A DNA stretch of 64,000 bases from Spirochaetales bacterium (lineage in GTDB: Bacteria > Spirochaetota > Spirochaetia > DAHUYW01): contig DAHUYW010000001.1 in assembly GCA_027306915.1 (NCBI GenBank), positions 182,418 through 246,417 on the forward strand, written 5' to 3'. A model generated the notes under the pieces. That model worked only from the letters and a program-made list of their open reading frames with translations. It did not search any database and was not told the origin of the DNA. A program made the translations under genes and the position numbers. Positions 1-64,000 of this stretch are shown here, one piece after another; position 1 is the stretch's first letter, and the number at the start of each line of letters is the position of its first letter.

Positions 1-970
1 CGGCTCGCTCCTTCTCGTCGGCGAGCAGCTCGGTCTCGAGGGCCTGGTCCTCGGCAGCGTTGCTTCCTCGCCGGCGCGTTCCGGCAAGCGGTCGGATCGT
101 CGCCTTGCCGTCCTTCACCTTGACGTGAACCTCCGGCGACGAGCCGAAGAGCTGATAGTCGCCGAAGTCGAGGTAGAAGAGGTAGGGGGAGGGGTTTTTC
201 GACCGGAGATTCCGGTAGGCCTCGAGGGCGGGGATCGCGGTCTTCACGTACAGTCGGCGGGAAAGCACCCCTTGCAGGAGATTTCCCTTCACGATCTCCT
301 CCTTCACCTTCCGCACCCCATCGAGGAAGCGCTCTTCGGCCGCCTTGTCCTCACGGTACTCGGCAGGATAGCTTTTCGCGTCCGCGGCGAGATAGTTGAA
401 GTCAAGGTCGTTCATCTTCTCCTCGGTCGCGCGGACGGCCGCCTCGAGGTCGATCTCGTGCTCGTCGTAGTTCAGCCCGATGAGGTAGATGATGTCTGTG
501 TAGTGATCAAAGACGAGGTAGACGTGACCGAAAAGGAAGCAGCCGTCGGGCAAGCCTAAGCGGTCCTCTTTGGGACGAAAGCGGATCGTATCGCAGCGGG
601 CGGCGAACTCGTAGGATAGGTAGCCGATTCCCCCTGCCGGCACGGGCAGGTCCTGGTGGAGGGGGGTGTGCTGGTTGCCGAAGTACATGAGCACCTCGAG
701 GATATCCTTGCCCTTTTCGTTCATCCCCACGGTCCTTTCGTCACACTCCATGGTGATCTCGTCGCCCCGCTGTACGACCTTGAACGCCTCCACCGCCATG
801 AGCAGTGAATAGCGCTCCTTTCCCTTCTTGAACGAGGAGCTCTCCAGGATCATCTTCGCCTTGAGCTTTCGAGCAAGCGTGTAGGGGGTAAAGCGATCCC
901 CCGGCACGATCTTGATGATGCTGTCCTGTCGGACGCCCTCTCTGCCCTTCTTCGTCACTGATGCGACCAC
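1..970 (-). CDS. trpE: Anthranilate synthase component I, 5' part (gene runs off the left edge)
   Basis: This encodes the N-terminal 323 residues of the chorismate-using large subunit of anthranilate synthase, the first committed enzyme of tryptophan synthesis; the family is about 500 residues long. Near residue 250 comes QGVLSRR, followed by the stretch ending FGSSPEVHVKVKDG and RPLAGTRRRG, which is typical of the chorismate-binding TrpE/PabB fold. An early ESSSFKKGKERYS segment corresponds to the tryptophan-feedback region of TrpE, favouring TrpE over PabB. I chose the GTG start because a GAGGAGG ribosome site lies six bases upstream and no better in-frame start exists. A leader peptide and attenuator lie directly upstream. 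The frame is open throughout and there is no sign of damage. Confidence 0.93.
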   Translation of the reverse strand, partial: MVASVTKKGREGVRQDSIIKIVPGDRFTPYTLARKLKAKMILESSSFKKGKERYSLLMAVEAFKVVQRGDEITMECDERTVGMNEKGKDILEVLMYFGNQHTPLHQDLPVPAGGIGYLSYEFAARCDTIRFRPKEDRLGLPDGCFLFGHVYLVFDHYTDIIYLIGLNYDEHEIDLEAAVRATEEKMNDLDFNYLAADAKSYPAEYREDKAAEERFLDGVRKVKEEIVKGNLLQGVLSRRLYVKTAIPALEAYRNLRSKNPSPYLFYLDFGDYQLFGSSPEVHVKVKDGKATIRPLAGTRRRGSNAAEDQALETELLADEKERA

Positions 971-983
971 CTCATACCTCCTC

Positions 984-1026
984 AAAAAAAAGCCGCGCCC
1001 GGCCCCGTGGACCCGACGCGGCTTTT
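984..1026 (-). terminator. trp attenuator terminator hairpin upstream of trpE
   Basis: Read on the minus strand, AAAAGCCGCG pairs with CGCGGCTTTT around a 23-base loop that can partly pair, and it ends in eight T residues. It sits between the trp leader peptide and the trpE ribosome site, with the T-run ending at the bases just before GAGGAGG. This is the position expected for an intrinsic attenuator rather than the terminator of an upstream gene. I did not fold the competing antiterminator. Confidence 0.8.
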
Positions 1027-1083
1027 CTCAAAGCTGCAGGCCCCGGTATGCTCGCCCGACCGGGACCCTGCTGTGCTACATCG

Positions 1084-1212
1084 TCACAGGCGGCCCCGGC
1101 TGCTGTGGAGCCACCACCAGCATGCGAATGTGGCGCCGACCGCCGAATCCATGAAGGACTGACTGCCGCAAAGCTCTTCTCTGTCTGCGCCGCCGTGGCT
1201 GTTTCTATTCAT
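1084..1212 (-). CDS. trpL: trp operon leader peptide with three consecutive Trp codons
   Basis: A short reading frame of 42 codons contains ACWWWLH, that is TGG TGG TGG, followed eight codons later by its TGA stop. An internal ATG at position 1152 would give a 22-residue peptide of more usual leader length (MDSAVGATFACWWWLH and so on). Neither start has a convincing ribosome site, so the start is uncertain. A cluster of Trp codons just before a terminator hairpin and trpE is the classical arrangement of ribosome-mediated attenuation. The peptide should have no function beyond sensing charged tRNA-Trp. Confidence 0.8.
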   Translation of the reverse strand: MNRNSHGGADREELCGSQSFMDSAVGATFACWWWLHSSRGRL

Positions 1213-1229
1213 AGTAACACCGTGCGTCT

Positions 1230-1259
1230 AATCTACACTGTTTTTGCGAATCCTGTCAA
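1230..1259 (-). promoter_or_regulatory. Promoter of the trp leader/trpE transcript
   Basis: A perfect TTGACA -35 box is followed after 18 bases by TAGATT, on the minus strand. Transcription would start about ten bases before the longer trpL start codon. Confidence 0.6.
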
Positions 1260-1271
1260 CCCGAATGCTTC

Positions 1272-1303
1272 AAAAAAAAAGCCGCCTGTGCGTGACAGGC
1301 GGC
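1272..1303 (-). terminator. Intrinsic terminator of ssb
   Basis: On the minus strand GCCGCCTGT pairs perfectly with ACAGGCGGC around a five-base loop and is followed by nine T residues. It lies 66 bases after the ssb stop codon and just upstream of the trp promoter, separating the two transcripts. Confidence 0.88.
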
Positions 1304-1368
1304 GCACGTACTCGCGATAGTGCAGTCTCCAAGCCCGGCGCAAGGCTGCGGCGTTGCCGCAGCGTTCC

Positions 1369-1785
1369 TCAAAGCAGCTGCTCGGTCAGCTCCTCTTCGG
1401 TCGCCTCTCCTTCGGCGGCCTCCTCTTCGTCCGTCCGGGCGCCCTCGTCCTTTCCCTTGAACTGCGGCTTGAACTCGACGTGCTCCGCGACAATGCGCAC
1501 CTTCTCGTGGTTCTTGCCGTCGGCGTCGGTCCAGCGGTCCTGCTTGAGTCGCCCGACCACCCTGACCCCGCGTCCCTTCTTCAGGTTCTCCGCGCATGCC
1601 TCCGCAAGCCGTGCCCACACCTCTACCTCGAAAAAGGAGACCTCCTTCTGCATCTCCTCATTCTGCTTGTAGAAGCGGTTTGAAGCGACCCCGAAGGTGC
1701 ACACGGTCGTTCCTTTGGGCGTCTCGTTCAAGACCGGGTCTCTCGTAAGATTTCCTTCGATAAGGATGGAATTGAGACTGTTCAT
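1369..1785 (-). CDS. ssb: Single-stranded DNA-binding protein
   Basis: This is a 138-residue SSB with an OB-fold spanning roughly residues 1-105: the N-terminal LNSILIEGNLTRDPVL, the KEVSFFEVEVWARLAE strand pair and the GVRVVGRLKQDRW segment are all typical. It binds and protects single-stranded DNA in replication and repair. The tail is acidic (EEEAAEGEATEEELTEQLL) but does not end in the usual DDDIPF-type tip that recruits partner proteins, so partner docking may differ. AAAGGAGAGGGG precedes the ATG. It appears monocistronic with its own terminator; in many bacteria ssb lies between rpsF and rpsR, which is not the case here. Confidence 0.95.
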   Translation of the reverse strand: MNSLNSILIEGNLTRDPVLNETPKGTTVCTFGVASNRFYKQNEEMQKEVSFFEVEVWARLAEACAENLKKGRGVRVVGRLKQDRWTDADGKNHEKVRIVAEHVEFKPQFKGKDEGARTDEEEAAEGEATEEELTEQLL

Positions 1786-2008
1786 TGTCCCCCTCTCCTT
1801 TGGTATTACGGCTCGATGCGCTTCCGGAAGCCCTTGCGAGAGTAACTACCGTGCGGCGGGTGCATCTGCTTCAGACCCGTAGGCTTCGGCCCTGCCCCGG
1901 GCTCGGGCGTCGGGAGGAAGCAGCGGCCGCCGCGGACCGCCCGTCCGACAAGGTCGTGCCCCGGTACTCCCGTCGAACATAGTATAGCGTCGCATAGCGT
2001 GCCCTAGA

Positions 2009-2037
2009 TTGAAGCCTGTTTGGGCGCATGGTATGAT
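2009..2037 (+). promoter_or_regulatory. Promoter of the HepT/MntA pair
   Basis: TTGAAG and TATGAT are separated by 17 bases and lie 17 bases upstream of the hepT-like ATG. No clear ribosome site is seen between them. Confidence 0.55.
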
Positions 2038-2054
2038 TCACGGTAGATAGTGCC

Positions 2055-2549
2055 ATGAAAACCAAGGCGGCCTTCCTTACGCTTGTCGCGGAGCTCGATG
2101 GAGACTTGAAAGAGTTGAAGCACCTTGCGGAACAGAATGCTCGGGCATGGAGTCGCATCGAGGGGGGAGCCACTGAACCGATAGACTGGGGTGCGCTTGG
2201 ATTTACTTTGCACAGCCTTTACGGGATCCTCGAGAATTACTTCCTTCGAGTGTCCAAGTTCTTCGAAAACAACCTTCCAACGGATCGTTGGCACAAGGTT
2301 CTGGTCGACAACATGCGCCTCGACATTCCTGGTATCAGGCCGGCTCTCTTTCGCACGGACACCGAACACCGGCAGGTATTGGAGCTTATGAGGTTTCGCC
2401 ATCGCTTCCGCAACCTCTACGGCGAGGACCTCGATCCGCAGAAAACGGCCGCAATCCAAAGAATCGCGAACGCCGTCCTCGGAGACTTTCCTGCGATTCA
2501 CAAGAACTTCATCCACAAGATCATTGCCATTGCGGATGGCCTTCCGTGA
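2055..2549 (+). CDS. HepT-like (HEPN-fold) ribonuclease toxin of a type VII-like toxin-antitoxin pair
   Basis: This 164-residue all-helical protein resembles the HepT-like ribonuclease toxin family. The segment from residue 111, LMRFRHRFRNLYGEDLD, matches the FRH..R..YG signature of that family. The classical HEPN R-x4-6-H motif is not present in its usual form, so the RNase activity is inferred from family and context. Its stop codon overlaps the start of a minimal nucleotidyltransferase gene, the arrangement of HepT/MntA modules, where the nucleotidyltransferase modifies and neutralises the toxin. It may serve stress or phage defence, but nothing here shows it directly. Confidence 0.72.
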   Translation: MKTKAAFLTLVAELDGDLKELKHLAEQNARAWSRIEGGATEPIDWGALGFTLHSLYGILENYFLRVSKFFENNLPTDRWHKVLVDNMRLDIPGIRPALFRTDTEHRQVLELMRFRHRFRNLYGEDLDPQKTAAIQRIANAVLGDFPAIHKNFIHKIIAIADGLP

Positions 2550-2926
2550 TTTTCGATCCCTCCCCTTACATCGCCGGCCATCGCGCAGCCAACGACGCCG
2601 AACGGGCTGCGATCAAAGAGCGCGCCGCACGGGCGGCCCAAGAGGCCCGGCTGCTTGCCGAACGTATTCTCGCGCACGACCCGGCGGTCGAGGCCGTCAT
2701 CCTCTTCGGCTCCCTAGCCGAGGGCGAGCCACCGCATCTCGACTTCGATATCGACCTCGCTCTTCTCGGCGGCGATACCTATCGGGCCATGGAGGTCACC
2801 GAGGAATCCGATTTCCATGTCGACGTGGTGAGCTTCGCGCTCCTGCCGGAGCACGTGCGCATGCGTGTCAAAGAGAAAGGCATACACCTTGTGCAGCGAC
2901 AGGGGGATCTCGGACAGTCGAGATAG
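2546..2926 (+). CDS. MntA-type minimal nucleotidyltransferase antitoxin
   Basis: I place the start at a GTG that forms a GTGA overlap with the upstream toxin stop, giving 126 residues. The core motif FGSLAEGEPPHLDFDIDLAL contains the GS of the nucleotidyltransferase loop followed by the metal-binding D-x-D, and a third acidic strand follows at HVDVV. Such proteins AMPylate HepT toxins. Both motifs needed for catalysis are present. The downstream gene is convergent, so the pair forms a two-gene unit. Confidence 0.75.
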   Translation: MIFDPSPYIAGHRAANDAERAAIKERAARAAQEARLLAERILAHDPAVEAVILFGSLAEGEPPHLDFDIDLALLGGDTYRAMEVTEESDFHVDVVSFALLPEHVRMRVKEKGIHLVQRQGDLGQSR

Positions 2927-3005
2927 TCGCAAAGAGGCGCCGCCCGCGAAATCTCGTCTGGCCCCGGGTGCCGCAGTCGCCGGCGGCGCCCCAGTCGCGC
3001 AACCT

Positions 3006-3584
3006 CTAGTCGGTTTTCGCCTGGGGTACGGGGATCTGGAAGCTCTGGATGTTCCCGGCAAGAGAGTACATGAGATCAATCGTCACGTTGTTCCCGATGG
3101 GATGTTTCCCGATGAGGACGATCACGTAGGAATGGACCCCGCGTTTCACCTCGAACTTGTCCGCCGGGAGGTAGTACCATCCCACCTTGTCGTGGCGGAG
3201 AGTGGCCGACGATGAAGAGGGCATGGAGACCTGATCCACATAGCGGGTGAACTCCTCGCGGTTCGCGTAGGAGGCCCGGACGGTCCCATCCAGATCCTTG
3301 GCCTTCGCCTGAAGAAGGTCGAAGTTCGTTGCCCCGGTCGCGCTGATGGTGAGCTTCACGACGAGAAAGTCATAGTAGGTCGGCATGATGCTCGGCCCCG
3401 GGGCGAAAAAGGGATTCTGCGAGAAGGAGTAGCCGTAGGCGGCCTGCACCTGCTTCGGCGAAAGGAGCGCGGCAGAGACCGAATCCGAAAGAGGCACTGC
3501 CGCGCCTCCCGTCGTCGCGCACCCGGCCGCGCCAAGGGTAATCGCAGCCGCGAGAGCAGACAGCACCATTCTTCGCAGATTCAT
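3006..3584 (-). CDS. Predicted lipoprotein of unknown function
   Basis: This 192-residue protein begins with a lipoprotein signal peptide: basic MNLRR, a hydrophobic stretch, and the lipobox LGAAGC with the lipidated cysteine at residue 22. The mature part looks beta-rich, with segments such as DFLVVKLTISA, GVHSYVIVLIGKHP and NVTIDLMYSLAG, and no cysteine pattern or known motif that I recognise. GGAGG precedes the ATG, and the gene has its own promoter. It lies upstream of, and on the same strand as, nothing else closely spaced. A periplasmic or outer-membrane location is likely. Confidence 0.75.
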   Translation of the reverse strand: MNLRRMVLSALAAAITLGAAGCATTGGAAVPLSDSVSAALLSPKQVQAAYGYSFSQNPFFAPGPSIMPTYYDFLVVKLTISATGATNFDLLQAKAKDLDGTVRASYANREEFTRYVDQVSMPSSSSATLRHDKVGWYYLPADKFEVKRGVHSYVIVLIGKHPIGNNVTIDLMYSLAGNIQSFQIPVPQAKTD

Positions 3585-3618
3585 CGGCGACCTCCAGGAT
3601 CACGTAGACGTGCAACGA

Positions 3619-3647
3619 AGCATATCGCGGGGCAACGCGAATGACAA
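3619..3647 (-). promoter_or_regulatory. Promoter of the lipoprotein gene
   Basis: On the minus strand TTGTCA and TATGCT are 17 bases apart and lie 35 bases upstream of the lipoprotein ATG. Confidence 0.5.
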
Positions 3648-3745
3648 CCCCGACGACTTCGCCGGCGCTTGCGCAGCGGTTCAGAGAACGCGACTGGCGA
3701 TTTCGATTCCGCGCCCAACGCCTTCCACGACGCTGCCCGTCGGAC

Positions 3746-3773
3746 AAAAAAAGGGCTCCTTGCGGAGCCCTTT
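3746..3773 (-). terminator. Intrinsic terminator of the porin-like gene
   Basis: On the minus strand CAAAGGGCTCC pairs with GGAGCCCTTTTTTTG around a four-base loop and runs into seven T residues, 20 bases after the porin-like stop codon. Confidence 0.9.
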
Positions 3774-3794
3774 GAAGTTCAAGATTCCTGCAGT

Positions 3795-4973
3795 CTAGAA
3801 GGACCAGATGTAGTCCACCACAAGCGCGGTGGTCGCGTTCTTCTCGTTCGCTCCCGGAGCGATGACAGCAGAGGTCGCAGAGCCGGGGGTAGCGCCGGTG
3901 GCATAGAGGAAGCCGAGGCGAATCCGGCTGCCATTGTCGTAGTTAGCAATGACGTAGGGATAGATCTCGAGACCGGCCCAGTCGCCCGTTCCCCAGTCGA
4001 ACCAGTTGACGCCGTTTCCGTCGTCGTAGCCGAGCTGGATGCCGACGCCGTAGGGATCCGCAACTGCATACTGCAGCTCGCCCTGGGCGGCGAAGGAGGT
4101 GACCTTGGTGTCCATCGCGAGGGCGCCCTCAAGCTTGACCATGAGGGGTCCCATGGTATCGGTGCCGCCGATCATCGCGTGGTTAACCAGGTTGTTGGAG
4201 TTGGTGAAGTCAGCCGCATACCAGAACACGATAGGAATGTTCGGGACGGCGCTGATATTGGCGTTGATGTTGAAGACCTTGGTCGTCGCAGTCGTTCCGC
4301 CGAGAGCGCCCATCATCTTCACGAAGGCATTGACGGTCGCCATGTTGGGAACCGCGTACTGCGCGGCCACGAACCAGTTGTTCCCGAAGTTCGGGGAAAT
4401 TCCGGCAACCGCATTGGCGAACGCACCGTCCGATGTCGCGCCCGGAGCGTTCTCCGGAAGGAAGAGACCGCCGGCAAGCACCGCGCCGCTCGTCGGATAG
4501 AGCTGGAGCATTGCCGTGAAGTCGCCCGGAGTCACGTTGTTCCACTCGGAGATGCCCACACCCTCGACCGGGCTGAACTGGGAGAACTGGGTGATACGGG
4601 GTTTGCCGAGCATGATCTGGGCGAACTTTCCGAAGTTGTAGTAGGTGTCGAACCAGCTGTAGGCCGGGAAAGCCGTCGCCGCAATGGAGCTTGGCGCGCT
4701 GCCCGCTCCGAAGAAGTTGTCGCCGCCCCACTCGACGGTCGCCGTAAAGCCGTAGCCGTTCCCGTCGTAGGAGAAAGTCCACTCCTGGTCAATCCCCTTG
4801 TTGTTGTCCCATGGGGGTGCCCATCCAGCGGACGCAGTGTTGCTGCCGTACTGGATGTAGGGGATGAAGACACCCCGGTTCCAGGCGTGGAAAGACCCCG
4901 CCTTTGGTGCATCGGCGAATGCGAAAGCGCCGACGAGGAACAATGCCAGAAGCACAAATAGAGCTTTCTTCAT
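3795..4973 (-). CDS. Porin-like outer membrane beta-barrel protein
   Basis: This 392-residue protein has a Sec signal peptide (MKKALFVLLALFLVGAFAFA, then DAPKAG) and a mature part rich in aromatic and glycine residues arranged as alternating strands, for example FSYDGNGYGFTATVEWGGDNFF and RLGFLYATG. It ends in VDYIWSF; a C-terminal phenylalanine is the usual signal for outer-membrane barrel insertion. Together these suggest a general porin or surface barrel. I cannot assign a substrate. GGAGG precedes the start, the promoter has a consensus -35, and a strong terminator follows, consistent with a highly expressed single gene. Confidence 0.75.
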   Translation of the reverse strand: MKKALFVLLALFLVGAFAFADAPKAGSFHAWNRGVFIPYIQYGSNTASAGWAPPWDNNKGIDQEWTFSYDGNGYGFTATVEWGGDNFFGAGSAPSSIAATAFPAYSWFDTYYNFGKFAQIMLGKPRITQFSQFSPVEGVGISEWNNVTPGDFTAMLQLYPTSGAVLAGGLFLPENAPGATSDGAFANAVAGISPNFGNNWFVAAQYAVPNMATVNAFVKMMGALGGTTATTKVFNINANISAVPNIPIVFWYAADFTNSNNLVNHAMIGGTDTMGPLMVKLEGALAMDTKVTSFAAQGELQYAVADPYGVGIQLGYDDGNGVNWFDWGTGDWAGLEIYPYVIANYDNGSRIRLGFLYATGATPGSATSAVIAPGANEKNATTALVVDYIWSF

Positions 4974-5045
4974 TGTCTGAGCCTCCTTGAACTGCAGGGG
5001 GAGGAACCAACGGTTCTTGAAATCCCCTGTTATCTTGCTTGGGGC

Positions 5046-5076
5046 AGTATAGCATGTTTTGTTAAGAACGTGTCAA
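5046..5076 (-). promoter_or_regulatory. Promoter of the porin-like gene
   Basis: On the minus strand a perfect TTGACA is followed after 19 bases by TATACT, in an AT-rich patch that contrasts with the surrounding GC-rich sequence. The untranslated leader would be about 65 bases. Confidence 0.6.
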
Positions 5077-5127
5077 GTTTTTTTTAAGCTTGGAGAATCT
5101 CGAAATTTGATGTCGGCGCTCCTTGAG

Positions 5128-5156
5128 TTGATGAATGGTCCACAAGGCGGTACTAT
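5128..5156 (+). promoter_or_regulatory. Promoter of the helical unknown gene
   Basis: TTGATG and TACTAT are separated by 17 bases, 30 bases upstream of the ATG at 5187. Confidence 0.5.
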
Positions 5157-5186
5157 TGACAAGATCACTGTGGAAAGGCTCGCCGT

Positions 5187-6131
5187 ATGGTAGAAAAACG
5201 AATTGCCGGCGATTGGTATGACATCAAGGAAGCCAGCGACAATCCGGCGCGGCTCGATGAGCTCTTCGCCCTGTCTGACGCCGAGGCCGAGGCGGTCGTA
5301 GGGGAGCTGCGCCTCTCGGTCGAAGAGAGTGTCGTCGAATACAAGCGAAGATGTCTCACGAGGGGCTTCGCGTTCGTCGAGAGTCTCAAGTACGATTCGC
5401 GGAATCTTAGCGAGATCGTGACCCACATCGCCACCCTCCGCGTGATGATCTATGTGACGCTCCTCCAGCGGCAGTTTGCGGTCGGGCTCCTCTTCCCCCG
5501 CAAGCCGCGACAGGAAAACAGGATCGACGAGTCGGTCGTAGGATACGACGTCAAGGAGATCCTGGCCGATGTGCGCGAGCGCGTCGCCAAGAACGCGGAG
5601 CTGCAGAAGAACGCCTCGGTGAAGAACATCCTCATGCAGGTGAGCATCCAGCATAAGGAGCTCTCGAACATGAAGGCGCTCGCGCCGAACATCCCCAAGG
5701 AAAAGCAAGCGGCCTTCTATGACAACTTTCGTAAGAGCTTCGAAAGCATTACTGCGAAGATAAGGGACAACTACGCCACCCTCCTTGCGGAAACCGACGA
5801 GCCGAAGCGGCCGGAGCAACCCGCAAATCCGCTGCTCGTGTATGATCTGAAGCCGCTCGGCCCCCTCTACCTCGCGCAGTCAAAACAGGCGGCTCAGCTT
5901 TGGTCCACCTTAAGCTACGCCGAGGAGGAAGGCTACAAGACCCGCGAGATCCTCTCGGGAGTGCCTGCGCTGAAGGAGAGCAGCCTCGCATCCGTGGAAC
6001 GGGAGCTGCGGGAGTACGAGGCGATCGCCGTCGGCAAGGGGAAGGAGATCGCGCGAGCCTTCGGTTGGGAGCTCATCCGCATCCTTTCCCGGCGGCTGCC
6101 CCCGGCTGAGGAGCCGGAGCCTCGCATATAG
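5187..6131 (+). CDS. Conserved-looking helical cytoplasmic protein, function unknown
   Basis: I do not recognise this 314-residue protein. It has no signal peptide or membrane segment, and most of it reads as charged amphipathic helix, with possible coiled-coil parts near residues 125-150 (VKEILADVRERVAKNAELQK) and 260-290. The codon pattern is normal for the window and a purine-rich AAAGG lies upstream of the ATG, so it is a genuine gene. It lies between a divergent porin-like gene and ilvE, which has its own promoter, so the context gives no functional hint. Confidence 0.7.
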   Translation: MVEKRIAGDWYDIKEASDNPARLDELFALSDAEAEAVVGELRLSVEESVVEYKRRCLTRGFAFVESLKYDSRNLSEIVTHIATLRVMIYVTLLQRQFAVGLLFPRKPRQENRIDESVVGYDVKEILADVRERVAKNAELQKNASVKNILMQVSIQHKELSNMKALAPNIPKEKQAAFYDNFRKSFESITAKIRDNYATLLAETDEPKRPEQPANPLLVYDLKPLGPLYLAQSKQAAQLWSTLSYAEEEGYKTREILSGVPALKESSLASVERELREYEAIAVGKGKEIARAFGWELIRILSRRLPPAEEPEPRI

Positions 6132-6153
6132 GCTCGCCGAGGAGAGCCTCGCC

Positions 6154-6182
6154 TTGACCCGGATGGCCGCCGGGCGTAGTAT
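6154..6182 (+). promoter_or_regulatory. Promoter of ilvE
   Basis: TTGACC and TAGTAT are separated by 17 bases; an AGGAG ribosome site and the ilvE ATG follow within 18 bases. Confidence 0.65.
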
Positions 6183-6199
6183 CTGGACAGGAGACAACA

Positions 6200-7294
6200 A
6201 TGCCGCAGGGATTCACCCTCTCGGTCTACCCGTGGGTCTATGTCGCTAAGTATAGAGAGGACGGCTCGTGGGCTGAGGACTTTCAGGAAAAACCGCACAA
6301 GACACCGCGCGAGGAGGAGGCCATGGCGCAGGCCGAGCTCGATGCCCTGCTCACGCGGCGCAATTCCTTTCCCGAGCTACCTATCGTCAACTATACGACG
6401 CAATACGGACTCGGATGCTTCGAGGGCCTCAAGGCATTTCCGCAGCGGGACGGCAGCCTCAAGCTCTTTCGACCGGATCAGAACGCCCGACGCTTCGCAA
6501 AGTCGATGGAGGGCTTGAAGATGCCCGTCTACCCGGAAAGGACCTTTGTGAGCGCGGTCCGTACCGTGGTAGCGAACAACCTCAAGCTCGGCTTTGCGCC
6601 GCGCTACGATTCGGCCTGGGAGCGGGACGACTTCGAGAGCGGCGACAGCGTCTACATCCGCCCCTTCACCTACGCCGAGCCCGCGATCGGGCTCGGCCTC
6701 AGCCACTATCCCTGGGTCGTCATGGTCACGACGCCGGTCGGGAGCTACTTCCGGCCGGGAAACTCGAAGGCGGTGACCGCCGATACCGTCCGCGCTACTC
6801 CCGGCGGAACCGGGTGGATAAAATGCGATGCCAACTACGTGATGGCCATCCTCGCGAAGAAGAAGGCCGAGACCGAAGGCTTCATGGAGGCCGTCTTCCT
6901 CGACGCCACCCACCGGAGGTACGTGGAGGAGGGATCGTCCTGCAACATCTTCTTCGTGCTCTCAAGCGGCAACCTCGTCACCCCTGACCTCGGCGACACG
7001 ATCCTACCCGGCGTAACGCGCGACAGCGTGCTCACGCTCGCCGCCGACCTTGGGATCAAGACCGAGGTGAGGCGAATCGCGATCGATGAGGTGATGGCGG
7101 ACGCACGCGAAGCCTTCGTCACGGGAACCGCCGCCGGGGTTACCTCACTCGAGTCGCTTACCCACAAGGGCAAGACCGCCGTGTTCTCCGCAGACGGGGC
7201 GCCCGGAGAGGTAGGGCGCACCCTCCAAAAGAACCTGAAAGGGATTCAGTACGGCGCCCTCCCCGATCGGCACGGGTGGATGACCGAAGTCTAG
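6200..7294 (+). CDS. ilvE: Branched-chain amino acid aminotransferase
   Basis: This 364-residue PLP enzyme interconverts leucine, isoleucine and valine with their 2-oxo acids in the cytoplasm. Class IV aminotransferase hallmarks are present: YGLGCFEGLKAF near residue 69, the expected PLP lysine K208 in GGTGWIKCDANYV, and YVEEGSSCNIFFV followed by LPGVTRDSV. Length matches BCAT enzymes of the eukaryote-like subgroup. The lysine context, WIKCDANY, departs from the usual AAKVGGNY, so substrate preference may be shifted. AGGAGAC precedes the ATG. It appears to be monocistronic; no other ilv or leu gene is in view. Confidence 0.92.
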   Translation: MPQGFTLSVYPWVYVAKYREDGSWAEDFQEKPHKTPREEEAMAQAELDALLTRRNSFPELPIVNYTTQYGLGCFEGLKAFPQRDGSLKLFRPDQNARRFAKSMEGLKMPVYPERTFVSAVRTVVANNLKLGFAPRYDSAWERDDFESGDSVYIRPFTYAEPAIGLGLSHYPWVVMVTTPVGSYFRPGNSKAVTADTVRATPGGTGWIKCDANYVMAILAKKKAETEGFMEAVFLDATHRRYVEEGSSCNIFFVLSSGNLVTPDLGDTILPGVTRDSVLTLAADLGIKTEVRRIAIDEVMADAREAFVTGTAAGVTSLESLTHKGKTAVFSADGAPGEVGRTLQKNLKGIQYGALPDRHGWMTEV

Positions 7295-7349
7295 GCTGGA
7301 CCTTCGAAGCCCGGGTTGCCCTGGACGCCGAAGTCGGCGCGTTTGATCG

Positions 7350-10300
7350 CTAGAACTCCTTCTTCGTCATGTCTTTCGGGAGATCATTGTAGATCTGAAG
7401 CTCGTAGCCCCGAATCGGAAAGAGGACGTATTTTGTGTTGATGAAGGCGAGGTTGATGGCCTCGGCCCGCTCCATGGTAGTCGGGTTTCGCGTGAGCTGG
7501 TCGAAGGACTCGCTCGATTTCGTCAGGTCGACAAGGGCCTGCGAGTACTTGGCGGGGTCGGCGCTCCGCCGGCCGATCTGGTTCATCGTCACCCCGAGAT
7601 TGTTGTAGACCTTCATGAGATTGTTGAGCAGCGCCCGATCTTCGGGGATCTCGTTGGGCTGGAAGTTGGTGATCTCGGACCGCTGCTGCTCGAGTGAGTT
7701 CAGCAGGTTGTCGTAGTAGCCCTCCGCGGCGAAAAAGTCGCCTCGCTTGAAGAGGGTGTTGGCGGTTGCATAGAGGAGAGCCGGATTCGTCGAGAAGTTC
7801 CCGGCCGCGACGTAGAATGCGAGGAGCGCCGAAGCATAGTCCCCGTTCCGATAGTAGATGTAGCCCTCTTTGTACTTCAGCTCAGGCGAGGTGTACCTAT
7901 TGGCCTCCGCCTTTTGATAGAGGCGAAGCGCATCGGCATAGTTGCCGCTTTCGTAGTAGTTGAGATCGCCGAGATCGTAATAGAGTCTGCCGAACTTAGC
8001 TTCCGGTCGAATCTGATCTTGGTCGAGGGCACTCTCGTAGAGGCTGATTCCTTTCACATAAGCCTGCTCCGAGTCAAGGTAGCGTCGCTGTCCGTAGAGG
8101 TTCTCCCCGATCAAGTCGTAGGTTTCGATCATGATGGCCAGGCGGTTCCGCGTGAGCGGCCCAGAGCGCTGGAGGAAGTAGAGGGTGTTTTGGAGCGCCT
8201 TCGACTCCTCGGTTGAGTCTCCCATCGCCTTGAAATAGCGGGCGAGGTTGAAATGAGTCTCGGGCAGGCTGTGATCGACCGAGAGCGCCCGCATGAGGAT
8301 GTCCCTCACGCTGCCAAGCTTTCCCTTGCCGATGAGGTAGCCGCCGAGCTCGGCGTAGGCGATCGGGTCCACCCGGATGCTCTTGTCTGCCTGAAAACGC
8401 TGCTCGAGACGTTCGACCTCCCGGAAGTTGTCGGTCTTGATGAAGAACCTGAGCATCCGAAAAAGGACCTCATTGCTCACCCCGTATTTCTGCAGGAGGA
8501 TCGCGTAGTCCCGTCGCGCGAGCTCGTATTTGCTCGGATCCACGCTTCCCCAGGCGAGATAGTTGTCTCCCGCCGCAAGAAGGCCCTCGCGATCGAACAT
8601 GTGCACCTTGAGGATGAGGTTCAGCAGCTCCTCCGCCTTGGCGTAGTTGCCGAGGATGGCCGACTCCATGCGGGCGTAGTCGAAGATCCCCTTCCGATCG
8701 CCGGGGTACGCCCGCAGCAGCGCGTCGTATTTCGCTGCGGCGAAGGCATACTGCTTCTTGTTGACGAACCCTTCGGCAAATCGATAGTACCAGCTCTTCA
8801 GACGCCACTCGAGAACTCCCCGGTCGAAGTAGTCGTTCGCCCGAATGAACTCGTTTCGCTGAATATCTCGGTAGCCGAGCTCGTAGAGCGTCAGGGCATG
8901 AAGCGGCCGGTAGATGAATCGGTAGCCGAGGAAGATCACCAGGGCGATCGCGAGGCCGGCGAGGATAAAGGTGCGCAGGATAGGGAGGATGTTCTGGCGG
9001 AAGCGATAGGCAAAGGTTCCTTTCTCCGCCTCGAACTCAATGCCGGTTCTCTTCGCGTAGGCCGTGGGAACAACAATGCGCCGGCCGAGTATCCGGCCCG
9101 TAAGAGCGGCGATCTCGCGGGCGCTGGCCCCAGAGACAAGGAGGTCGACGAGCGCCCGCAACTGCGCTCCTTCGAGCCGTCGTTCCCCGATCAGCTCCTC
9201 TACCGCAAGCCGGAGGTTACGGGGAAGGGAAGACAGTGTCGCGCGCAGCGCGCGAAAATCGCGGTCAGAGAGCTGAAAGGGCGCCGCCGGCCCCCGCGCG
9301 CCGGGGCGTTCTCCCCCTTCCCCAATGGCCTGGGCGGGATTGAGGGCCTCCTCGTCGGATGGCTCCTCGCCGAGGCCCAGCTGCTCGTTGATGTCGCCGA
9401 GCCCGAACTCGTCGGCTTCCGGTTCCTCGGGCGGCGGCTCGGTCGGTGAAGCTGCCCCGGCGGCCGTGCCTCCGCCCGAGGCGGCGACCTTCTGCCCGTC
9501 TTGCTCCGCGGATTCCGGCGGCACCTCGGACAGGGAGAACTCGTCGCCCAATTGGAGGTCCCCCAGGGAAGAGAGCTCGCCGCTGAAACCGGCGCTCTCC
9601 TCTACGCCTCCCAGGTCGATCTCGCCGAAATCGGCCTCCGGCATCTCGAAGTCCTCGCCGGTCGGTGCTTCGGCGCCCGGCGAAACGCCGGCCAAGATCC
9701 GCGCGCCGGTCTCCTCCGCGCCTTCGACCTCGGCTGAGATTCCGGAGCCCGCCTCTCCCTCCTCGAGCTCCCCCGACGGCGGACTTTCGGCGAAGGCCCC
9801 GAGATCGCCAACGTCGCCGAGTCCTGCGAAAAGCTCCTCTTCGGGCGCCTCGGGCTCCTCGGGCGCTGCCGGCTCGGTCGAGGCTCCCGCGGCGGGCTCC
9901 GCCTCTTCGGGTGATTCCGGCTCGGCGACAGGCTCGGCTGCGAAGCTGTCGATATCCGGAAGCTGCTCGCCGAAGGATCCAGAAGCGGCTTCGGCCTCTT
10001 GGGACAGCCTTTCATCGGTGTCCGCCGCTTCGCCTATCTCCGACGGCTCGGCCTCCCGCGGAGCCTCGCCCCCTTCCGGCGCAGCGGCGGCCTCGCCTGC
10101 AAAATCGATCGCACGGGCCGATTCTTCCCCAAAAGCCTCGGAGGGCGCCTCTTCCTCGCCGGCAAGCTCCTCGGGGGAGGGAACGGTAAAGAAGAGCTCT
10201 TCATCGCTCCCCGGCTCAATCCGCGGGGGGGATTCCGGCGCCTCCTCGAGGCCGGCGGGGATTGCGGTAAGCTCCGACTCCTCTGCCTCGTCTTCGCTTC

Positions 10301-10864
10301 GTAGGAAGTCATCCAGGAAAGGCCTCCGGAAGTGCCCTCCTCCTCGGCAGGCTTCGGGGAGGGCGGGGCGGCGGAAGCCACGCCCCCTTCGGTCGGGGAA
10401 AGAGCAGCGCCCCCTGCCGCCTCCGCCGGGGGGCGGGAAGCCTCCGATAGACCCCGTGTGGTTGCCTGGCTTCGCGCGGTCGCCCTGCGCAGGAGACCGG
10501 GCCCGCCGGTCGGCCGGCGGGAGACGTCGACCAGCCCTTCGGCGGTTGGAGCGGAAGCGGTGGGCGGGGGGGGTGCGGGTGCACGGGGGGGAGAGAAGGC
10601 TGCCTCGGGCGTGGCGGCCGCCGCCAGCGTAGGCTCGCCGGCTTCCGGTGCTATGGGTGATGGACCTGAAAGCTCTGCGGGCGCCTCCGGGGCATGCTCC
10701 GCCTGCGAGAGGAGGGATTCGAGGTCGGCCGCAAGATCGCTTTCCACGTCCTCAGGGGGCAGAACGTCTTCGAGCCGCTCGCCTCGCCGGGCGAGTATTT
10801 CCGGCTCATTCCCGAAGCTGTTGAGCTCTTTCTTGAACTTTTCAAGGTTCTGCAGACTCGGCAT
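7350..10864 (-). CDS. Probable periplasmic flagellar collar protein FlcA-like (TM-TPR), interrupted by a frameshift near 10318
   Basis: Two adjacent reading frames form one gene. The first 182 residues start MPSLQNLEKFKKELNSFGNE, then the frame shifts by one base around a CCTTTCC run and continues without a stop for about 990 residues. One extra T would rejoin them into about 1,171 residues. Order: a short helical N-terminus, a long acidic Pro/Glu/Ala-rich region, a small helical domain, one membrane helix (RTFILAGLAIALVIFLGYRF) and then a C-terminal array of TPR-like repeats that would be periplasmic. This layout matches the spirochaete FlcA collar protein (BB0326 of Borrelia), which helps assemble the periplasmic motor stator. 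The assignment rests on layout and remembered similarity. The shift may be an assembly error. Confidence 0.6.
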
Positions 10865-10935
10865 CGCGCTCCCTGTTGCGCGAACGTGCGCGCTTTCCTC
10901 GGCCTTTCTTGGCTGCCGCCTGACCTCTACGTCGA

Positions 10936-10962
10936 TTTTCGGCCCGCCCTGTACCTATATTA
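10936..10962 (-). promoter_or_regulatory. Sigma-28 (FliA)-like flagellar promoter upstream of the flcA-like gene
   Basis: On the minus strand TAATATAG is separated by exactly 11 bases from GCCGAAAA. The flagellar consensus is TAAAGTTT-N11-GCCGATAA, so the -10 part matches 7 of 8 and the -35 part about 4 of 8. The site lies 71 bases upstream of the ATG. No sigma-70 promoter stands out there. Confidence 0.45.
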
Positions 10963-11038
10963 GCGCAATTGGTCGACTCTGGCGCGATTGGGCTCAAGTG
11001 GCGGTCGCTGCCGGCCGAGATACAACTATAGCAGAAGT

Positions 11039-11734
11039 ATGAGAAGCCTGAAAACTGTGCTAGGCGCCCTGCTCTGCCTGGCGGCGCAGCATGCCTTTAG
11101 CGTGGATCAATACTCACTAGACCTTCATCTCAAGGTGGGCCTGCTCAAGGAGGCTTCTGCGCCGCGGCTTTTCGGCAACGATCTGATCTTCTCCTACAAG
11201 TCAGACAACCCGGTGCGCCTCGTGGGGATCGCCTTCTCCGACGAGAATTTCGCGATCGTGCACCCGCTCTATCGCAACAGCTTCGGAGTCTTCTTCTACG
11301 TCCGCCCGGTTCCCAAGGGAGGGACGGATCTCCTGTACCGCCTCATCGTCGACGGTTTGTGGACAACCGATCCCCGCAATTCGAACCAGGTCCAAGACGG
11401 CACCGGCGTCGCCTTGTCGCAGGTCATCATTCCCGCCAGGGCGGTTCCGGTGGTGGCGAGCCCCGTCTACCGGGGCGGTGGAGAGGTCCAGTTCTTCTTC
11501 AAGGCGCCGCAGGATCGGATCGTCTACCTCGTCGGTGACTTCAACAATTGGGATCCCTTCATCGATCGACTCTCCGAGATCCAAAGAGGGCTCTACACAA
11601 TCACCCTGCGCATTCCGTCCGGCAGTCACGCGTACTACTTCGTGAGCGACGGTATCCGGATCTCGGATCCCCTCAATCCTCGAGTGGAGCTGTCCGCCGA
11701 CGGGACAACCCTCTCTGTCTTCAAGGTGCCATGA
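11039..11734 (+). CDS. Secreted protein with C-terminal CBM48/isoamylase-N-like (early set) domain
   Basis: I start this 231-residue protein at the ATG whose product opens with a signal peptide (MRSLKTVLGALLCLAAQHAFS). Residues from about 150 to 231 form an early-set carbohydrate-binding-like domain: VQFFFKAPQDRIVYLVGDFNNWD, then GLYTITLRIPSGSHAYYFVSDG, as in CBM48 and AMPK-beta glycogen-binding modules. The first 140 residues look like another beta domain that I cannot name. There is no catalytic domain. It is divergent from the flagellar collar candidate; a structural role in the periplasm is as plausible as glycan binding. Its last 14 bases overlap the 3' end of the convergent dehydrogenase gene. 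Confidence 0.72.
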   Translation: MRSLKTVLGALLCLAAQHAFSVDQYSLDLHLKVGLLKEASAPRLFGNDLIFSYKSDNPVRLVGIAFSDENFAIVHPLYRNSFGVFFYVRPVPKGGTDLLYRLIVDGLWTTDPRNSNQVQDGTGVALSQVIIPARAVPVVASPVYRGGGEVQFFFKAPQDRIVYLVGDFNNWDPFIDRLSEIQRGLYTITLRIPSGSHAYYFVSDGIRISDPLNPRVELSADGTTLSVFKVP

Positions 11735-12746
11735 CAGGGGCCGCTCCGGCTCGAAGGCGACCTCCCGCAAGGCGGGTCGACTCCGGGCGATTCACGGGAT
11801 AGACCGGGGCCTGCCCGAGAAGAACCTCAAGCACGTTGCGCGCCGCTTTCTGCTTCAACTCCGCGAGCGACTCCTCGCTGTAGTAGGCGCAGTGGTCGGT
11901 CAGGATGACGTTGTCGAGGGATCTGAGGGTGGTGTCTGCGATCGGAGGCTCTCCCTCAAACACGTCGAGACCGGCCCCTTCGAGGTGCCGCTCGGCAAGC
12001 GCTTCCACGAGCGCCTCCTGGTCGATCAACGGTCCGCGCGAGGTGTTGATGAGGATCGCACCCGGCTTCATGAGACTGATCGCAGAGCGGTCGACTAGCC
12101 GCCGGTTCTCGACACGCATGGGGACATGGAGCGAAACGAAGTCGGACTCCCGGAGAAGCTCTTCAAACGAAACGGCGAGAGCGCCGCTACCTGCGAGGTC
12201 GCCGAAGGCAACATGGTGGTCGTTGACGAGCACTCGCCCCAGCCCAAGACCGGCAACCTTGCGGTGGAGGGCGCGGCCCGTCCAGCCGTAGCCGAGAATC
12301 CCCAGGGTCTTCCCTGCGATCCTTCGGGTCTTGAGCCCCGTATGGATGTTCCACTCGCCCCCGCGCACCCTTCGGTCGATCGACGGCAGGCTGCGGGCGC
12401 AAGCGAGCAGAAGCGCAAGGGCGTGATCGGCCACCTCCTCGTGGCAGTAGTCCGGCACGCGCGCGACCCAGATTCCCATCCTCGTGGCGGCCTCGACGTC
12501 GACATTGTCGTAGCCGGTGCCGTACCGCGATATCACCAGGCATCGGCGCAGCCTTGCTATCTCCTCGGCATCGAGCCTGAGCTGATTTACGAGGACGGCA
12601 TCGGCCTCGCGCAGCGCGTCGCGGCGCTCCCGCTCGCTCTCCCCATCAAGCACGATGAGCTCGATTCCATATCCTTCAAAGACGGCCCGCTCGATCTCGT
12701 AGCTGCCAAAGCGGTCGTCGGTGACCACAACCGTCGGTTTTCCCAT
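11721..12746 (-). CDS. D-isomer-specific 2-hydroxyacid dehydrogenase family protein
   Basis: This is an NAD(P)-dependent dehydrogenase of 341 residues. The Rossmann motif reads GILGYGWTGRALHRKVAGLG, slightly altered from GxGxxG, and the catalytic set is recognisable: R in INTSRGPLIDQEALVEAL, E in LDVFEGEPP, and H in ILTDHCAYYSEES. It belongs to the C-terminal-binding-protein-like branch that acts on small 2-keto acids; the exact substrate is unknown. I chose the second ATG because GGAGG lies six bases upstream of it, whereas the longer frame has none. A 30-residue tail after the core looks unstructured. It lies tail-to-tail with the CBM48 gene. Confidence 0.85.
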   Translation of the reverse strand: MGKPTVVVTDDRFGSYEIERAVFEGYGIELIVLDGESERERRDALREADAVLVNQLRLDAEEIARLRRCLVISRYGTGYDNVDVEAATRMGIWVARVPDYCHEEVADHALALLLACARSLPSIDRRVRGGEWNIHTGLKTRRIAGKTLGILGYGWTGRALHRKVAGLGLGRVLVNDHHVAFGDLAGSGALAVSFEELLRESDFVSLHVPMRVENRRLVDRSAISLMKPGAILINTSRGPLIDQEALVEALAERHLEGAGLDVFEGEPPIADTTLRSLDNVILTDHCAYYSEESLAELKQKAARNVLEVLLGQAPVYPVNRPESTRLAGGRLRAGAAPVMAP

Positions 12747-12871
12747 CCGCATCCTCCATACCCTCTTATCGTGCGGCAACCGACCGGCGTTAAGGGAAAA
12801 GCGTTGGGGTTAGCGACCCCGGTGTGAAACGAATACGGGAAGTTGAAGGCGGCGCGCAGGGCGTGCGAGCC

Positions 12872-13831
12872 CTACTCCTCCCCTTGCTCCTCAGCCCATC
12901 TCTCCACGTCAAGCGCAAGGGTACGGGACACTACCGCAAACCCCATCTCTTCGAGGTAGTTCTGCATGACCTCGCCTCCGCCCTCAAGATCGATGGAGAG
13001 CCTCCACTCGCCTCGCTCCGCAGCGATTCCGCAAAGATGGGCGACGAGGGCCTTCGCGATGCCGAGTCCGCGGTATTCGGAAAGGACATAGAGCTGAATC
13101 GCCCGCAGGAATCGAAGGGGACCGGAGGGGTGCGTCTCGGGAGACGCAACGCCGCGGTAGCTCTCCTCGACTGACCACACGAAGCCGGCGAGCTCTCCCT
13201 CGGGAGTTAGCGCGCTCAAGACGACCGAGCTCTCGGTCGCCGGATCCATCCCGCTTCGAGACCGCCGGTAGCGCTCCTCGACCATCGCCTGGGGAAGCCC
13301 CGAGTGGATCTCGAAGAAGGCTTCGCGATCGTAGGTGCGCACGAGAGCGAGCCGGTCACCGGTTTCCAAACCGAACTCGAAATCGCTTAAGACCAGCTCC
13401 CCGGTCTCGTCCTCTTCGGGCTCAGGCGGGATGCGCTCCCAACCCCACGTCTCGCACAGGTCGTTGTACCACTCAACGACCCGCAGCTTCAGCTCGCGAT
13501 CCTTGAACGAGAACCACAGCTTCTCGATCTCCCCCTGCTCCTTGAGGGCGTTCTTGAAGCTGCGGAAGACCCCCTTGCCGCTACCGAGGGCGGAGCGCAG
13601 CTTCTCCCGCGCGATTGGATTGCGGAGCGAAGCGACGAACTTCTCCATGAGGTGGAAGCCGTCGGCCGACCCCCAATCCGGTATCGCAAGGTAGCGCTCC
13701 GGATCCTTCTCGGCGAGCGCTGGATCCTGGGTCACCACGCTCGTGGCCGTGTCAAAGGAGAAGCCGCTCTCCTGATTCTCCATAGCAAAGATGATCTGGT
13801 CGACCACTTCGGGTGTAAGCTCGAACTGCAT
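12872..13831 (-). CDS. Fusion of a UPF0158 domain with a GNAT acetyltransferase
   Basis: The 319-residue product has two parts. Residues 1-130 fit UPF0158, with YLAIPDWGSADGFHLMEKFV and the typical GSGKGVFRSFKNAL followed by WFSFKDRE. Residues 155-319 form a GNAT N-acetyltransferase, with IQLYVLSEYRGLGIAKALVAHL supplying the acetyl-CoA pyrophosphate loop (R-G-L-G-I-A). I start at the ATG before QFELTPEVV because AGAAGGG precedes it and the longer frame adds an atypical arginine-rich head. The substrate is unknown. The UPF0158 part may recognise the target. Confidence 0.78.
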   Translation of the reverse strand: MQFELTPEVVDQIIFAMENQESGFSFDTATSVVTQDPALAEKDPERYLAIPDWGSADGFHLMEKFVASLRNPIAREKLRSALGSGKGVFRSFKNALKEQGEIEKLWFSFKDRELKLRVVEWYNDLCETWGWERIPPEPEEDETGELVLSDFEFGLETGDRLALVRTYDREAFFEIHSGLPQAMVEERYRRSRSGMDPATESSVVLSALTPEGELAGFVWSVEESYRGVASPETHPSGPLRFLRAIQLYVLSEYRGLGIAKALVAHLCGIAAERGEWRLSIDLEGGGEVMQNYLEEMGFAVVSRTLALDVERWAEEQGEE

Positions 13832-13949
13832 GGAATCCCTTCTCTCTGATTGTACCGATGGCAGCCTTTCGCGGTCAAGGAAAAGCTCGCTGGAAGGAGG
13901 CCTCGGCATTTCGCCGACTGCGCCGCCCTCTGGAAAAGACGGCCAATCT

Positions 13950-13972
13950 CGCGTATAGTCCTTCTATACGCG
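13950..13972 (+). promoter_or_regulatory. Perfect palindrome overlapping the likely eno promoter
   Basis: CGCGTATAG and CTATACGCG form a perfect nine-base inverted repeat around TCCTT. The left arm contains TATAGT, which can serve as a -10 box with TGGAAA 16 bases upstream (13931-13936). A palindrome on a -10 box is what a repressor operator looks like, although an mRNA hairpin in the 5' leader is also possible. Confidence 0.5.
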
Positions 13973-13980
13973 GTGTTTAA

Positions 13981-15318
<1,338 letters not shown>

Positions 15319-15328
15319 CCCGGTCCAA

Positions 15329-15625
15329 TTAGAACTCGATGGTGAAGCGGGGGTATCGACCTCGGGGCTCGATGCGGTCGACAAGCACCTCTCTTACATA
15401 GGCGCCGGTCGGACCGCGACGAAGCCACTCTTCGAAGAGGGCAAGTCTCTCGGTCGTTCCCTCCGCGAGCACCTCGACCGATCCGTCGTCAAGATTCCGC
15501 ACCCAGCCGCCAAGTCGCAGCTCTTCTGCCTTGGCGCAGGCGGTGTACCGAAACCCCACTCCCTGAACGCGCCCGTGAACGACCGCGTGGAAGGCGGCGG
15601 TACTACGTTTTTCCCCCATCATCAA
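15329..15625 (-). CDS. acyP: Acylphosphatase
   Basis: This 98-residue protein hydrolyses acyl phosphates to carboxylate and phosphate. The active-site signature GRVQGVGFRYTACAKAEELRL carries the phosphate-binding arginine, and GGWVRNLDDGSVEVLAEG carries the catalytic asparagine, both as in the family. Length is typical. It overlaps the end of the upstream receiver gene by 23 bases, so it is probably co-transcribed with that gene; a second start two codons downstream (GEKR) would shorten the overlap. The pairing with a signalling gene is suggestive only. Confidence 0.93.
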   Translation of the reverse strand: MMMGEKRSTAAFHAVVHGRVQGVGFRYTACAKAEELRLGGWVRNLDDGSVEVLAEGTTERLALFEEWLRRGPTGAYVREVLVDRIEPRGRYPRFTIEF

Positions 15626-15977
15626 TCGCCAGGACCTCTTCGATCATTTCTGCAACCCGAGAGTAGTCGAAGGGTTTGAAGATAACCTTGAACGGAATCG
15701 AGAACTCGGGCCGGAGGAATCCGCTCGTGATGAGGATCTTTTGGTCCTTGCAGTAGGTCGAAAGAAACTTGATCCAGTAGTCTCCGCCGAGAACGTCCAT
15801 CCGGTAATCGGTGACGATCACATCGACGTGATGGTCGAGGAGCTGCTTGATGGCTCCGACTCCGTCCGAGGCGACCACCACCTCGTATCCGCGCTTGCGC
15901 AGATAATCCCGCAGCGTAAGCCGGATGGAGTCTTCGTCCTCCACGATAAGTATGACCTTTTCGTTTGATTCACTCAT
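15603..15977 (-). CDS. Stand-alone response regulator receiver domain protein
   Basis: This 124-residue CheY-like protein consists of a receiver domain only. The acidic pocket is in ILIVEDEDS, the phosphorylated aspartate is D57 in VIVTDYRMD, the conserved threonine/serine is in ILITSG, and the lysine is in IFKPFD. It has no output domain, so it should act by protein contact. It starts three bases after the stop of an upstream HTH-receiver gene and overlaps acyP downstream, forming a three-gene unit. No histidine kinase is nearby. Confidence 0.88.
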   Translation of the reverse strand: MSESNEKVILIVEDEDSIRLTLRDYLRKRGYEVVVASDGVGAIKQLLDHHVDVIVTDYRMDVLGGDYWIKFLSTYCKDQKILITSGFLRPEFSIPFKVIFKPFDYSRVAEMIEEVLAIDDGGKT

Positions 15978-15980
15978 AAC

Positions 15981-16583
15981 TTATGCCTGCGGCAGCAGGC
16001 TCTTTAACTCGGTGACAAACTTATCGAAATCTATCGGTTTGGGAAAGAAAAGATCGGCCCCTTCGCCAAGAATCAACTCGCCCTCTTTCGAGTCTGCAAG
16101 ACCGCTAATGGCAATTACGATCGGATTGTCCAGATCGGGATCCTCCTTGATGGTCTTGCAGAGCTTGTGACCGTCGAGACCGGGAAGGGCGATGTCGAGA
16201 ATGATGATGGCGGGACGCTCGGACGCTATGAGCCTCCCCGCTTCGAAACCGTCGAATGCCTGAAGGATGTCGAATTCCGCGATCTTCTGGCTCAACAGCT
16301 CCTTGAGCATATCGTTCAGCTCTTTGTTGTCGTCGACGATGAGAACCCGCTGGCTCAAAGAGCCCTGGGTGAGCCGCTGGAGCTCCTCCGGGATGCGCAT
16401 CCCCCGCGAGCTCAGGAACTTGCGAAGCTCTTCGGCGTAGATGCGGTACTGGCCGCCGGGCGTGGTAAAGGCTTTGAGATGGCCATTCTTGATCCAGTTG
16501 ATGGCAGTCTGGTTGACGACCCCGCAGATGTTGGCGACCTCGAGGGCAGAGAAGATTCGAACCTTCTTTCCGTTCCTTGCCAT
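15981..16583 (-). CDS. Reversed-order regulator: N-terminal MerR/excisionase-type HTH plus C-terminal receiver
   Basis: The 200-residue protein begins with a helix-turn-helix of the excisionase/MerR type (IFSALEVANICGVVNQTAINW, then the wing LKAFTTPGGQYRIYAEEL). From residue 78 it has a complete receiver: LIVDDN, phosphorylation site D130 in IIILDIALPG, IAISG and FFPKP. Placing the DNA-binding domain before the receiver is the reverse of ordinary response regulators. It is first in an operon with a CheY-like protein and acylphosphatase, behind a consensus promoter. Target genes are unknown; autoregulation or control of the divergent region is possible. Confidence 0.82.
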   Translation of the reverse strand: MARNGKKVRIFSALEVANICGVVNQTAINWIKNGHLKAFTTPGGQYRIYAEELRKFLSSRGMRIPEELQRLTQGSLSQRVLIVDDNKELNDMLKELLSQKIAEFDILQAFDGFEAGRLIASERPAIIILDIALPGLDGHKLCKTIKEDPDLDNPIVIAISGLADSKEGELILGEGADLFFPKPIDFDKFVTELKSLLPQA

Positions 16584-16615
16584 AGGCTTTCCTTGACGAA
16601 TTCCGTTCCTGTTTT

Positions 16616-16643
16616 AGTATAGTAAATATATCCAATATGTCAA
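16616..16643 (-). promoter_or_regulatory. Strong promoter of the HTH-receiver operon
   Basis: On the minus strand a perfect TTGACA is separated by 16 AT-rich bases from TATACT, 33 bases before the ATG. Confidence 0.75.
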
Positions 16644-16711
16644 CAGTTTTCTTGCCGGTTGTCCTCTTTTTTTTCAGGGTTGATTTCGGTGCGCGCCTGC
16701 GGATTTCCCGG

Positions 16712-17353
16712 CTACTCCAAGCCGGTGAGGCGCCTGACGGCCCGCACCGGAAATCCTTTGCTCACAAGCGAGGCCGCAAGCTTGTCGGCCGAGAGGCTGC
16801 GCCGCCGGCGCAGGCGCTCCGCCGCTCGCTCCATCGCCTCCCGCTCGTCCTCCTCACTGAATTCGAGCAGAGCCTCGGAAGCGCACTCTCGCGACACCCC
16901 AGCCTTGGATAGCCCGGCGGCGAGTCGCGGTCGACCTTCGGGATTTCGCCGCAGGCGTGAAGCAATCCACAACCGCGCGAAACGAAGGTCATCGACATAG
17001 CCTCGCTGGGTCAAATCCTCGAGGGTCTGCGCAACCGCCGCGCTTCCGAAACCGCGATTCTTGAGCTTGAGTGCCAGTTGAAACCTTGAATGATCGCGAA
17101 TGGCAAGCAGGGTGAGAGCCTTCTCCCGCGCCAGCTCCGTTTCGCCGAGCGACTGGAGCTGAGCGATCTTGTCGGAGGAAAGCTCGGTGCCGACGTCCAG
17201 CTCTCCGGACTCGGCGAATGAACGAGGGACAAAAAAAGAGGAGCCGTCCCCAAGGTCGATCCGAACGACCCCCGCGGCTCCCCCTCTTTCGACCGAAACG
17301 ACGAAGCTACCGCTTCGAGAACTGGAATCTTCGCCGTGCCTTCCGGTGGCCAT
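16712..17353 (-). CDS. recX: Regulatory protein RecX
   Basis: This 213-residue protein modulates RecA filaments, limiting recombination and SOS activity. Family features are the tandem three-helix repeats: ALTLLAIRDHSRFQLALKLK, then GYVDDLRFARLWIASRLR, GLSKAGVSRECASEALLEF and LAASLVSKGFPVRAVRR. The first 60 residues are less typical. The only good start, an ATG, lies 47 bases inside the end of rpsI, so translation is probably coupled to the ribosomal genes. RecA itself is not in view. The location after rpsI rather than beside recA is unusual. Confidence 0.82.
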   Translation of the reverse strand: MATGRHGEDSSSRSGSFVVSVERGGAAGVVRIDLGDGSSFFVPRSFAESGELDVGTELSSDKIAQLQSLGETELAREKALTLLAIRDHSRFQLALKLKNRGFGSAAVAQTLEDLTQRGYVDDLRFARLWIASRLRRNPEGRPRLAAGLSKAGVSRECASEALLEFSEEDEREAMERAAERLRRRRSLSADKLAASLVSKGFPVRAVRRLTGLE

Positions 17354-17699
17354 ACTTTTTGCGCTCGACCATGCGCGGGTCGCGCGTGAGGAAACCGTTT
17401 GCCTTCAGTGAAGAGGCGTTTGTCTCGTCGTGCGCCACGAGCGCACGCGAAATTCCATGGCGGCAAGCCCCGGCCTGCCCGGTGGGACCGCCCCCCTTCA
17501 CCGTGATAAGGATACCGTAACGGGCGAGGCTGTCGGTGACCTGAAGGGGTTGCCGCACGGCATGAAGGTGACTTTCAACCGTGAAATACTCAGTCAGGGG
17601 TCGACCGTTGATGGTGATGGTCCCCGTTCCTTCCCGCAGGAAAACCCGTGCGACCGAGGTCTTTCGCCGTCCTACACCAATTGCCAAGTTCTTGACCAC
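17307..17699 (-). CDS. rpsI: 30S ribosomal protein S9
   Basis: This 130-residue protein matches S9: AIGVGRRKTSVARVFLREG near the start, GGGPTGQAGACRHGISRAL in the middle and the basic C-terminus VERKKYGHRKARRRFQFSKR, which contacts P-site tRNA. A GTG start is used, with GAGGACG upstream. It follows rplM by 18 bases in the usual rplM-rpsI operon, and recX begins inside its 3' end. Confidence 0.97.
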   Translation of the reverse strand: MVKNLAIGVGRRKTSVARVFLREGTGTITINGRPLTEYFTVESHLHAVRQPLQVTDSLARYGILITVKGGGPTGQAGACRHGISRALVAHDETNASSLKANGFLTRDPRMVERKKYGHRKARRRFQFSKR

Positions 17700-17717
17700 G
17701 TTTCTTCGTCCTCTCTG

Positions 17718-18146
17718 TTAGAGCTCGATCTTTTCCGGCCTCTGGGCCACGTGGGGATGATCCGGACCAGCGTAAACCTTCACATTTGTGAACAGCTTCC
17801 GGCCGAGCGGGCCGTGCGGGAGCATTCCCTTGATGGCCTGCTCGAGGGGGAAGGTTGGCTTGCGCGCGATGACCTTGTCGTAGCGCTCGGCTGACATTCC
17901 ACCCGGGTAACCCGAATGGCGGTAATAGACCTTCTTCTCTTCCTTGTGCCCCGTGACCCTTACCTTACCGGCGTTGACGATAATCACGTATTCGCCGACC
18001 TCTTGATGAGGAGTGTAGTAGGGCTTGTGCTTGCCCCGAAGGATCGTGGCGGCCTTGACCGCTACCCGGCCCAGTATTTTGTCCTCGGCATCGATGAGAT
18101 ACCACTTGCGATCGATTTCCTTCGGGTTCACGAACATCGTCTTCAT
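17718..18146 (-). CDS. rplM: 50S ribosomal protein L13
   Basis: The 142-residue product is L13, an early-assembly protein of the large subunit. KTMFVNPKEIDRKWYLIDA, ILGRVAVKAATILRGKHKPYYTPH and MLPHGPLGRKLFTNVKVYAG are all hallmark segments. I chose the ATG before KTMFVN because the longer upstream frame has an unrelated arginine-rich sequence and covers the promoter. AAGG lies ten bases before it. It heads the rplM-rpsI-recX unit. Confidence 0.97.
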   Translation of the reverse strand: MKTMFVNPKEIDRKWYLIDAEDKILGRVAVKAATILRGKHKPYYTPHQEVGEYVIIVNAGKVRVTGHKEEKKVYYRHSGYPGGMSAERYDKVIARKPTFPLEQAIKGMLPHGPLGRKLFTNVKVYAGPDHPHVAQRPEKIEL

Positions 18147-18224
18147 TGCATACTGCCTTAAGCGCCGGCCTGACTGACTGCCTGCGACCTGCCGATTCTT
18201 CGAATCTTGCGCTGGTGAGGTGTC

Positions 18225-18253
18225 ATGTTCCCATATTCCCGAAAACGTGTCAA
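18225..18253 (-). promoter_or_regulatory. Promoter of rplM-rpsI
   Basis: On the minus strand a perfect TTGACA -35 is followed after 17 bases by GAACAT, a weak -10, about 80 bases before the ATG. A weak -10 with a perfect -35 suggests help from a factor bound at the adjacent repeats. Confidence 0.45.
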
Positions 18254-18255
18254 GT

Positions 18256-18302
18256 GTCGCGCGTACTCGCGCGCTTTGAGGTCGCGCGTACTCGCGCGCT
18301 TT
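18256..18302. repeat. Tandem 22-bp palindromic repeats abutting the rplM promoter
   Basis: The 22-base unit gtcgcgcgtactcgcgcgcttt occurs twice, 25 bases apart from start to start, with three bases between copies. Each contains the dyad GCGCG-TACT-CGCGC. The near copy lies two bases beyond the -35 box. The spacing is about two and a half helical turns, so two dimers would bind on nearly opposite faces. Confidence 0.75.
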
Positions 18303-18389
18303 ACGGCCGCGTTTACATGCGCGGTCCGCCGCGATCGCCCGATAGGATCGCGGCGACCTCTTGGTCGCGCGAGCATTCACGCTCCCGGG

Positions 18390-18653
18390 CTAGGCCTTCG
18401 CGCTTCCGCCCTCCCCTTCGGCGGCCTTGGACTGAGCTTCCTCAGCCTCTTCCTTTTTTGCCTCGATCCGGTCCTTGATGTCGGCGATTCCGATGAAGAC
18501 TGCGATGATTCCGACCAGAAGTGCGACGATCGGCACACCTCCCCGCAGGAATTGGAGCACCTCGTTCCACCAGTTAAGACCCCAGGAAGGAATGGGAAGG
18601 ACCGAATAGACTGCGAAGAGCACGAAGACAATACCGACAACGAGAGCAACCAC
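18390..18653 (-). CDS. Small membrane protein, function unknown
   Basis: This 87-residue protein has two predicted membrane helices: ALVVGIVFVLFAVYSVLPIP near the N-terminus and IVALLVGIIAVFIGIADI in the middle. A charged, alanine- and glutamate-rich tail of about 30 residues follows (KDRIEAKKEEAEEAQSK). A tryptophan-rich loop, WGLNWWNEV, links the helices. I do not recognise a family. It is co-oriented with the next membrane protein upstream but separated from it by 66 bases. Confidence 0.6.
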   Translation of the reverse strand: MVALVVGIVFVLFAVYSVLPIPSWGLNWWNEVLQFLRGGVPIVALLVGIIAVFIGIADIKDRIEAKKEEAEEAQSKAAEGEGGSAKA

Positions 18654-18719
18654 GCTTTAGCCTCCTCCGAATGTCTCAAGCGTCTATACGATATCGATAT
18701 CCGAAGTTTAGTCAATCCG

Positions 18720-19016
18720 TCAGTGCAGTCGTCCGCGCGAAAGCACGACGATGAACCCGAAGCCGAAGAGAACCATGGGAAGATTGTCGACAACGATCCC
18801 CGTGAGGGGAATGCCGAAAAACGACGGGGCCGCCGGCAGGATCCCGAAGGTCTCGAAGGTCCTGTACATGATCTGTGCGTATTCGACTACAACGCCGATG
18901 ACAATGAGCATCCAGGCGGTGTCGCGGGTATTCGCCCAAAGCAGGATTGCAAGAAAGGTGGTGATCGCTCCGACAGAGAGCTTGACCACCACCATGACGA
19001 GATCGGCGGTCGGCAT
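18720..19016 (-). CDS. Small multi-pass membrane protein, function unknown
   Basis: The 98-residue product has about three hydrophobic segments: VMVVVKLSVGAITTFLAILLW, AWMLIVIGVVVEYAQIMY and VVDNLPMVLFGFGFIVVL. It starts six bases after the stop of the aminotransferase-like gene, so it probably ends the pcrA-gatCAB transcript. No motif is recognised and the function is unknown. Confidence 0.6.
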   Translation of the reverse strand: MPTADLVMVVVKLSVGAITTFLAILLWANTRDTAWMLIVIGVVVEYAQIMYRTFETFGILPAAPSFFGIPLTGIVVDNLPMVLFGFGFIVVLSRGRLH

Positions 19017-19022
19017 CTTCGC

Positions 19023-19880
19023 TTAACCCTTTTCTGCCGTACGAAGCGGCTTGATCTCCCCTTCGGTGAAAATGGCCGGTACGATGCTCGGCCCGGGGTA
19101 GCGCGGCGAGATGAGGATCCCCTTCTCCAGAAGCCGGCCGAAGAGCGCGGCGTACTCCTCCCGGCTCCCGCGGGCGACCAGATAGGGCCCCTTTCGGCGC
19201 CAGAAGGGCGCGTCAAAGCTCCTCCATAGATGCTCGGTGTATTCCTCTCGAAACCTTATCAATTGAAAGATGCTCTTGGTGAGAGCCGCCAGGAGCGCCG
19301 GGGAGACGACCTCGCCCGAGCGTGCTCGCTCGCCCGGAGGATCGCGAAAGGCCGCAACCGCCGGCGCGCCGGACGACGGAAAGGGCAGAACCGGAACCGC
19401 AACGGCCGGGCCTCCCCTACCCTCGGTGGCGGCAGCGCCGCCTGGGGGCGAGTCTCCTCCCGGGAGGGCGCCCACCTCCTCGGAGAGAAAGGGACGCCAA
19501 AGGGCGAGCGGAAGCCCGTCGGTCTCCGCCGTGGCCGGATCGGGCAGCCCTTCGGCCTCGAAGCCGCTCCCGCCGAATGCGGAGAGCGCGTCGAGGAGGC
19601 TGGCGGCGTTTCGGTAGATCCGGAATTCGGAAAAGCCGGGCATGAGAAGCCCAAGGGCCTTCACGAGCCGTCGCTCGTGGATCGAGGGAAGATCGGCAAG
19701 AAGTCCCCTTGAGACGTGGTTCTTCAACTCCGTCAGGACCCGCTCGCTGCGGTGGCCAAGAAGGGCGCGCCCGCCGGCCTGCCAGAGGTCGAGGTAGCGC
19801 TTGCCGTTTTCGCCGTAGAGCCGATAGTCCCGGGCCCGCCGGATTGGCGGGAGGCGGCGGAGGAGGGAGTCGTCGCTCAC
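19023..19880 (-). CDS. Degenerate class-III-aminotransferase-like protein, translationally coupled to gatB
   Basis: The 285-residue product opens like an aminotransferase of the GSA/ornithine group: YRLYGENGKRYLDLWQAGG then ALLGHRSERVLTELKNH. It is far shorter than the 400-plus residues of that family, and I see no PLP lysine context or DEV motif. The centre (residues 120-180) is low-complexity proline and glycine. It ends with a KGILISPRYPGPSIVPAIFTEG segment reminiscent of the aminotransferase C-terminal domain. It is therefore probably not an active PLP transaminase. Its GTG start overlaps the gatB stop as GTGA. Function unknown. Confidence 0.62.
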   Translation of the reverse strand: MSDDSLLRRLPPIRRARDYRLYGENGKRYLDLWQAGGRALLGHRSERVLTELKNHVSRGLLADLPSIHERRLVKALGLLMPGFSEFRIYRNAASLLDALSAFGGSGFEAEGLPDPATAETDGLPLALWRPFLSEEVGALPGGDSPPGGAAATEGRGGPAVAVPVLPFPSSGAPAVAAFRDPPGERARSGEVVSPALLAALTKSIFQLIRFREEYTEHLWRSFDAPFWRRKGPYLVARGSREEYAALFGRLLEKGILISPRYPGPSIVPAIFTEGEIKPLRTAEKG

Positions 19881-21409
19881 CTCGAGAGGCGCCCCTTGAG
19901 GAGACGCGTCGCAACGACCGGGTTGGCTTTGCCCTTGCTCTCCTTCATCACCTGGCCCATGAGATACTTCAGGGCGTGATCCTTGCCGGCACCGTAATCC
20001 GCGACGGACTTCTCGTTCGCGGCGATCACTCGATCGACGATCTCCGAAAGATCTCCCTCGTCGGCAATCTGGGACAGCCCCCGCTCGGTGATTATCTCGC
20101 GCGGCGCCCTCCCGCCCTCCACCATCTCGGCGAAGACCTCCTTTGCGATCTTCCCGCTTATGGTCCCGTCGTCGACAGACTCGAGAAGCTCGCGGATGTG
20201 CGCGGGCTTCGATGGGAGCTGCCCGATCTCGACGTTCCGCTCGTTGAGGACGCTCCTCACCTCGGTCAGGATCCAGTTCGCTATTCTCTTAGGCTCGCGA
20301 TAGCCGGCCGACGCCTCCTCGAAGAAGGCGCTTAAGGGCTTCGAAGCCACGAGGGTCTCGGCGTCGAAATCGGAGAGGCCGTACTGGGACTTCAGGCGCT
20401 CGCGCTTCGCCTCGGGGAGCTCCCCTACCCGCGCTCGAAGGGCGTCGACGAAGGAAGGGCTGATGGAGATCGGCTTCAGATCGGGCTCGGGGAAATAGCG
20501 GTAATCGGAGGCGGCCTCCTTCGTGCGCTGAGGAACGGTCTCGCCGGTCTCGTCGTTGTAGCCGCGAGTGCTCTTTCCAACCGCCTCGAGGGTGAGTCGG
20601 CGATCCTTCCACTCTTCTATCTGGCGGCCTACCTCGAAGGAGAGCGCCGAGCGAATCGCCCGGAAGGAGTTCATGTTCTTGATCTCGACGATAGGGGTCG
20701 CGTACTTGGCTGCGCCTTCGTGGATCCAAAGGTTGATGTTGGCGTCGCAGCGCAGCGAGCCCTCCTCCATGTTGCAGTCGGAGATCTCCAGATAGCGCAT
20801 GATCTCGCGGATCGACTCGACGAAGGCGACGGCCTCTTCGGGCGATCGCATGTCGGGCTCCGACACGATCTCGAGGAGGGGCGTGCCGCAGCGGTTGAAG
20901 TCGACGTAGCTCATGTTGGAGCCATCCGCGAGGTGGAGGTTCTTCCCGGCATCCTCCTCCATGTGGACGCGGGTGATGCCGACCCGCCTCACCTCGCCTT
21001 CGCTCGCCACGTCGAGGTGTCCTCCGGCGCACACGGGCATATCGAACTGGGAGATCTGGTATCCCTTGGGAAGGTCGGGATAAACGTAGTTCTTGCGGTC
21101 GAACTTCGTCACCTCCGCAATCCGAGAGCCCAGGGCGAGCCCGGCGAGGATCGCCCCCTCGACGAGCGCGAGATTCACCACGGGGAGCGCGCCGGGCAGC
21201 CCAAGGCACACGGGGCAAACCCGGGTGTTCGGAATCCCGCCGAAGCGGTTCTCGCATGCGCAGAAGGCCTTACTCTTCGTGAGGAGCTGGACGTGCACCT
21301 CGCAGCCGATGATCACCTCGTAGGTCACTCCGTTCTCGGTCCGCGGGCCGGCGGCGGACTGGGAGGCATTCATCGCGCTCGGGCGCCCCATGCTCGACCT
21401 GTCGCTCAT
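19877..21409 (-). CDS. gatB: Aspartyl/glutamyl-tRNA amidotransferase subunit B
   Basis: GatB binds mischarged Glu-tRNA-Gln or Asp-tRNA-Asn and activates it with ATP for amidation. The 510-residue product has the cradle domain start EVIIGCEVHVQLLTKSKAFC, a zinc-type cysteine set CACENRF and CPVCLGLPG, and the signature KNYVYPDLPKGYQISQFD. The C-terminal YqeY-like tail for tRNA binding is complete (MGQVMKESKGKANP). Start: ATG overlapping the gatA stop as ATGA; a longer upstream frame exists but lacks conservation. Central gene of the coupled gatC-gatA-gatB run. Confidence 0.96.
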   Translation of the reverse strand: MSDRSSMGRPSAMNASQSAAGPRTENGVTYEVIIGCEVHVQLLTKSKAFCACENRFGGIPNTRVCPVCLGLPGALPVVNLALVEGAILAGLALGSRIAEVTKFDRKNYVYPDLPKGYQISQFDMPVCAGGHLDVASEGEVRRVGITRVHMEEDAGKNLHLADGSNMSYVDFNRCGTPLLEIVSEPDMRSPEEAVAFVESIREIMRYLEISDCNMEEGSLRCDANINLWIHEGAAKYATPIVEIKNMNSFRAIRSALSFEVGRQIEEWKDRRLTLEAVGKSTRGYNDETGETVPQRTKEAASDYRYFPEPDLKPISISPSFVDALRARVGELPEAKRERLKSQYGLSDFDAETLVASKPLSAFFEEASAGYREPKRIANWILTEVRSVLNERNVEIGQLPSKPAHIRELLESVDDGTISGKIAKEVFAEMVEGGRAPREIITERGLSQIADEGDLSEIVDRVIAANEKSVADYGAGKDHALKYLMGQVMKESKGKANPVVATRLLKGRLSR

Positions 21410-22860
21410 CGCACCCCTCCTTCCTCGTGCCACCTCTCGGCGCACGAGAGGAGCAGCTCCTCTGCAAAGCGCCCACCGGTGATCTGGACCCCCACCGGAA
21501 GGCCGCCCTGAGTCCTGCCGGCAGGAAGCGAGAGCGAGGGCAGGAGGGCAAGATTGGCAAAGGTGGTATAGATGTCCGAGAGATACATTGCCAGCGGATC
21601 GTCGACTTTTGAGCCGAGCGCAAAGGCTGGGGTCGGGGCGGTCGGCGAAAGGATAAGGTCGTAGCGCGAGAGCACCTCACCCACCTCCTTGATGAGGAGG
21701 GTGCGCACTCCTTGCGCCTTCTTGTAGTAGGCGTCGTAGTAGCCGGAGGAGAGGACGTAGTTGCCCAGAAGGATCCGCCGCTTGACCTCCTTGCCGAATC
21801 CGCGGGATCGGGTGCGCTCGTACAGCTCGAAGAGGTTGGCGATCTCCTTCTCGCGGAATCCGTAGCGCACTCCGTCATAGCGCGCGAGGTTCGAGGAGGC
21901 CTCCGCCGGAGCGATGATATAGTAGATCGCGACGCTGGCTTCGAGGATCGGGAGGGAGATCGTCTCGACCAGGGCGCCTTCCGTGCGCGCCCATGCGACG
22001 AACGAATCGAGCAGCCTCCGCACCTCGGAGTCGAGCCCCTCCGCGAGGAATTCCTCGGGGATTGCAATCCGCAGACCCTTGAGATCACGGCGTACGAGCG
22101 CGCCGCCGAGGCGGCTGAAGTCGGTATCGGCGCTTGTTTCGTCGTTCGGGTCCTTGCCCGCAGCGACGGAGAGGATAAGGGCGAGGTCCCGCGGGCACCT
22201 CCCGACTATGCCGATCTGGTCGAGCGAAGAGCCGAAGGCCACAAGCCCGTAGCGCGAGAGGCTTCCATAGCTCGGCTTCAGGCCGTAGACTCCGCAGAAG
22301 GAGGCGGGAAGACGAACCGACCCGCCAGTCTCCGAACCGAGGGCTACGGGCGCTTGGTTCCCCGCGACGACCGCTGCCGAGCCGCCCGAGCTTCCGCCGG
22401 CCGTGCGGCTGCGGTCGACCGGGTTGTGGGCAGGTCCGTAGCAGGAGTACTCGCAGCTCGACCCCATCGCAAACTCGTCCATGTTTGTGCGGCCGACCGG
22501 GATCATCCCGGCATTGACGAGGCGCTCGATGACGGTCGCCGAGTAGGGTGCCGTGAACCCCTTTAGGATCTCCGAGGCGCAGGTGAGCGCCCGGCCCTTC
22601 ACGAGGATGTTGTCTTTGACCGCGATCGGAAGCCCGAGCAGCCCGTGCACGGCTTCTCCGCGCCGCCGAGCGGAATCCGCCGCCTCCGCGAGGGCAATGG
22701 CGTCCTTAAACCACTCGACGTAGCCGTTCAGCGGCTGCGGCCCCTTCGCATCGGCGAGATAGGCCTCGTGGAAGGCGGTGACGACCGCCGTGGACGTGAG
22801 CGCCCCCGACTGGAGGCGGCTGCGCAGCTCATCGAGGTTCAGCGCGGTTACCTCGCTCAC
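21406..22860 (-). CDS. gatA: Aspartyl/glutamyl-tRNA amidotransferase subunit A
   Basis: GatA is the glutaminase subunit that supplies ammonia to GatB. The 484-residue amidase-signature protein has the catalytic lysine in LPIAVKDNILVKG, the Ser-cisSer-Ser region in SRTAGGSSGGSAAVVAGNQ, and GSETGGSVRLPASFCGVYGLKPSYG. The GTG start overlaps the gatC stop as GTGA, and the stop overlaps gatB as ATGA, so all three subunits are translationally coupled. The presence of GatCAB suggests that glutaminyl-tRNA (and perhaps asparaginyl-tRNA) is made indirectly. Confidence 0.97.
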   Translation of the reverse strand: MSEVTALNLDELRSRLQSGALTSTAVVTAFHEAYLADAKGPQPLNGYVEWFKDAIALAEAADSARRRGEAVHGLLGLPIAVKDNILVKGRALTCASEILKGFTAPYSATVIERLVNAGMIPVGRTNMDEFAMGSSCEYSCYGPAHNPVDRSRTAGGSSGGSAAVVAGNQAPVALGSETGGSVRLPASFCGVYGLKPSYGSLSRYGLVAFGSSLDQIGIVGRCPRDLALILSVAAGKDPNDETSADTDFSRLGGALVRRDLKGLRIAIPEEFLAEGLDSEVRRLLDSFVAWARTEGALVETISLPILEASVAIYYIIAPAEASSNLARYDGVRYGFREKEIANLFELYERTRSRGFGKEVKRRILLGNYVLSSGYYDAYYKKAQGVRTLLIKEVGEVLSRYDLILSPTAPTPAFALGSKVDDPLAMYLSDIYTTFANLALLPSLSLPAGRTQGGLPVGVQITGGRFAEELLLSCAERWHEEGGVR

Positions 22861-23150
22861 TGCTCCTCCTCCAGAATGCGGGGGACCGAGAAGTAGCCGT
22901 CGAGGAATTGAACCGCGAAGGACTTCACCTCCTTCGGCTGAAGCCCCGCCCGCGACGCGTCCCGCCGCAGGGTGTCGCTTGCCACCGCTTCGCCGAGGTC
23001 GACGTCCACCTGCGAGGTATCGTACTTCGACAGAATCGCGAAGTAATCGAGTATCTTCTCCATCTGGCCGGCGATCTCCCTGCGCTGCGCGCCATCGACG
23101 GCGAGGCGGCTCAGGTAGAGAATCTTCTCCATCGTTTCATCGTCAACCAT
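22857..23150 (-). CDS. gatC: Aspartyl/glutamyl-tRNA amidotransferase subunit C
   Basis: GatC is the small belt that stabilises the GatA-GatB interface. The 97-residue product shows the family N-terminus DDETMEKILYLSRLAVD, the middle QMEKILDYFAILSKYDTSQVD and the C-terminal segment GYFSVPRILEEE. I chose the ATG before VDDETM, which lies inside the last eight bases of the helicase gene; the longer frame would overlap that gene further and has no family match. Confidence 0.93.
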   Translation of the reverse strand: MVDDETMEKILYLSRLAVDGAQRREIAGQMEKILDYFAILSKYDTSQVDVDLGEAVASDTLRRDASRAGLQPKEVKSFAVQFLDGYFSVPRILEEEQ

Positions 23151-25224
23151 CGCGACTGATCCTCTCCAATGGGGTGTATCTCGGGATAAATTGAAGCTTC
23201 CGGCCGGACTCGAACGTGACCTGGACCATGAGCTCGCGGCCATTATACCATTTTCTCTCGACGACGCCAGCGCCGTAGTCGTCGTGATAGACCGCGCTTC
23301 CCGGCTCGTAACCGGCCTCCTCCTCCTCTTCGACTCCCCCCTGCACGGTGAGCAGCTCCTGTGGAATCTCCGCCAGGAATTGCGAAGGGTGCATCTGGGT
23401 GATCCGACCCCAGACGAGGCGTGTCCGGCAGCAGATGAGGTAGAGCTCCCGCCGCGCCCGGGTGATGCTCACGTAAAAAAGGCGTCGCTCCTCTTCGAGA
23501 TCGTCCTCGAACTCCTCACGCCTTCCGGGAAAGAGCTCGTCCTCAAGGCCGCTGATTATCACCCGGTCGAACTCCAGGCCCTTCGTGTTGTGCATGGTGA
23601 TGAGGGTGACCCGATCGTCCGATTCATCGTCCTCGCCTGCGACCTGCGAGCGATCCAGCTCGATGTGCTCGAGAAAAAGCGCGAGCCCCTCCCTGCCGGA
23701 GCCGTAGGGCACCGCGGCGTTGACGAGCTCGTCGAGGTTGCGGACCTTCTGGCTCCCGGCAACAGAGTCCTGCAGGCGATGAAGCTCGAGGAGCCCCGAG
23801 TCGGTAACCGCCCTCTTCACGAATTGCGAAAGAGGCGCCGAGTCGAGCTCTTGCGAGAGCGCGTCGACGAGCATGATAAAATCGCGTAGACCCTCCGCGG
23901 CTCGCTTCGGCAGACGATCGAGCGCGGCGCGGGAGGCCGAAACCAGGTCGCCCGACCCCTGCAAGCCCAGTGCAGCGATTCGGTCCACGCTTGCCTTGCC
24001 GATCCCACGCGCGGGCTTATTGACCACCCGACGGAAGGCGACCTCATCGCGGGGATTTGCGACGAGGGAGAGGAGCGCAAGCGCATCCTTGATCTCCTCG
24101 CGCTCGTAGAAACGAAGCGCCCCGACGAGACGGTAGGGGATGCCCCTGCGGGCGAAGAGGGTCTCGAAGGCGAGGGACTGGGCGTTTGTCCGATAGAGGA
24201 TCGCGGTGCCGCGGAGGTTTGCGTCGGCAAGGAGGCGCGCGCAGAACTCCGCCTCCTCCTGGTGATCCTCGAGGTAGGCGAGCAGCGCGGGAGAGCCCCC
24301 TTCCCGCTGAGTCCAGAGCCGCTTGCCGAGCCGTCCCTTGTTGTTGGCGACAACCGCCGAAGCAATGTCGAGAATGGTGCGCGTCGAGCGATAGTTCTCT
24401 TCCAGGCGGACGACGGTGGTACCCGGGAAGCTCTCGGAGAAGGAGAGAATGTTCCTCACCTCCGCGCCACGGAAACGATAGATCGACTGATCGTCGTCGC
24501 CGACCACGCAGAGGTAGCACTCGGGCCCCACAAGCAGCTTCAACAGCTCGTACTGGGCCACGTTCGAATCCTGGTACTCGTCGACGAGAATGGCTCGAAA
24601 GCGGTCGTGAATCGTGGCGCGAACTTGCCGATTGCCCGCGAGAAGATCGGCGGTTTTCAGGATGAGATCGCCGAAGTCCGCGTTTCCGATCTGGCGAAGG
24701 CGCTCTTCGTAGCGAGAATAGATTTCCGCCAAGTGGGGATCGGCGGAGATTGAGAGAAGATCACCTTCGGGCCTAAGGCAATAGTCCTTGGCGCGGCTTA
24801 TCCAGTGGGCGTAGCGTGCGAGCTCCCGGCGGGGCGAGCCTTCGCGCACCGCCTGAAGGAGACTCACCATGTCGTCATCGTCATAGATGGTGAAGTCGGG
24901 ATGCAGTCCGACCGATCCGCCGTAGCGGCGCAGCAGCCACGCCCCGAAGGAATGGAAGGTGCGGATCATGACGGCCGAAGCGCCGTCGACCATCTCGCTT
25001 GCCCTCTTCTGCATCTCGCCCGCAGCCTTGTTGGTGAAGGTTACCGCAAGAATGGAGCGCGGATCGTAGCCCTTGCGGTCGATGAGGTAGGCGATCTTTG
25101 CAGTGATGACACGAGTCTTGCCGGATCCCGCTCCCGCGAGAATCAAAAGAGGAGAGCCTTCGTGAAGAACCGCCTCCCGCTGCTGCGGGTTCAGCCCGTC
25201 GAGGTACGATTGCTCGCTTGCCAT
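23143..25224 (-). CDS. UvrD/PcrA-family ATP-dependent 3'-5' DNA helicase
   Basis: The 693-residue superfamily 1A helicase starts YLDGLNPQQREAVLHEGSPL (Q motif region), followed by Walker A ILAGAGSGKTRVITAKIAYL, motif Ia TFTNKAAGEM, Walker B with ILVDEYQDSN, motif III GDDDQSIYRFRGA, motif IV LEENYRST, motif V TMHNTKGLEFDRVIISGLE and motif VI YVSITRARRELYL. The C-terminal Tudor-like domain (GSAVYHDDYGAGVVERKW) is present, as in PcrA. It should act in repair and in removing proteins from DNA. I chose the ATG next to a promoter; the longer frame is cysteine-rich and unlike helicases. It overlaps gatC by eight bases. Confidence 0.92.
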   Translation of the reverse strand: MASEQSYLDGLNPQQREAVLHEGSPLLILAGAGSGKTRVITAKIAYLIDRKGYDPRSILAVTFTNKAAGEMQKRASEMVDGASAVMIRTFHSFGAWLLRRYGGSVGLHPDFTIYDDDDMVSLLQAVREGSPRRELARYAHWISRAKDYCLRPEGDLLSISADPHLAEIYSRYEERLRQIGNADFGDLILKTADLLAGNRQVRATIHDRFRAILVDEYQDSNVAQYELLKLLVGPECYLCVVGDDDQSIYRFRGAEVRNILSFSESFPGTTVVRLEENYRSTRTILDIASAVVANNKGRLGKRLWTQREGGSPALLAYLEDHQEEAEFCARLLADANLRGTAILYRTNAQSLAFETLFARRGIPYRLVGALRFYEREEIKDALALLSLVANPRDEVAFRRVVNKPARGIGKASVDRIAALGLQGSGDLVSASRAALDRLPKRAAEGLRDFIMLVDALSQELDSAPLSQFVKRAVTDSGLLELHRLQDSVAGSQKVRNLDELVNAAVPYGSGREGLALFLEHIELDRSQVAGEDDESDDRVTLITMHNTKGLEFDRVIISGLEDELFPGRREEFEDDLEEERRLFYVSITRARRELYLICCRTRLVWGRITQMHPSQFLAEIPQELLTVQGGVEEEEEAGYEPGSAVYHDDYGAGVVERKWYNGRELMVQVTFESGRKLQFIPRYTPLERISRDG

Positions 25225-25230
25225 TGGCTC

Positions 25231-25259
25231 ATTAGAGCAGATCGCAATTTGCGCTACAA
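25231..25259 (-). promoter_or_regulatory. Promoter of the helicase-gatCAB operon, predicted leaderless
   Basis: On the minus strand TTGTAG and TCTAAT are 17 bases apart, and the -10 box ends six bases before the helicase ATG. No ribosome site fits between them, so the mRNA should begin at or next to the A of the start codon. Confidence 0.5.
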
Positions 25260-25446
25260 GAGGTGCCCTCGCGCACCCGGTAGAGGCGCACGTTCGGGGA
25301 AAGGCGCGGCCGCCACAGCCGGCCGTCAACTGAAAAAGCGGCGCACCTCTTTGCACGCGGTTGTATATTAGGGAAATATAAGGTAGCTTTGGGCAGCGGT
25401 ACTAGGTTCAGCTTGGGGCGGTCTCGGAGGGGCCGGTCAGCGAGGT

Positions 25447-26283
25447 ATGAAGCTCGGAATGAACGATAGATTGGAAGACTACTACGCAATTCTCGGCGTC
25501 AAGCCGAATGCAACTACCCATACGATCAAAAAGGCCTTCCGCAAGCGCGTCAAAGAACAGCATCCCGACGTCCAGAAGGACGACCGGTCGCAGTCGGCCA
25601 CGCGTCTGCTTATTCAAGCCTACAAGACCCTGAGCGATCCGAAGCAGCGTGCCGAGTACGATCGGACTCATCACTTCGGGAAACCAGCCGAGTTTCAGTT
25701 CGAGTACCGCGAGTTCCTGAAGAGCCACAGGGACGACCTTGCGAGCCAAGCAGCGCTGATCTTCTACGACCTCCTTCATGATCGCCCCGCGGACGCTCGG
25801 GAGCTCTATGAGGAGCTTGTTCGAGACCGCTCCTTTGTCTTGGAGGACAACCTCGACCGAGAGGACTTCATGGACTGCGCCTATCTCCTGTCGGAGGTCT
25901 ACGAGGAGCAGGGATGCTACGCACAGGCCTGCGATTTCCTGCGCCGCATCGCGATCTTCGAGTTCCAGAAGCCTTATTTCAAGCATTTCTTCTACGAAGT
26001 CGAACGAAGGCTGCAGCTGATCGTGGGCTTCAAGATGGATTCCGCCACGGAGCCGGGCTTCCACCTTGACTGCATCGCGAAGCTCTGCGCGCTCGATTTT
26101 CCGAAGAAGTTCAATGCACAGTTGTTGAAGAAAACCGCGGAGATCTATCTTCGCCAGGACAACCTCGCCTACGCTCGCTACTACCTCGATAAGGCACTCC
26201 AGCTCGACCGCCGTCTTCCCGGGACGGCGAAGCTCACCGACGCCCTGCGCCGACGCGAGGCAAGCTACAGCCTCACCACGTAG
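25447..26283 (+). CDS. DnaJ-domain protein with a helical C-terminal region
   Basis: The 278-residue product has a J domain at residues 9-75: DYYAILGVKPNATTHTIKKAF, the HPD motif in KEQHPDVQ, and YKTLSDPKQRAEYDR. This should stimulate a DnaK-type Hsp70. The rest has no zinc-finger or substrate domains of DnaJ; it is helical and TPR-like (YLLSEVYEEQGCYAQACDFLRR; LRQDNLAYARYYLDKALQL), so it is a specialised co-chaperone. A second in-frame ATG four codons in is an alternative start. The upstream 220 bases hold AT-rich promoter-like sequence but no clear pair of boxes. Confidence 0.82.
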   Translation: MKLGMNDRLEDYYAILGVKPNATTHTIKKAFRKRVKEQHPDVQKDDRSQSATRLLIQAYKTLSDPKQRAEYDRTHHFGKPAEFQFEYREFLKSHRDDLASQAALIFYDLLHDRPADARELYEELVRDRSFVLEDNLDREDFMDCAYLLSEVYEEQGCYAQACDFLRRIAIFEFQKPYFKHFFYEVERRLQLIVGFKMDSATEPGFHLDCIAKLCALDFPKKFNAQLLKKTAEIYLRQDNLAYARYYLDKALQLDRRLPGTAKLTDALRRREASYSLTT

Positions 26284-26289
26284 TCGCTT

Positions 26290-26308
26290 GCCGCAAGGCG
26301 CTTGCGGC
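26290..26308. terminator. Hairpin between the convergent J-domain gene and rimO
   Basis: GCCGCAAG and CTTGCGGC form a perfect eight-base stem around GCG. A further copy, GCCGCAAGCGG, follows 20 bases on, so alternative foldings exist. There is no T-run, so termination strength is doubtful. Confidence 0.4.
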
Positions 26309-26339
26309 GAGCTCCTTTGCCGCAAGCGGGCGCCCTCCG

Positions 26340-27800
26340 CTATGCGCGTGATTTAGCCGCGCGGAGGCTCGTCTGCCCGAGCCCGATGTGCGGCACCGCC
26401 TCAAGGTCGATCCCGTTGCGCTTGACGATATCGCAGCTCAGGCGGTCGCCCGGCTCGGGGCAACCGTTCGCGCACCTCACGACCACCGAGCCGTCGACCT
26501 CCGGAGCGTGGAGATAGGCGCGCCCGATTGCAAGGGGCTCACCTTCAATCCGCTCCTCGATGAGAACGTCGAGTCTCTTACCGACGAAGCGATCGAGCCT
26601 GCGCTCGGTGATAGGAAGCTGCGCCTCCTCCACCGCCGCCACGCGCCGCAGGACCTCGCCTCGCCGCGCGCGCTTTTCGGCAGAGACGCTCATCCGGTAG
26701 GCGGGCGTACCCTCTTCGCGAGAATAGGCGAAGGCACCGAGCCAGTCCAGCTCCGCGCGCTCCTGAAAGCGAAGGAGCTCTTCGAACTCCTCGCTTCCCT
26801 CCCCGGGAAAGCCGATGAGGAAGGTCGAGCGCACGACTGCGAACGGCAGGCGGGAGCGGAGCGTCTCGACGAGCCCGAGATAGGAGTCGGAGGAACCGGT
26901 GCGCCCCATTCTTCGCAGGACCGGGCGGGAGGCGTGCTGGAAGGGAAGGTCGAAGTAGGGAAGAAGCCGGGGCTCCGCTGCAAAGGAATCGAGAAGGCCA
27001 AGATCGAACCGGTCTGGATGAAAGTAGAGCAGGCGGAGCCAGAAGTCGCCCCCGATCGACAGCAGCTGCTCAAGGAGCCTTCCGAGTCCGCCGTCGTGCT
27101 CGCCTCTCCGATCGCTTCCGTAGGAGGCGCTGTCCTGTGCGACAAGCACGATCTCGCGGATACCGCCCTCTGCCAGCACCGCGGCTTCGGCCACGATCTC
27201 TTCCGCCGGCCGGCTTGCGAGATCTCCCCGAATGAGCGGTATGGCGCAAAAGGTGCATCGGTTTGCGCAACCCTCGGCGATCTTCACATAGGCTGACCCG
27301 GGAAACGAGAGGAATCGCCCCCTACGAAGAGGAGCCGCCGCGACGCCGCCGACCTCATGCTTGCTCGTGGCAGGGACAAAGAGCGGCCGCCCGCCGGCCA
27401 TGACCTCGTCGACCATCTCGACAATCCGCCGGGGAGAGCGATTGCCGAAGACCCCATCGACCTCGGGAAGCTCGGCCGACAGAATCGAGGCATAGCGCTG
27501 GGCGAGGCATCCCGCAAGGAGAATGCGCTTCCTCGGATAGAGGCGGCGCGTCGCCATGACGGCATCGATCGACTCTTCCTTCGCGGGGGCAATGAAGCCG
27601 CAGGTATTGATGATGATGAGGTCCGCCCGCGCCGGCTCGGCACTGTAGCGCCAACCGGCCTCCTCCAGCGCTGCGATCATGGTCTCGGCGTCAACCTGGT
27701 TCTTGGCGCATCCGAGATTGTCGACGCTGAAGGTTCGTCCGAGAGTGGCGGTGCTATTCGAGCGGGGAGAGCTGGAGCTGGTAGAGGCCGGTCGACCCAT
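26340..27800 (-). CDS. rimO: Ribosomal protein S12 methylthiotransferase RimO
   Basis: This radical-SAM enzyme adds a methylthio group to a conserved aspartate of S12. Order: N-terminal UPF0004 domain with three cysteines in VDNLGCAKNQVDAET, INTCGFI and AGCLAQRYA; radical-SAM motif in EGCANRCTFCAIP; and a C-terminal TRAM domain (RLDVLIEERIEGEPLAIGR). The NLGCxKN form of the first cysteine motif and AQRY fit RimO rather than MiaB. Length is 486 residues. The start ATG lies 47 bases inside rodZ, implying coupling. Last gene of the operon. Confidence 0.92.
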   Translation of the reverse strand: MGRPASTSSSSPRSNSTATLGRTFSVDNLGCAKNQVDAETMIAALEEAGWRYSAEPARADLIIINTCGFIAPAKEESIDAVMATRRLYPRKRILLAGCLAQRYASILSAELPEVDGVFGNRSPRRIVEMVDEVMAGGRPLFVPATSKHEVGGVAAAPLRRGRFLSFPGSAYVKIAEGCANRCTFCAIPLIRGDLASRPAEEIVAEAAVLAEGGIREIVLVAQDSASYGSDRRGEHDGGLGRLLEQLLSIGGDFWLRLLYFHPDRFDLGLLDSFAAEPRLLPYFDLPFQHASRPVLRRMGRTGSSDSYLGLVETLRSRLPFAVVRSTFLIGFPGEGSEEFEELLRFQERAELDWLGAFAYSREEGTPAYRMSVSAEKRARRGEVLRRVAAVEEAQLPITERRLDRFVGKRLDVLIEERIEGEPLAIGRAYLHAPEVDGSVVVRCANGCPEPGDRLSCDIVKRNGIDLEAVPHIGLGQTSLRAAKSRA

Positions 27801-29277
27801 TCTTGACCCACATGACCCGCTGCGCGATCACCTCGCCGGGGCTCCCCAACGTGAGAGTCTTGCCGGCGACGCGGGCGCTCAGCGCGCCTGCATTCGAAGC
27901 CCAGAGAGCGATGCTCGAGTTGGCGCCAAGACGTGCCGTTTCGCCCTTGCGATAGTAGCGCTGGTCCTGATTGGCGCCGTCGATTTGATAGCGGAAAAGG
28001 CAAGAGCTGCTGAAGTCCACCGTGAGGGTGAAGGGGGCGGCTGCGCCCGCCTGCGCCAGGATCTCGGGCTGGCTTTCGGCCCCGCTCGACCGAGAGGCCA
28101 ATGCCGTGGCCACGGGAGACCGTTCGGCCTCCGGTGCGATACCCTGCGGCTGCGCCGGTGCTTGTTGCACGGGCGGGGAAGGCGGGCTCTGCGGGTTGCT
28201 CGGGGCAGCCGCCGCCCCTCCTGCTCCTCCGGTTGCTCCGACGGTGGCCCCTGCCGGAACCGTTGCGGCGCCGTCCGTCGCTCGGAAAGGAACCGGCGCT
28301 CCGCCGGTCACCCCATCTCCCGCCCCGGCGCCGCCGGTCTGCGTTCCGCCTCCGGCCTGCCCACCTGAAGCGGGGGTCGCGGCGTTCGCCGGCTGGCTAG
28401 CGGCCTGGACCCCTGCAGCCTGGTCGCCTGAAGCCTGTCCCGCAGCGCCCTGCGGGCCGCCGGTGCCTGAAGCCTGTCCCGCCGCATTGGCGGCACCCGT
28501 CTGATCGGCTGCCGGAATGTTTGCCCCCGTCCCTTGCGCGCCCGCTGCCTGGGCGTTCGCGGGCCCTTGCGGCGATTCCGTGAAGCGGTCAAATCGAATG
28601 ACCACACGCTTTCCGGGATCGCGGAGGTCGATGTCCCGGAGGTAGACCTTGATGTCGGGAACCGAGCCCCCGGTCAGATCGATCGATTTCTCCTCCCCGA
28701 GCTTCAGAGTGGTTTCCCCGGCGGCATAGACCAGCGAAACGGTGTTGTTGTTCGTCACGAGAAGCTTTACCCGGTAGTCCTTGCCGCTGATGGGGATGAT
28801 GACGGTGTCGCCCGAGCGAAAGGGGCGCTCGACGATCTCATCCTTGAGCGTGTAGTCCGCTCCGGAAGCCAGCTTCGTGCGGGAGCTTGCGGCGCTTTCG
28901 CCGCCGCCGGAAGACAGGAGCGGGACCAGCAGATAAAGGAGAACAGCGACAGCTACGACCGCCGCAGCGACGGCGAGGATTCGGAGATTTCGCGGTCGCC
29001 GCTTGGTGGTCTCGAGCAGCTCCTCCATCGGAAGCGGCTGCTCCTGGATCTTGAAGTTCTTGTAGAGACCGACTATCTCCTCGGAATCGAGACCGAGGTA
29101 ATCGGAGTAGTTTCGAAGAAAACCGACGAGATAGGGCTCCCCGGGGAACTCGGTGAAGGCCTCCTCTTCCAGCGCCGTGAGGTAGCGCTTTGCGATGTTG
29201 GTATCCCGCGCCACCTGGTCTACGGACAGACTCTTCTCTTCCCGGGCCGTTCTCAGCTTCTCGCCTAGTGACTCCAT
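27754..29277 (-). CDS. rodZ: RodZ-like membrane-anchored helix-turn-helix cell-shape protein
   Basis: The 507-residue product has an N-terminal HTH_25 domain (GEKLRTAREEKSLSVDQVARD and EPYLVGFLRNYSDYLGLDSEEI), a basic stretch, one membrane helix at about 98-120 and a periplasmic part. That part holds a beta domain, then about 150 residues rich in Gly, Ala, Gln and Pro, then a DUF4115-type domain (FTLTVDFSSSCLFRYQIDG, then GALSARVAGKTLTLGSPGEV). RodZ links MreB to cell-wall synthesis and shape. The spacer is longer than usual. It lies between lolA and rimO. Confidence 0.85.
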   Translation of the reverse strand: MESLGEKLRTAREEKSLSVDQVARDTNIAKRYLTALEEEAFTEFPGEPYLVGFLRNYSDYLGLDSEEIVGLYKNFKIQEQPLPMEELLETTKRRPRNLRILAVAAAVVAVAVLLYLLVPLLSSGGGESAASSRTKLASGADYTLKDEIVERPFRSGDTVIIPISGKDYRVKLLVTNNNTVSLVYAAGETTLKLGEEKSIDLTGGSVPDIKVYLRDIDLRDPGKRVVIRFDRFTESPQGPANAQAAGAQGTGANIPAADQTGAANAAGQASGTGGPQGAAGQASGDQAAGVQAASQPANAATPASGGQAGGGTQTGGAGAGDGVTGGAPVPFRATDGAATVPAGATVGATGGAGGAAAAPSNPQSPPSPPVQQAPAQPQGIAPEAERSPVATALASRSSGAESQPEILAQAGAAAPFTLTVDFSSSCLFRYQIDGANQDQRYYRKGETARLGANSSIALWASNAGALSARVAGKTLTLGSPGEVIAQRVMWVKNGSTGLYQLQLSPLE

Positions 29278-29291
29278 ACTCCCCTATCCCT

Positions 29292-29981
29292 CTAGCTTTC
29301 GGGCACGAACAGAAAATTCGGGTACGTGTTCGCGGTCTGCGGGGGATCGTACTTGAACCGACCGACCGGGATGTTCTGATTTGTCTTGATGTCGGTGAAA
29401 TCGAACTGAATTCGCTCGTAGTTGCCCGTAACGCCGATTATGCGGCGGATAAGCCCGTTCTCTCCAACATCGAGCTCGAGCTGGCGGAAGCCTTCGTCGG
29501 TCGAGCGCCATTCAAGCTTCAGCTTCACTACCCTTTCCGAAGAGCCGGGATCGAGCGGAACCGGATTGGGGTTTTCGAGATAGGCGATGCTGTAGTTCTT
29601 CCTGAGCAGCTGGAGGCCCTCGGAGCTGGCTAGACCGGCGCCGGTTCCGCTGCTTCCCTTCTTGAGGGTTTGCTGGAAGACGGCGCTCTGCTTCGGAATG
29701 TAGATGGTGAGCATTTGACCGTTGGTAACGATCACCTGGTTCGCCGGATCGGAAAAATCGATTCGCATGAGATCGGGTTTCTTATAGTAAATCGTCCCGC
29801 GCATCTCGCTGTCTTTCTGAGTGATGGTGATGTGGGCCTGATAGTCGTCAATATGTGCATAGTTGGCGGAGATTTGATCGAAGTACCGACCAGCAGTCAG
29901 GATCTCCTGCCCAAAGAGGTGTGGCGCAGCGGCAAAGAGCACCAGGAGCGAGCTATATAGAAAGAAAAACAGTCGTTTCAA
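29292..29981 (-). CDS. LolA-like periplasmic outer-membrane lipoprotein carrier
   Basis: The 229-residue product has a signal peptide (KRLFFFLYSSLLVLFAAAPHLFG) and a LolA fold: YFDQISANYAHIDDYQAHITI, GTIYYKKPDLMRIDFSDPANQVIVTNGQMLTIYIP and the later FTDIKTNQNIP. LolA ferries lipoproteins across the periplasm; the window contains several lipoproteins. The only in-frame start giving the signal peptide is TTG, since a stop codon lies 33 bases upstream; no clear ribosome site is seen. It is 14 bases from rodZ. LolB or LolCDE are not in view. Confidence 0.85.
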   Translation of the reverse strand: MKRLFFFLYSSLLVLFAAAPHLFGQEILTAGRYFDQISANYAHIDDYQAHITITQKDSEMRGTIYYKKPDLMRIDFSDPANQVIVTNGQMLTIYIPKQSAVFQQTLKKGSSGTGAGLASSEGLQLLRKNYSIAYLENPNPVPLDPGSSERVVKLKLEWRSTDEGFRQLELDVGENGLIRRIIGVTGNYERIQFDFTDIKTNQNIPVGRFKYDPPQTANTYPNFLFVPES

Positions 29982-30022
29982 TTGGACACGTCGTACATAC
30001 CAAGTCTTTCAATTGATCTTAC

Positions 30023-32608
30023 TCATCCGCCCTCCTTTGTCAAGGGCGATCCTCCTGCAATCCCTTCGAGGGATTGCAGGACAAGGTACTTCAGATGATC
30101 GTCGGTGAGCTTCAGATTCTCGTCGCACTTTGGACAAACGAAGCGGTTGTCCCTCACCCTCTCTTTCGCGCAGGAAACGCAGTAGATGCTTCCGCAGGAT
30201 GGACATTGCCCGGCGGGCGAGTCACCGGGCGGCTCGCCTTGGAGCCGCAGGACGCCGTATTCTTCGACGTGTTGCGGCGCCCACCACTCCCTGCCGCAGG
30301 TGGCACAGGAAAAGCGAACCTCGCTCATGCGGCGGATACGCTCCAGAAGACGGGCGGCGCGCAGCATCACCGGCGATGTGGCGTCGCTTGCGGCGGGTAC
30401 CGGCGCGGCAGAGGATTCAGCCTCGCCGGGAGTGGAGGCCGCAGGGGCGTCGCTTGCGGGCCCCGGCGCGCGAGGCAGCTCCCTTCGCGCAAGGACCTCC
30501 TGGGCCAATCGGCGGGCATCGACGTACTTGAGCCGGTCAAGATAGAGCTCCGCGAGATTCAGGCGCAACTCAAGATTCTCCGGCTCGAGCTCGATTGCCT
30601 GACGGTAGGAGACTTCGGCGCGGGGATACTCCCCCTTGAGCCGGGCAAGATTGCCGATGCGGTTGAGCACCGAGACCGTCGGGGCGATCTCCATGACCCG
30701 AGCGAGAAGCTCCTCGGACCGGCTGACAAGATCGCATTCAAGACAAGCCGCGGCCAAATTCTCCATGATAACCGGATCGTCCCTCTTGCGGGCGAGAGCC
30801 TTCTCGTACACGGTCACCGCCGCTCCGGGGTGCCCCATGCGGGCGTGAAAGTTCCCGCGCTGATTGTAGACCATCGCATCGTCACCGAGGAGGTCGAGGG
30901 TAGCGAAGGCCTCCTTTACTTCGCCGGCCTGGAAACGGGCCTCGGCAAGGTTGATCCCTATGTCGATCTCGGCGGGAGCCAGGGAGTGGGCCTTGGCAAG
31001 GTAGCGCACCGCCTCGTCCGGTCTCCCCCCTTCGAGCGCGACCTGCCCGGCGAGGTTGAGGATCCATACATCCTCACCGGCCAGCTCCAATGCCTTGCCT
31101 AGAGCGGGCTGCGGATCCAGACCAAGCAGATGGCGGTTCTCCGCGAGACGGAACCAGAACAAGGGGTAGGTCGGCTCGGTCTCCGCGGCTTCCGCCAGAA
31201 GCGAAATCGCCTCCGCACGTTTGCCTGCCTGCGCCAGGATCAATCCCAAGAGGTACAGCGTCCCGCTTTCCCGGTAGCCCTCGTCGATGAGCCCCTGAAA
31301 GAGCGTCTGCGCCTGGGCGTACTCCCCGTAGTGAAAGGCAAGCTTGGCTTTGAGCTCTCTGGCGGCCGCAGCATTCGCGTCGAGCCTTCCTACCTTTACC
31401 AGGGTATTGTCCAGGTCGTCGTAGGCCTCCTGGCGCAGGAAGAGCCGGGCAGCTGCAAGGTAGCGGCTGACCGCCTCGGTGTTCCTCCCCTGACGTTCGA
31501 GCGCATGCGCTTCGTTGAAGGCATAGATCGGCATCTCCGGCTCAGCCTGTGCCGCGCGCCCGTAGGCGGCGGCGGCCCTCTCCCAGTTGCCAAGCGCGAA
31601 CTCGGCGTGGCCGTAGAGGTTCCAGAGGGTCGAGCTCTCCACACTTTCCATGCGAGGATCGAGGTAGTCGCGAAGCTCGAGGAATCGATCCAAGAGATAG
31701 AGCAGGTTGGCTTTCTCCTGGACGGCCTCTGCGCGATCGGGGACAAGCGCGAGCGACTTTTCGATATTCTCGAGCGCCGGTTCGTACATCTGAAGGTTCA
31801 CCTGGCACTCGGCGAGGAGAAAAAGCTCGTCGGCGGTCGGATGCCTCTCCTTCAGCGCCTTGCGCAGCTGCACGATGGTGGCCGGAAAGGCGCCCATGGC
31901 GAACAGGGACCTTGCAAGGGCGATTCTCTCTTCGGCGGGCGGAGGCAGCTCCTCCGTCCACCGCGTGTAGTGGGTCTGAACGGCGAGAGCACGTGAGTCG
32001 ACGAGAATGCGATGGAGATGAAAGACCGCATGCTCCTGTTCTTCGTAGTTTTGCCCGCCGAAGGCTATGCGCCCGGCGTCGAGCCGATCGTCGTCGATCT
32101 CGGCGACGCACAAATCGTCCACGCAAAAAGCGAAGTGATCGCCGTTCGCGATGACGCGGAGGAAGAGCGTCGGCGGAAGCACGCCCTCCCCCCCTCGCTC
32201 GACGGCGAGGCCGAGCGGCGTCCATCCGATGAGAGGGATCGGATTTCGATTAAAAAGGAGGTCGAATCGAAAGTAACCGCGGGACGAGACAAGGAAATAG
32301 TAGTAGTTCTCCTCGTTGGTGTAGCGGAAGAGGAAACCGGCCGCCGAGTAGCCGTTCTGCGCATCCAGGGACAGCTCGCCCTCGAGAACGAAATCGCGGT
32401 AGCGGTAGATTGGGTCGATCATCCATGCGAAGAGATGCTTTCGGTTGAGCGAGAGCTCCAGTCCGCTCCACCGCGCTCGACCCGAAAAGTCAGGCGTGGT
32501 CTCACTCGCGAAGCGATTCTTTCCCAACAAGCCGAAGCCAGTCTCCCAGCGCTCCTGAACTACCGCCTCATTGTCCGATCGATTTCGGCGTCCGAAAAGC
32601 CTGAACAT
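30023..32608 (-). CDS. Large TPR protein with N-terminal beta-sandwich and C-terminal zinc ribbons
   Basis: The 861-residue product has three regions. Residues 1-200 resemble a concanavalin-like sandwich (YRDFVLEGELSLDAQNGYSAAGF, then FAFCVDDLCVAEIDD). Residues 215-740 are a long run of TPR repeats, for example TLWNLYGHAEFALGNWERAAAAYG. After a Pro/Ala/Ser linker come paired CxxC motifs: CATCGREWW, CPSCGSIYC, CVSC and CPKC, which should bind zinc. No signal peptide or membrane helix is seen, so it is cytoplasmic and probably a scaffold. First gene of the lolA-rodZ-rimO run. I do not know its function. Confidence 0.75.
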   Translation of the reverse strand: MFRLFGRRNRSDNEAVVQERWETGFGLLGKNRFASETTPDFSGRARWSGLELSLNRKHLFAWMIDPIYRYRDFVLEGELSLDAQNGYSAAGFLFRYTNEENYYYFLVSSRGYFRFDLLFNRNPIPLIGWTPLGLAVERGGEGVLPPTLFLRVIANGDHFAFCVDDLCVAEIDDDRLDAGRIAFGGQNYEEQEHAVFHLHRILVDSRALAVQTHYTRWTEELPPPAEERIALARSLFAMGAFPATIVQLRKALKERHPTADELFLLAECQVNLQMYEPALENIEKSLALVPDRAEAVQEKANLLYLLDRFLELRDYLDPRMESVESSTLWNLYGHAEFALGNWERAAAAYGRAAQAEPEMPIYAFNEAHALERQGRNTEAVSRYLAAARLFLRQEAYDDLDNTLVKVGRLDANAAAARELKAKLAFHYGEYAQAQTLFQGLIDEGYRESGTLYLLGLILAQAGKRAEAISLLAEAAETEPTYPLFWFRLAENRHLLGLDPQPALGKALELAGEDVWILNLAGQVALEGGRPDEAVRYLAKAHSLAPAEIDIGINLAEARFQAGEVKEAFATLDLLGDDAMVYNQRGNFHARMGHPGAAVTVYEKALARKRDDPVIMENLAAACLECDLVSRSEELLARVMEIAPTVSVLNRIGNLARLKGEYPRAEVSYRQAIELEPENLELRLNLAELYLDRLKYVDARRLAQEVLARRELPRAPGPASDAPAASTPGEAESSAAPVPAASDATSPVMLRAARLLERIRRMSEVRFSCATCGREWWAPQHVEEYGVLRLQGEPPGDSPAGQCPSCGSIYCVSCAKERVRDNRFVCPKCDENLKLTDDHLKYLVLQSLEGIAGGSPLTKEGG
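30054..30080. repeat. Perfect 11-bp hairpin at the 3' end of the TPR gene
   Basis: CCTGCAATCCC and GGGATTGCAGG form a perfect stem around TTCGA, inside the codons for LQSLEGIAGG and 31 bases before the stop. No T-run follows. It could stabilise the mRNA end or define a processing site between the TPR and lolA messages. Confidence 0.6.
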
Positions 32609-32617
32609 ACCAGAGAC

Positions 32618-32646
32618 ACTCTACCCACAGGAAACGCGAGCGTCCA
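32618..32646 (-). promoter_or_regulatory. Promoter of the TPR-lolA-rodZ-rimO operon, predicted leaderless
   Basis: On the minus strand TGGACG and TAGAGT are 17 bases apart, and the -10 ends nine bases before the ATG. No ribosome site is present. It lies back-to-back with the pyrH promoter. Confidence 0.4.
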
Positions 32647-32668
32647 CTCCTCGCACTGGGCGAGCCTC

Positions 32669-32697
32669 TTGCGATGCGACTGGGGCGGGTCTATAGT
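32669..32697 (+). promoter_or_regulatory. Promoter of pyrH, predicted leaderless
   Basis: TTGCGA and TATAGT are 17 bases apart; only six bases separate the -10 from the ATG, so transcription should begin at the start codon itself. Confidence 0.55.
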
Positions 32698-32703
32698 CGT
32701 CGC

Positions 32704-33402
32704 ATGGCGAATGAGACCCAGGTGCTCTCCCTCGGAGGCTCGATCGTGGCCCCGGATCGGGTAGACGTTGAGTACTTGCGCTCGCTGCGTGCGCTCCTTG
32801 CGCGCTACCTCGCGGGGAGCGAGGCGAGGAGACTCGTCATCGTTGTCGGAGGGGGCGCTCCCGCTCGCGATTACCAACGCGCCTACCGCGAGATTGCGGA
32901 GACGCCGGACACCCTGGTCGAAGACTGGATCGGGGTTGCAGCCACCCGGTTGAATGGACAGCTCGTACACGGAATACTCGCCCAGTGGTGTCGTGAAGAG
33001 CTCGTGGTCGATCCGACTGCCGTGTCGGGGTTCGAAGGCCGGGTGCTCGTGGCGGCGGGCTGGAAGCCCGGTTTTTCCACCGACTTCGACGCGGTGCTTC
33101 TTGCGGAGCGCTTCGGCGCCGAAGTGATCGTGAACCTTTCGAACATCAGCCATGTCTATTCAGGAGATCCAAAAAGGGACCCTTCCGCCTGCGCCTTGGA
33201 GACGATCGGCTGGGACGATTTCCGCGCTCTCGTCGGCGATCGCTGGACCCCTGGACAGAACGTCCCCTTCGATCCGGTGGCGACCGCGCGGGCGGCCGAG
33301 ATGGGCCTTACGGTGATCGTGGCCGGCGGGAAGGACCTCCCCAACCTCGACGCCATCCTCGAAGGACGGGTCTTTCGGGGTACGCGAATTGGGCCCGATT
33401 GA
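32704..33402 (+). CDS. pyrH: UMP kinase (amino-acid-kinase family), short form
   Basis: The 232-residue product phosphorylates UMP to UDP. The nucleotide- and substrate-binding blocks are clear: VLSLGGSIVAPD, VIVVGGGAPARDYQ, GFSTDFDAVLLAERFGAEVIVNLSNISHVYSGDPKRDP and PFDPVATARAAEMGLTVIVAGG. The early GGSIVAPD and the lack of bacterial insertion loops resemble the short, archaeal-type UMP kinases also seen in some spirochaetes. The start is fixed by the promoter; a longer upstream frame would begin inside it. Confidence 0.88.
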   Translation: MANETQVLSLGGSIVAPDRVDVEYLRSLRALLARYLAGSEARRLVIVVGGGAPARDYQRAYREIAETPDTLVEDWIGVAATRLNGQLVHGILAQWCREELVVDPTAVSGFEGRVLVAAGWKPGFSTDFDAVLLAERFGAEVIVNLSNISHVYSGDPKRDPSACALETIGWDDFRALVGDRWTPGQNVPFDPVATARAAEMGLTVIVAGGKDLPNLDAILEGRVFRGTRIGPD

Positions 33403-33426
33403 GCCGTCGAAGCTCGCCGAGCAATC

Positions 33427-33456
33427 TTGACGGCTGCGGTCTGCATCCCCTACACT
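33427..33456 (+). promoter_or_regulatory. Promoter of the SDR gene
   Basis: TTGACG and TACACT are 18 bases apart, 69 bases upstream of an ATG with an AAGGAGAG ribosome site. Confidence 0.5.
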
Positions 33457-33525
33457 GGACCATTCGTTTCAGGTGGCTGCGGCGCGCGCGCGCGCACGCC
33501 TTCCGCAGACATCAAGGAGAGATCC

Positions 33526-34374
33526 ATGAGCTACGACAAAAAAGTAGTGTTTATCACCGGCGGTTCGACCGGGATCGGGCTTGCGCTCGCGAAGGAGTTC
33601 GCTCGACGCGGTGCTCATCTCCTCCTGATCGCCCGCCGGGAAAAGACTCTGGCGGAAGCCAAGGAGTCGGTCCGATCGTTCACCAACGGTTCGAAGCAGC
33701 GGATCGAAACCCTCTCTCTCGACGTGGCTCAGCACGAGGCGGTTGCGAGGGAGCTGCCAAAATGGATGAAAGAGCTCGGCGTCCCCGACGTCGTCGTCAA
33801 CTGCGTCGGTTACGCTGCTCCGGCTCGATTTGAAGAGACATCCTACGAAACTTTTCGGAACATCATCGACGTCAATCTGGGCGGGACCTGGAACGTCCTG
33901 CAGGCGGTCGTTCCGGCAATGAAAAAACGCGGGAGCGGGCAGATCCTCAACACCTCTTCGGTCGCCGGCTTCCTCGGCGTCTACGGCTATGCCTCCTATG
34001 GGGCAAGCAAGTTTGCCGTGGCCGGACTCTCGGAAGTTTTGCGCGGCGAGCTCAAGCCGCACAACATACGCGTCCACGTGCTCTATCCGCCCAACACGGA
34101 CACTCCGGGCTTCGCCGAAGAGAACAAGCACAAACCGCCGGAGACTATCGCGATAGAGGCGGGAGACAAGATTCTAACACCCGAACAGGTAGCCCGCTTC
34201 ACGATGAAGGGGCTCGAGCGCGGCACGTTTGCGATCATGTCCGGCTCCTCATCCTTCATCCGCTTCGTGAATGGCGTGATTCCGGGCCTCGTTCGCTCGG
34301 TGACCGACGGCGCCATACGCAAGGTCCAGCGGCAGAAGAGCGACGCGCAGGGCGAGACGGCCGTCGCAGGATAG
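33526..34374 (+). CDS. Short-chain dehydrogenase resembling 3-ketodihydrosphingosine reductase
   Basis: The 282-residue SDR has the cofactor loop ITGGSTGIGLALAKEFARRG, the NNAG-equivalent VVNCVGYAAPA, and the catalytic Ser-Tyr-Lys in LNTSSVAGF and YASYGASKFA. The region after it, VHVLYPPNTDTPGFAEENK, followed by KPPETIAIE, is characteristic of the KDSR/FVT1 branch that reduces 3-ketosphinganine. The RR after strand two (IARRE) favours NADPH. The C-terminus (FIRFVNGVIPGLVRSVTDGAI) may be membrane-associated. No serine palmitoyltransferase is in the window, so a role in sphingolipid synthesis is only suggested. Confidence 0.72.
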   Translation: MSYDKKVVFITGGSTGIGLALAKEFARRGAHLLLIARREKTLAEAKESVRSFTNGSKQRIETLSLDVAQHEAVARELPKWMKELGVPDVVVNCVGYAAPARFEETSYETFRNIIDVNLGGTWNVLQAVVPAMKKRGSGQILNTSSVAGFLGVYGYASYGASKFAVAGLSEVLRGELKPHNIRVHVLYPPNTDTPGFAEENKHKPPETIAIEAGDKILTPEQVARFTMKGLERGTFAIMSGSSSFIRFVNGVIPGLVRSVTDGAIRKVQRQKSDAQGETAVAG

Positions 34375-34488
34375 CTTGACCACCTTTCTGCGCCATTCTC
34401 CGTCAACCGGCCGCAGCGGGCAGGTCGCAGCAAACCGGGCAGCGCGGGACTTAGTCGATTACCCGTCCCAAACGAGCGTGGCCGCCCT

Positions 34489-34845
34489 CTATTCGCTCTT
34501 GCGGATGGCACCGACGAGGAGCTTATCCTCGTCCAGGAGGAGCACGACGGCCGCTGGCTTCCCCAGGCGCTCCCAGGAGCGAGTCCCCAATTCAACCGTT
34601 CCCGGTTTGCAGTGGCTCTCCAGCATGAGGAGTCCCCTCATCTGCGGGCCCTTTCCGGCCTTGAACTCCGCGGCCGAAGCGGCCAAGAAGATGCGCACCG
34701 GATGGTAGCTCGTGATGACCCCAAGCTCGAATCCTTCATTGGGGTTAATGAGAATTCGATCGTCCCGCTGAGAAAAATCGCTGATCGTTCGAAGGACGCC
34801 CGTCTGTTTCACCGCACCGCCGCTGTTGCCCCGCTGTCGCTTCAT
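34489..34845 (-). CDS. Hypothetical protein, possibly PilZ-size beta protein
   Basis: The 118-residue product is unknown to me. It has a short basic head, then beta-rich segments (DDRILINPNEGFELGVITSYHPVRIFLAASAAE and PAAVVLLLDEDKLLVGAIRK) and no membrane helix. A TATAAT sequence lies only two bases before the ATG, so either that is not the promoter or translation starts further in. The gene is convergent with the SDR gene. Confidence 0.5.
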   Translation of the reverse strand: MKRQRGNSGGAVKQTGVLRTISDFSQRDDRILINPNEGFELGVITSYHPVRIFLAASAAEFKAGKGPQMRGLLMLESHCKPGTVELGTRSWERLGKPAAVVLLLDEDKLLVGAIRKSE

Positions 34846-34922
34846 CAATTATATAACAGGCGCTCGCCAAGACGCAAATCGGCGAGCGGAGAAAAGCAAC
34901 AAACTGTGCCGAGCGGCCAAAG

Positions 34923-34951
34923 TTGACAGAGCGGTCGCAGGCCGTTATGCT
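34923..34951 (+). promoter_or_regulatory. Promoter of tRNA-Leu
   Basis: A perfect TTGACA and TATGCT are 17 bases apart, 45 bases upstream of the mature 5' end. Confidence 0.7.
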
Positions 34952-34996
34952 ATGGAACGCTTTGCCGGATCGTACCGATCCGCGCGTTCTCCACAT

Positions 34997-35080
34997 GCCG
35001 GCGTGATGGAACTGGTAGACGTGCCAGACTCAAAATCTGGTGGGGGCAACCCCGTGTCGGTTCGATTCCGACCGCCGGCA
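34997..35080 (+). tRNA. tRNA-Leu (anticodon CAA)
   Basis: The 84-base cloverleaf has a seven-pair acceptor stem (GCCGGCG with CGCCGGC, discriminator A), an anticodon arm CCAGA-CTCAAAA-TCTGG giving anticodon CAA for UUG codons, a long class II variable arm with GGGGG and CCCCG, and a T arm GTCGG-TTCGATT-CCGAC. The CCA end is not encoded. A weak GTCTTG-CAAGAC hairpin follows. Confidence 0.97.
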
Positions 35081-35198
35081 CTCTGTCTTGGGAGACAAGA
35101 CCAACCGGCGAGTCGGCTGCTGGTCGGCCGGCTTTCGCCCACCGACCGGCGCGCGCTCTCGGTCATCGCATGCGGCGCCGCCGCCGCCTGCAGGCATG

Positions 35199-36164
35199 CT
35201 ACTTCGAAAAGCCAACCGCCTCGGCGATCCGCTTCATCACGCTGTCGTCCAGCTTCGCCACGAAATCCAATGCCTTCATGTTCTCGCTCACCTGTTGCGG
35301 CCGGCTCGCCCCCGTGATCACCGTGCTCACGCGACGATTCTTGGCGGCCCAGGCAAGTGCGAGCTGGGCTGTCGTCGCGCCTAGATCCCGCGCGATCGGC
35401 TCGAGGCGCTTCACTGCCGCTATCCGCTCGGTCGTGAGGCTGTCCTTCAGCCATTCGTAGCCAGGGAGCGAAAAACGTGAGTCCTTCGGTATTCCTTGGT
35501 TGTACTTTCCCGAAAGGAGTCCCGAAGCAAGCGGGCTCCAGATCGTGAGACCGAGCCCGATGTCGTCATACAGACGCGCATACTCCACCTCGACCCGATC
35601 GCGGGTGAAAAGGTTGTACTGCGGCTGCTCCATCTGCGGCTTGCGGAGGTTTCGCCGATCCGCGATCTGCCATGCCTCCATGATCTCAGCCGCGCTCCAC
35701 TCGCTCGTCCCCCAGTAGATAGCGCGCCCGGAGGCCACGATGTCGCTCATCGCGTAGACAACCTCTTCAATCGTCGTCTCAGGATCGGGCCTGTGGCAAA
35801 AGAGGAGGTCCACGTAGTCCATCCCGAAGCGCTTAAGCGAACCGTCGATTGCCTCCAGGAGTCGCTTGCGATTCAGGGTATTCTTTTCGTTCGGACCTTC
35901 GTGAAGCCCCCAGTAGATCTTCGTCGAGATGAGATAGGATCCTCTCCGCCAGCCGAGCTTACGGAGCGCCGCTCCCATGATCTCCTCGGATTTGCCGGCG
36001 GCGTAGGCCTCGGCATTGTCAAAGAAATTGACCCCCGCGTCATAGGCCGCCTTCATGGATGCGGCCGCCTGATCGATGTCCACTTGGGTGCCATAGGTGA
36101 CCCATGAGCCAATAGACAGGGCGCTGACCTTGATTCCGGCCGAGCCCAATCTGCGATATTCCAT
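35199..36164 (-). CDS. Aldo/keto reductase of the Kv-beta-like (AKR6) group
   Basis: The 321-residue protein is an NADPH-dependent aldehyde/ketone reductase. The catalytic tetrad residues fall in [15 protein letters not shown] (Asp, Tyr), LISTKIYWG (Lys) and LLFCHRPDP (His). [21 protein letters not shown] opens it, and the C-terminal [18 protein letters not shown] loop binds cofactor. The [12 protein letters not shown] segment and [15 protein letters not shown] resemble the potassium-channel beta-subunit branch. GGGGGAAG precedes the ATG. Substrate unknown. It stands alone between the tRNA and the ankyrin gene. Confidence 0.9.
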
Positions 36165-36266
36165 CGCTTCCCCCTCACGTCAGATTCTTGAAATCTCGTT
36201 TGCGAGACATTCTGGTTTTTCAGAGCTTAGCCGATAAGCGCCCCTATCGACAAGCCGCCGAGGCGA

Positions 36267-37238
36267 TCATTGGGAGCGCTCGAGCTCGCGATAGGCTAGG
36301 GTGCCCTTGAGGCGCGAGTTGGATTGCGCGTAGTCGAAGGCGCTCATGCCCTTTGCGTTTCTCGCACGGGGATCCGCCCCGGCCGCGAGCAGAATCTCGA
36401 TCACCGCGGGACTGGGATTGGTGGCGGCAGCCCACATGAGGGGCGTTTCGCCTCCATTGTCGCGGGCATCGACGTTTGCGCCCGCGGAAAGAAGGGCTTT
36501 CACCATCCCGGCGTTCGGATTTATGGCCGCGGCCGCCATGAGGGGCGTTAGCCCTGTCGGTGTCCGGGCGTTGACGTTGGCACCGGCGGACATTAAGACT
36601 TCGGCCACCTTCGGGTTGGGGTTGTAGGAGGCCGCAAAGACCAGCGGCGTCGCGCCGTACTCGTCCTTCGCGTGTACATCGGCGCCCGCCGAAAGCAGGA
36701 GCTCGATAACCGCGGGATTGCGATTGTGCTCAGCGGCCGCCATCAGCGGCGTTCGCCCTTTCACGTCCCGAGCGGAGAGACTGGCACCTGCCGAAAGGAG
36801 CAGTCGCGTTATCTCGACGTTTGGATTGTCTGCCGCTGCATAGGTAAGCGCCGATGCCCTGGAGCCGTCGAGCGCGTTTACCGGGCTTCCCGCAGCAAGG
36901 AGCGCGGCGGTGACGCCCGGAGTGTCGTTGTACTGGGCCGCATACATGAGGGAGGTCCGACCTCCATGATCGCGCGCGGTGAGATTTGCGCCGGCCTTCA
37001 AGAGAAGCTTGATGACCGCAGGATCATGGTTTGCGGCGGCTGCGGCCATGAGCGGACTCTCGCCGTAGGCCGTGCGCTCATTGACAGGCGCCCCCGCTTG
37101 AAGAGCGCTGCCTATCTCCTGCGCCGTGCCGTTCTTCGCGAGCCCTACCAGCGGCGCTCGGCCGCCCTCCTGCGCCTGTGCCGAAAACGCAACGATCGTC
37201 CCCACGAGAGCCGCGATGAGGAGGCTGCCGCGTTTCAT
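36267..37238 (-). CDS. Secreted ankyrin-repeat protein
   Basis: The 323-residue product has a Sec signal peptide (KRGSLLIAALVGTIVAFSAQAQ) and then about eight ankyrin repeats with an unusually regular 33-35-residue unit, such as GRTPLMAAAEHNRNPAVIELLLSAGADVHAKDEYGATPL. The repeats carry an extra NPNP/NHDP insertion in the inter-helix loop. It should be periplasmic or secreted and bind a protein partner. No catalytic domain. Secreted ankyrin proteins occur in bacteria as periplasmic scaffolds; the partner is unknown. Confidence 0.88.
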   Translation of the reverse strand: MKRGSLLIAALVGTIVAFSAQAQEGGRAPLVGLAKNGTAQEIGSALQAGAPVNERTAYGESPLMAAAAANHDPAVIKLLLKAGANLTARDHGGRTSLMYAAQYNDTPGVTAALLAAGSPVNALDGSRASALTYAAADNPNVEITRLLLSAGASLSARDVKGRTPLMAAAEHNRNPAVIELLLSAGADVHAKDEYGATPLVFAASYNPNPKVAEVLMSAGANVNARTPTGLTPLMAAAAINPNAGMVKALLSAGANVDARDNGGETPLMWAAATNPSPAVIEILLAAGADPRARNAKGMSAFDYAQSNSRLKGTLAYRELERSQ

Positions 37239-37286
37239 CCGTACCCGCCCTCCTCCGCACGCAGAGAGCCGTCCCCTTGCCTCGCC

Positions 37287-38225
37287 TTACGGGGCACCTT
37301 GAAGGGATTCGAGAAGCTTGGCGACAGCTACGCGGGAGGCACGGGCAACACTCTCCTCGGTGTAGCCGCCGATGTGCGGGGTGGTCACGACCCGGGGATG
37401 TTTGAAGAGCATGTGCGACTCGGGAGGCTCCTCAGGATAGACGTCGGTCGCGAAGCCGAAGATCCTTTCCGCTTCCAGTGCCTCGAGCACTGCGTCAAAA
37501 TCAACCAGGCTGCCCCGTGCGGTGTTGATAAGCACCACCCCATGTCGCATGAGATGAATGTTCCGTGTGGTAATCAGCGCCGATCCGTTGTCGAGAGGGG
37601 GGCAGTGAAGAGAGACGACATCCGATTCGCGCAGCAATCTGTCAAACGGCACGAGCTCAAAGGCCGGGACTTGAATGGGAACCTGTGGCGGATAAGGATC
37701 GTAGCCAAGCACTCTCATGCCGAACCCGGCGGCCGCAATCTGGGCGACCAGGCGTCCGACTCTGCCGCATCCGACCACCCCCAGAGCCCTTCCTTCAAGC
37801 TCGAATCCCTTCACCCGCTCCCACTCCCCGCGTGCCATGGTGATCGCAGAGAGCGGGATAGCGCGGGAAACGGCGAGCATCAGGGCGATGGTCAGCTCCG
37901 CAACCCCGCGCGTGTTCGCCCCGTCGGCCGTGAGCACCTTGATTCCAAGTCGGGCCGCAGTTTGGAGGTCGATGTTGTCGACCATGGTGCCGTTGCGGCT
38001 CAAGACGCGAAGATCCGAAGAGGCTTCAAGCACCCGAGCGGTGATCTTCTCCATCCCGGCAAGATAGCCGACGCATCCCGGCACAAGATGCATCAGCTCC
38101 CGCTCGTCGGGGCGAACCCCGGGGCTGGGGAAAACGAGCTCGTAACCGCTCGACACAAGCGGCTCGAGCTCCGGATGCGATCCGGCGACGGTCAACGAGC
38201 GCGGAGTTACCAGAATTCTGTTCAT
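37287..38225 (-). CDS. D-3-phosphoglycerate dehydrogenase-like 2-hydroxyacid dehydrogenase
   Basis: The 312-residue enzyme has the Rossmann motif GVVGCGRVGRLVAQIAAAGF and catalytic residues in INTARGSLVDFDAVLEAL (Arg), TDVYPEEPP (Glu) and TTPHIGGYTEES (His). The segment RNGTMVDNIDLQTAARLGIKV fits the phosphoglycerate-dehydrogenase branch, but without the C-terminal ACT domain. It may make 3-phosphohydroxypyruvate for serine, or act on another hydroxyacid. This is the second such enzyme in the window and they are not close duplicates. No neighbouring serA or serC partner settles it. Confidence 0.82.
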   Translation of the reverse strand: MNRILVTPRSLTVAGSHPELEPLVSSGYELVFPSPGVRPDERELMHLVPGCVGYLAGMEKITARVLEASSDLRVLSRNGTMVDNIDLQTAARLGIKVLTADGANTRGVAELTIALMLAVSRAIPLSAITMARGEWERVKGFELEGRALGVVGCGRVGRLVAQIAAAGFGMRVLGYDPYPPQVPIQVPAFELVPFDRLLRESDVVSLHCPPLDNGSALITTRNIHLMRHGVVLINTARGSLVDFDAVLEALEAERIFGFATDVYPEEPPESHMLFKHPRVVTTPHIGGYTEESVARASRVAVAKLLESLQGAP

Positions 38226-38261
38226 TAGAGTCTCGCTTCGACCGATCTCAAGGTTACCTGG

Positions 38262-38290
38262 ATACTAGGGCTCTGACGACAATTAATCAA
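38262..38290 (-). promoter_or_regulatory. Promoter of the second 2-hydroxyacid dehydrogenase gene
   Basis: On the minus strand TTGATT and TAGTAT are 17 bases apart, 36 bases upstream of the ATG. Confidence 0.5.
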
Positions 38291-38394
38291 TAGCCTTCTG
38301 GCGATGCCTAAAGGTCCACCTCCGTGAACGAAGCGCACGCTTTACTTTTCTACCGGCCCGGCAGTACCATAGTGGGGCATAGGAGGTGAGGCAA

Positions 38395-38547
38395 ATGGCA
38401 ATCGATCCTGTCTGCAAAATGGAAGTGGACGAAAAAACTGCCAAGTTCAAATCAAAGCACGCCGGCAAGACCTACTACTTCTGCGCCCCCGGATGCTTGA
38501 AGGCTTTCGAGAAGAACCCAGAGAAATACCTCGGCAAATCGCAATAG
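38395..38547 (+). CDS. Small YHS-domain protein (50 residues)
   Basis: This short gene has a strong ribosome site, AGGAGGTGAGG, five bases before its ATG. The 50-residue product starts MAIDPVCKMEVDEKTAKFKS, then GKTYYFCAPGCLKAFEKNP and ends KYLGKSQ, a complete YHS domain with cysteines at 7, 30 and 34 that can bind a metal. YHS domains are usually parts of copper or heavy-metal ATPases; stand-alone versions may be metal chaperones or sensors. No metal transporter is nearby. Confidence 0.88.
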   Translation: MAIDPVCKMEVDEKTAKFKSKHAGKTYYFCAPGCLKAFEKNPEKYLGKSQ

Positions 38548-38621
38548 CGCTCAACCCCTGCCCCTCGGCGATTGGCGGCCTGCCTCGCCGGGGGGACATT
38601 GAAGGGAAAGCCGCTCTGCTC

Positions 38622-39566
38622 CTATGAACCCTCATGAAGGTTGTAGAGCGTGTTCAGAGCCGGCGTATGGAGCTTGGCCTTCGCCAGGAGCTCGCGGTAC
38701 TCCTCGATCAACGCTGCGACCTCGTCCTGGGTGGCCATGGAGTAGCCCTGGATTCCAACCTCGGCCATCCGGGTGGCAAAACGTGCTCGCATCATCGTGT
38801 TCAGGATCCAGGCGGGTACCCAACGATACATGAGAAGCCGCCGCGGAGTCACTGGAATACCGACCGCTTCCTGAACGGCAAAGCTCTCTCGAATCGCCGC
38901 GATAAGGAGTCGAAGGATGTCGGGACGCCCCGACAGCTCGAGGGCTCCGCCCTCGACGAGATAGAGCGCCGAGGCGATCGGAAGAGCGATCCCGGCGTGG
39001 GTCACCAGCCAGGCACGCATATCGGCCGCGATTTCGACGGGAATCGATGCGGCGGAAAAGAGAGCCTGAATCTCCTTCAGACGGGGACTTACCGAGCCGT
39101 CAATCTCGCCGATCATTAGCCCCCATCGCTCGGTACCTCCTTCGTCGGAATCGACGTAGACAACCGCTTCATCTTCTATCATGCCGCCCGCCCCGGGGAA
39201 TCCAAGTAGCACGCGGTGGGGTCCGAGCGCCGCAACGAGATCGTCGGGACAGCTGACGCTGTTGCCGAGGAAGAGGATGTTGTCGGTCTGGGCTGCGGCG
39301 AGCTCCGGGAGAAGAGCAGCTATCTGGTTCTTGCGAACCGCTACCACAATGAGGTCCCATTGGACCTGCTTGTCCAGCCGATCGACAACTTGCACCTCCT
39401 GGACCGTCCGCGCCCCGGAGTATCCGTTGACGAGAGACACTCCGTTTTCCGAGAGATACTGCAGTCGGTGGCCGCGCGCAAGAAGGGTGACATCGGCTCC
39501 CGACGCTGCGAGACGGGCCCCGTAGAGACTTCCGATGACGCCGCCGCCACAGAAGAGCGTTCGCAT
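38622..39566 (-). CDS. 2-Dehydropantoate 2-reductase (ketopantoate reductase) family protein
   Basis: The 314-residue product starts RTLFCGGGVIGSLYGARLAASG, the NADPH-binding loop of the ApbA/PanE family, and has VVAVRKNQIAALLPEL, then LGFPGAGGMIEDEAVVYV. The C-terminal helical domain carries WLVTHAGIALPIASALY with the expected helix around the active-site lysine region, but I do not see a clear catalytic lysine there. It may therefore serve another ketoacid or be divergent. I start at the ATG of RTLFCGGG; the longer frame would overlap the FTR gene. Confidence 0.78.
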   Translation of the reverse strand: MRTLFCGGGVIGSLYGARLAASGADVTLLARGHRLQYLSENGVSLVNGYSGARTVQEVQVVDRLDKQVQWDLIVVAVRKNQIAALLPELAAAQTDNILFLGNSVSCPDDLVAALGPHRVLLGFPGAGGMIEDEAVVYVDSDEGGTERWGLMIGEIDGSVSPRLKEIQALFSAASIPVEIAADMRAWLVTHAGIALPIASALYLVEGGALELSGRPDILRLLIAAIRESFAVQEAVGIPVTPRRLLMYRWVPAWILNTMMRARFATRMAEVGIQGYSMATQDEVAALIEEYRELLAKAKLHTPALNTLYNLHEGS

Positions 39567-39576
39567 GATCGGTTGG

Positions 39577-39936
39577 TTACGGAAAGAGCCCGGGCGGTCT
39601 TCGCTCGGGAATCGAACGCACCGGTTTTCCGGACGCGTGGAAGGCCGGCGTGAGATAGGCACCGCAATAGCAGTGTCCGTACTCGGCCTGGTCGGCGACG
39701 CAGTAGGCGCAGGGGCACGAAATGTCAGCGTCGCGCTCGCGATCCCCCCACGAGTCCCGGCAAGGGCACTGGAAGAAGCCGTAGCGGTTGTGGTTCTTGG
39801 CGAACCCCTCGGCCAATCCCTTCAGGTGCTCCGGATCCGGATTAAGCTTCCATCCGTTCTTCTCGGCGACGGCCCTCATGAAGGCAAGCGCATCGCCTGC
39901 GCTCTTCTTGCTGCCGCTTTGCTCATCGGCTGTCAT
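39577..39936 (-). CDS. Ferredoxin-thioredoxin reductase catalytic-subunit-like protein
   Basis: The 119-residue product has the CPC...CPC...CxC iron-sulfur/disulfide signature of FTR beta: C57-P-C59, C74-P-C76 with C79, and C89-Y-C91. In that family a 4Fe-4S cluster and an adjacent disulfide pass electrons one at a time from ferredoxin to a thioredoxin-type protein. The usual CHC is CYC here. It overlaps the upstream glutaredoxin gene by 14 bases, implying that glutaredoxin-like protein is its partner. I start at the ATG of TADEQSG. Confidence 0.88.
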   Translation of the reverse strand: MTADEQSGSKKSAGDALAFMRAVAEKNGWKLNPDPEHLKGLAEGFAKNHNRYGFFQCPCRDSWGDRERDADISCPCAYCVADQAEYGHCYCGAYLTPAFHASGKPVRSIPERRPPGLFP

Positions 39937-40255
39937 CGCTCTTTCCCTCCCCGGCCTTGCCGTCCAATGCCGCTTCCCACTCGAGTCGCTCAAACCCCAC
40001 GACCAGGGTCCTATCGTCTATGACGAGCGACGGATAGCGCACCGGAGCGTGGAAACTTCGGGTAAAATCGTTACGAAGGCGCCGCTTCAGCTCGATGGGG
40101 AGCTCGTCACCGTTGATGACTCCATAGGCGAATCCCCGATGTTCGAGATACTGAAGTGCGCGCGCGCAGTGGGTGCAGGTGGTGAGGACAAAGAGCTTCA
40201 GATCGTGACCGCTCGGCTTGCCGTCGACGAGCCGAAACTCAAGGTACTCGAACAC
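39923..40255 (-). CDS. Glutaredoxin/thioredoxin-fold protein paired with the FTR-like subunit
   Basis: The 110-residue product has an active-site CTHC (C27, C30) in LFVLTTCTHCARALQYLEHRG and the cis-proline in RYPSLVIDDRTLVVG, typical of glutaredoxin-like proteins. A GTG start with AAGGAGG five bases upstream is used. The gene overlaps the FTR-like gene and is most likely its electron acceptor. The residue before the cis-proline, and a 15-residue N-terminal extension, are not those of classic GrxA. Confidence 0.85.
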   Translation of the reverse strand: MFEYLEFRLVDGKPSGHDLKLFVLTTCTHCARALQYLEHRGFAYGVINGDELPIELKRRLRNDFTRSFHAPVRYPSLVIDDRTLVVGFERLEWEAALDGKAGEGKSDDSR

Positions 40256-40277
40256 CCATCCTCCTTGGCGCCGCCTG

Positions 40278-40661
40278 CTATATTCGACCCCGCTCGACGA
40301 TGTGCTGCATCACGTAGGTCAGGGTTTCCACGTCCAGCTCCGAAGCGCTTTCGGATACTGCGTCGCGGACATAGTCCCACTCGTCCGGCTCGAGTGGATC
40401 GCCTGCATCATCGTACTCGCCCTGAAAAAGATCGATGAGGATTCCCAGGCGGTCGGCAAGCCAATCGAAGGTCTTTCGATCGGGATCGTTGGCGGCCTCC
40501 TCCAACCAGTGGTCGAAGAGGTCGTAGCGCAGATCCTCGGGCAGGTCACGCATCGAGGTGAAGAAATAGCTGCGCAGCCGTACCTCGCGCTCTTCGGGCG
40601 CGAGCTCATGCTCCTTGCGAAGCTGCCGAACGAGCTTTAGAAAACGGTCGGACGAAACCAT
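40278..40661 (-). CDS. Hypothetical protein, acidic and helical
   Basis: I start this 127-residue product at the ATG of VSSDRFLKLVRQL. It is acidic and helical (LPEDLRYDLFDHWLEEAANDPD; LIDLFQGEYDDAGDPLEPDEWDYV) and has no cysteine, signal or membrane helix. It starts 13 bases after fabF and ends 22 bases before the glutaredoxin gene, so it may be part of the fab transcript. Function unknown. Confidence 0.55.
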   Translation of the reverse strand: MVSSDRFLKLVRQLRKEHELAPEEREVRLRSYFFTSMRDLPEDLRYDLFDHWLEEAANDPDRKTFDWLADRLGILIDLFQGEYDDAGDPLEPDEWDYVRDAVSESASELDVETLTYVMQHIVERGRI

Positions 40662-40674
40662 GTCGTTTCCGCGT

Positions 40675-41928
40675 CTATTCCACGAACTTCTTGAGAACGA
40701 GGATACCGTTGTGGCCGCCGAAGCCGAGGGAGTTCGACATGACCGCATTGATCTTCCCATGAACTCCCTTGTTCGGCACATAATCAAGGTCGCATTCCGG
40801 GTCGGCTTCGTCAAGGTTGATGGTGGGGGGAAAGAACTGGTCGCGGATCGCGAGGATGCTTACGATGGCCTCCACGCCCCCGGCGGCGCCGACGCAGTGA
40901 CCCGTCATGCTCTTCGTGGAGGAGATCTTGACCTTGTAGGCGTGCTCGCCGAAGGCAGCCTTTATCGCTTTCGTTTCGGTGGAATCATTCAGGTGGGTCG
41001 ACGTCCCATGGGCATTGATGTAGTCAATGTCCTCCGGCTTCATGCCGGCTCGCGAGAGCGCTATCTTCATCGCGAGGATCGCCCCCCGTCCCTCGGGATG
41101 AGGCGCCGTGACATGGTTGGCATCACAGGTCATCCCTGCGCCGCCAAACTCCGCATAGATGTGGGCCCCGCGTTTCTTGGCGTATTCGTAGTCCTCAAGG
41201 ATGAGCAGGCCCGCTCCCTCGGAGAGCACGAAGCCATCGCGCCCCTTGTCGAAGGGGCGGCTCGCCTTTTCGGGTGTGCTGTTGAACTTCGTCGCAAGGG
41301 TCTGCAGGACGCAGAAACCGCCGATCCCCATCTTGGTGATTGCGGCCTCTGTACCGCCTGTGATCATCACATCGGCGAAGCCGTCCTGGATCCACTTCGC
41401 CGCTTCGCCAATGGCGTCGGCGCTCGAAGAGCATGCTGTCACCACGGTGTAACAGGGACCCCAGGCCTGGAGGCGAATTGCTATCTGACCGGGGGCGATG
41501 TTGCTGATGAGCTTGGGGATCGTCATGACCGGGATGCGCCGCGGCCCCTTTTCGAAAAGGCTGAAATAGGCGTCCTCAAGGCTCTCCATCCCGCCAATCC
41601 CGTTTCCGAGCACGACTCCGAAGCGCTCGTGGTCGAGGGAATCGGGATCGAGCCCGGCATCCTTCATAGCCTCCAGCGCGGCGGCCATCGCATAGAGAGT
41701 GAATCGATCCATTCGGCGGGCCTCACGGTTATCCACGAAGGTCGAGGGGTCGAAGTCCCTCACCTCTCCTGCGATTTGCGCGGGGTATTCCGTGGTGTCA
41801 AAGCGAGTGATCTTCCCGATCCCGCTCCGACCCGCCTTGATTCCCTCCCAAAAATCCTTGACGTTATTTCCGAGGGGGTTGACTGTTCCCAGCCCCGTGA
41901 TGACAACCCTCCGTTTTCCCTGCTCCAT
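40675..41928 (-). CDS. fabF: 3-Oxoacyl-[acyl-carrier-protein] synthase II
   Basis: The 417-residue condensing enzyme extends acyl-ACP with malonyl-ACP. The catalytic cysteine is C166 in TVVTACSSSADAIGEA; the two histidines are in NAHGTSTHLND and MTGHCVGAAGGVEA, giving the Cys-His-His triad of the KAS I/II type. The N-terminal VVITGLGTVNPLGNNVKDFW and C-terminal NSLGFGGHNGILVLKK are typical. GGAGAAG precedes the ATG. It is ten bases after fabG. Confidence 0.96.
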   Translation of the reverse strand: MEQGKRRVVITGLGTVNPLGNNVKDFWEGIKAGRSGIGKITRFDTTEYPAQIAGEVRDFDPSTFVDNREARRMDRFTLYAMAAALEAMKDAGLDPDSLDHERFGVVLGNGIGGMESLEDAYFSLFEKGPRRIPVMTIPKLISNIAPGQIAIRLQAWGPCYTVVTACSSSADAIGEAAKWIQDGFADVMITGGTEAAITKMGIGGFCVLQTLATKFNSTPEKASRPFDKGRDGFVLSEGAGLLILEDYEYAKKRGAHIYAEFGGAGMTCDANHVTAPHPEGRGAILAMKIALSRAGMKPEDIDYINAHGTSTHLNDSTETKAIKAAFGEHAYKVKISSTKSMTGHCVGAAGGVEAIVSILAIRDQFFPPTINLDEADPECDLDYVPNKGVHGKINAVMSNSLGFGGHNGILVLKKFVE

Positions 41929-41937
41929 ACGCTTCTC

Positions 41938-42681
41938 CTACATTCCCATCCCGCCGTCCACCTGAATGACCTGCCCGGTAATGTAGCTCGACAGGTCCGA
42001 CGCGAGGAAGAGGGCTGTCGTTGCGACCTCGTCGGGAAGTCCTACCCTTCCCATAGGTATCTGGGTAAGCATCGCCTCTTTCTGCTTGTCGACAATACCC
42101 GCAGTCATCACGGTCTCGATGAATCCGGGAGCGATGGCGTTCACGCGGACGGCCCGGCTCGCAAGCTCGCGGGCGAGGCTCTTCGTAAAGCCGATGAGAC
42201 CCGCCTTCGAGGCAGCATAGTTGGTTTGCCCGCCGTTGCCGATGATGCCAACTATCGATGACATATTGATGATCGAGCCCGAGCGCTTCTTTATCATGTG
42301 GGCCGCCGCTGCGCGGCTCGCGATGAAAGCGCTAGTAAGGTTAGTCCGCATCACGTCGTTCCAATCCTGAAGCGACATCCGAAAGACCAGCCCGTCGCGG
42401 GCGATCCCCGCATTGTTGACCAGGATGTCCACGCCTCCGCTCTCGGCAAGGACCGCATCGATGGTCTCCGCAAGGGCGCGCTCGTCGCCGATGTCGCATT
42501 TCCTGAAGGCTACCTTTCCGCCGCCGGAGGCCGCTGCCTCTTCGAATGCGGGGGTTGATTCTCCCTCCGTGCGCGAAAGATGATAGACGGAGGCGCCCTC
42601 CTTGAGAAAGGCAAGGACGATTGCTCTACCGATTCCGCGCGAGCCTCCCGTAACAAGTGCCGTCTTACCCCGAAGCATCAT
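41938..42681 (-). CDS. fabG: 3-Oxoacyl-[acyl-carrier-protein] reductase
   Basis: The 247-residue SDR reduces 3-oxoacyl-ACP with NADPH. It has ALVTGGSRGIGRAIVLAFLKEG, VNNAGIARDGL, and catalytic Ser and Tyr-x3-Lys in INMSSIVG and NYAASKAGLIGFTKSL. The C-terminus GQVIQVDGGMGM is typical. I use the first of two adjacent ATGs because it forms an ATGA overlap with the fabD stop. Confidence 0.94.
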   Translation of the reverse strand: MMLRGKTALVTGGSRGIGRAIVLAFLKEGASVYHLSRTEGESTPAFEEAAASGGGKVAFRKCDIGDERALAETIDAVLAESGGVDILVNNAGIARDGLVFRMSLQDWNDVMRTNLTSAFIASRAAAAHMIKKRSGSIINMSSIVGIIGNGGQTNYAASKAGLIGFTKSLARELASRAVRVNAIAPGFIETVMTAGIVDKQKEAMLTQIPMGRVGLPDEVATTALFLASDLSSYITGQVIQVDGGMGM

Positions 42682-43619
42682 AAAGCGCTTCCTCCGAGCA
42701 ATTGCTCGACCTGTTCGACCGTCCCCGCAGGATGGCATTTCACCGTATCGCTCATCGATTTCCAAAGGCCGGTGAGAACCTTTCCGGGCCCCGCTTCAAT
42801 GCAGCGCTCGAATCCGTCGCCGAGGATCGCTCGCTCGTCGTCGACCCACCTGACGGTCGAGACGATCTGACGAACGCAGAGCTCCTTCGCCTCATTGCCG
42901 CTTGCGATGGACGCGCCCGTCACATTGGAATAGACGGGAAGCACAGGGTCGGAGAAATGATAAGGCGCAATGACCTCTGCAAAGGCTTCTCGCGCGGCCT
43001 CGATGAGGGGCGAGTGAAAAGGACCGGAAACCTTCAACGGAATAACGCGCTTTGCCCCGGCCTCCTTACAGACCATTTCGGCGGCGGCCAGCCCCTCCGC
43101 GGTGCCGGAAAGAACCACCTGGGTGGGGCTGTTGTGGTTGGCGACATAGACCTCGTGCAGTCGAGCTCGACAGAGCTCCGTTATCATCTCGTACTCCAGG
43201 CCGAGGACGGCGGCCATCCCAGCCTGCCCGGCATCGGTGCGCAGGGCGTTGCTCGCCTGTGCCATCACCTCGCCGCGCGCCTTCACAAGCGAAAAGAGGT
43301 CCTCAAAACCGATGACACCCGCCTCGTAGAGGGCCGTGTACTCTCCGAGGCTGTGTCCCGCGACTCCGTCGCAGATGACGCCATGTTCTTTCAGGAATGC
43401 GCTCGCAGCAAGGTTGACTGTCGTGATGGCTATCTGAGCGCGATCGGTGCTTTTGAGATCTTCCTCACTGCCGCGAAAGAGCAGCTCGCGGACATCGATT
43501 CCGGTGCAACCGGATGCCGCCTGGAAGATCTCCTTGACCCGAGGGCTTTGCTGCCAAAGATCCTGTCCCATTCCGGCGTACTGTGCTCCCTGACCAGGGA
43601 ACAAAAAGCACGTCTTCAT
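42678..43619 (-). CDS. fabD: Malonyl-CoA:ACP transacylase
   Basis: The 313-residue enzyme loads malonyl groups onto acyl carrier protein. The N-terminal FLFPGQGAQYAGMGQDLW, the nucleophile S90 in VAGHSLGEYTAL, and the catalytic His region VSGPFHSPLIEAA are all present. It is first in the fabD-fabG-fabF run. Its promoter sits so close to the start that the mRNA should be nearly leaderless. Confidence 0.95.
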   Translation of the reverse strand: MKTCFLFPGQGAQYAGMGQDLWQQSPRVKEIFQAASGCTGIDVRELLFRGSEEDLKSTDRAQIAITTVNLAASAFLKEHGVICDGVAGHSLGEYTALYEAGVIGFEDLFSLVKARGEVMAQASNALRTDAGQAGMAAVLGLEYEMITELCRARLHEVYVANHNSPTQVVLSGTAEGLAAAEMVCKEAGAKRVIPLKVSGPFHSPLIEAAREAFAEVIAPYHFSDPVLPVYSNVTGASIASGNEAKELCVRQIVSTVRWVDDERAILGDGFERCIEAGPGKVLTGLWKSMSDTVKCHPAGTVEQVEQLLGGSAL

Positions 43620-43626
43620 TTGAGGG

Positions 43627-43655
43627 ACCGTAGCATACCCGACCTAGGCTGTCAA
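43627..43655 (-). promoter_or_regulatory. Promoter of the fab operon, predicted leaderless
   Basis: On the minus strand a perfect TTGACA is 17 bases from TACGGT, which ends seven bases before the fabD ATG. No ribosome site is present. Confidence 0.5.
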
Positions 43656-43669
43656 CCTGCCGGTCGCAT

Positions 43670-43951
43670 TCAGTTACGGGGAGGAAAATCGAAATGCTTC
43701 TCGAACAAAGAGACGAGGGTGTCGCACATCTGCGTTTCGTCGGGTCCCGAGACTGTCACTTCGACCCAGTCTCCGGGGAAGAGCCCAAGGGCGATCAGGC
43801 TCATGACCGAGTCGAGCACCGTTTCGCTCGTCTCGGTCTTTAGGCTCACCTGACCTTCGTAACCGTGGACGGCCTGCATGATCACTCCCGACGGTCGGAC
43901 GTGAATCCCGGCCTTGTTTTGCACAACTGCGCGTTTTGTCACCATCGCCAC
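43670..43951 (-). CDS. HPr-family phosphocarrier protein
   Basis: The 93-residue product has the HPr active-site segment KAGIHVRPSGVIMQ, with the histidine phosphorylated by enzyme I, and the second block ETSETVLDSVMSLIALGL holding a candidate regulatory serine in the Ser46 region. The strand pattern to the C-terminus fits HPr. No PTS enzyme I, IIA or HPr kinase is nearby, so whether it drives sugar uptake or only regulation is open. GTG is the first start; an ATG two codons on is an alternative. Confidence 0.9.
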   Translation of the reverse strand: MAMVTKRAVVQNKAGIHVRPSGVIMQAVHGYEGQVSLKTETSETVLDSVMSLIALGLFPGDWVEVTVSGPDETQMCDTLVSLFEKHFDFPPRN

Positions 43952-43976
43952 CGCGGAGTCCCTGTGAGGTCGACCG

Positions 43977-44690
43977 CTACCAAACGACTTGAAAGGTGAG
44001 TGGTGCCTTCAAGTCCACGAAGTCAGCCATCTTAATCGAGTAGGTAACTGTCCTGCCGTCGTTCGAGATCTCACCAAGCGTGTGGGACAGGATCTTGCGA
44101 GGTGCGGTTACTGAATACTCAAGCGAATAGCCTTCCATCATATTCTTGAACATGGAATCCACCGCCTGTTCGCTTTCAGATGGCGACGATAGCGGTTCGG
44201 GTTTCGCGCCTGGAGCCTCCTGAGCCGCACCCCCCGCGAGCGGCGCTTGGGACGACACCCCGGGCTCGTCTTGGGACTCCTCCGGCTCACCGACGATGAC
44301 CGAATAGGTTGTCTTGCCGTCAGGACTTTTCGTGAGGGAGGCCCCTGTGCCGGCCAAATCCTTTGTGTTCTTGAAAACGGAAAAGTCCTTGAAGCTGACG
44401 ATCGCCGTGATGATCTTGTCCTTGTCGGTATTTTGCTCGGTGACGCTGTCCACCTTCACGCCGGGCAGATCCTTGTAGGCTGCTTCGACGTCCTGCTTCG
44501 TCAAGGGGATCGGCGACGCCCCCTCTTCCGTGCTCATCTGAAGGAGAGCCTGCGAAATCCGCAGTTTCATCTTGATGATTCCGGAGCCGTCGGCATTGAA
44601 GCGGGTGTTCATGTCGACACCCAGACACGAGGTAAGGAGAACAACTGCCAAAGCACCCACCAGGGAAAGGGACAATGCGCTCTTACTCAC
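43977..44690 (-). CDS. Predicted lipoprotein with a DUF3153/LppM-like domain
   Basis: The 237-residue product starts SKSALSLSLVGALAVVLLTSC, a lipoprotein signal with the lipobox cysteine near residue 22. The mature part begins GVDMNTRFNADGSGIIKMKLRIS, the start of LppM/DUF3153-like beta domains, then has a Pro/Ala/Glu linker and ends in strand-rich sequence. I prefer the GTG start with AGGAGA upstream: the in-frame ATG 18 bases earlier lies too close to the -10 box to be transcribed. Function unknown. Confidence 0.72.
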   Translation of the reverse strand: MSKSALSLSLVGALAVVLLTSCLGVDMNTRFNADGSGIIKMKLRISQALLQMSTEEGASPIPLTKQDVEAAYKDLPGVKVDSVTEQNTDKDKIITAIVSFKDFSVFKNTKDLAGTGASLTKSPDGKTTYSVIVGEPEESQDEPGVSSQAPLAGGAAQEAPGAKPEPLSSPSESEQAVDSMFKNMMEGYSLEYSVTAPRKILSHTLGEISNDGRTVTYSIKMADFVDLKAPLTFQVVW

Positions 44691-44716
44691 CGGTCTCCTC
44701 TGTCTCATAACGAACG

Positions 44717-44745
44717 ATCATAGCGTACGACGCCAAAATAATCAA
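44717..44745 (-). promoter_or_regulatory. Promoter of the DUF3153-like lipoprotein gene
   Basis: On the minus strand TTGATT and TATGAT are 17 bases apart. The -10 ends only four bases before an ATG, which argues that the GTG 18 bases further on is the true start. Confidence 0.6.
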
Positions 44746-44793
44746 ACGCGATCTACAGCCGTGTCCTCGACGCCAGGACACCTGTCTCTCGAG

Positions 44794-45438
44794 CTACCAG
44801 GCAAGCACCTCGTCGGGCACCTGCGAGAGGTCCCCCACGATCCAGTCGGCGCCCTGTATGCGTTCGCGAGGGAGGCTCGTTGTCAACATCAGGCAGCGCG
44901 CGCCTGCCGCACGAGCGGCGGCCAGTCCGGACAGCGCATCCTCCACGACCAGACATTCCGCGCTCGCAAGCGCCAAGCGGCGGGAAGCGGTGAGATAGAT
45001 CTCGGGATCGGGCTTGGTCCTCACGACATCGAGACCGTTCACAATGGTGTCGAAGGTTCCGGGCGACAGCCCGATCTCGTTGAGATTCGCCGTCACCTTT
45101 ACGAGATCGGCGCTGGTGGCAAGCGCCGCCTTCAACCCCCGCGCCTTGCATCTATTCACGAACGCGATCGCGCCCGGAAGCTCGGTGAGCCTCCCTTGAA
45201 TGATCGTGGCGTAGATTTCGTAGGTGCGGCGCTTGGCCTCCTGGATGTCGATGCGGAGCCCGTACTTCTCGGCGACCCCGCCGAGGTAGCGATTCTCACC
45301 GGTCCCGATGAACGGCGAGAAGTCAGCGGGCTCGACTTCTTGCCCTGCTTCCTTGAACATGGCGATAGCGGCCTCGCAGATGAAGGGCTCGGAGTCAACG
45401 ATGACCCCGTCCATGTCGAAGAGAACGCCTCGAATCAT
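44794..45438 (-). CDS. HAD-superfamily hydrolase (beta-phosphoglucomutase-like)
   Basis: The 214-residue phosphatase has motif I FDMDGVIVDSEP (nucleophile and acid/base aspartates), motif II LATSAD, a lysine in VRTKPDPEIYL and motif IV VVEDALSGLAAARAAG. A helical cap lies between motifs I and II. The DGVIVDSEP start and the cap fit the sugar-phosphatase/beta-phosphoglucomutase branch; the substrate is unknown. A TACACT -10 box ends six bases before the ATG (45445-45450), with a weak -35 17 bases away, so it may be leaderless. Confidence 0.88.
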   Translation of the reverse strand: MIRGVLFDMDGVIVDSEPFICEAAIAMFKEAGQEVEPADFSPFIGTGENRYLGGVAEKYGLRIDIQEAKRRTYEIYATIIQGRLTELPGAIAFVNRCKARGLKAALATSADLVKVTANLNEIGLSPGTFDTIVNGLDVVRTKPDPEIYLTASRRLALASAECLVVEDALSGLAAARAAGARCLMLTTSLPRERIQGADWIVGDLSQVPDEVLAW

Positions 45439-45496
45439 TGCCGCAGTGTAGCGGAAATGGAGACGTTGATCGAGGTGAGGCGCGAGAAGCTCTTCC

Positions 45497-45526
45497 TTGA
45501 CAAACGAAGGGAAGTGCCTGTACTGT
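45497..45526 (+). promoter_or_regulatory. Possible promoter of the DEAD-box-like gene
   Basis: A perfect TTGACA is 18 bases from TACTGT, in an AT-rich patch 39 bases upstream of the GTG start. The -10 is weak, and other AT-rich hexamers nearby could serve. Confidence 0.35.
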
Positions 45527-45565
45527 TAGTAAATAGAAGTTTTTACAGCATAATAGGATAGGATA

Positions 45566-47104
45566 GTGTTCCATTGGTTCACTGCGTCTCGGACGAGGGA
45601 GGATTTTCTCTCCCTGGTTCGGAGCCTGGGCTATACAGGCCTCACCAAGCTTGAACAGCGAGCCGTCCCTTTCATCTTGCAGGGCAAGGATCTCGTCGTT
45701 GAGACGGGAGACGCGCCGGATTCAACTAACCTTCTGATTCTCCCGCTCTTTCAGCGAGCTGCGACCGGCTCGCGGGGTATTGGGACCGTCGTCCTCACCT
45801 CATCGCCCGATGCGGTGAAACGCATCGGGCGCCAGATCAAGGCGGTCGGCGGGGGAAGCCGCAGGCTGCTGGAAACCATCCAAATCGGAATTGACGACAA
45901 CATTCGCAGGGAGCTACAGCTGCTCTCGAAACCGACAAATATCATCATAGGGACCCCCGAGCGACTCATCGATCACATACGGCGCGAGAACGTAGATTTG
46001 CGGTCGGTACGTCGAGTGCTCATTGAGCTTCCCGAAGACTTTGAGGAGATCGGATTCGACAAGGACCTTCAGTTTATCTACTCGAAGCTCCCTGCTCGGA
46101 TCCAGACGGTTCTTTCCTGCACCCTCGTCGGAGCGACCGTACCTCTTGCCTCGATGCTCAGACACCCGCAGGTAATCAGAGCTCTGGACCTGGCATCAAA
46201 GGTCCCCTTCCGTCTCTATCAGGCCGGCCGCGAGGACGCAAAAAGCGCGCTCCTTTCCGACATTGTCCTCGCGAACGCCATGAGCGGCGTCCTGGTGCTG
46301 TGTAAGGGCTCGAGCTCCGCGAAGGCCGTGGGCGAGAGCCTCCAAAGCGAGGGTATCCCGACGAGGTATCTGCCTGTCAGCTTCCCTTCTCAAGGGAAAG
46401 AGGAGCTCGCGCGCGAGTTGGCATCGGGTGCGGTGCGCGTGGTTACCGCCGATTCGCCCAAGGCGGGGGAAAACCTTCCACCTTTTCGAAACCTCATATT
46501 ATTCCAGGTCCCCGAGAGCGCGGAAAGCTACCTGAAGACCACATCCTCGTTGGTGGAGGCAGAGTCGCGCGCGCAAATCATAATCCTCCACTCGAACGAA
46601 GAAGCGAACGCACTTAAGAGATTCCAGGAGGTACAGCACGTGGACACCAGCAATGCCCCCTCTCAGGAAGAGGTCCTGCGAGGTAGAATCGCAGGCATCG
46701 TCAAGCGGATCAGGGAAAGCGAGGATCCGGCCGAGCTCAATCGTCTTCGGGCGATTATTCGCAGAAACGTTCCCTTCTTCCTGCGCGGCTACTTCGCCGC
46801 TCTCTTGTTGAAGGAATCGGTCGGGAAGCTCCAGATTACTCCTCAAGGCGAGACGAAGACCCTTTTCGTGAGCATCGGGAAGAACCGCAAGGTGTTCCCT
46901 CGCGACCTCTTGCGTCTCTTCTCCGGCGCTCTCGAGGTCAAACCGGCGCTGATCGGCAATATCAAGGTGCTCGACAACTATTCTTTCGTCGACGTGCCGG
47001 AGAATCTTGCAGACAGGGCCATCAGCCTTCTCGACGGCAGTGACTTCCGGGGAAGAAAGATCACGGTCAATCACGCGCGCAAGCGTGATGAAAAAGAGGA
47101 CTAG
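45566..47104 (+). CDS. DEAD-box-like RNA-binding protein with lost ATPase motifs (pseudo-helicase)
   Basis: The 512-residue product keeps the DEAD-box layout, including a Q-motif-like start (LGYTGLTKLEQRAVPFILQG), motif Ib IGTPERLIDHIRRE and a C-terminal DbpA-type RNA-binding domain from about residue 430 (TKTLFVSIGKNRKVFPRDLLRL, then FVDVPENLADRAISLLDG). The catalytic motifs are gone: Walker A is ETGDAPDST with no GKT, the DEAD box is ELPE, SAT is SCT, and no HRxGR is seen. It should bind RNA but not hydrolyse ATP. The frame is intact and codon use is normal. GTG start behind AGGATAG. Confidence 0.78.
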   Translation: MFHWFTASRTREDFLSLVRSLGYTGLTKLEQRAVPFILQGKDLVVETGDAPDSTNLLILPLFQRAATGSRGIGTVVLTSSPDAVKRIGRQIKAVGGGSRRLLETIQIGIDDNIRRELQLLSKPTNIIIGTPERLIDHIRRENVDLRSVRRVLIELPEDFEEIGFDKDLQFIYSKLPARIQTVLSCTLVGATVPLASMLRHPQVIRALDLASKVPFRLYQAGREDAKSALLSDIVLANAMSGVLVLCKGSSSAKAVGESLQSEGIPTRYLPVSFPSQGKEELARELASGAVRVVTADSPKAGENLPPFRNLILFQVPESAESYLKTTSSLVEAESRAQIIILHSNEEANALKRFQEVQHVDTSNAPSQEEVLRGRIAGIVKRIRESEDPAELNRLRAIIRRNVPFFLRGYFAALLLKESVGKLQITPQGETKTLFVSIGKNRKVFPRDLLRLFSGALEVKPALIGNIKVLDNYSFVDVPENLADRAISLLDGSDFRGRKITVNHARKRDEKED

Positions 47105-47122
47105 CTCCGTTCTCTTTCTTCT

Positions 47123-48313
47123 CTACTTGATGAGCTCCCCCAGGACGACGAGCACAAGGTAAAGGTTGACCAACATTCCGAGGACAATGCTCGAGCTCGA
47201 CAGCAGCTCGAGGGTTCTCGCACGCTTCGCGCACCGCCGAGAGAGCAGGAGCGGGTTGCCGGGAATCATGATGAGCTCGGCCATCGGATCATCGGGATGG
47301 CGAAGCGCAGCTCCGTCCGGTCTTCCGAAGACGTAGAAGAGACGCTCGTCCGCCTCGCGGATCCCGAGGCGGGCGGCCCTTCTGATCTTGCCGCTTCCGA
47401 GACGCGACATCGCTTGATCGCGCTCTTGAAAACGCTCCATTTCGTAAGGTTCACCGTTGGGAAGCGATGCACGCTCTTTGTTCGCATTGCCCGAAAAGCT
47501 CTCAAAATAGCGCAGCGGCAAGAGGAGCATGTCACGCTCGGCGCGGAGGAATCGAGCCTCTTTCCACAAGCGCCTGTACAGGAAAAACAGAAGCAGGCCC
47601 GGTGGAAGCAGCGGAAGGATAGGAAAGAGGCTCACCGCGAGCGTGATGATGGCGAGTAGCCGGTCAAGAGGCGCTCGTAGCAGGACGTAGGAGAGTATGA
47701 GCAGAGAGAACGATCCGATGGTGATCGAGCCAGGGGTAAACGGGTTCATGTACTCATTTCGGTGTCGGCCGCCCCAGATTGCCCGCCTGAGGATACTTTC
47801 CGTCTGTCCGTCGTAGATGACGACAGTCACCGGATCCTGCTTGTCCGACCGAAAGATCGCCTTGCCACTCTCGACGTGGAGGGGTCCGCTCACGGAAACC
47901 TGTGTCCCCTCGGGAAGTGAGAAGATCCGCTTCCAGGGTACCGGTGTCGGCGTCTCATCAGGCAGCGTCTCCTCGTTGATTTCCACGCGCCCCCCCTCTT
48001 CGGGGAAGCTGAAGGAGGGCAGCCAATAGAGGGCGACCCTTCGCAGCTCGACAGAAACGGAGAGATCGCCGCTTCTCAACCAGATGAGATCCTCGCCCTG
48101 GATCGCCTCGAGACCGCCAAAGAACCGGAACTGACCGACCAGCCCCTCTCGATTCAGCCGCACATCGCGATACGTGGCGACAGGATAGAGTGAGGTGCGC
48201 ATCATGCGCCGGCGAAACTCGCGCCAGCGGCTGCGGACATAGAAGGCGCCCACACCTGGAATTGCGGCATAAAAGACAAGCGCGAGCCCAGCTACCAGGA
48301 TGAGAGATCCCAT
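47123..48313 (-). CDS. Multi-pass membrane protein of unknown function
   Basis: The 396-residue product has an N-terminal membrane helix (LILVAGLALVFYAAIPGVGAF), a 160-residue extramembrane beta-like region, a helical pair near residues 195-245 (SFSLLILSYVLLRAPLDRLLAIITLAVSLFPILPLLPPGLL) and a last helix at the C-terminus. Between them a charged cytoplasmic part follows. I do not recognise it. AAGGGGG precedes the ATG. It is convergent with the pseudo-helicase and divergent from the MBL gene. Confidence 0.65.
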   Translation of the reverse strand: MGSLILVAGLALVFYAAIPGVGAFYVRSRWREFRRRMMRTSLYPVATYRDVRLNREGLVGQFRFFGGLEAIQGEDLIWLRSGDLSVSVELRRVALYWLPSFSFPEEGGRVEINEETLPDETPTPVPWKRIFSLPEGTQVSVSGPLHVESGKAIFRSDKQDPVTVVIYDGQTESILRRAIWGGRHRNEYMNPFTPGSITIGSFSLLILSYVLLRAPLDRLLAIITLAVSLFPILPLLPPGLLLFFLYRRLWKEARFLRAERDMLLLPLRYFESFSGNANKERASLPNGEPYEMERFQERDQAMSRLGSGKIRRAARLGIREADERLFYVFGRPDGAALRHPDDPMAELIMIPGNPLLLSRRCAKRARTLELLSSSSIVLGMLVNLYLVLVVLGELIK

Positions 48314-48387
48314 GCCCCCCCTTGACTTGAGGCCCCGAAAGCCAACCGTGCCGGCACCGCTTCCCTCGTGCTCTTCCCCACCGGCGC

Positions 48388-48417
48388 TTGATTAAACTCA
48401 CAGAAAAGGCTTAGGGT
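48388..48417 (+). promoter_or_regulatory. Promoter of the MBL hydrolase gene, predicted leaderless
   Basis: TTGATT and TAGGGT are 18 bases apart, and the -10 ends nine bases before the ATG with no ribosome site. Confidence 0.4.
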
Positions 48418-48426
48418 GATTGTAGC

Positions 48427-49095
48427 ATGGTAGAGCGCATTGTAGTAGGCCTGATGAGCACCAACGCCTACCTCTACTCTGAATGGAAGAAAGAATGCAT
48501 CATCATTGACCCCGGTGCCGACGATGCCGAGCTGATCCAGCACATGAACATCAAGAATCTGCGCCCGCGCGGAATCATCTTCACCCACGGACACATCGAC
48601 CACATCTCGGCAGCGACGGAGCTCAAGCGGTACTTCGAAAGAATGGACATTCGCGTTCCGGTCGCGGTGCACGAAGCGGACGCTCCATACCTGGGTCGCG
48701 CAGCGCTTCGCCTCCACCGCAGAAGCCTCGCGAAGGCATCCACGGGCGCCAGTGACTACTACGAGCGAGCCATCCTCGAGCTTCCAAAGCCGGATCTCCT
48801 CGTGCGCGCGGGTGATCATCCCTTCGATTCCAACCTCATGGTTATTCACACGCCCGGACACACTCCCGGTAGCATCTGCTTGTACAGCGAAAACCAGGAG
48901 CTGCTCTTTTCCGGAGACACGCTATTCTTTGAAGGAATCGGAGACAGTGACCTCACCGAAAAGGAAAAGCGTAGCCTGCTCGAGAGCGTTCGCACCAGGC
49001 TGTTCATCCTTCCTCGCTCCACGCGGATATTCCCGGGCCACGGCCCCTTTACTACCCTTGAGCGAGAGATCATGCATAATCCTCATTTCAATTGA
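48427..49095 (+). CDS. Metallo-beta-lactamase-fold hydrolase (glyoxalase II-like)
   Basis: The 222-residue protein has the zinc-binding THGHIDH motif, followed by HTPGHTPGSICLY, FSGDTLF and PGHGPFT, the full metal-ligand set of two-metal MBL hydrolases. The early IVVGLMSTNAYLYSEWKKECIIIDPGAD is typical of glyoxalase II-type thioesterases. It may hydrolyse thioesters or detoxify methylglyoxal products; the substrate loop does not settle this. It is a single gene. Confidence 0.9.
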   Translation: MVERIVVGLMSTNAYLYSEWKKECIIIDPGADDAELIQHMNIKNLRPRGIIFTHGHIDHISAATELKRYFERMDIRVPVAVHEADAPYLGRAALRLHRRSLAKASTGASDYYERAILELPKPDLLVRAGDHPFDSNLMVIHTPGHTPGSICLYSENQELLFSGDTLFFEGIGDSDLTEKEKRSLLESVRTRLFILPRSTRIFPGHGPFTTLEREIMHNPHFN

Positions 49096-49109
49096 AGGTT
49101 TTTCTGCGC

Positions 49110-49505
49110 CTATGCGACGAAATTGAGCAGGTTTCCGGGCACCGGGGCCTTTCCCGCCTCATAGGGTGCGAGGGAAGGTTGCTGGGAAACATCGTGGAGC
49201 AGGTTTTGGTAGTGGGTGATGAGGTGATTGAGCTCGTCGGCATTAAGGCCTGCAAGGTCCCTCACGTAGGCTCGATGGCCCTTGGTTGTGACAAGCCGGT
49301 CGATGAGATTGTCGAGCATCCGCAGCCGTTCCAGCGAGAAACCTTGAGTGCCGGCGGGAGCAGGAACGGCGGAAATGTGCTTGAAGTGCGCGTAGAGCAA
49401 CTCGTTTGCTTCCACGGGAAGCGCTACGCTCGCCCCCGGACTGAACCGGGCAGTTACGATATTCGTGATAGGAATCGTCTGCAACGGTAGTTGTCGGATT
49501 TCCAT
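49110..49505 (-). CDS. Hypothetical protein
   Basis: The 131-residue product is unknown to me. It starts EIRQLPLQTIPITNIVTARF, has a helical centre (LERLRMLDNLIDRLVTTKGHRAYVRDL and LNADELNHLITHYQNLLHD) and ends GNLLNFVA. There is no signal peptide, membrane helix or cysteine. It lies 64 bases after the DksA-type gene on the same strand and may share its transcript. Confidence 0.6.
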   Translation of the reverse strand: MEIRQLPLQTIPITNIVTARFSPGASVALPVEANELLYAHFKHISAVPAPAGTQGFSLERLRMLDNLIDRLVTTKGHRAYVRDLAGLNADELNHLITHYQNLLHDVSQQPSLAPYEAGKAPVPGNLLNFVA

Positions 49506-49569
49506 CGCTTCTTCTCCACCCCCCTAGGTATCGGAACCGCGGAGAGGAACATAAGTGCTTTTTCTCCGG

Positions 49570-49932
49570 CTAGCGATTGCGACGTTCGTCAGAGGTTTGG
49601 CACTCGATGCACATGAGGGCGTACGGGATTGCCTCCAAGCGCTCCTTGGGAATCCTCTTATTGCACTTCACACAGAAGCCGTACTTACCGTTCTGGATTC
49701 TGGCGAGTGCGGAATCAATGAGACGAAGCCGCTTGATGTCCTTTGCGCTCAGGGTGTCCAGGGTCTTGCGGTCGATGTCATCTGCGGCAAGATCGACGAG
49801 ATCCTTCGGATCCATGTCATCGACCAGCGCCTTGAAGTCCGCACTCTCGGAGACGAGGTTTTGAATGATCTCCTCTTTCATCGCTGCGAGAGAGTCCCTC
49901 ATGCTGTCGACAAATGTCTTCTCCATTGGCAT
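49570..49932 (-). CDS. DksA/TraR-type zinc-finger protein
   Basis: The 120-residue product has an N-terminal coiled-coil part (residues 1-80) and a C4 zinc finger CVKCNKRIPKERL...CIEC, preceded by the hallmark IQNGKYGFC. DksA-family proteins insert into the RNA polymerase secondary channel and adjust transcription with ppGpp. The coiled-coil tip lacks the DxxDxA motif in the form I would expect, so DksA-like activity is inferred only. Two ATGs six bases apart both suit an AAGG site. Confidence 0.85.
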   Translation of the reverse strand: MPMEKTFVDSMRDSLAAMKEEIIQNLVSESADFKALVDDMDPKDLVDLAADDIDRKTLDTLSAKDIKRLRLIDSALARIQNGKYGFCVKCNKRIPKERLEAIPYALMCIECQTSDERRNR

Positions 49933-50142
49933 CTACCTTCCCACCCCTAGGTTTTTGAGCATCCAACCATGAATGATCTCCATCAAAAAGTCAACCGGGA
50001 ATGCCGGACCAGGAGGCTCACCGGTTGGTTTTCGGAGAATCAAATCAAGGCGGCGCGCTGCACGAAGCAGCCTTCCGGCGGCCGCACTGAGCGACGGCAA
50101 CGCGCTGCTTCCATCAGGTTGACAAATATATTTCGTTTCCAT
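49933..50142 (-). CDS. Doubtful small ORF upstream of the DksA-type gene
   Basis: This 69-codon frame (from METKYICQPDG) ends at the base before the DksA-type start, a spacing that suggests a gene, and its C-terminus (FPVDFLMEIIHGWMLKNLG) could be a helix. However, it lacks a ribosome site, starts inside the infA promoter, and matches nothing I know. It may be chance. Confidence 0.22.
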   Translation of the reverse strand: METKYICQPDGSSALPSLSAAAGRLLRAARRLDLILRKPTGEPPGPAFPVDFLMEIIHGWMLKNLGVGR

Positions 50143-50147
50143 AGTAT
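50119..50147 (+). promoter_or_regulatory. Promoter of infA
   Basis: A perfect TTGACA and TAGTAT are 17 AT-rich bases apart, 24 bases upstream of the infA start with GGGAGG between them. Confidence 0.75.
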
Positions 50148-50171
50148 TATCCCATTCATCGGGAGGCTTGA

Positions 50172-50390
50172 GTGGCAAAAGAGGAAGCAATTGAAGTTGA
50201 GGGCGTTGTCAAAGAGTCTCTCCCCAACACCATGTTTCGCGTCGAGCTCAAGAACGGTCATGTCATCCTCGCTCATCTATCCGGCAAAATGAGAAAGCAT
50301 TACATACGCATCGTACCCGGAGACAAGGTCCGGGTTGCGCTCTCGCCCTACGATCTTTCCCGCGGAAGAATCATCTACCGGGAGCGGTAG
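50172..50390 (+). CDS. infA: Translation initiation factor IF-1
   Basis: The 72-residue single OB-fold protein occupies the A site during initiation. [21 protein letters not shown], then [22 protein letters not shown] and [22 protein letters not shown] are all typical. A GTG start with GGGAGG seven bases upstream is used. Its last 16 bases overlap the convergent Smr gene. Confidence 0.96.
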
Positions 50391-50785
50391 CCTTTCGGTC
50401 GAAGAACCACCCATACTGCCCCCTCACCTCCTTGCGAGCGATCGGGTATGCCGGTTTCACCGGCAAGGGGATGAGAGGCGAGGTAGTCGCGAATCGAGCG
50501 CCTGAGCACTCCTTGCCCCCCCTCCGAATGGTTGCCCTTCCCATGAATGATGAGCACCTTGATCAGTACCATCGCCTGTGCCGCCCTTAGAAACTCGTCG
50601 GCTCGCCTCCTTGCTTCATCGACAGTGAGACCGTGAAGGTCCAGACGCTCCTGCGGCGTCATCCGTCGCAACACCCGGCGCTGTTGCGACTCGACCTGCA
50701 GAGGATTGCCTCCCTCTGTCGGCTCATCTTTTGGCTGCGGCGGGTGCTGGCGTAGCCACTCCTCGAGCTGCCTCTTGTAATCCAT
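50375..50785 (-). CDS. Smr-domain protein
   Basis: The 136-residue product has the Smr signature [19 protein letters not shown] and the second block [19 protein letters not shown], with the histidines typical of Smr endonuclease/RNA-binding domains, after a 45-residue charged head. Stand-alone Smr proteins rescue collided ribosomes or act in recombination; which applies here is unknown. It overlaps infA tail-to-tail. Confidence 0.85.
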
Positions 50786-51107
50786 CTCGACTCACCATCA
50801 TACCGCCGCGTGCGGTGACCCACGCTTCCCCTCGACGGCGCTCCTCCCTAAGTGACTGAAGGGGCGGCGCCCTTGCGGCCGTGAAAAGCTACTAGCGAGG
50901 ACGCGTTCGGTCAAGCTTATCCTTCGGCCGGGCGACGGCCGCCTTCCCTGCTGTTTCAGGCCTTTCACGGCGGGAGACCGTGACCGGAGCAACACGTGTG
51001 TATTCAGAAAATTCAATACTGTTGTTGATTTTGTTGATCATCGGCCGTTCCGTTATTAATATTGTTAAGGTATCAATCGACATGTGGGCTTTCCGGGAGG
51101 GCTGATG
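50786..51107. other. Intergenic region between smr and the DUF4097 gene
   Basis: This 322-base gap is GC-rich on the smr side, with a distant nine-base inverted pair GCCGTGAAA and TTTCACGGC about 76 bases apart, and turns AT-rich near 51010-51070, where a promoter for the DUF4097 gene lies. I see no ORF with a ribosome site and no RNA gene in it. Confidence 0.5.
51034..51062 (+). promoter_or_regulatory. Promoter of the DUF4097 gene
   Basis: TTGATC and TAATAT are 17 bases apart in an AT-rich patch, 45 bases before the start. Confidence 0.6.
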
Positions 51108-52274
51108 ATGAGCGAAGAACGCGCGAAGATTCTCAAGCTCCTGAAAGAGGGCAGGATAACTGTCGAGGAGGCGGAGCTCCTGCTCGACGCCCTCGAAGAG
51201 GGCAATGAAGGCGAGGCCACCGCCCATGCGGCGAGGGAGCAAACCGGAGGCGAGGAACGCGGAAGTGGATGCCGCGACTGGTGGGGTTCGCACGATTGGG
51301 GCGAGAAATGGGGAAAGGAGTGGCGCGGCCCGTGGCGCGACTTCGACTTTTCGAGATTTCAAACTGGCTTTGAAGGTGCCTTTCGCGGCATGGAGCAGTC
51401 CATCCGTGACGCGTTCAAGAACTTCTCGAACATCAACTTCGAGGTCGAGCTCGGACGCCTCTTCGGTCGGGAGCATGCCGAAGTCGAGCGACACCTGGTG
51501 TTCCCTGCGGCCGGGATCCGCGCGCTTTTTCTCAAGAATGCCTGGGGCGACGCAGAGATCGTCGCTTCCGAGGGGAAAGAGGTCAAAATCGCCGCGAAGA
51601 TCGCCGCGTGGGGCCACGATTCCGCTACTGCGTCTGCGACTGCGTCGGGGATCGAGATCACCCAGCTGCGCGAGGGCGACCGCCTCGTCGTCCAGCATCG
51701 TCCGGCGAACGGATCGGGATCCGCGCGCTACAAGGTCGACTTCGAGATTGCGGTCCCGCGCGACATGGAGGTCGAGCTCAAGGGAATGAGCGGGAACCTC
51801 CGCCTTTCGGGAACCCGCGGCAAGACACGGCTTCTCACGTTGTCGGGCGACATTCGCCTAAGGGGTGTGGCGGGCGAGATTGTCGCCGACTCCAAGAGCG
51901 GCGACATCGAAGCGGAACGCTGCACAGGCAGTCTGGAAGCCTCAACGGTGAGCGGGGAGATCGCCATTCTCGATCACCATGGGCGGATCGTCGCGGGGAG
52001 AACGGTGAGGGGCGACATCCGGGCGAACCTCACGTTAGAAGACGGAGCGGCAGTCGATCTTCGCACGGTGCGGGGGGACATCCACCTGAAGGTTCCTGCG
52101 AAATCGGCTGTGGAGATAGCGGCGGAGACCGTCGGCGGCGAGATCGATTGTGCCCTTCCCGTCCTTTTCGACGTGCAGGGTCCGCGGAAGATTCACGGGG
52201 TCCTGAACCGAGCCGATGGAAAGATCGGACTTTCCACAAAATCGGGGAGCATCTCGATTCGCTCGCTCGACTGA
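51108..52274 (+). CDS. DUF4097-type beta-helix protein with an N-terminal SHOCT-like hairpin
   Basis: The 388-residue product begins with a short helical hairpin (SEERAKILKLLKEGRITVEEAELLLDAL) of the kind found in YvlB-type proteins. A tryptophan-rich segment follows, then from about residue 140 a repetitive right-handed beta-solenoid of the DUF4097 type, with units such as MSGNLRLSGTRGKTRLLTLSGDIRLRG and KSGDIEAERCTGSLEASTVSGEI. No signal peptide. Such proteins often accompany anti-sigma or cell-envelope stress systems; none is in view here. A tandem ATG makes the start uncertain by one codon. Confidence 0.78.
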   Translation: MSEERAKILKLLKEGRITVEEAELLLDALEEGNEGEATAHAAREQTGGEERGSGCRDWWGSHDWGEKWGKEWRGPWRDFDFSRFQTGFEGAFRGMEQSIRDAFKNFSNINFEVELGRLFGREHAEVERHLVFPAAGIRALFLKNAWGDAEIVASEGKEVKIAAKIAAWGHDSATASATASGIEITQLREGDRLVVQHRPANGSGSARYKVDFEIAVPRDMEVELKGMSGNLRLSGTRGKTRLLTLSGDIRLRGVAGEIVADSKSGDIEAERCTGSLEASTVSGEIAILDHHGRIVAGRTVRGDIRANLTLEDGAAVDLRTVRGDIHLKVPAKSAVEIAAETVGGEIDCALPVLFDVQGPRKIHGVLNRADGKIGLSTKSGSISIRSLD

Positions 52275-52275
52275 G

Positions 52276-53619
52276 CTACCTGGCTCCGCCGGTGAGATCG
52301 GCGATCATGATGCGCGAGTTGCGTGCGCGATCGTAGCTTCGACGCTTTTCTTCGGGGAGCATGGAGAGCTCGCCGGCAACGAAACCGAGCTGGAGGAACC
52401 AGTCCGAGGCGCCCGTCGTGAGAAGAAAGAGCGTCTTCACGCCGTCTCGCCGCGCCTTTTCCATGAGATAGCTGACGATCCGGTTCCCGATGCCGAGCTG
52501 CACAAACCCATGGTCGACAGCCACTGCAGCGATCTCGCCAAAGTCACCGGGGTAGAGATGAAGCGCGCCGCATCCGTGTGCGGTTCCGTCGAGCTCATAG
52601 ACGACATAGTCCCGCCCTTCGCGTTCAAGGGTGCGCTCATCGCGGGGAACCAGGGCGCCGCTTCGAATGAAGGGCTGCATGATGCGGAGGACCTCAGGGA
52701 TGTCCTCGGTCCGCATCGGACGGATCCGCTCGAACTCATTGGCATAGACCATCGTTCCCGAGCCGAGACTTGTGAAGACCTCCTTCAGCACTACCCCCTC
52801 GATGCGACCATCCACGATATGCACGCGCTTTACCCCACCCCGGCAGGTGGCATAGGCGTGGGAGAGCAGCTCAAACCAGGGAGCCCCCTCGGCTCCGCTT
52901 CGGTTCAGCTCGAGGAAGGCAGCAGCCTGATCGAGGTCGAGTCGCGAGATCCGCCCGGCCGCATCTCGCGTCACGCTCTCGGGCAGTAGGTAGCCGGTCT
53001 CCTCGATCCCCCCGGAGTCCGTCACGAAGAAAAGCTTCTCGGCCTTGAGCTCGATGCTCAGGGAGCGGGCGAGCTCGTTCGACGACAGGTTATAGGGATC
53101 GCCTCGGGCATTCCAACCGATGCACGGTAGGATCGGCACCAACCCCTCGGAAAGCGCACGCTCGACCAGATCGACCCTTATCTTGTCAACCGTGCCGCTG
53201 TTTTGGTAGTCGACGCCGTCGACAACACCCAGGCTTCGAGCGCGCACCCAGTTCCCGATGACCGCGCTGACGCTCGAGCCCGAGAGGAGAGTCATGACCC
53301 TCGTCGCTGCGTCGAATGCGGCCATCTTTATGAACGGCATAGCCTCGGGGCTCGAGATGCGGACCGTCTTTACCGAGCTGCTCTTGATCCCGTAGACGGT
53401 AAGGATATCGTCGATTCGCTGCCGCGCTCCCGCGACCAGGACGATCCGGATTCCGAGGCGATGGAGACGGACCAGGTCTCGGATCAGGAGAGGAAAGAGC
53501 GGGTGATCGACAATCGCATAGTCGATTTTGAAGACAAAGAGACTCCCTTTGAAGCGCTCGAGGTAGCTGAAAACTTCGCGGATCTGATCTACCGCATCGG
53601 TGGCACTTTCGCCGTCCAT
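52276..53619 (-). CDS. argA: N-acetylglutamate synthase (amino-acid kinase plus GNAT)
   Basis: The 447-residue protein catalyses the first step of arginine synthesis, acetylating glutamate. Residues 1-290 are an amino-acid-kinase fold used for arginine feedback (RIVLVAGARQRIDDIL; GLVPILPCIGWNARGDPYNLSS). Residues 300-447 are a GNAT domain (IRPMRTEDIPEVLRIMQPFI; VAVDHGFVQLGIGNRIVSYLME), where the usual Q/RxxGxG/A loop reads QLGIGNR. Layout and length match ArgA. It follows the MFS gene by six bases, implying co-transcription. Confidence 0.9.
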   Translation of the reverse strand: MDGESATDAVDQIREVFSYLERFKGSLFVFKIDYAIVDHPLFPLLIRDLVRLHRLGIRIVLVAGARQRIDDILTVYGIKSSSVKTVRISSPEAMPFIKMAAFDAATRVMTLLSGSSVSAVIGNWVRARSLGVVDGVDYQNSGTVDKIRVDLVERALSEGLVPILPCIGWNARGDPYNLSSNELARSLSIELKAEKLFFVTDSGGIEETGYLLPESVTRDAAGRISRLDLDQAAAFLELNRSGAEGAPWFELLSHAYATCRGGVKRVHIVDGRIEGVVLKEVFTSLGSGTMVYANEFERIRPMRTEDIPEVLRIMQPFIRSGALVPRDERTLEREGRDYVVYELDGTAHGCGALHLYPGDFGEIAAVAVDHGFVQLGIGNRIVSYLMEKARRDGVKTLFLLTTGASDWFLQLGFVAGELSMLPEEKRRSYDRARNSRIMIADLTGGAR

Positions 53620-53625
53620 AGGCCG

Positions 53626-54846
53626 TCAGCGCATCTCCTCCGTCATCGACCCGTCGTGCGTTCGGCGTACCTGCCGTAGGATCAGGTAGGCAAATGCCGT
53701 GAGGGCGAGTCCCATCGCCACATAGACGACGAAGCCTGATCTTATTCCGAAATGCTGCGAAACCCCGGACATCAGAAGCGGAAACAGGAACATCCCGACT
53801 CCTCCGCCGGTTGCCGCAAATCCAACTGCGACGCTCTGGCTGTGGCGGAAGTGGCGTCCAAGCAGGTTCATCACGAGAGGGTAGAAACCCGAGCAGCCGA
53901 GGCTCGCAAGGAAAAAGAAGATGCCTCCCGCCACCGCACGCCGCATCAGGACTGCGAGGAAGATCGAAAGGGTGTAGAGCAGGGCGAGGGCAACCAGGGT
54001 CGCCGCCTGGCGGGTCCCGCGCGCGATGAGTGAAACCGAGAGCCTGCCGATAAGCATACCCACCCAGAAGAGCGAGACCATGAAGGCGCCGGTCGAGGCA
54101 GGAGTCCCAAAGACTTTCACGAAGTACTCGGATATCCAGTTGGAAACACCGACCTCCAAGCCGACGTACAGAAGAAGGGCAAAAAAGGAAAAGAGGAGCA
54201 GCGGCAAGCCCAGGAGGGAGCGAAGCCTCGGCCTCGCCTGCTCTTCGGTGGAGCCCGTACCCTCGATTCGTCGGAAGGGAAGGAGAGCCAAGAGCACACC
54301 GATCACCAAGACGAGAAAGGCAATCCCGCGATAGACCCCCTGCCACGGCAGCTCATGCGCGACGATGAGCCCGATCGCCAGGGGACCTACGATCGCCCCC
54401 ACCGAGAAGGCGGAGTGGACGAACATCATCAGGTGGCTATCCCCTTCGCGCTCCATTCGTGCAATGCTCGTGTTGACTACGACCTCGACTCCCCCCTGCC
54501 CGACGCCGATGAAGAAGTTGAGGACAAGGTTCAGGGCTACGGCAGGCGCCGAGCCGAAGAAGAAGAGGCTCACTGCCTCGATCGCAAGCCCGAGCGCTAT
54601 TACGGGCTTCAGCCCGAGGCGCTGCACGAGAAGCCCTGAGACGAGCGTCGAAGTGAAGTAGCCGACCGAGTTCGCCGCGAGGACGACGCCGGCGGCGGTA
54701 TAGCTCCAGTGAAAATCCGAGAGGATCCGCGGGAGAAGGGCGCCGACGACAATGAGGCTCACCCCGAAGCTGCCAAAGGCTGCGAGAAGCGGCCAGAAGA
54801 GGATTCGATACCTGGGCTCGATAAAGCGAGCCGGAGAGAACTGCAT
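53626..54846 (-). CDS. Major facilitator superfamily transporter
   Basis: The 406-residue protein has about twelve membrane helices, such as ILFWPLLAAFGSFGVSLIVVGALLP and FAATGGGVGMFLFPLLM, and a central charged loop near residue 205. The first-half motif A is altered to GLLVQRLGLKPV. It resembles the FucP/YfkF-type sugar or fosmidomycin-related exporters, with no certain substrate. GAGGGGGAAGG precedes the ATG. It is linked with argA, so transport of an arginine-related compound is conceivable but unproven. Confidence 0.85.
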   Translation of the reverse strand: MQFSPARFIEPRYRILFWPLLAAFGSFGVSLIVVGALLPRILSDFHWSYTAAGVVLAANSVGYFTSTLVSGLLVQRLGLKPVIALGLAIEAVSLFFFGSAPAVALNLVLNFFIGVGQGGVEVVVNTSIARMEREGDSHLMMFVHSAFSVGAIVGPLAIGLIVAHELPWQGVYRGIAFLVLVIGVLLALLPFRRIEGTGSTEEQARPRLRSLLGLPLLLFSFFALLLYVGLEVGVSNWISEYFVKVFGTPASTGAFMVSLFWVGMLIGRLSVSLIARGTRQAATLVALALLYTLSIFLAVLMRRAVAGGIFFFLASLGCSGFYPLVMNLLGRHFRHSQSVAVGFAATGGGVGMFLFPLLMSGVSQHFGIRSGFVVYVAMGLALTAFAYLILRQVRRTHDGSMTEEMR

Positions 54847-54876
54847 GCCTTCCCCCTCGTTATTCTATACTACCCG

Positions 54877-56004
54877 TCAATGCCGCTCTCGGGCCACGTA
54901 CGTGCTTGCCATTTCAACCGAGCTGACTTCGATGAAACCATAGGCCTGAGACTCAAAGATTCCCGCCGAATGGGTCGCGTCGATGACCGTGTCGGTAAGG
55001 GTGCTTGGGACGATGAGATCGCTCATCTCGCGGGAGTGGGAGGACGCCGCCTCCTCCTCCGCAGCAAATCCCCCGAAGCGGAGCTTCGACAGAGTCGCCC
55101 CGCCCGCCCCAACGTCCATCGCCGCGCGCACGAGCCCCTGCGCTCTTCCTTCTCGGCAGACGACTGTGCAGTTGGAGAGCTCGGTGAGTATCCTGCGCCT
55201 GCGGTCCCGGGGGCGGACGGGAAGCTCCCGCCGCCGCCAGCCGGCGCTCCCGGTAAGCTCGTCGATCGCAGCGACGATCTGCTCGACGCTCGCGACGTGG
55301 GCCGCCTCGCCGCGGCGCAGGCGAGTGTTGATGATGCCGAAGCGGATGGGATAGAGATAGATGAATCCCCTCCCCGGATGGTCGAGCCGCGCCGTGTCGA
55401 TGACCAGACTCATCGCCTGGAGGGCATCCTGTCGGTCCACCACGAAGGAGACCACCTCTTTGTCGACGGGGATTGCAATTCTCAGCAGCCCAAGCCGGTC
55501 CCGGATACCCATCCCCTGGCCGTAGGTGACGATCGGGACCGAAAAGCCCACATCGAGGATCGCCCGCGCGAGTCGATTTCCTTCACCCCGCTGCACGATG
55601 CAGCAGATCCCGCTGTACCCGGTCTGTGCGGGCAGCTTCACCTCGGCGACCTTTTCCAGACGCTGCTTGTCGAAGGGGATCGGGGAAGAGCGGATGACGC
55701 TTACCTCTTCGCTGTAGACGCTTCCCCGGCCAGGCAGGGTAAGATCTGCGCGTGAGGCGATCAGCCCGACGATCCGCCGCTCAAGCGATAGTGGTACGTA
55801 GAAGCGAAAGACGTCGACCGGGTTCTCGTCGAGGTCGGTGCTGGACCGGATACCGAGGAGCCCTTTGCGCGAGCGCAGGACCACAGCCCTTCCCGACTGG
55901 ATTGACAACTCCGGTATGGCGAGCTCTCGGAGGGTCTCGGTGATGAGCGGAGAGATGTTGCGGTAGACGTAGCAGGTGATCTTTGCGAGGCGAGCCTTGA
56001 CCAA
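54877..56004 (-). CDS. Triple PII-like domain protein paired with DUF1538
   Basis: I start this 375-residue product at a TTG with GGAGGAG five bases upstream, two bases after the DUF1538 stop. It contains three successive PII/ferredoxin-like modules at about residues 8-105, 127-225 and 268-370. Modules 1 and 2 close with a PII-type C-terminal strand, LPGRGSVYSEEV and HPGRGFIYLYPI, and module 3 with a related YGFIEVSSV. Module 2 keeps the GEGNRLARAILDVGFSVPIVTYG pattern, but classic uridylylation-loop tyrosines and adenylate-binding residues are not evident. It is probably a sensor that controls the DUF1538 protein. Confidence 0.66.
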   Translation of the reverse strand: MVKARLAKITCYVYRNISPLITETLRELAIPELSIQSGRAVVLRSRKGLLGIRSSTDLDENPVDVFRFYVPLSLERRIVGLIASRADLTLPGRGSVYSEEVSVIRSSPIPFDKQRLEKVAEVKLPAQTGYSGICCIVQRGEGNRLARAILDVGFSVPIVTYGQGMGIRDRLGLLRIAIPVDKEVVSFVVDRQDALQAMSLVIDTARLDHPGRGFIYLYPIRFGIINTRLRRGEAAHVASVEQIVAAIDELTGSAGWRRRELPVRPRDRRRRILTELSNCTVVCREGRAQGLVRAAMDVGAGGATLSKLRFGGFAAEEEAASSHSREMSDLIVPSTLTDTVIDATHSAGIFESQAYGFIEVSSVEMASTYVARERH

Positions 56005-56006
56005 AG

Positions 56007-58076
56007 CTACTCCTCCGCGTACTTGAGCAGCCGGGACTGGCGCCGGGTGATGAAGAGCCCCACCGCAAGAACCGTCATCGCCGGGAAGACCGACGCCAGC
56101 GCGAGGATCCCGAAGCCGTCCACGGCACCAACCTTCTGACTTACCGCGAGCCCGGTGCTCAAGACGAGAGGAACGGTGACGGGCCCCGTCGTCACCCCTG
56201 CGCTGTCCCAAGCTATGGTTACGAACTCCTCGGTCGACAGGACGGTGATGCCGAGAAGGAGCACGTAGGAGGGGGCGAGCAGCCAGATGAGGGGTATGTG
56301 CCAGATGACCATCGCGAAGCCAAAGACCATCCCCGTACCCACTCCAACGGCCACGGTCCGTATCAGCAGCCTTCGCTTGAATATGCCGACGGTGATCTCC
56401 TCGAGGGTGATCCCGAGGGCGGAGAGACTGGGCTCGGCAATCGTCGCGCCGTATCCCATCACGAAGGCGAACAGGAGCACGACAATATACCCGGCGAGGC
56501 CGTAGCCGAACAGCGGGCCCTTGAGCGGCTGGAAGGTGTACTGCCGTGTTTGCGCGTCAAAGTCATGCGGCACAAAGGGCAGCGCCTGAAAGCTGGTTCC
56601 GCGTCCGAGGTAGAAGAACTGACTCTTCTGACCGCTTGAATCGATTGCGGTCTCGACCACCGAAGGATCGAAGTTCCGGATCACCTGAAGCTCAGTGCCG
56701 ACCTGAATCTCGGTGAACGAAGCGGGAAGGCTGCCGCCGGTCTCACTGCCGAGCCGGGCGAGACCGAGCTCCATCCCGATGTTGAAGAGGAACATACCGA
56801 GGAGGGCTATGACGACCCCGAAGATTATCTCGTCCCACCGTTCGATCCGCTCGCGGAGGAATACTATCAACGTGAGAAAAAGAAGCAGGCACAAGGGGAG
56901 AATCGCTTTCAGCGATCCTCCGAGGTTGCGGACAACCGTCGCCGAGACGTCGAGGGAGTCGGCCGAGGAAGAGCCGAGCGCGCGCGCACCAACCTCGCCG
57001 CGGACCTCCGAGCGCTCGCTCGGGGTAAACGTCGAGTCGAGCCACGTCGCGAAAGCGCTGTCGCTCCCGAAAATCCCGTAGACGAGGGAGCGATCGTGCG
57101 ACAACCTCGCCACGAAGGAAAGGAGGAGCCTGCGGTCCCCCCCGAAGAGCGAAAGACTCTCCTCGGGTCCGAGCTTCGAAAGCACGTAACCGCGCTCCCA
57201 GCTCCTGCTCGGAAAGAGGGCCGCAACCTGCGGGCGCTCCGCGGAGGCGAGAAAGGCGGCTCTCGTCATCGGCGCGGGAACGAAGGGCCGCAGGGCAAAA
57301 CCGAGGATGAGAACGGTGAGGATAGGAAGCGCCGACGCCAAGGCCACGACGCCGAGGCCGGAGAGCTGGCGGTCGGCGCGGCCGGTGATGCGCGAGATGC
57401 CGATTCCAAGGGCCAGGACCAGCGGCACCGTCACCGGGCCGGTCGTTATCGCGCCCGAGTCCCACGCGAGCCCTGCGACGTGGCGGAGGTCCGCATCGAA
57501 CCATGCCGCTCCCGTGAGAAGGAGGAGAATCGGAACGATGACGTAGAGAATGGGCTTGATCGACCAGTTGTAGATAAAGCGCGCCATTGCGAGTGCGACC
57601 GCGAAACCCACTCCCGCTCCGATTGCCGCGACGAGTAGGTTGGAGAAGCGGGTCAACATCGCGAACAGGAGCGGGGCCTGCCAGGCGGTAACCGTCTCGC
57701 CCGCCCCTATTAGGAAGCCTATCGCCGGCTCGGCGAGGGTTGCCCCTACCCCTAGGACGAACGAGAAGAGAAGGATGGGAACGAGGGTGGTCTTCTCGGG
57801 AAGCCTCACCCCGCACAGCTCCCCAAGCGGCATGATCCCGACGAGGAGCCCTTCGAGGAAGAAAGCAAGCCCGATCGTCACGATGATGATTCCGCCGGTG
57901 ATCACCGCCGCCCCGGCGATCGGCACACCCAGCACGAGAAGCTGGAAAAGAACCATGTACAGGACAATGAGGGCTACGGCGCGGACCTGGGCCCGAAGCC
58001 TGCCCCCGACATACGGAGCGATCATCGAGAGGGTCTGCTTCAATCCGATGTGGAGCCGCTGCCGGTTGTGGTGCAT
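56007..58076 (-). CDS. DUF1538 membrane protein with internal duplication
   Basis: The 689-residue product has at least 14 membrane helices in two homologous halves. The repeats carry GVGATLAEPAIGF with WDSGAITTGPVTVPLVLALG (residues 109-224) and GYGATIAEPSLSA with WDSAGVTTGPVTVPLVLSTG (541-642). This is the inverted or tandem duplicate pattern of a transporter. A soluble loop with Ser/Asp-rich sequence lies between the halves (270-385). DUF1538 has no established substrate. GGGAGGA lies just before the chosen ATG. It heads a two-gene operon with the triple PII-like gene. Confidence 0.82.
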   Translation of the reverse strand: MHHNRQRLHIGLKQTLSMIAPYVGGRLRAQVRAVALIVLYMVLFQLLVLGVPIAGAAVITGGIIIVTIGLAFFLEGLLVGIMPLGELCGVRLPEKTTLVPILLFSFVLGVGATLAEPAIGFLIGAGETVTAWQAPLLFAMLTRFSNLLVAAIGAGVGFAVALAMARFIYNWSIKPILYVIVPILLLLTGAAWFDADLRHVAGLAWDSGAITTGPVTVPLVLALGIGISRITGRADRQLSGLGVVALASALPILTVLILGFALRPFVPAPMTRAAFLASAERPQVAALFPSRSWERGYVLSKLGPEESLSLFGGDRRLLLSFVARLSHDRSLVYGIFGSDSAFATWLDSTFTPSERSEVRGEVGARALGSSSADSLDVSATVVRNLGGSLKAILPLCLLLFLTLIVFLRERIERWDEIIFGVVIALLGMFLFNIGMELGLARLGSETGGSLPASFTEIQVGTELQVIRNFDPSVVETAIDSSGQKSQFFYLGRGTSFQALPFVPHDFDAQTRQYTFQPLKGPLFGYGLAGYIVVLLFAFVMGYGATIAEPSLSALGITLEEITVGIFKRRLLIRTVAVGVGTGMVFGFAMVIWHIPLIWLLAPSYVLLLGITVLSTEEFVTIAWDSAGVTTGPVTVPLVLSTGLAVSQKVGAVDGFGILALASVFPAMTVLAVGLFITRRQSRLLKYAEE

Positions 58077-58097
58077 AATCCTCCCGGTTTCGGCAAC

Positions 58098-58125
58098 TAT
58101 ATAATAGGGGGGCGCGAAAGGACAA
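58098..58125 (-). promoter_or_regulatory. Promoter of the DUF1538-PII operon
   Basis: On the minus strand TTGTCC and TATATA are 16 bases apart, with a GGGAGGA ribosome site and the ATG 21 bases on. Confidence 0.5.
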
Positions 58126-58182
58126 TCGGAAGGGTAGCTTTTTTTCCGGACGGCGGCCGCCCCACCCGGCGGCCAGCCGGGC

Positions 58183-59445
58183 TCAAGGTCTCGAAAGAAA
58201 GTCAATGAAGCGGGACAACCCCTCGGCGAGGAGATCCTCCCGGAGCAGAAAGCTCAAGACTACATGAAAGGAGTCGGCCGCCTCCTCGAACCCGTAGAAA
58301 TAGCCGGGATGGAGGTAGACTAGACGCTCACGAAGCAGTCCAAGGGCAAACTCCTCGTCGTCGCCTCCGGGGAGGGCGATGCGGACCGGGCAATGAATCC
58401 CTCCCCGCGGCGGGAGGAGCGAGACCGATCCGCGGTCCGGCGCTCCTCCGGCCGTCGCATCGAAAGCCGGAGGCCGCGAAGCCACGACGCCGGCCCCCGC
58501 GTTCACTGCGGCGACCAGCACGTCGCGCTTTCGCGCAAGGTCCGCGACCATTCCTTTGGTGAACTTCCCTGCCTTCGCGAAGAGGGCGGGAAGGATGAAC
58601 TGGGCGAGGCTGCTGCAGTTAAGAAAGATGTCGTTTGCCACCTCCAGCCGCTCGACCGGCTCCGCGATCCGCTTTCGGTCGCCCGAGACCGCAATCCACC
58701 CGAGCTTCAGGTCGGGGCTCGCAAACATCTTCGATATACCGTTCAGGGTATAGACCGGCAGCGGAAGCCCAAGCGCCGCCGGCCGGGGAAGCCTGAAGGG
58801 CTCGGAAGGAGAAACCGAAGGAGGCGTTTCCCCCGCAGGCGCATAGGGCGCGTAGAGAAACTCGCTGAAGACCTCGTCGGAGATGATGGCTGCCCCGTAG
58901 CGCTCGCAAAGCTCGGCCATCCCCTCGAGCTCCTCGCGGGAGGCGACCTGCCCGGTGGGGTTGTTCGGCGAAATGACGACGACAAATCGGGTTCGCGCAT
59001 CGATCACGGCGGCAAGCGACGCAAGATCGATGCGGTAATCGCGGTCCATCCGGTAGAAGCGAACCTCGAGCCGGTTGAACTCCGCAAGGAACTCGAAAAG
59101 GGGGTAGGTCGGCGAAGGGAGGACAAGGTTGTCACCGGGGGAGGCCAGATTGTTGAACAGAAGATTGTAGCTCTCGGAGGAGGAAGCGGTGAGGAGGATG
59201 TCATCGGGGGAGATCGCGACGCCCTGCGCGGCGTAGTAGGCGCTTATGCTTTCACGGGCAGTGATGCTTCCCTTGGGGTCGGGAGCATATATCCGCGTGC
59301 GAACGTACTCTTCCATGAGAGGCAGGAGCAGCTCGTCGGGAAGCCGGTAGCCGTTCTTGTGAAAATTGGTGTCCACCAGATCGATGATCTGCGCCCCGCG
59401 CGCGTGAAGCGTATCGAGCTCTTGCTGCAGGCGATTCTTCTCCAT
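58183..59445 (-). CDS. Class I/II PLP-dependent aminotransferase
   Basis: The 420-residue enzyme has the PLP-binding lysine K239 in YTLNGISKMFASPDLKLGW, the NPTG motif at N162 in ISPNNPTGQVAS, and the aspartate D190 in IISDEVFSEF. The family includes aspartate- and kynurenine-type aminotransferases; the substrate is not settled. An unusual proline-rich insertion (GETPPSVSPSEPFRLPRP) sits between NPTG and the lysine. It lies just 70 bases before the aldehyde dehydrogenase on the same strand, so the two may act on one amino acid. Confidence 0.85.
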   Translation of the reverse strand: MEKNRLQQELDTLHARGAQIIDLVDTNFHKNGYRLPDELLLPLMEEYVRTRIYAPDPKGSITARESISAYYAAQGVAISPDDILLTASSSESYNLLFNNLASPGDNLVLPSPTYPLFEFLAEFNRLEVRFYRMDRDYRIDLASLAAVIDARTRFVVVISPNNPTGQVASREELEGMAELCERYGAAIISDEVFSEFLYAPYAPAGETPPSVSPSEPFRLPRPAALGLPLPVYTLNGISKMFASPDLKLGWIAVSGDRKRIAEPVERLEVANDIFLNCSSLAQFILPALFAKAGKFTKGMVADLARKRDVLVAAVNAGAGVVASRPPAFDATAGGAPDRGSVSLLPPRGGIHCPVRIALPGGDDEEFALGLLRERLVYLHPGYFYGFEEAADSFHVVLSFLLREDLLAEGLSRFIDFLSRP

Positions 59446-59514
59446 AGATTAGAAGACCATTCGCGCGGCGACGTGCCAACCGGTGGGCCGCCCTGCGCGC
59501 AGGCTTTGCCCCTC

Positions 59515-60882
59515 CTACTTTACGTAGATCGTCTTGACGTTTACGAACTCCCGGATGCCGAAGGTCGAGAGCTCCCGGCCGTAGCCGCTCTCCTTGATGC
59601 CACCGAACGGTAGCCGCGGATCGGACTTCACGAATGCGTTCACAAAGACGTTGCCCGCCTCGAGCCCGCGCGCGGCGATCTCCTCGCCTCGGCGGATGTC
59701 GCGCGTAAACACCGCCGCACCGAGACCATAGGGCGAATCATTGGCGATGCGAATCGCCTCGGTCTCGTCCCGCGCAGGGATGATGGCTGCGACCGGCCCG
59801 AAGGTCTCCTCCTCGTAGACGGGCATCCCGGGCCCGACCTCGGTCAGAACCGTCGGCGGATAGAAGTAGCCCGGCCCCGACGGAAGCTCCCCGCCCAAGA
59901 GGAGACGCGCTCCCTGTTTCGTGCTTTCGGTCACCTGGCGGTGAAGGGTTTCGCGCAGGTCGCTTCGTGCAAGCGGCCCCACGTCGGTCGACGGATCTCG
60001 CGGGTCGCCAACCACAGCCCTTCGCATCCGATCGACGAAGAGCCGCTCGAACTCCTCGCGCACCGAATCGACCACGATGAAGCGCTTGGCTGCGATGCAG
60101 CTCTGGCCGGAGTTGATGAGCCTGCTCGCGGCGCAGGCGGACGCGGCGGCCTCGACATCGGCGTCAGCCAAGATCAGGTAGGGATCGCTCCCCCCGAGCT
60201 CGAGAACGGACCTCTTCAGAGCGCGCCCCGCGGCCTCGGCAACCGCCCTCCCCGCTCTCCTGCTTCCGGTGACCGTGACCGCCGCAACACGCCGATCGCC
60301 GCTCACAAGCTCGACCTGCTCGATGTCGACCGTGAGCACCCGAAAGAGAGCTTCCGGGGCTCCCGCTTCGCGAAGCAGCCCTTCGCTCGCGAGGGCGCAG
60401 CCCAAGACATTCGGGGCGTGCTTCAGGAGAACCGCGTTCCCGGCCATGAGGGCCGGGGCGACGAACCGGAAGACCTGCCAGAGGGGAAAGTTCCACGGCA
60501 TGACGGCAAGGATCGGACCGAGCGGCTTGAAGGTAACGTAGCTCCTCGTGGCGTCGGTCGCTATCGCCTCGTCGGCGAGCATGGCTCGCGCGTGGACGGC
60601 ATAGTGCTCGCAGGCCCACGCGCACTTTTCGGCCTCGGCCCGACCCTGCGCGACGGGCTTCCCCATCTCAAGCGCCATCAGCTCGGCGAGCGTCGCGCTT
60701 CGACTGCGCAGCAAGGCCGCAACGGCGTTGAGGAGGGCCGCACGCGTATCGAAATCGCGCTCGCGCCAGGCGAGCCAGGCGGAGTAGGCAGCATCGAGGG
60801 CGCCTGCCACCTCCCGGTCGCTCATCTGCGGGTAGGAGCGAAGCGGCTCCTCGGTTGTCGGATTGATGGACTGAAAGGGCAT
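59515..60882 (-). CDS. NAD(P)-dependent aldehyde dehydrogenase (succinate-semialdehyde type)
   Basis: The 455-residue enzyme oxidises an aldehyde to an acid. The catalytic C262 lies in INSGQSCIAAKRFIV and the glutamate E228 in SVLELGGSDPYLIL; PWNFPLWQVFRFVAP and VTGSRRAGRAVAEAAGR bind cofactor. The family resembles YneI/SSADH. The proximity of an aminotransferase gene downstream suggests a two-step deamination and oxidation, such as GABA to succinate, although no decarboxylase is present. GGAGGAG precedes the ATG. Confidence 0.88.
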   Translation of the reverse strand: MPFQSINPTTEEPLRSYPQMSDREVAGALDAAYSAWLAWRERDFDTRAALLNAVAALLRSRSATLAELMALEMGKPVAQGRAEAEKCAWACEHYAVHARAMLADEAIATDATRSYVTFKPLGPILAVMPWNFPLWQVFRFVAPALMAGNAVLLKHAPNVLGCALASEGLLREAGAPEALFRVLTVDIEQVELVSGDRRVAAVTVTGSRRAGRAVAEAAGRALKRSVLELGGSDPYLILADADVEAAASACAASRLINSGQSCIAAKRFIVVDSVREEFERLFVDRMRRAVVGDPRDPSTDVGPLARSDLRETLHRQVTESTKQGARLLLGGELPSGPGYFYPPTVLTEVGPGMPVYEEETFGPVAAIIPARDETEAIRIANDSPYGLGAAVFTRDIRRGEEIAARGLEAGNVFVNAFVKSDPRLPFGGIKESGYGRELSTFGIREFVNVKTIYVK

Positions 60883-61017
60883 AGGCTCCTCCGAAAAGCA
60901 GCTTAAGAATCCTGCAACCGGCCCTGTTTGTAAAGGATGCCACCCGTCGGCGATTGCGAGCGGGTGAACCGGGTAGCGTACCCCGCGTCGAGGGTTGCCT
61001 GCGCATCCTGCGGCACG

Positions 61018-61046
61018 TTGACTTTGCCGATCAGTTACTCTATCTT
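61018..61046 (+). promoter_or_regulatory. Promoter of moxR, predicted near-leaderless
   Basis: TTGACT and TATCTT are 17 bases apart, and the -10 ends nine bases before the ATG without a ribosome site. Confidence 0.5.
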
Positions 61047-61055
61047 TCCATTCAT

Positions 61056-62114
61056 ATGGAAGAGACGCTCCAGTCGCGGGCCACGGGGCAACCGGCGACG
61101 GATGGTTCCGGTCACGCCGAAACGCTGACCCGGCAGGTAGCCGCGGTGGCTGTGGCGGTTTCGCGCCTCATTGAAAACATCAAATCGGTCATTTACATCG
61201 ACAAAAGGAAGCTCGAGTATATCATCGCCTCGAAGATAGCCGGCGGGCACGTCATCCTCGCCGATTCGCACGGGGTAGGAAAGACATCCCTCGCCCGCGC
61301 GCTGGCCGGCTCGATCTCATGGGAGAGCGAGGATCTCTACAGCGACAGCGTGAAGGTGGAGAAGTTCAGCCGCATCCAGTGCACGGTCGATCTCCTTCCC
61401 CAGGATATCCTCGGTTACAACCGCTTCAGCAATACGAGCCAGGAGATGATCTTCAACAAGGGACCGATCTTCGCTCACTTCGTCCTGTGCGACGAGATAA
61501 ATCTACTCACCCCAAAGACGCAAGGGAGCTTTCTCCAGGCGATGGAGGAACAGACTGTCACCATTGAGGGCAAGACCTACCGGCTCCCCGATCCCTTCTT
61601 CATCATCGCGACGATGAATCTGAAGGGGGTGCACCTTTTTCCCCTGCCTGCCCCGCAGCTTGACCGCTTCATGATCGAGCTCTCGATGGGCTATCCGGAC
61701 GCGGAAGACGAGGGCTCCATCATTAAACAGCATGGCCGCAGTGACGCTTGGTCGGAGTTCCGGCCGGTCGTAGCCTCCCACACGATGACCGAATGGCAGC
61801 GGTTCGTCGACCAGATAACGATCCATGAGGAGATAGTCGAGTACATCGTCGCCTGCGTGCGGGAGACCCGCAACCACCCCGATGTCGCCGTCGGTGGAAG
61901 CCCGCGAGCCGGGGTGAAGGTCTCGCGGATGGCGCGCGCTTTGGCCCTGATCCGCGGTGCCACGTATGTGACGATCGACCTGGTGAAAGAGATCTTCCCC
62001 ACGGCGGTCTCCCACCGCCTGATAATGCGCGATCCTTCCCTTTCGGCCGAGCAGACGACGAAGGCGATTCTCGACATGGTGCCGGTGGACGTCGCTCGCA
62101 GGGCAAAGCGATAG
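61056..62114 (+). CDS. MoxR-family AAA+ ATPase
   Basis: The 352-residue product has Walker A in ILADSHGVGKTSLARALAG, Walker B in FVLCDEINLLTPKTQGSFLQAMEE, sensor 1 in FIIATMN and a sensor-2 region in the helical lid (GVKVSRMARALALIRGA). MoxR ATPases act as chaperones with vWA-domain partners. I start at the ATG of EETLQSRATG; the longer frame covers the promoter. It is 25 bases upstream of a DUF58 gene, the usual pairing. Confidence 0.9.
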   Translation: MEETLQSRATGQPATDGSGHAETLTRQVAAVAVAVSRLIENIKSVIYIDKRKLEYIIASKIAGGHVILADSHGVGKTSLARALAGSISWESEDLYSDSVKVEKFSRIQCTVDLLPQDILGYNRFSNTSQEMIFNKGPIFAHFVLCDEINLLTPKTQGSFLQAMEEQTVTIEGKTYRLPDPFFIIATMNLKGVHLFPLPAPQLDRFMIELSMGYPDAEDEGSIIKQHGRSDAWSEFRPVVASHTMTEWQRFVDQITIHEEIVEYIVACVRETRNHPDVAVGGSPRAGVKVSRMARALALIRGATYVTIDLVKEIFPTAVSHRLIMRDPSLSAEQTTKAILDMVPVDVARRAKR

Positions 62115-62139
62115 CACTGTTGCGCCGCGGGAGCGCCGC

Positions 62140-63438
62140 ATGAAAGGCTTCAGATCGGCAGTCCGTACGATTCGCTACTATTTCCCCTTGGCTCCCGCCG
62201 GAAGCGTGCTCTGCTTCTTCGCGGTGCTGCTTCTCGCGAACAGCTTCCAGACGCGCGATCCCTATCAGATCGTCCTCTCGGTCACCGCCCTTTTCGTGCT
62301 TGCCATGCTCGCCTTCCTTGCACGGATCCAGGCCGACCAGCTTTCGAAATACCCCATCCAGTGGGACTCGAGCCAGCCGCTCGTGGCCGGCTCCGAGCCC
62401 TCAGTGCAGCGACTCACGGGGGTCGTCGCGCGCCCTTTCCTAGGCTTCCGGCTCCACTTCGCGGTGCAGGGTTGGCTCTCCGTCGGAAGGCGGGCCTCCC
62501 TGTTTCTCTCACAGGAGACGGTGGCAAGCTCCGCCTCGCCCGGAGGTGAGGTCCCCGTGCAGCTGGTCTTCCCCCTGTGCGGTCTCTTTCGTGCCGAAGG
62601 GATCCTCAAGGTCGGGGATATCTTTGGATTGACGCGGGCTCAGTTCGGCGACTCCTACGAGCGCCACCTAGCCGTCATTCCGGCCGTCTTTCCCGAGGAA
62701 ATAAGCGTGAGGGTGGAGGCAACCCAGCGCTCCGAAGAAAAACAGAGTCAGATGAACTCCGATGAGGAAAAGTACTACATGCGGGAGTATGCTCCCGGCG
62801 ATCGCTTTCGCGACATCAATTGGAAAAGCTCGAGCCGACTCTCTCAGCTGTTCACGCGAATCGCTCCAATTGCGCAGGAGCAGACCAAGATCATCGCCGT
62901 CGAGTTTCGCAACTACCGCGAAGATGCGCCCGAAAGTCTTGCGTCCGTCATGCACCTGAATCACCTGAAGAGCTGGACCTTGAGCTTCCTGCGCGTGGTA
63001 AAGGAATCGAATCCGGACTTCCAATTCGTCGTCATGTCCGGCAGGGGCTCCGCCCGCCTCGAGAGCAAAGACGACATCGAGCGATTTGCTTCCGAGCTTG
63101 CGGAGATCACCTATCAAAGCGAGCCGGTCGAAGAGGTCGCTCCGCCGCCCACCGACGAGATATACCTGTTCACCACGCCCTACGACCGGCAGCTGCCCGC
63201 GCTTCTTGCAAGCTATCCTCAGAAGCGCATCAACCTTTTTCGGACGGTAGGCTCGCGGGCGCCGGGCTCACACCCGCGCCGGAGCCTTGCTCTTTTTCAC
63301 TTCCGGGAGCAGTTACCAATTCCTGGTTTGTGGGTTTTCCGAAGAGACCTGGCCCCAGAGCAGCCGGGCATCGATCACTCCCGAGCCCGTATTCTCGGCG
63401 AAGAGGCGGTAGAGGCTCGGGTATTCGCGTTCGCCTGA
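62140..63438 (+). CDS. DUF58-domain membrane-anchored protein, partner of MoxR
   Basis: The 432-residue product has two N-terminal membrane helices (AGSVLCFFAVLLLANSF; IVLSVTALFVLAMLAFLA), a beta domain and the DUF58 signature YYMREYAPGDRFRDINWKSSSR near residue 208, followed by a vWA-like segment. DUF58 proteins commonly partner MoxR ATPases. The last 55 residues after KRINLFRTV lose the family pattern and are arginine- and proline-rich, so the C-terminus may be changed or the frame may have slipped; no alternative frame reads better. Confidence 0.83.
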   Translation: MKGFRSAVRTIRYYFPLAPAGSVLCFFAVLLLANSFQTRDPYQIVLSVTALFVLAMLAFLARIQADQLSKYPIQWDSSQPLVAGSEPSVQRLTGVVARPFLGFRLHFAVQGWLSVGRRASLFLSQETVASSASPGGEVPVQLVFPLCGLFRAEGILKVGDIFGLTRAQFGDSYERHLAVIPAVFPEEISVRVEATQRSEEKQSQMNSDEEKYYMREYAPGDRFRDINWKSSSRLSQLFTRIAPIAQEQTKIIAVEFRNYREDAPESLASVMHLNHLKSWTLSFLRVVKESNPDFQFVVMSGRGSARLESKDDIERFASELAEITYQSEPVEEVAPPPTDEIYLFTTPYDRQLPALLASYPQKRINLFRTVGSRAPGSHPRRSLALFHFREQLPIPGLWVFRRDLAPEQPGIDHSRARILGEEAVEARVFAFA

Positions 63439-63476
63439 AGCCCAGACGGGCGAGACGGGTGCCAGGGGGGTGTCCC

Positions 63477-64000
63477 ATGGAAGCAGTTGCAGAGAAGGTC
63501 AAGGATACGCGGGTACGGTCCGCGCTCACCCATGTTCTGTTCTATACAAGGCTCTTCCTCTACCTCCTCGTGTTCACCATCCCGATCTTCCACCCGGCGG
63601 TGGTCGTCCCCTACGACAGGCTCGGCTGGTGGCTCTGGTTTGGAGTGCTCCCCGCCGAGATGCTCATTGCCTTCTACGGGCTGCGTCTCGGAGCGCGCGC
63701 ATGGCTCGTGCTTGCGGCGTTCCCGATCGCGGCGACGGTCATATTCGTATCGGGTCTCTCCCCGTTCTCCCTCGCCTTCCTCGGAGTGGGGGCCGCCTCA
63801 TTCATCGTGACGGCGGCGATCTTCCACGGCGGCCGATGGGGACGCTGGCTTGCCCTGCCCGAGCCGTTCCTGCTCGCGGTGCTTTACTACAAGATGCTCT
63901 CCTTTACCCGAGCCTCGGAGACAATAGCGCACTCGGCGGCGGGTATCACGCAGATCCTTCTCGTCATAAGCATCTGCGCCTTCCTCCTTCACTCCCTTGT
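63477..64000 (+). CDS. Multi-pass membrane protein, third gene of the MoxR operon (truncated by window end)
   Basis: From an ATG 38 bases after the DUF58 stop, the frame remains open to the window edge for 174 residues. It has about six membrane helices, such as LFLYLLVFTIPIFHPAVVV, AWLVLAAFPIAATVIFVSGL and FLGVGAASFIVTAAIF. MoxR operons often end with transglutaminase-type or Bat membrane proteins, but only the membrane part is visible, so I do not name it. Confidence 0.6.
   Translation, partial: MEAVAEKVKDTRVRSALTHVLFYTRLFLYLLVFTIPIFHPAVVVPYDRLGWWLWFGVLPAEMLIAFYGLRLGARAWLVLAAFPIAATVIFVSGLSPFSLAFLGVGAASFIVTAAIFHGGRWGRWLALPEPFLLAVLYYKMLSFTRASETIAHSAAGITQILLVISICAFLLHSL

Follow-up and report, generated by a model that had tools for sequence, protein, structure and literature searches.

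What does a membrane protein of the DUF1538 family do with a neighbour that carries three PII-like modules in a single chain? The question is raised by two adjoining open reading frames on the minus strand of the stretch of DNA analysed here (64,000 nucleotides, referred to below as the window), the first encoding a 689-aa DUF1538 protein and the second a 375-aa triple PII-like protein (Table 1). The original prediction took the pair for a new transporter/sensor system in which the three modules give a one-chain trimer. We consider it probable that DUF1538 and the triple PII-like protein together form a PII-regulated monovalent cation/proton antiporter, that is, a one-chain version of the UmpAB antiporter provided with a cytosolic regulator. 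The gene arrangement first described is exact: the second gene begins at a TTG codon, and the two-base gap that separates this start from the DUF1538 stop suggests translational coupling.

Table 1. Features of the DUF1538-PII locus, numbered along the window
Feature	Position	Strand	Remarks
DUF1538 fusion (UmpA-UmpB-like), 689 aa, predicted cation/proton antiporter	56007..58076	-	ATG at 58076; stop at 56007-56009 included
DUF1538 N-terminal half, residues 27-260	57297..57998	-	Top match NCBIfam UmpA, under cut-off
GATLAEP motif, half 1, residues 111-117	57726..57746	-	E116
WDSGAITTGPVTVP motif, half 1, residues 205-218	57423..57464	-	D206
DUF1538 C-terminal half, residues 397-675	56052..56888	-	Pfam
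GATIAEP motif, half 2, residues 543-549	56430..56450	-	E548
WDSAGVTTGPVTVP motif, half 2, residues 623-636	56169..56210	-	D624
Intergenic gap, 2 bases, DUF1538 stop to PII start	56005..56006	-	
Triple PII-like protein, 375 aa	54877..56004	-	TTG start at 56004; stop included
PII-like module 1, residues 6-108	55681..55989	-	T-region variable; B-loop PGRG conserved
PII-like module 2, residues 129-235	55300..55620	-	Most conserved module; GlnK-like fold
Module 2 T-loop region, residues 160-186	55447..55527	-	Highly conserved, low pLDDT
Module 2 B-loop region, residues 205-217	55354..55392	-	LDxPG[KR]GFIY
PII-like module 3, residues 272-372	54889..55191	-	T- and B-loop regions variable; GAxGAT and ARE motifs conserved

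The membrane protein is internally duplicated, as had been proposed. Pfam DUF1538 (PF07556) matches it in two stretches (E 3.5e-100, 334.1 bits against a cut-off of 22.6), and the xAEP and WDSxxxTTG motifs are paired, with one set in each DUF1538 half (GATLAEP and WDSGAITTGPVTVP in the first, GATIAEP and WDSAGVTTGPVTVP in the second). E116, D206 and E548 are identical in all 104 aligned DUF1538 fusions and D624 is present in 99% of them. The protein also matches the NCBIfam models of UmpA (E 1.3e-53, best on residues 27-260, 181.8 bits against a cut-off of 490) and UmpB (E 1.5e-40, best on residues 529-673, 139.2 bits against a cut-off of 500); neither equivalog cut-off is reached, both scores being far under. 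An AlphaFold2 model of the fusion is confident (pLDDT 86.7, pTM 0.87), and the searches made found no relative of solved structure. DUF1538 was detected in 84 of 200 genomes in the phylum sample of G013 (Burkholderiaceae), in 41 of 198 (one of the 41 below the cut-off) in that of G001 (Spirochaetales; the Spirochaete sample) and in none of 14 control genomes.

A function is already on record for DUF1538, the UmpA/UmpB pair being a known antiporter. The available text of the 2017 report describes UmpAB of Halomonas zhaodongensis as a two-gene DUF1538 pair with Na+(Li+,K+)/H+ antiport activity, which the two membrane genes conferred on E. coli by themselves; it points out three highly conserved acidic residues in the family and makes no mention of PII (PMC5484666). 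Like UmpAB, the window protein has two homologous halves with invariant acidic residues in paired motifs. Unlike UmpAB, which is made of two subunits, it holds both halves, with extra parts, in one chain. The fusion would be a one-chain form of the two-subunit antiporter, with cation and protons probably bound at the acidic xAEP and WDSxxxTTG motifs that occur, invariant, in both halves. The transporter half of the system anticipated in the original prediction is therefore less new than it seemed, its family having already been reported as an antiporter, while the linkage to PII has proved to be conserved (see below).

The 375-aa protein matches no entry of Pfam or NCBIfam, P-II (PF00543) included. 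It is real and widespread: of 7996 candidates scored, 401 are homologous at E <= 0.01. Annotation pipelines have already given a few of the triple proteins the name 'P-II family nitrogen regulator'. Its PII nature rests on a match of a 25-sequence family profile to archaeal GlnK1 in the PDB (E 4.1e-4), on the P-II PF00543 matches (E <= 0.01) that 20 proteins give in an alignment of 120, made up of the window protein and 119 of its 401 homologues, and on the predicted fold. The predicted secondary structure repeats a beta-alpha-beta-beta-alpha-beta unit three times. The AlphaFold2 model folds these units into three modules of ferredoxin-like type whose mutual arrangement is well defined (pTM 0.88); module 2 has the PII (ferredoxin-like, GlnK-type) fold and matches GlnK. 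By profile comparison, module 2 is related to module 1 (E 3e-14) and to module 3 (E 1e-10), the similarity between modules 1 and 3 being weak (E 2e-5, probability 52%); the best of 60 shuffled or reversed profile controls gave E 0.0025 and a probability of 12%. Modules 1, 2 and 3 also match the single-module P-II proteins that adjoin DUF1538 elsewhere (E 2e-17, 2e-18 and 1e-16, respectively). Computation thus shows that all three modules are homologous to PF00543 proteins and that module 2 has a PII-like fold, and the PII-like character of modules 1 and 3 is supported by profile and secondary structure. Three PII-like modules had been predicted, and neither of the outcomes named beforehand as contrary to the prediction, modules of non-PII structure or a linkage that is not conserved, was observed.

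The association of the two genes was surveyed from both sides. One genome per species was searched for the triple protein, which gave 80 loci from 96 relatives (the PII-anchored set). In 75 of these the triple protein is immediately preceded by a DUF1538 frame in the same orientation; in the other five (L010, L037, L051, L056, L071) the PII frame starts at the contig end. Because PII-anchored counts alone cannot show that DUF1538 goes with PII, a DUF1538-anchored search is the fairer test. It finds a PII-like gene directly downstream in 130 of the 137 systems fetched: 76/82 in the G013 sample, 40/40 in the Spirochaete sample, 4/4 on plasmid records and 10/11 among systems added later from the G013 phylum, PII-likeness being called at E <= 1e-3 (E <= 1e-2 for these last 11). 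The seven systems without PII are L232, L239 (one of its two systems), L265, L266, L279, L289, which lies 62 bases before a contig end, and L325, a fragment. These counts refer to fetched systems, some genomes holding further DUF1538 places. From the 84 matching genomes of the G013 phylum, 72 were fetched and then 11 more, the last one (G013) being L061 of the PII-anchored set; from the 41 of the G001 phylum, 37 were fetched, three are L001-L003 of the PII-anchored set and a sub-threshold fragment (G267) was dropped. To judge by their lengths, at least three contigs are common to the two sets (L018/L211, L049/L199, L052/L201). With the relatives' gene starts set by a simple first-start rule, 167 of the 196 systems in the two sets together have the PII start codon between -10 and +24 bases from the DUF1538 stop, the commonest spacing being a four-base overlap (70/196). 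The DUF1538-PII linkage expected from the window is therefore strongly conserved. A PII gene beside DUF1538 is characteristic of the family as a whole, in many cases with a single module, and is not peculiar to the triple protein.

PII proteins beside DUF1538 come as one module, as two separate genes, as two fused modules or as three. Their lengths cluster at 111-134 aa (76), 184-266 aa (30) and 355-398 aa (87), with 3 outliers. Counted by the first PII gene of each system, two-gene transporters of the G013 sample have a one-module PII in 57 of 58 PII-bearing cases, the exception (L218) being a start-codon artefact. Fusions of up to 545 aa are accompanied by two fused modules in the Spirochaete sample (22/23) and by one module in the G013 sample (4/4). 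Those longer than 625 aa have three modules in 11 of 13 cases in the Spirochaete sample, the two exceptions being L195, cut by a contig end, and L198, with a PII of 242 aa; the same holds for 65 of 66 in the PII-anchored set, where L079 is likewise cut. In the G013 sample such long fusions have one module (4/4), and in all four a second, separate PII-like gene lies beside the first. So does a second gene in 7 of the 8 one-module fusions of 546-625 aa in that sample (11/12 overall from 546 aa upwards, the exception being L254) and in 10 of the 11 later-fetched systems, whose transporter frames measure about 570-622 aa except for one of 425 aa near a contig end. The first gene of such a pair is module-2-like in 11 of 11 tested, its loop often reading like GSGVRERLGxLGV; the second is divergent and matches Pfam in 1 of 10.

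On a FastTree tree of the C-terminal DUF1538 half, which carries a long-branch warning, 6 changes in the number of modules are counted, where shuffled labels give 78.3 on average; on inspection, two of the 6 are artefacts caused by L218 and L286. Class labels are faulty for these two, L218 having been started too far upstream (it is really one module) and L286 containing masked letters, and for the contig-cut L079 and L195. Fusions accompanied by separate PII genes are placed among those with three modules. Since module number follows the tree of the transporter, the two components have coevolved, the regulator having a single conserved core module to which up to two divergent ones are added. 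The series would favour an asymmetric over a symmetric assembly. If this is true, it shows how a symmetric PII sensor can come to serve a transporter, itself not necessarily trimeric, as an asymmetric subunit.

The modules of the triple protein are unequal. Over the 120 aligned proteins, mean column entropy is 2.20, 1.42 and 2.07 bits for modules 1, 2 and 3, and in the T-loop region 2.24, 0.80 and 2.06 bits. The T-loop of module 2 has the consensus FGxGMGLRDKLGLLRITIPxEKEV with G164, G166, R168, G172 and K182 invariant, and the lowest confidence of the whole model falls on residues 171-180 within it (mean pLDDT 51). A loop that is flexible and nearly invariant is as would be expected of a docking T-loop. 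Since module 2 alone among the three keeps a strongly conserved, flexible T-loop, the triple protein looks like an asymmetric one-chain PII assembly. In canonical PII proteins a tyrosine in the T-loop is the site of uridylylation and a lysine in the B-loop contacts ATP. When aligned with E. coli GlnK, the module 2 loop is about 5 residues shorter and is without a conserved tyrosine; relative to the canonical GDGK, its B-loop keeps the glycines (G211, G213) and has F214 (99% Phe) at the lysine position. Canonical uridylylation and canonical ATP/2-oxoglutarate binding are therefore not supported.

For this member we infer antiport, binding of the PII-like protein to the transporter, their stoichiometry, the direction and effect of regulation and the ligand, in the following form. 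The triple protein would act as a cytosolic regulatory subunit, made in step with the transporter by virtue of close gene coupling. Because UmpAB antiport works from two membrane genes alone, PII would be a modulator and not part of the pump. The three diverged modules may pack as a covalent pseudo-trimer with module 2 as the working module, whose T-loop (GxGxRDKLGLLRI) would dock into the cytoplasmic face of the transporter and block or free its pathway, in the manner of GlnK on AmtB or SbtB on SbtA. Modules 1 and 3, whose T-regions vary freely, might complete the assembly and the ligand sites between modules. The signal is probably an adenine nucleotide, bound otherwise than in canonical PII. 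The whole scheme, which has a monovalent cation/proton antiporter gated through the only working T-loop of a covalent, asymmetric PII pseudo-trimer, with this form at one end of a one-to-three-module series, is a serious but tentative proposal.

One element of it is the one-chain trimer, which the original prediction had already put forward. Such a trimer is plausible in view of the well-defined model and of the separate PII genes used by related transporters; however, the modules are not equivalent, and two-module relatives do not fit a simple three-module rule. The modules could instead be beads on a string that join larger PII rings, or modules 1 and 3 could have another function. The two-module relatives speak for this, as do the weak similarity of modules 1 and 3 and the linker region between modules 2 and 3 (residues 231-270), which is predicted with low confidence (block means 60-70). 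On the other side, the pTM over 375 residues means that relative module placement is confidently predicted, and we regard the beads as unlikely.

The genes that accompany the pair in relatives bear on the transported substrate. Of the 76 systems in the G013 sample that have PII, 41 carry a CBS-domain-like frame downstream of it (one member recognised by Pfam, the rest by similarity to that member); 39 of these frames start -144 to +4 bases from the PII end, that of L262 lies 330 bases on, and L269 has a longer overlapping frame. Ion-channel-like genes are found within about 200 bases of 15 distinct systems, 12 of them on the same strand. Eight neighbours were scanned: seven combine Ion_trans with a cyclic-nucleotide-binding domain and one is a sulfate permease with a cyclic-nucleotide-binding domain. 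The CBS and ion-channel neighbours fit monovalent-cation homeostasis with nucleotide sensing. Together with the invariant acidic family motifs kept in both DUF1538 halves, they argue against the notion that the fusions move something else or are channels, with PII sensing the substrate or product, which we judge rather improbable. It is improbable that PII serves as an indispensable subunit with a structural or metal-sensing (CutA-like) role instead of as an allosteric regulator, given the 7 of 137 DUF1538 systems that do without PII and, to go by the available text of the UmpAB report, transport with no PII gene supplied (PMC5484666).

In the window, the PII gene is followed on the same strand by an MFS gene (53626-54846) and, after it, by a gene for an AA_kinase-GNAT protein of the N-acetylglutamate-synthase (NAGS) type (52276-53619). 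NAG kinase is a target of canonical PII. A threshold of E <= 1e-10 leaves a single relative with the MFS gene, the closest one (L001), whose contig breaks off before a NAGS gene could come into view; a NAGS-like gene is present in 7 of 202 loci, and none of the 7 has a triple PII. That the triple protein is a general nitrogen/carbon signalling PII directed at such targets, with DUF1538 linked by shared expression only, is thus very improbable, these neighbours not being conserved whereas DUF1538 is present in 75 of 75 testable triple-PII loci.

The preferred reading, a PII-regulated antiporter, has its closest models in AmtB-GlnK and SbtA-SbtB, where, in the text available from the two sources, the PII T-loop enters the cytoplasmic side of the transporter (PMC10710835, PMC8352866). 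As in these systems, a PII-fold protein is paired with a membrane transporter, and by analogy the T-loop is the likely contact. In contrast to GlnK and SbtB, which are homotrimers on trimeric transporters, the window protein has three unequal modules in one chain and a single conserved T-loop, of other sequence, on a predicted antiporter of unsolved fold. CzcABC, another transporter family than DUF1538, handles divalent metals, and to our knowledge PII-NG of Geobacter is not a three-module protein. The likeness is that of a PII-type gene clustered with a proton-driven cation antiporter, the PII-NG gene adjoining the CzcABC proton/cation antiporter genes (Geobacter GSU2134) in the available text of that study (PMC7726332).

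Within the accessible literature on tandem PII proteins and on PII in connection with transporters, antiporters included, we found no description of a DUF1538-PII pairing. Papers naming DUF1538, subscription papers and preprints being outside the scope, make no mention of PII proteins; the spelling 'P-II' is absent from them, and the sole 'PII' consists of three letters of a peptide motif. A machine-learning study, in its available text, lists DUF1538 among the key families of pH adaptation (PMC13255231). A widespread antiporter-like family seems to have PII partners that count one, two or three modules. Should this association prove functional, it would link the energy or nucleotide state of the cell to pH and Na+/K+ balance, and the one-chain form would allow the role of each module in PII signalling to be mutated separately. 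The triple PII beside an antiporter-like protein has the look of a regulator built into the system, and would represent an unusual, asymmetric version of a familiar mode of control.

Pairs of this kind are also annotated on plasmid records of Methylocystis, Chelativorans and Vescimonas, where a 'P-II family nitrogen regulator' stands beside DUF1538. The order is that of the window, DUF1538 and then PII; unlike in the window, PII is either a single module, of 122 or 112 aa, or a double one of 224 aa, and the transporter is encoded by two genes or by a short fusion.

At other loci of the fused DUF1538 gene (L315-L324, L237, L241, L250, L272, L280, L283-L285, L287, L288 and L290), two separate PII-like genes follow the membrane protein gene, one conserved and similar to module 2 of the triple protein, the other very divergent. 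The two products may form a heteromeric PII. At locus L198 two mutually divergent DUF1538-PII systems are adjacent (4440-6575 and 6714-8873); one has a triple PII, the other a PII of 242 aa with modules like 1 and 2 and without module 3.

A small CBS-domain protein gene lies 3' of the single-module PII at 41 loci among L212-L282. Its product could possibly act as a second nucleotide sensor for the same transporter. Ion-channel genes also adjoin the DUF1538-PII pair at several loci (see table). The window's MFS gene was found again only in the closest relative, L001.

Genes neighbouring the DUF1538-PII pair in the window and at related loci
Feature	Position	Strand	Placement
DUF4097 protein, N-terminal SHOCT-like domain	window 51084-52274	+	
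MFS transporter and N-acetylglutamate-synthase-type gene	window 52276-54846	-	in line after PII gene
Class I aminotransferase and aldehyde dehydrogenase	window 58183-60882	-	upstream of DUF1538 gene, same strand
AAA_3 (MoxR-type) ATPase, then DUF58 protein	window 60954-63438	+	
Ion_trans channel with cyclic-nucleotide-binding domain	L206-L210, L052 (same strand, 3' of triple PII)		next to DUF1538-PII pair
Ion_trans channel with cyclic-nucleotide-binding domain	L204		opposite strand
CBS-domain protein (example)	L238:3714-4133		after single-module PII
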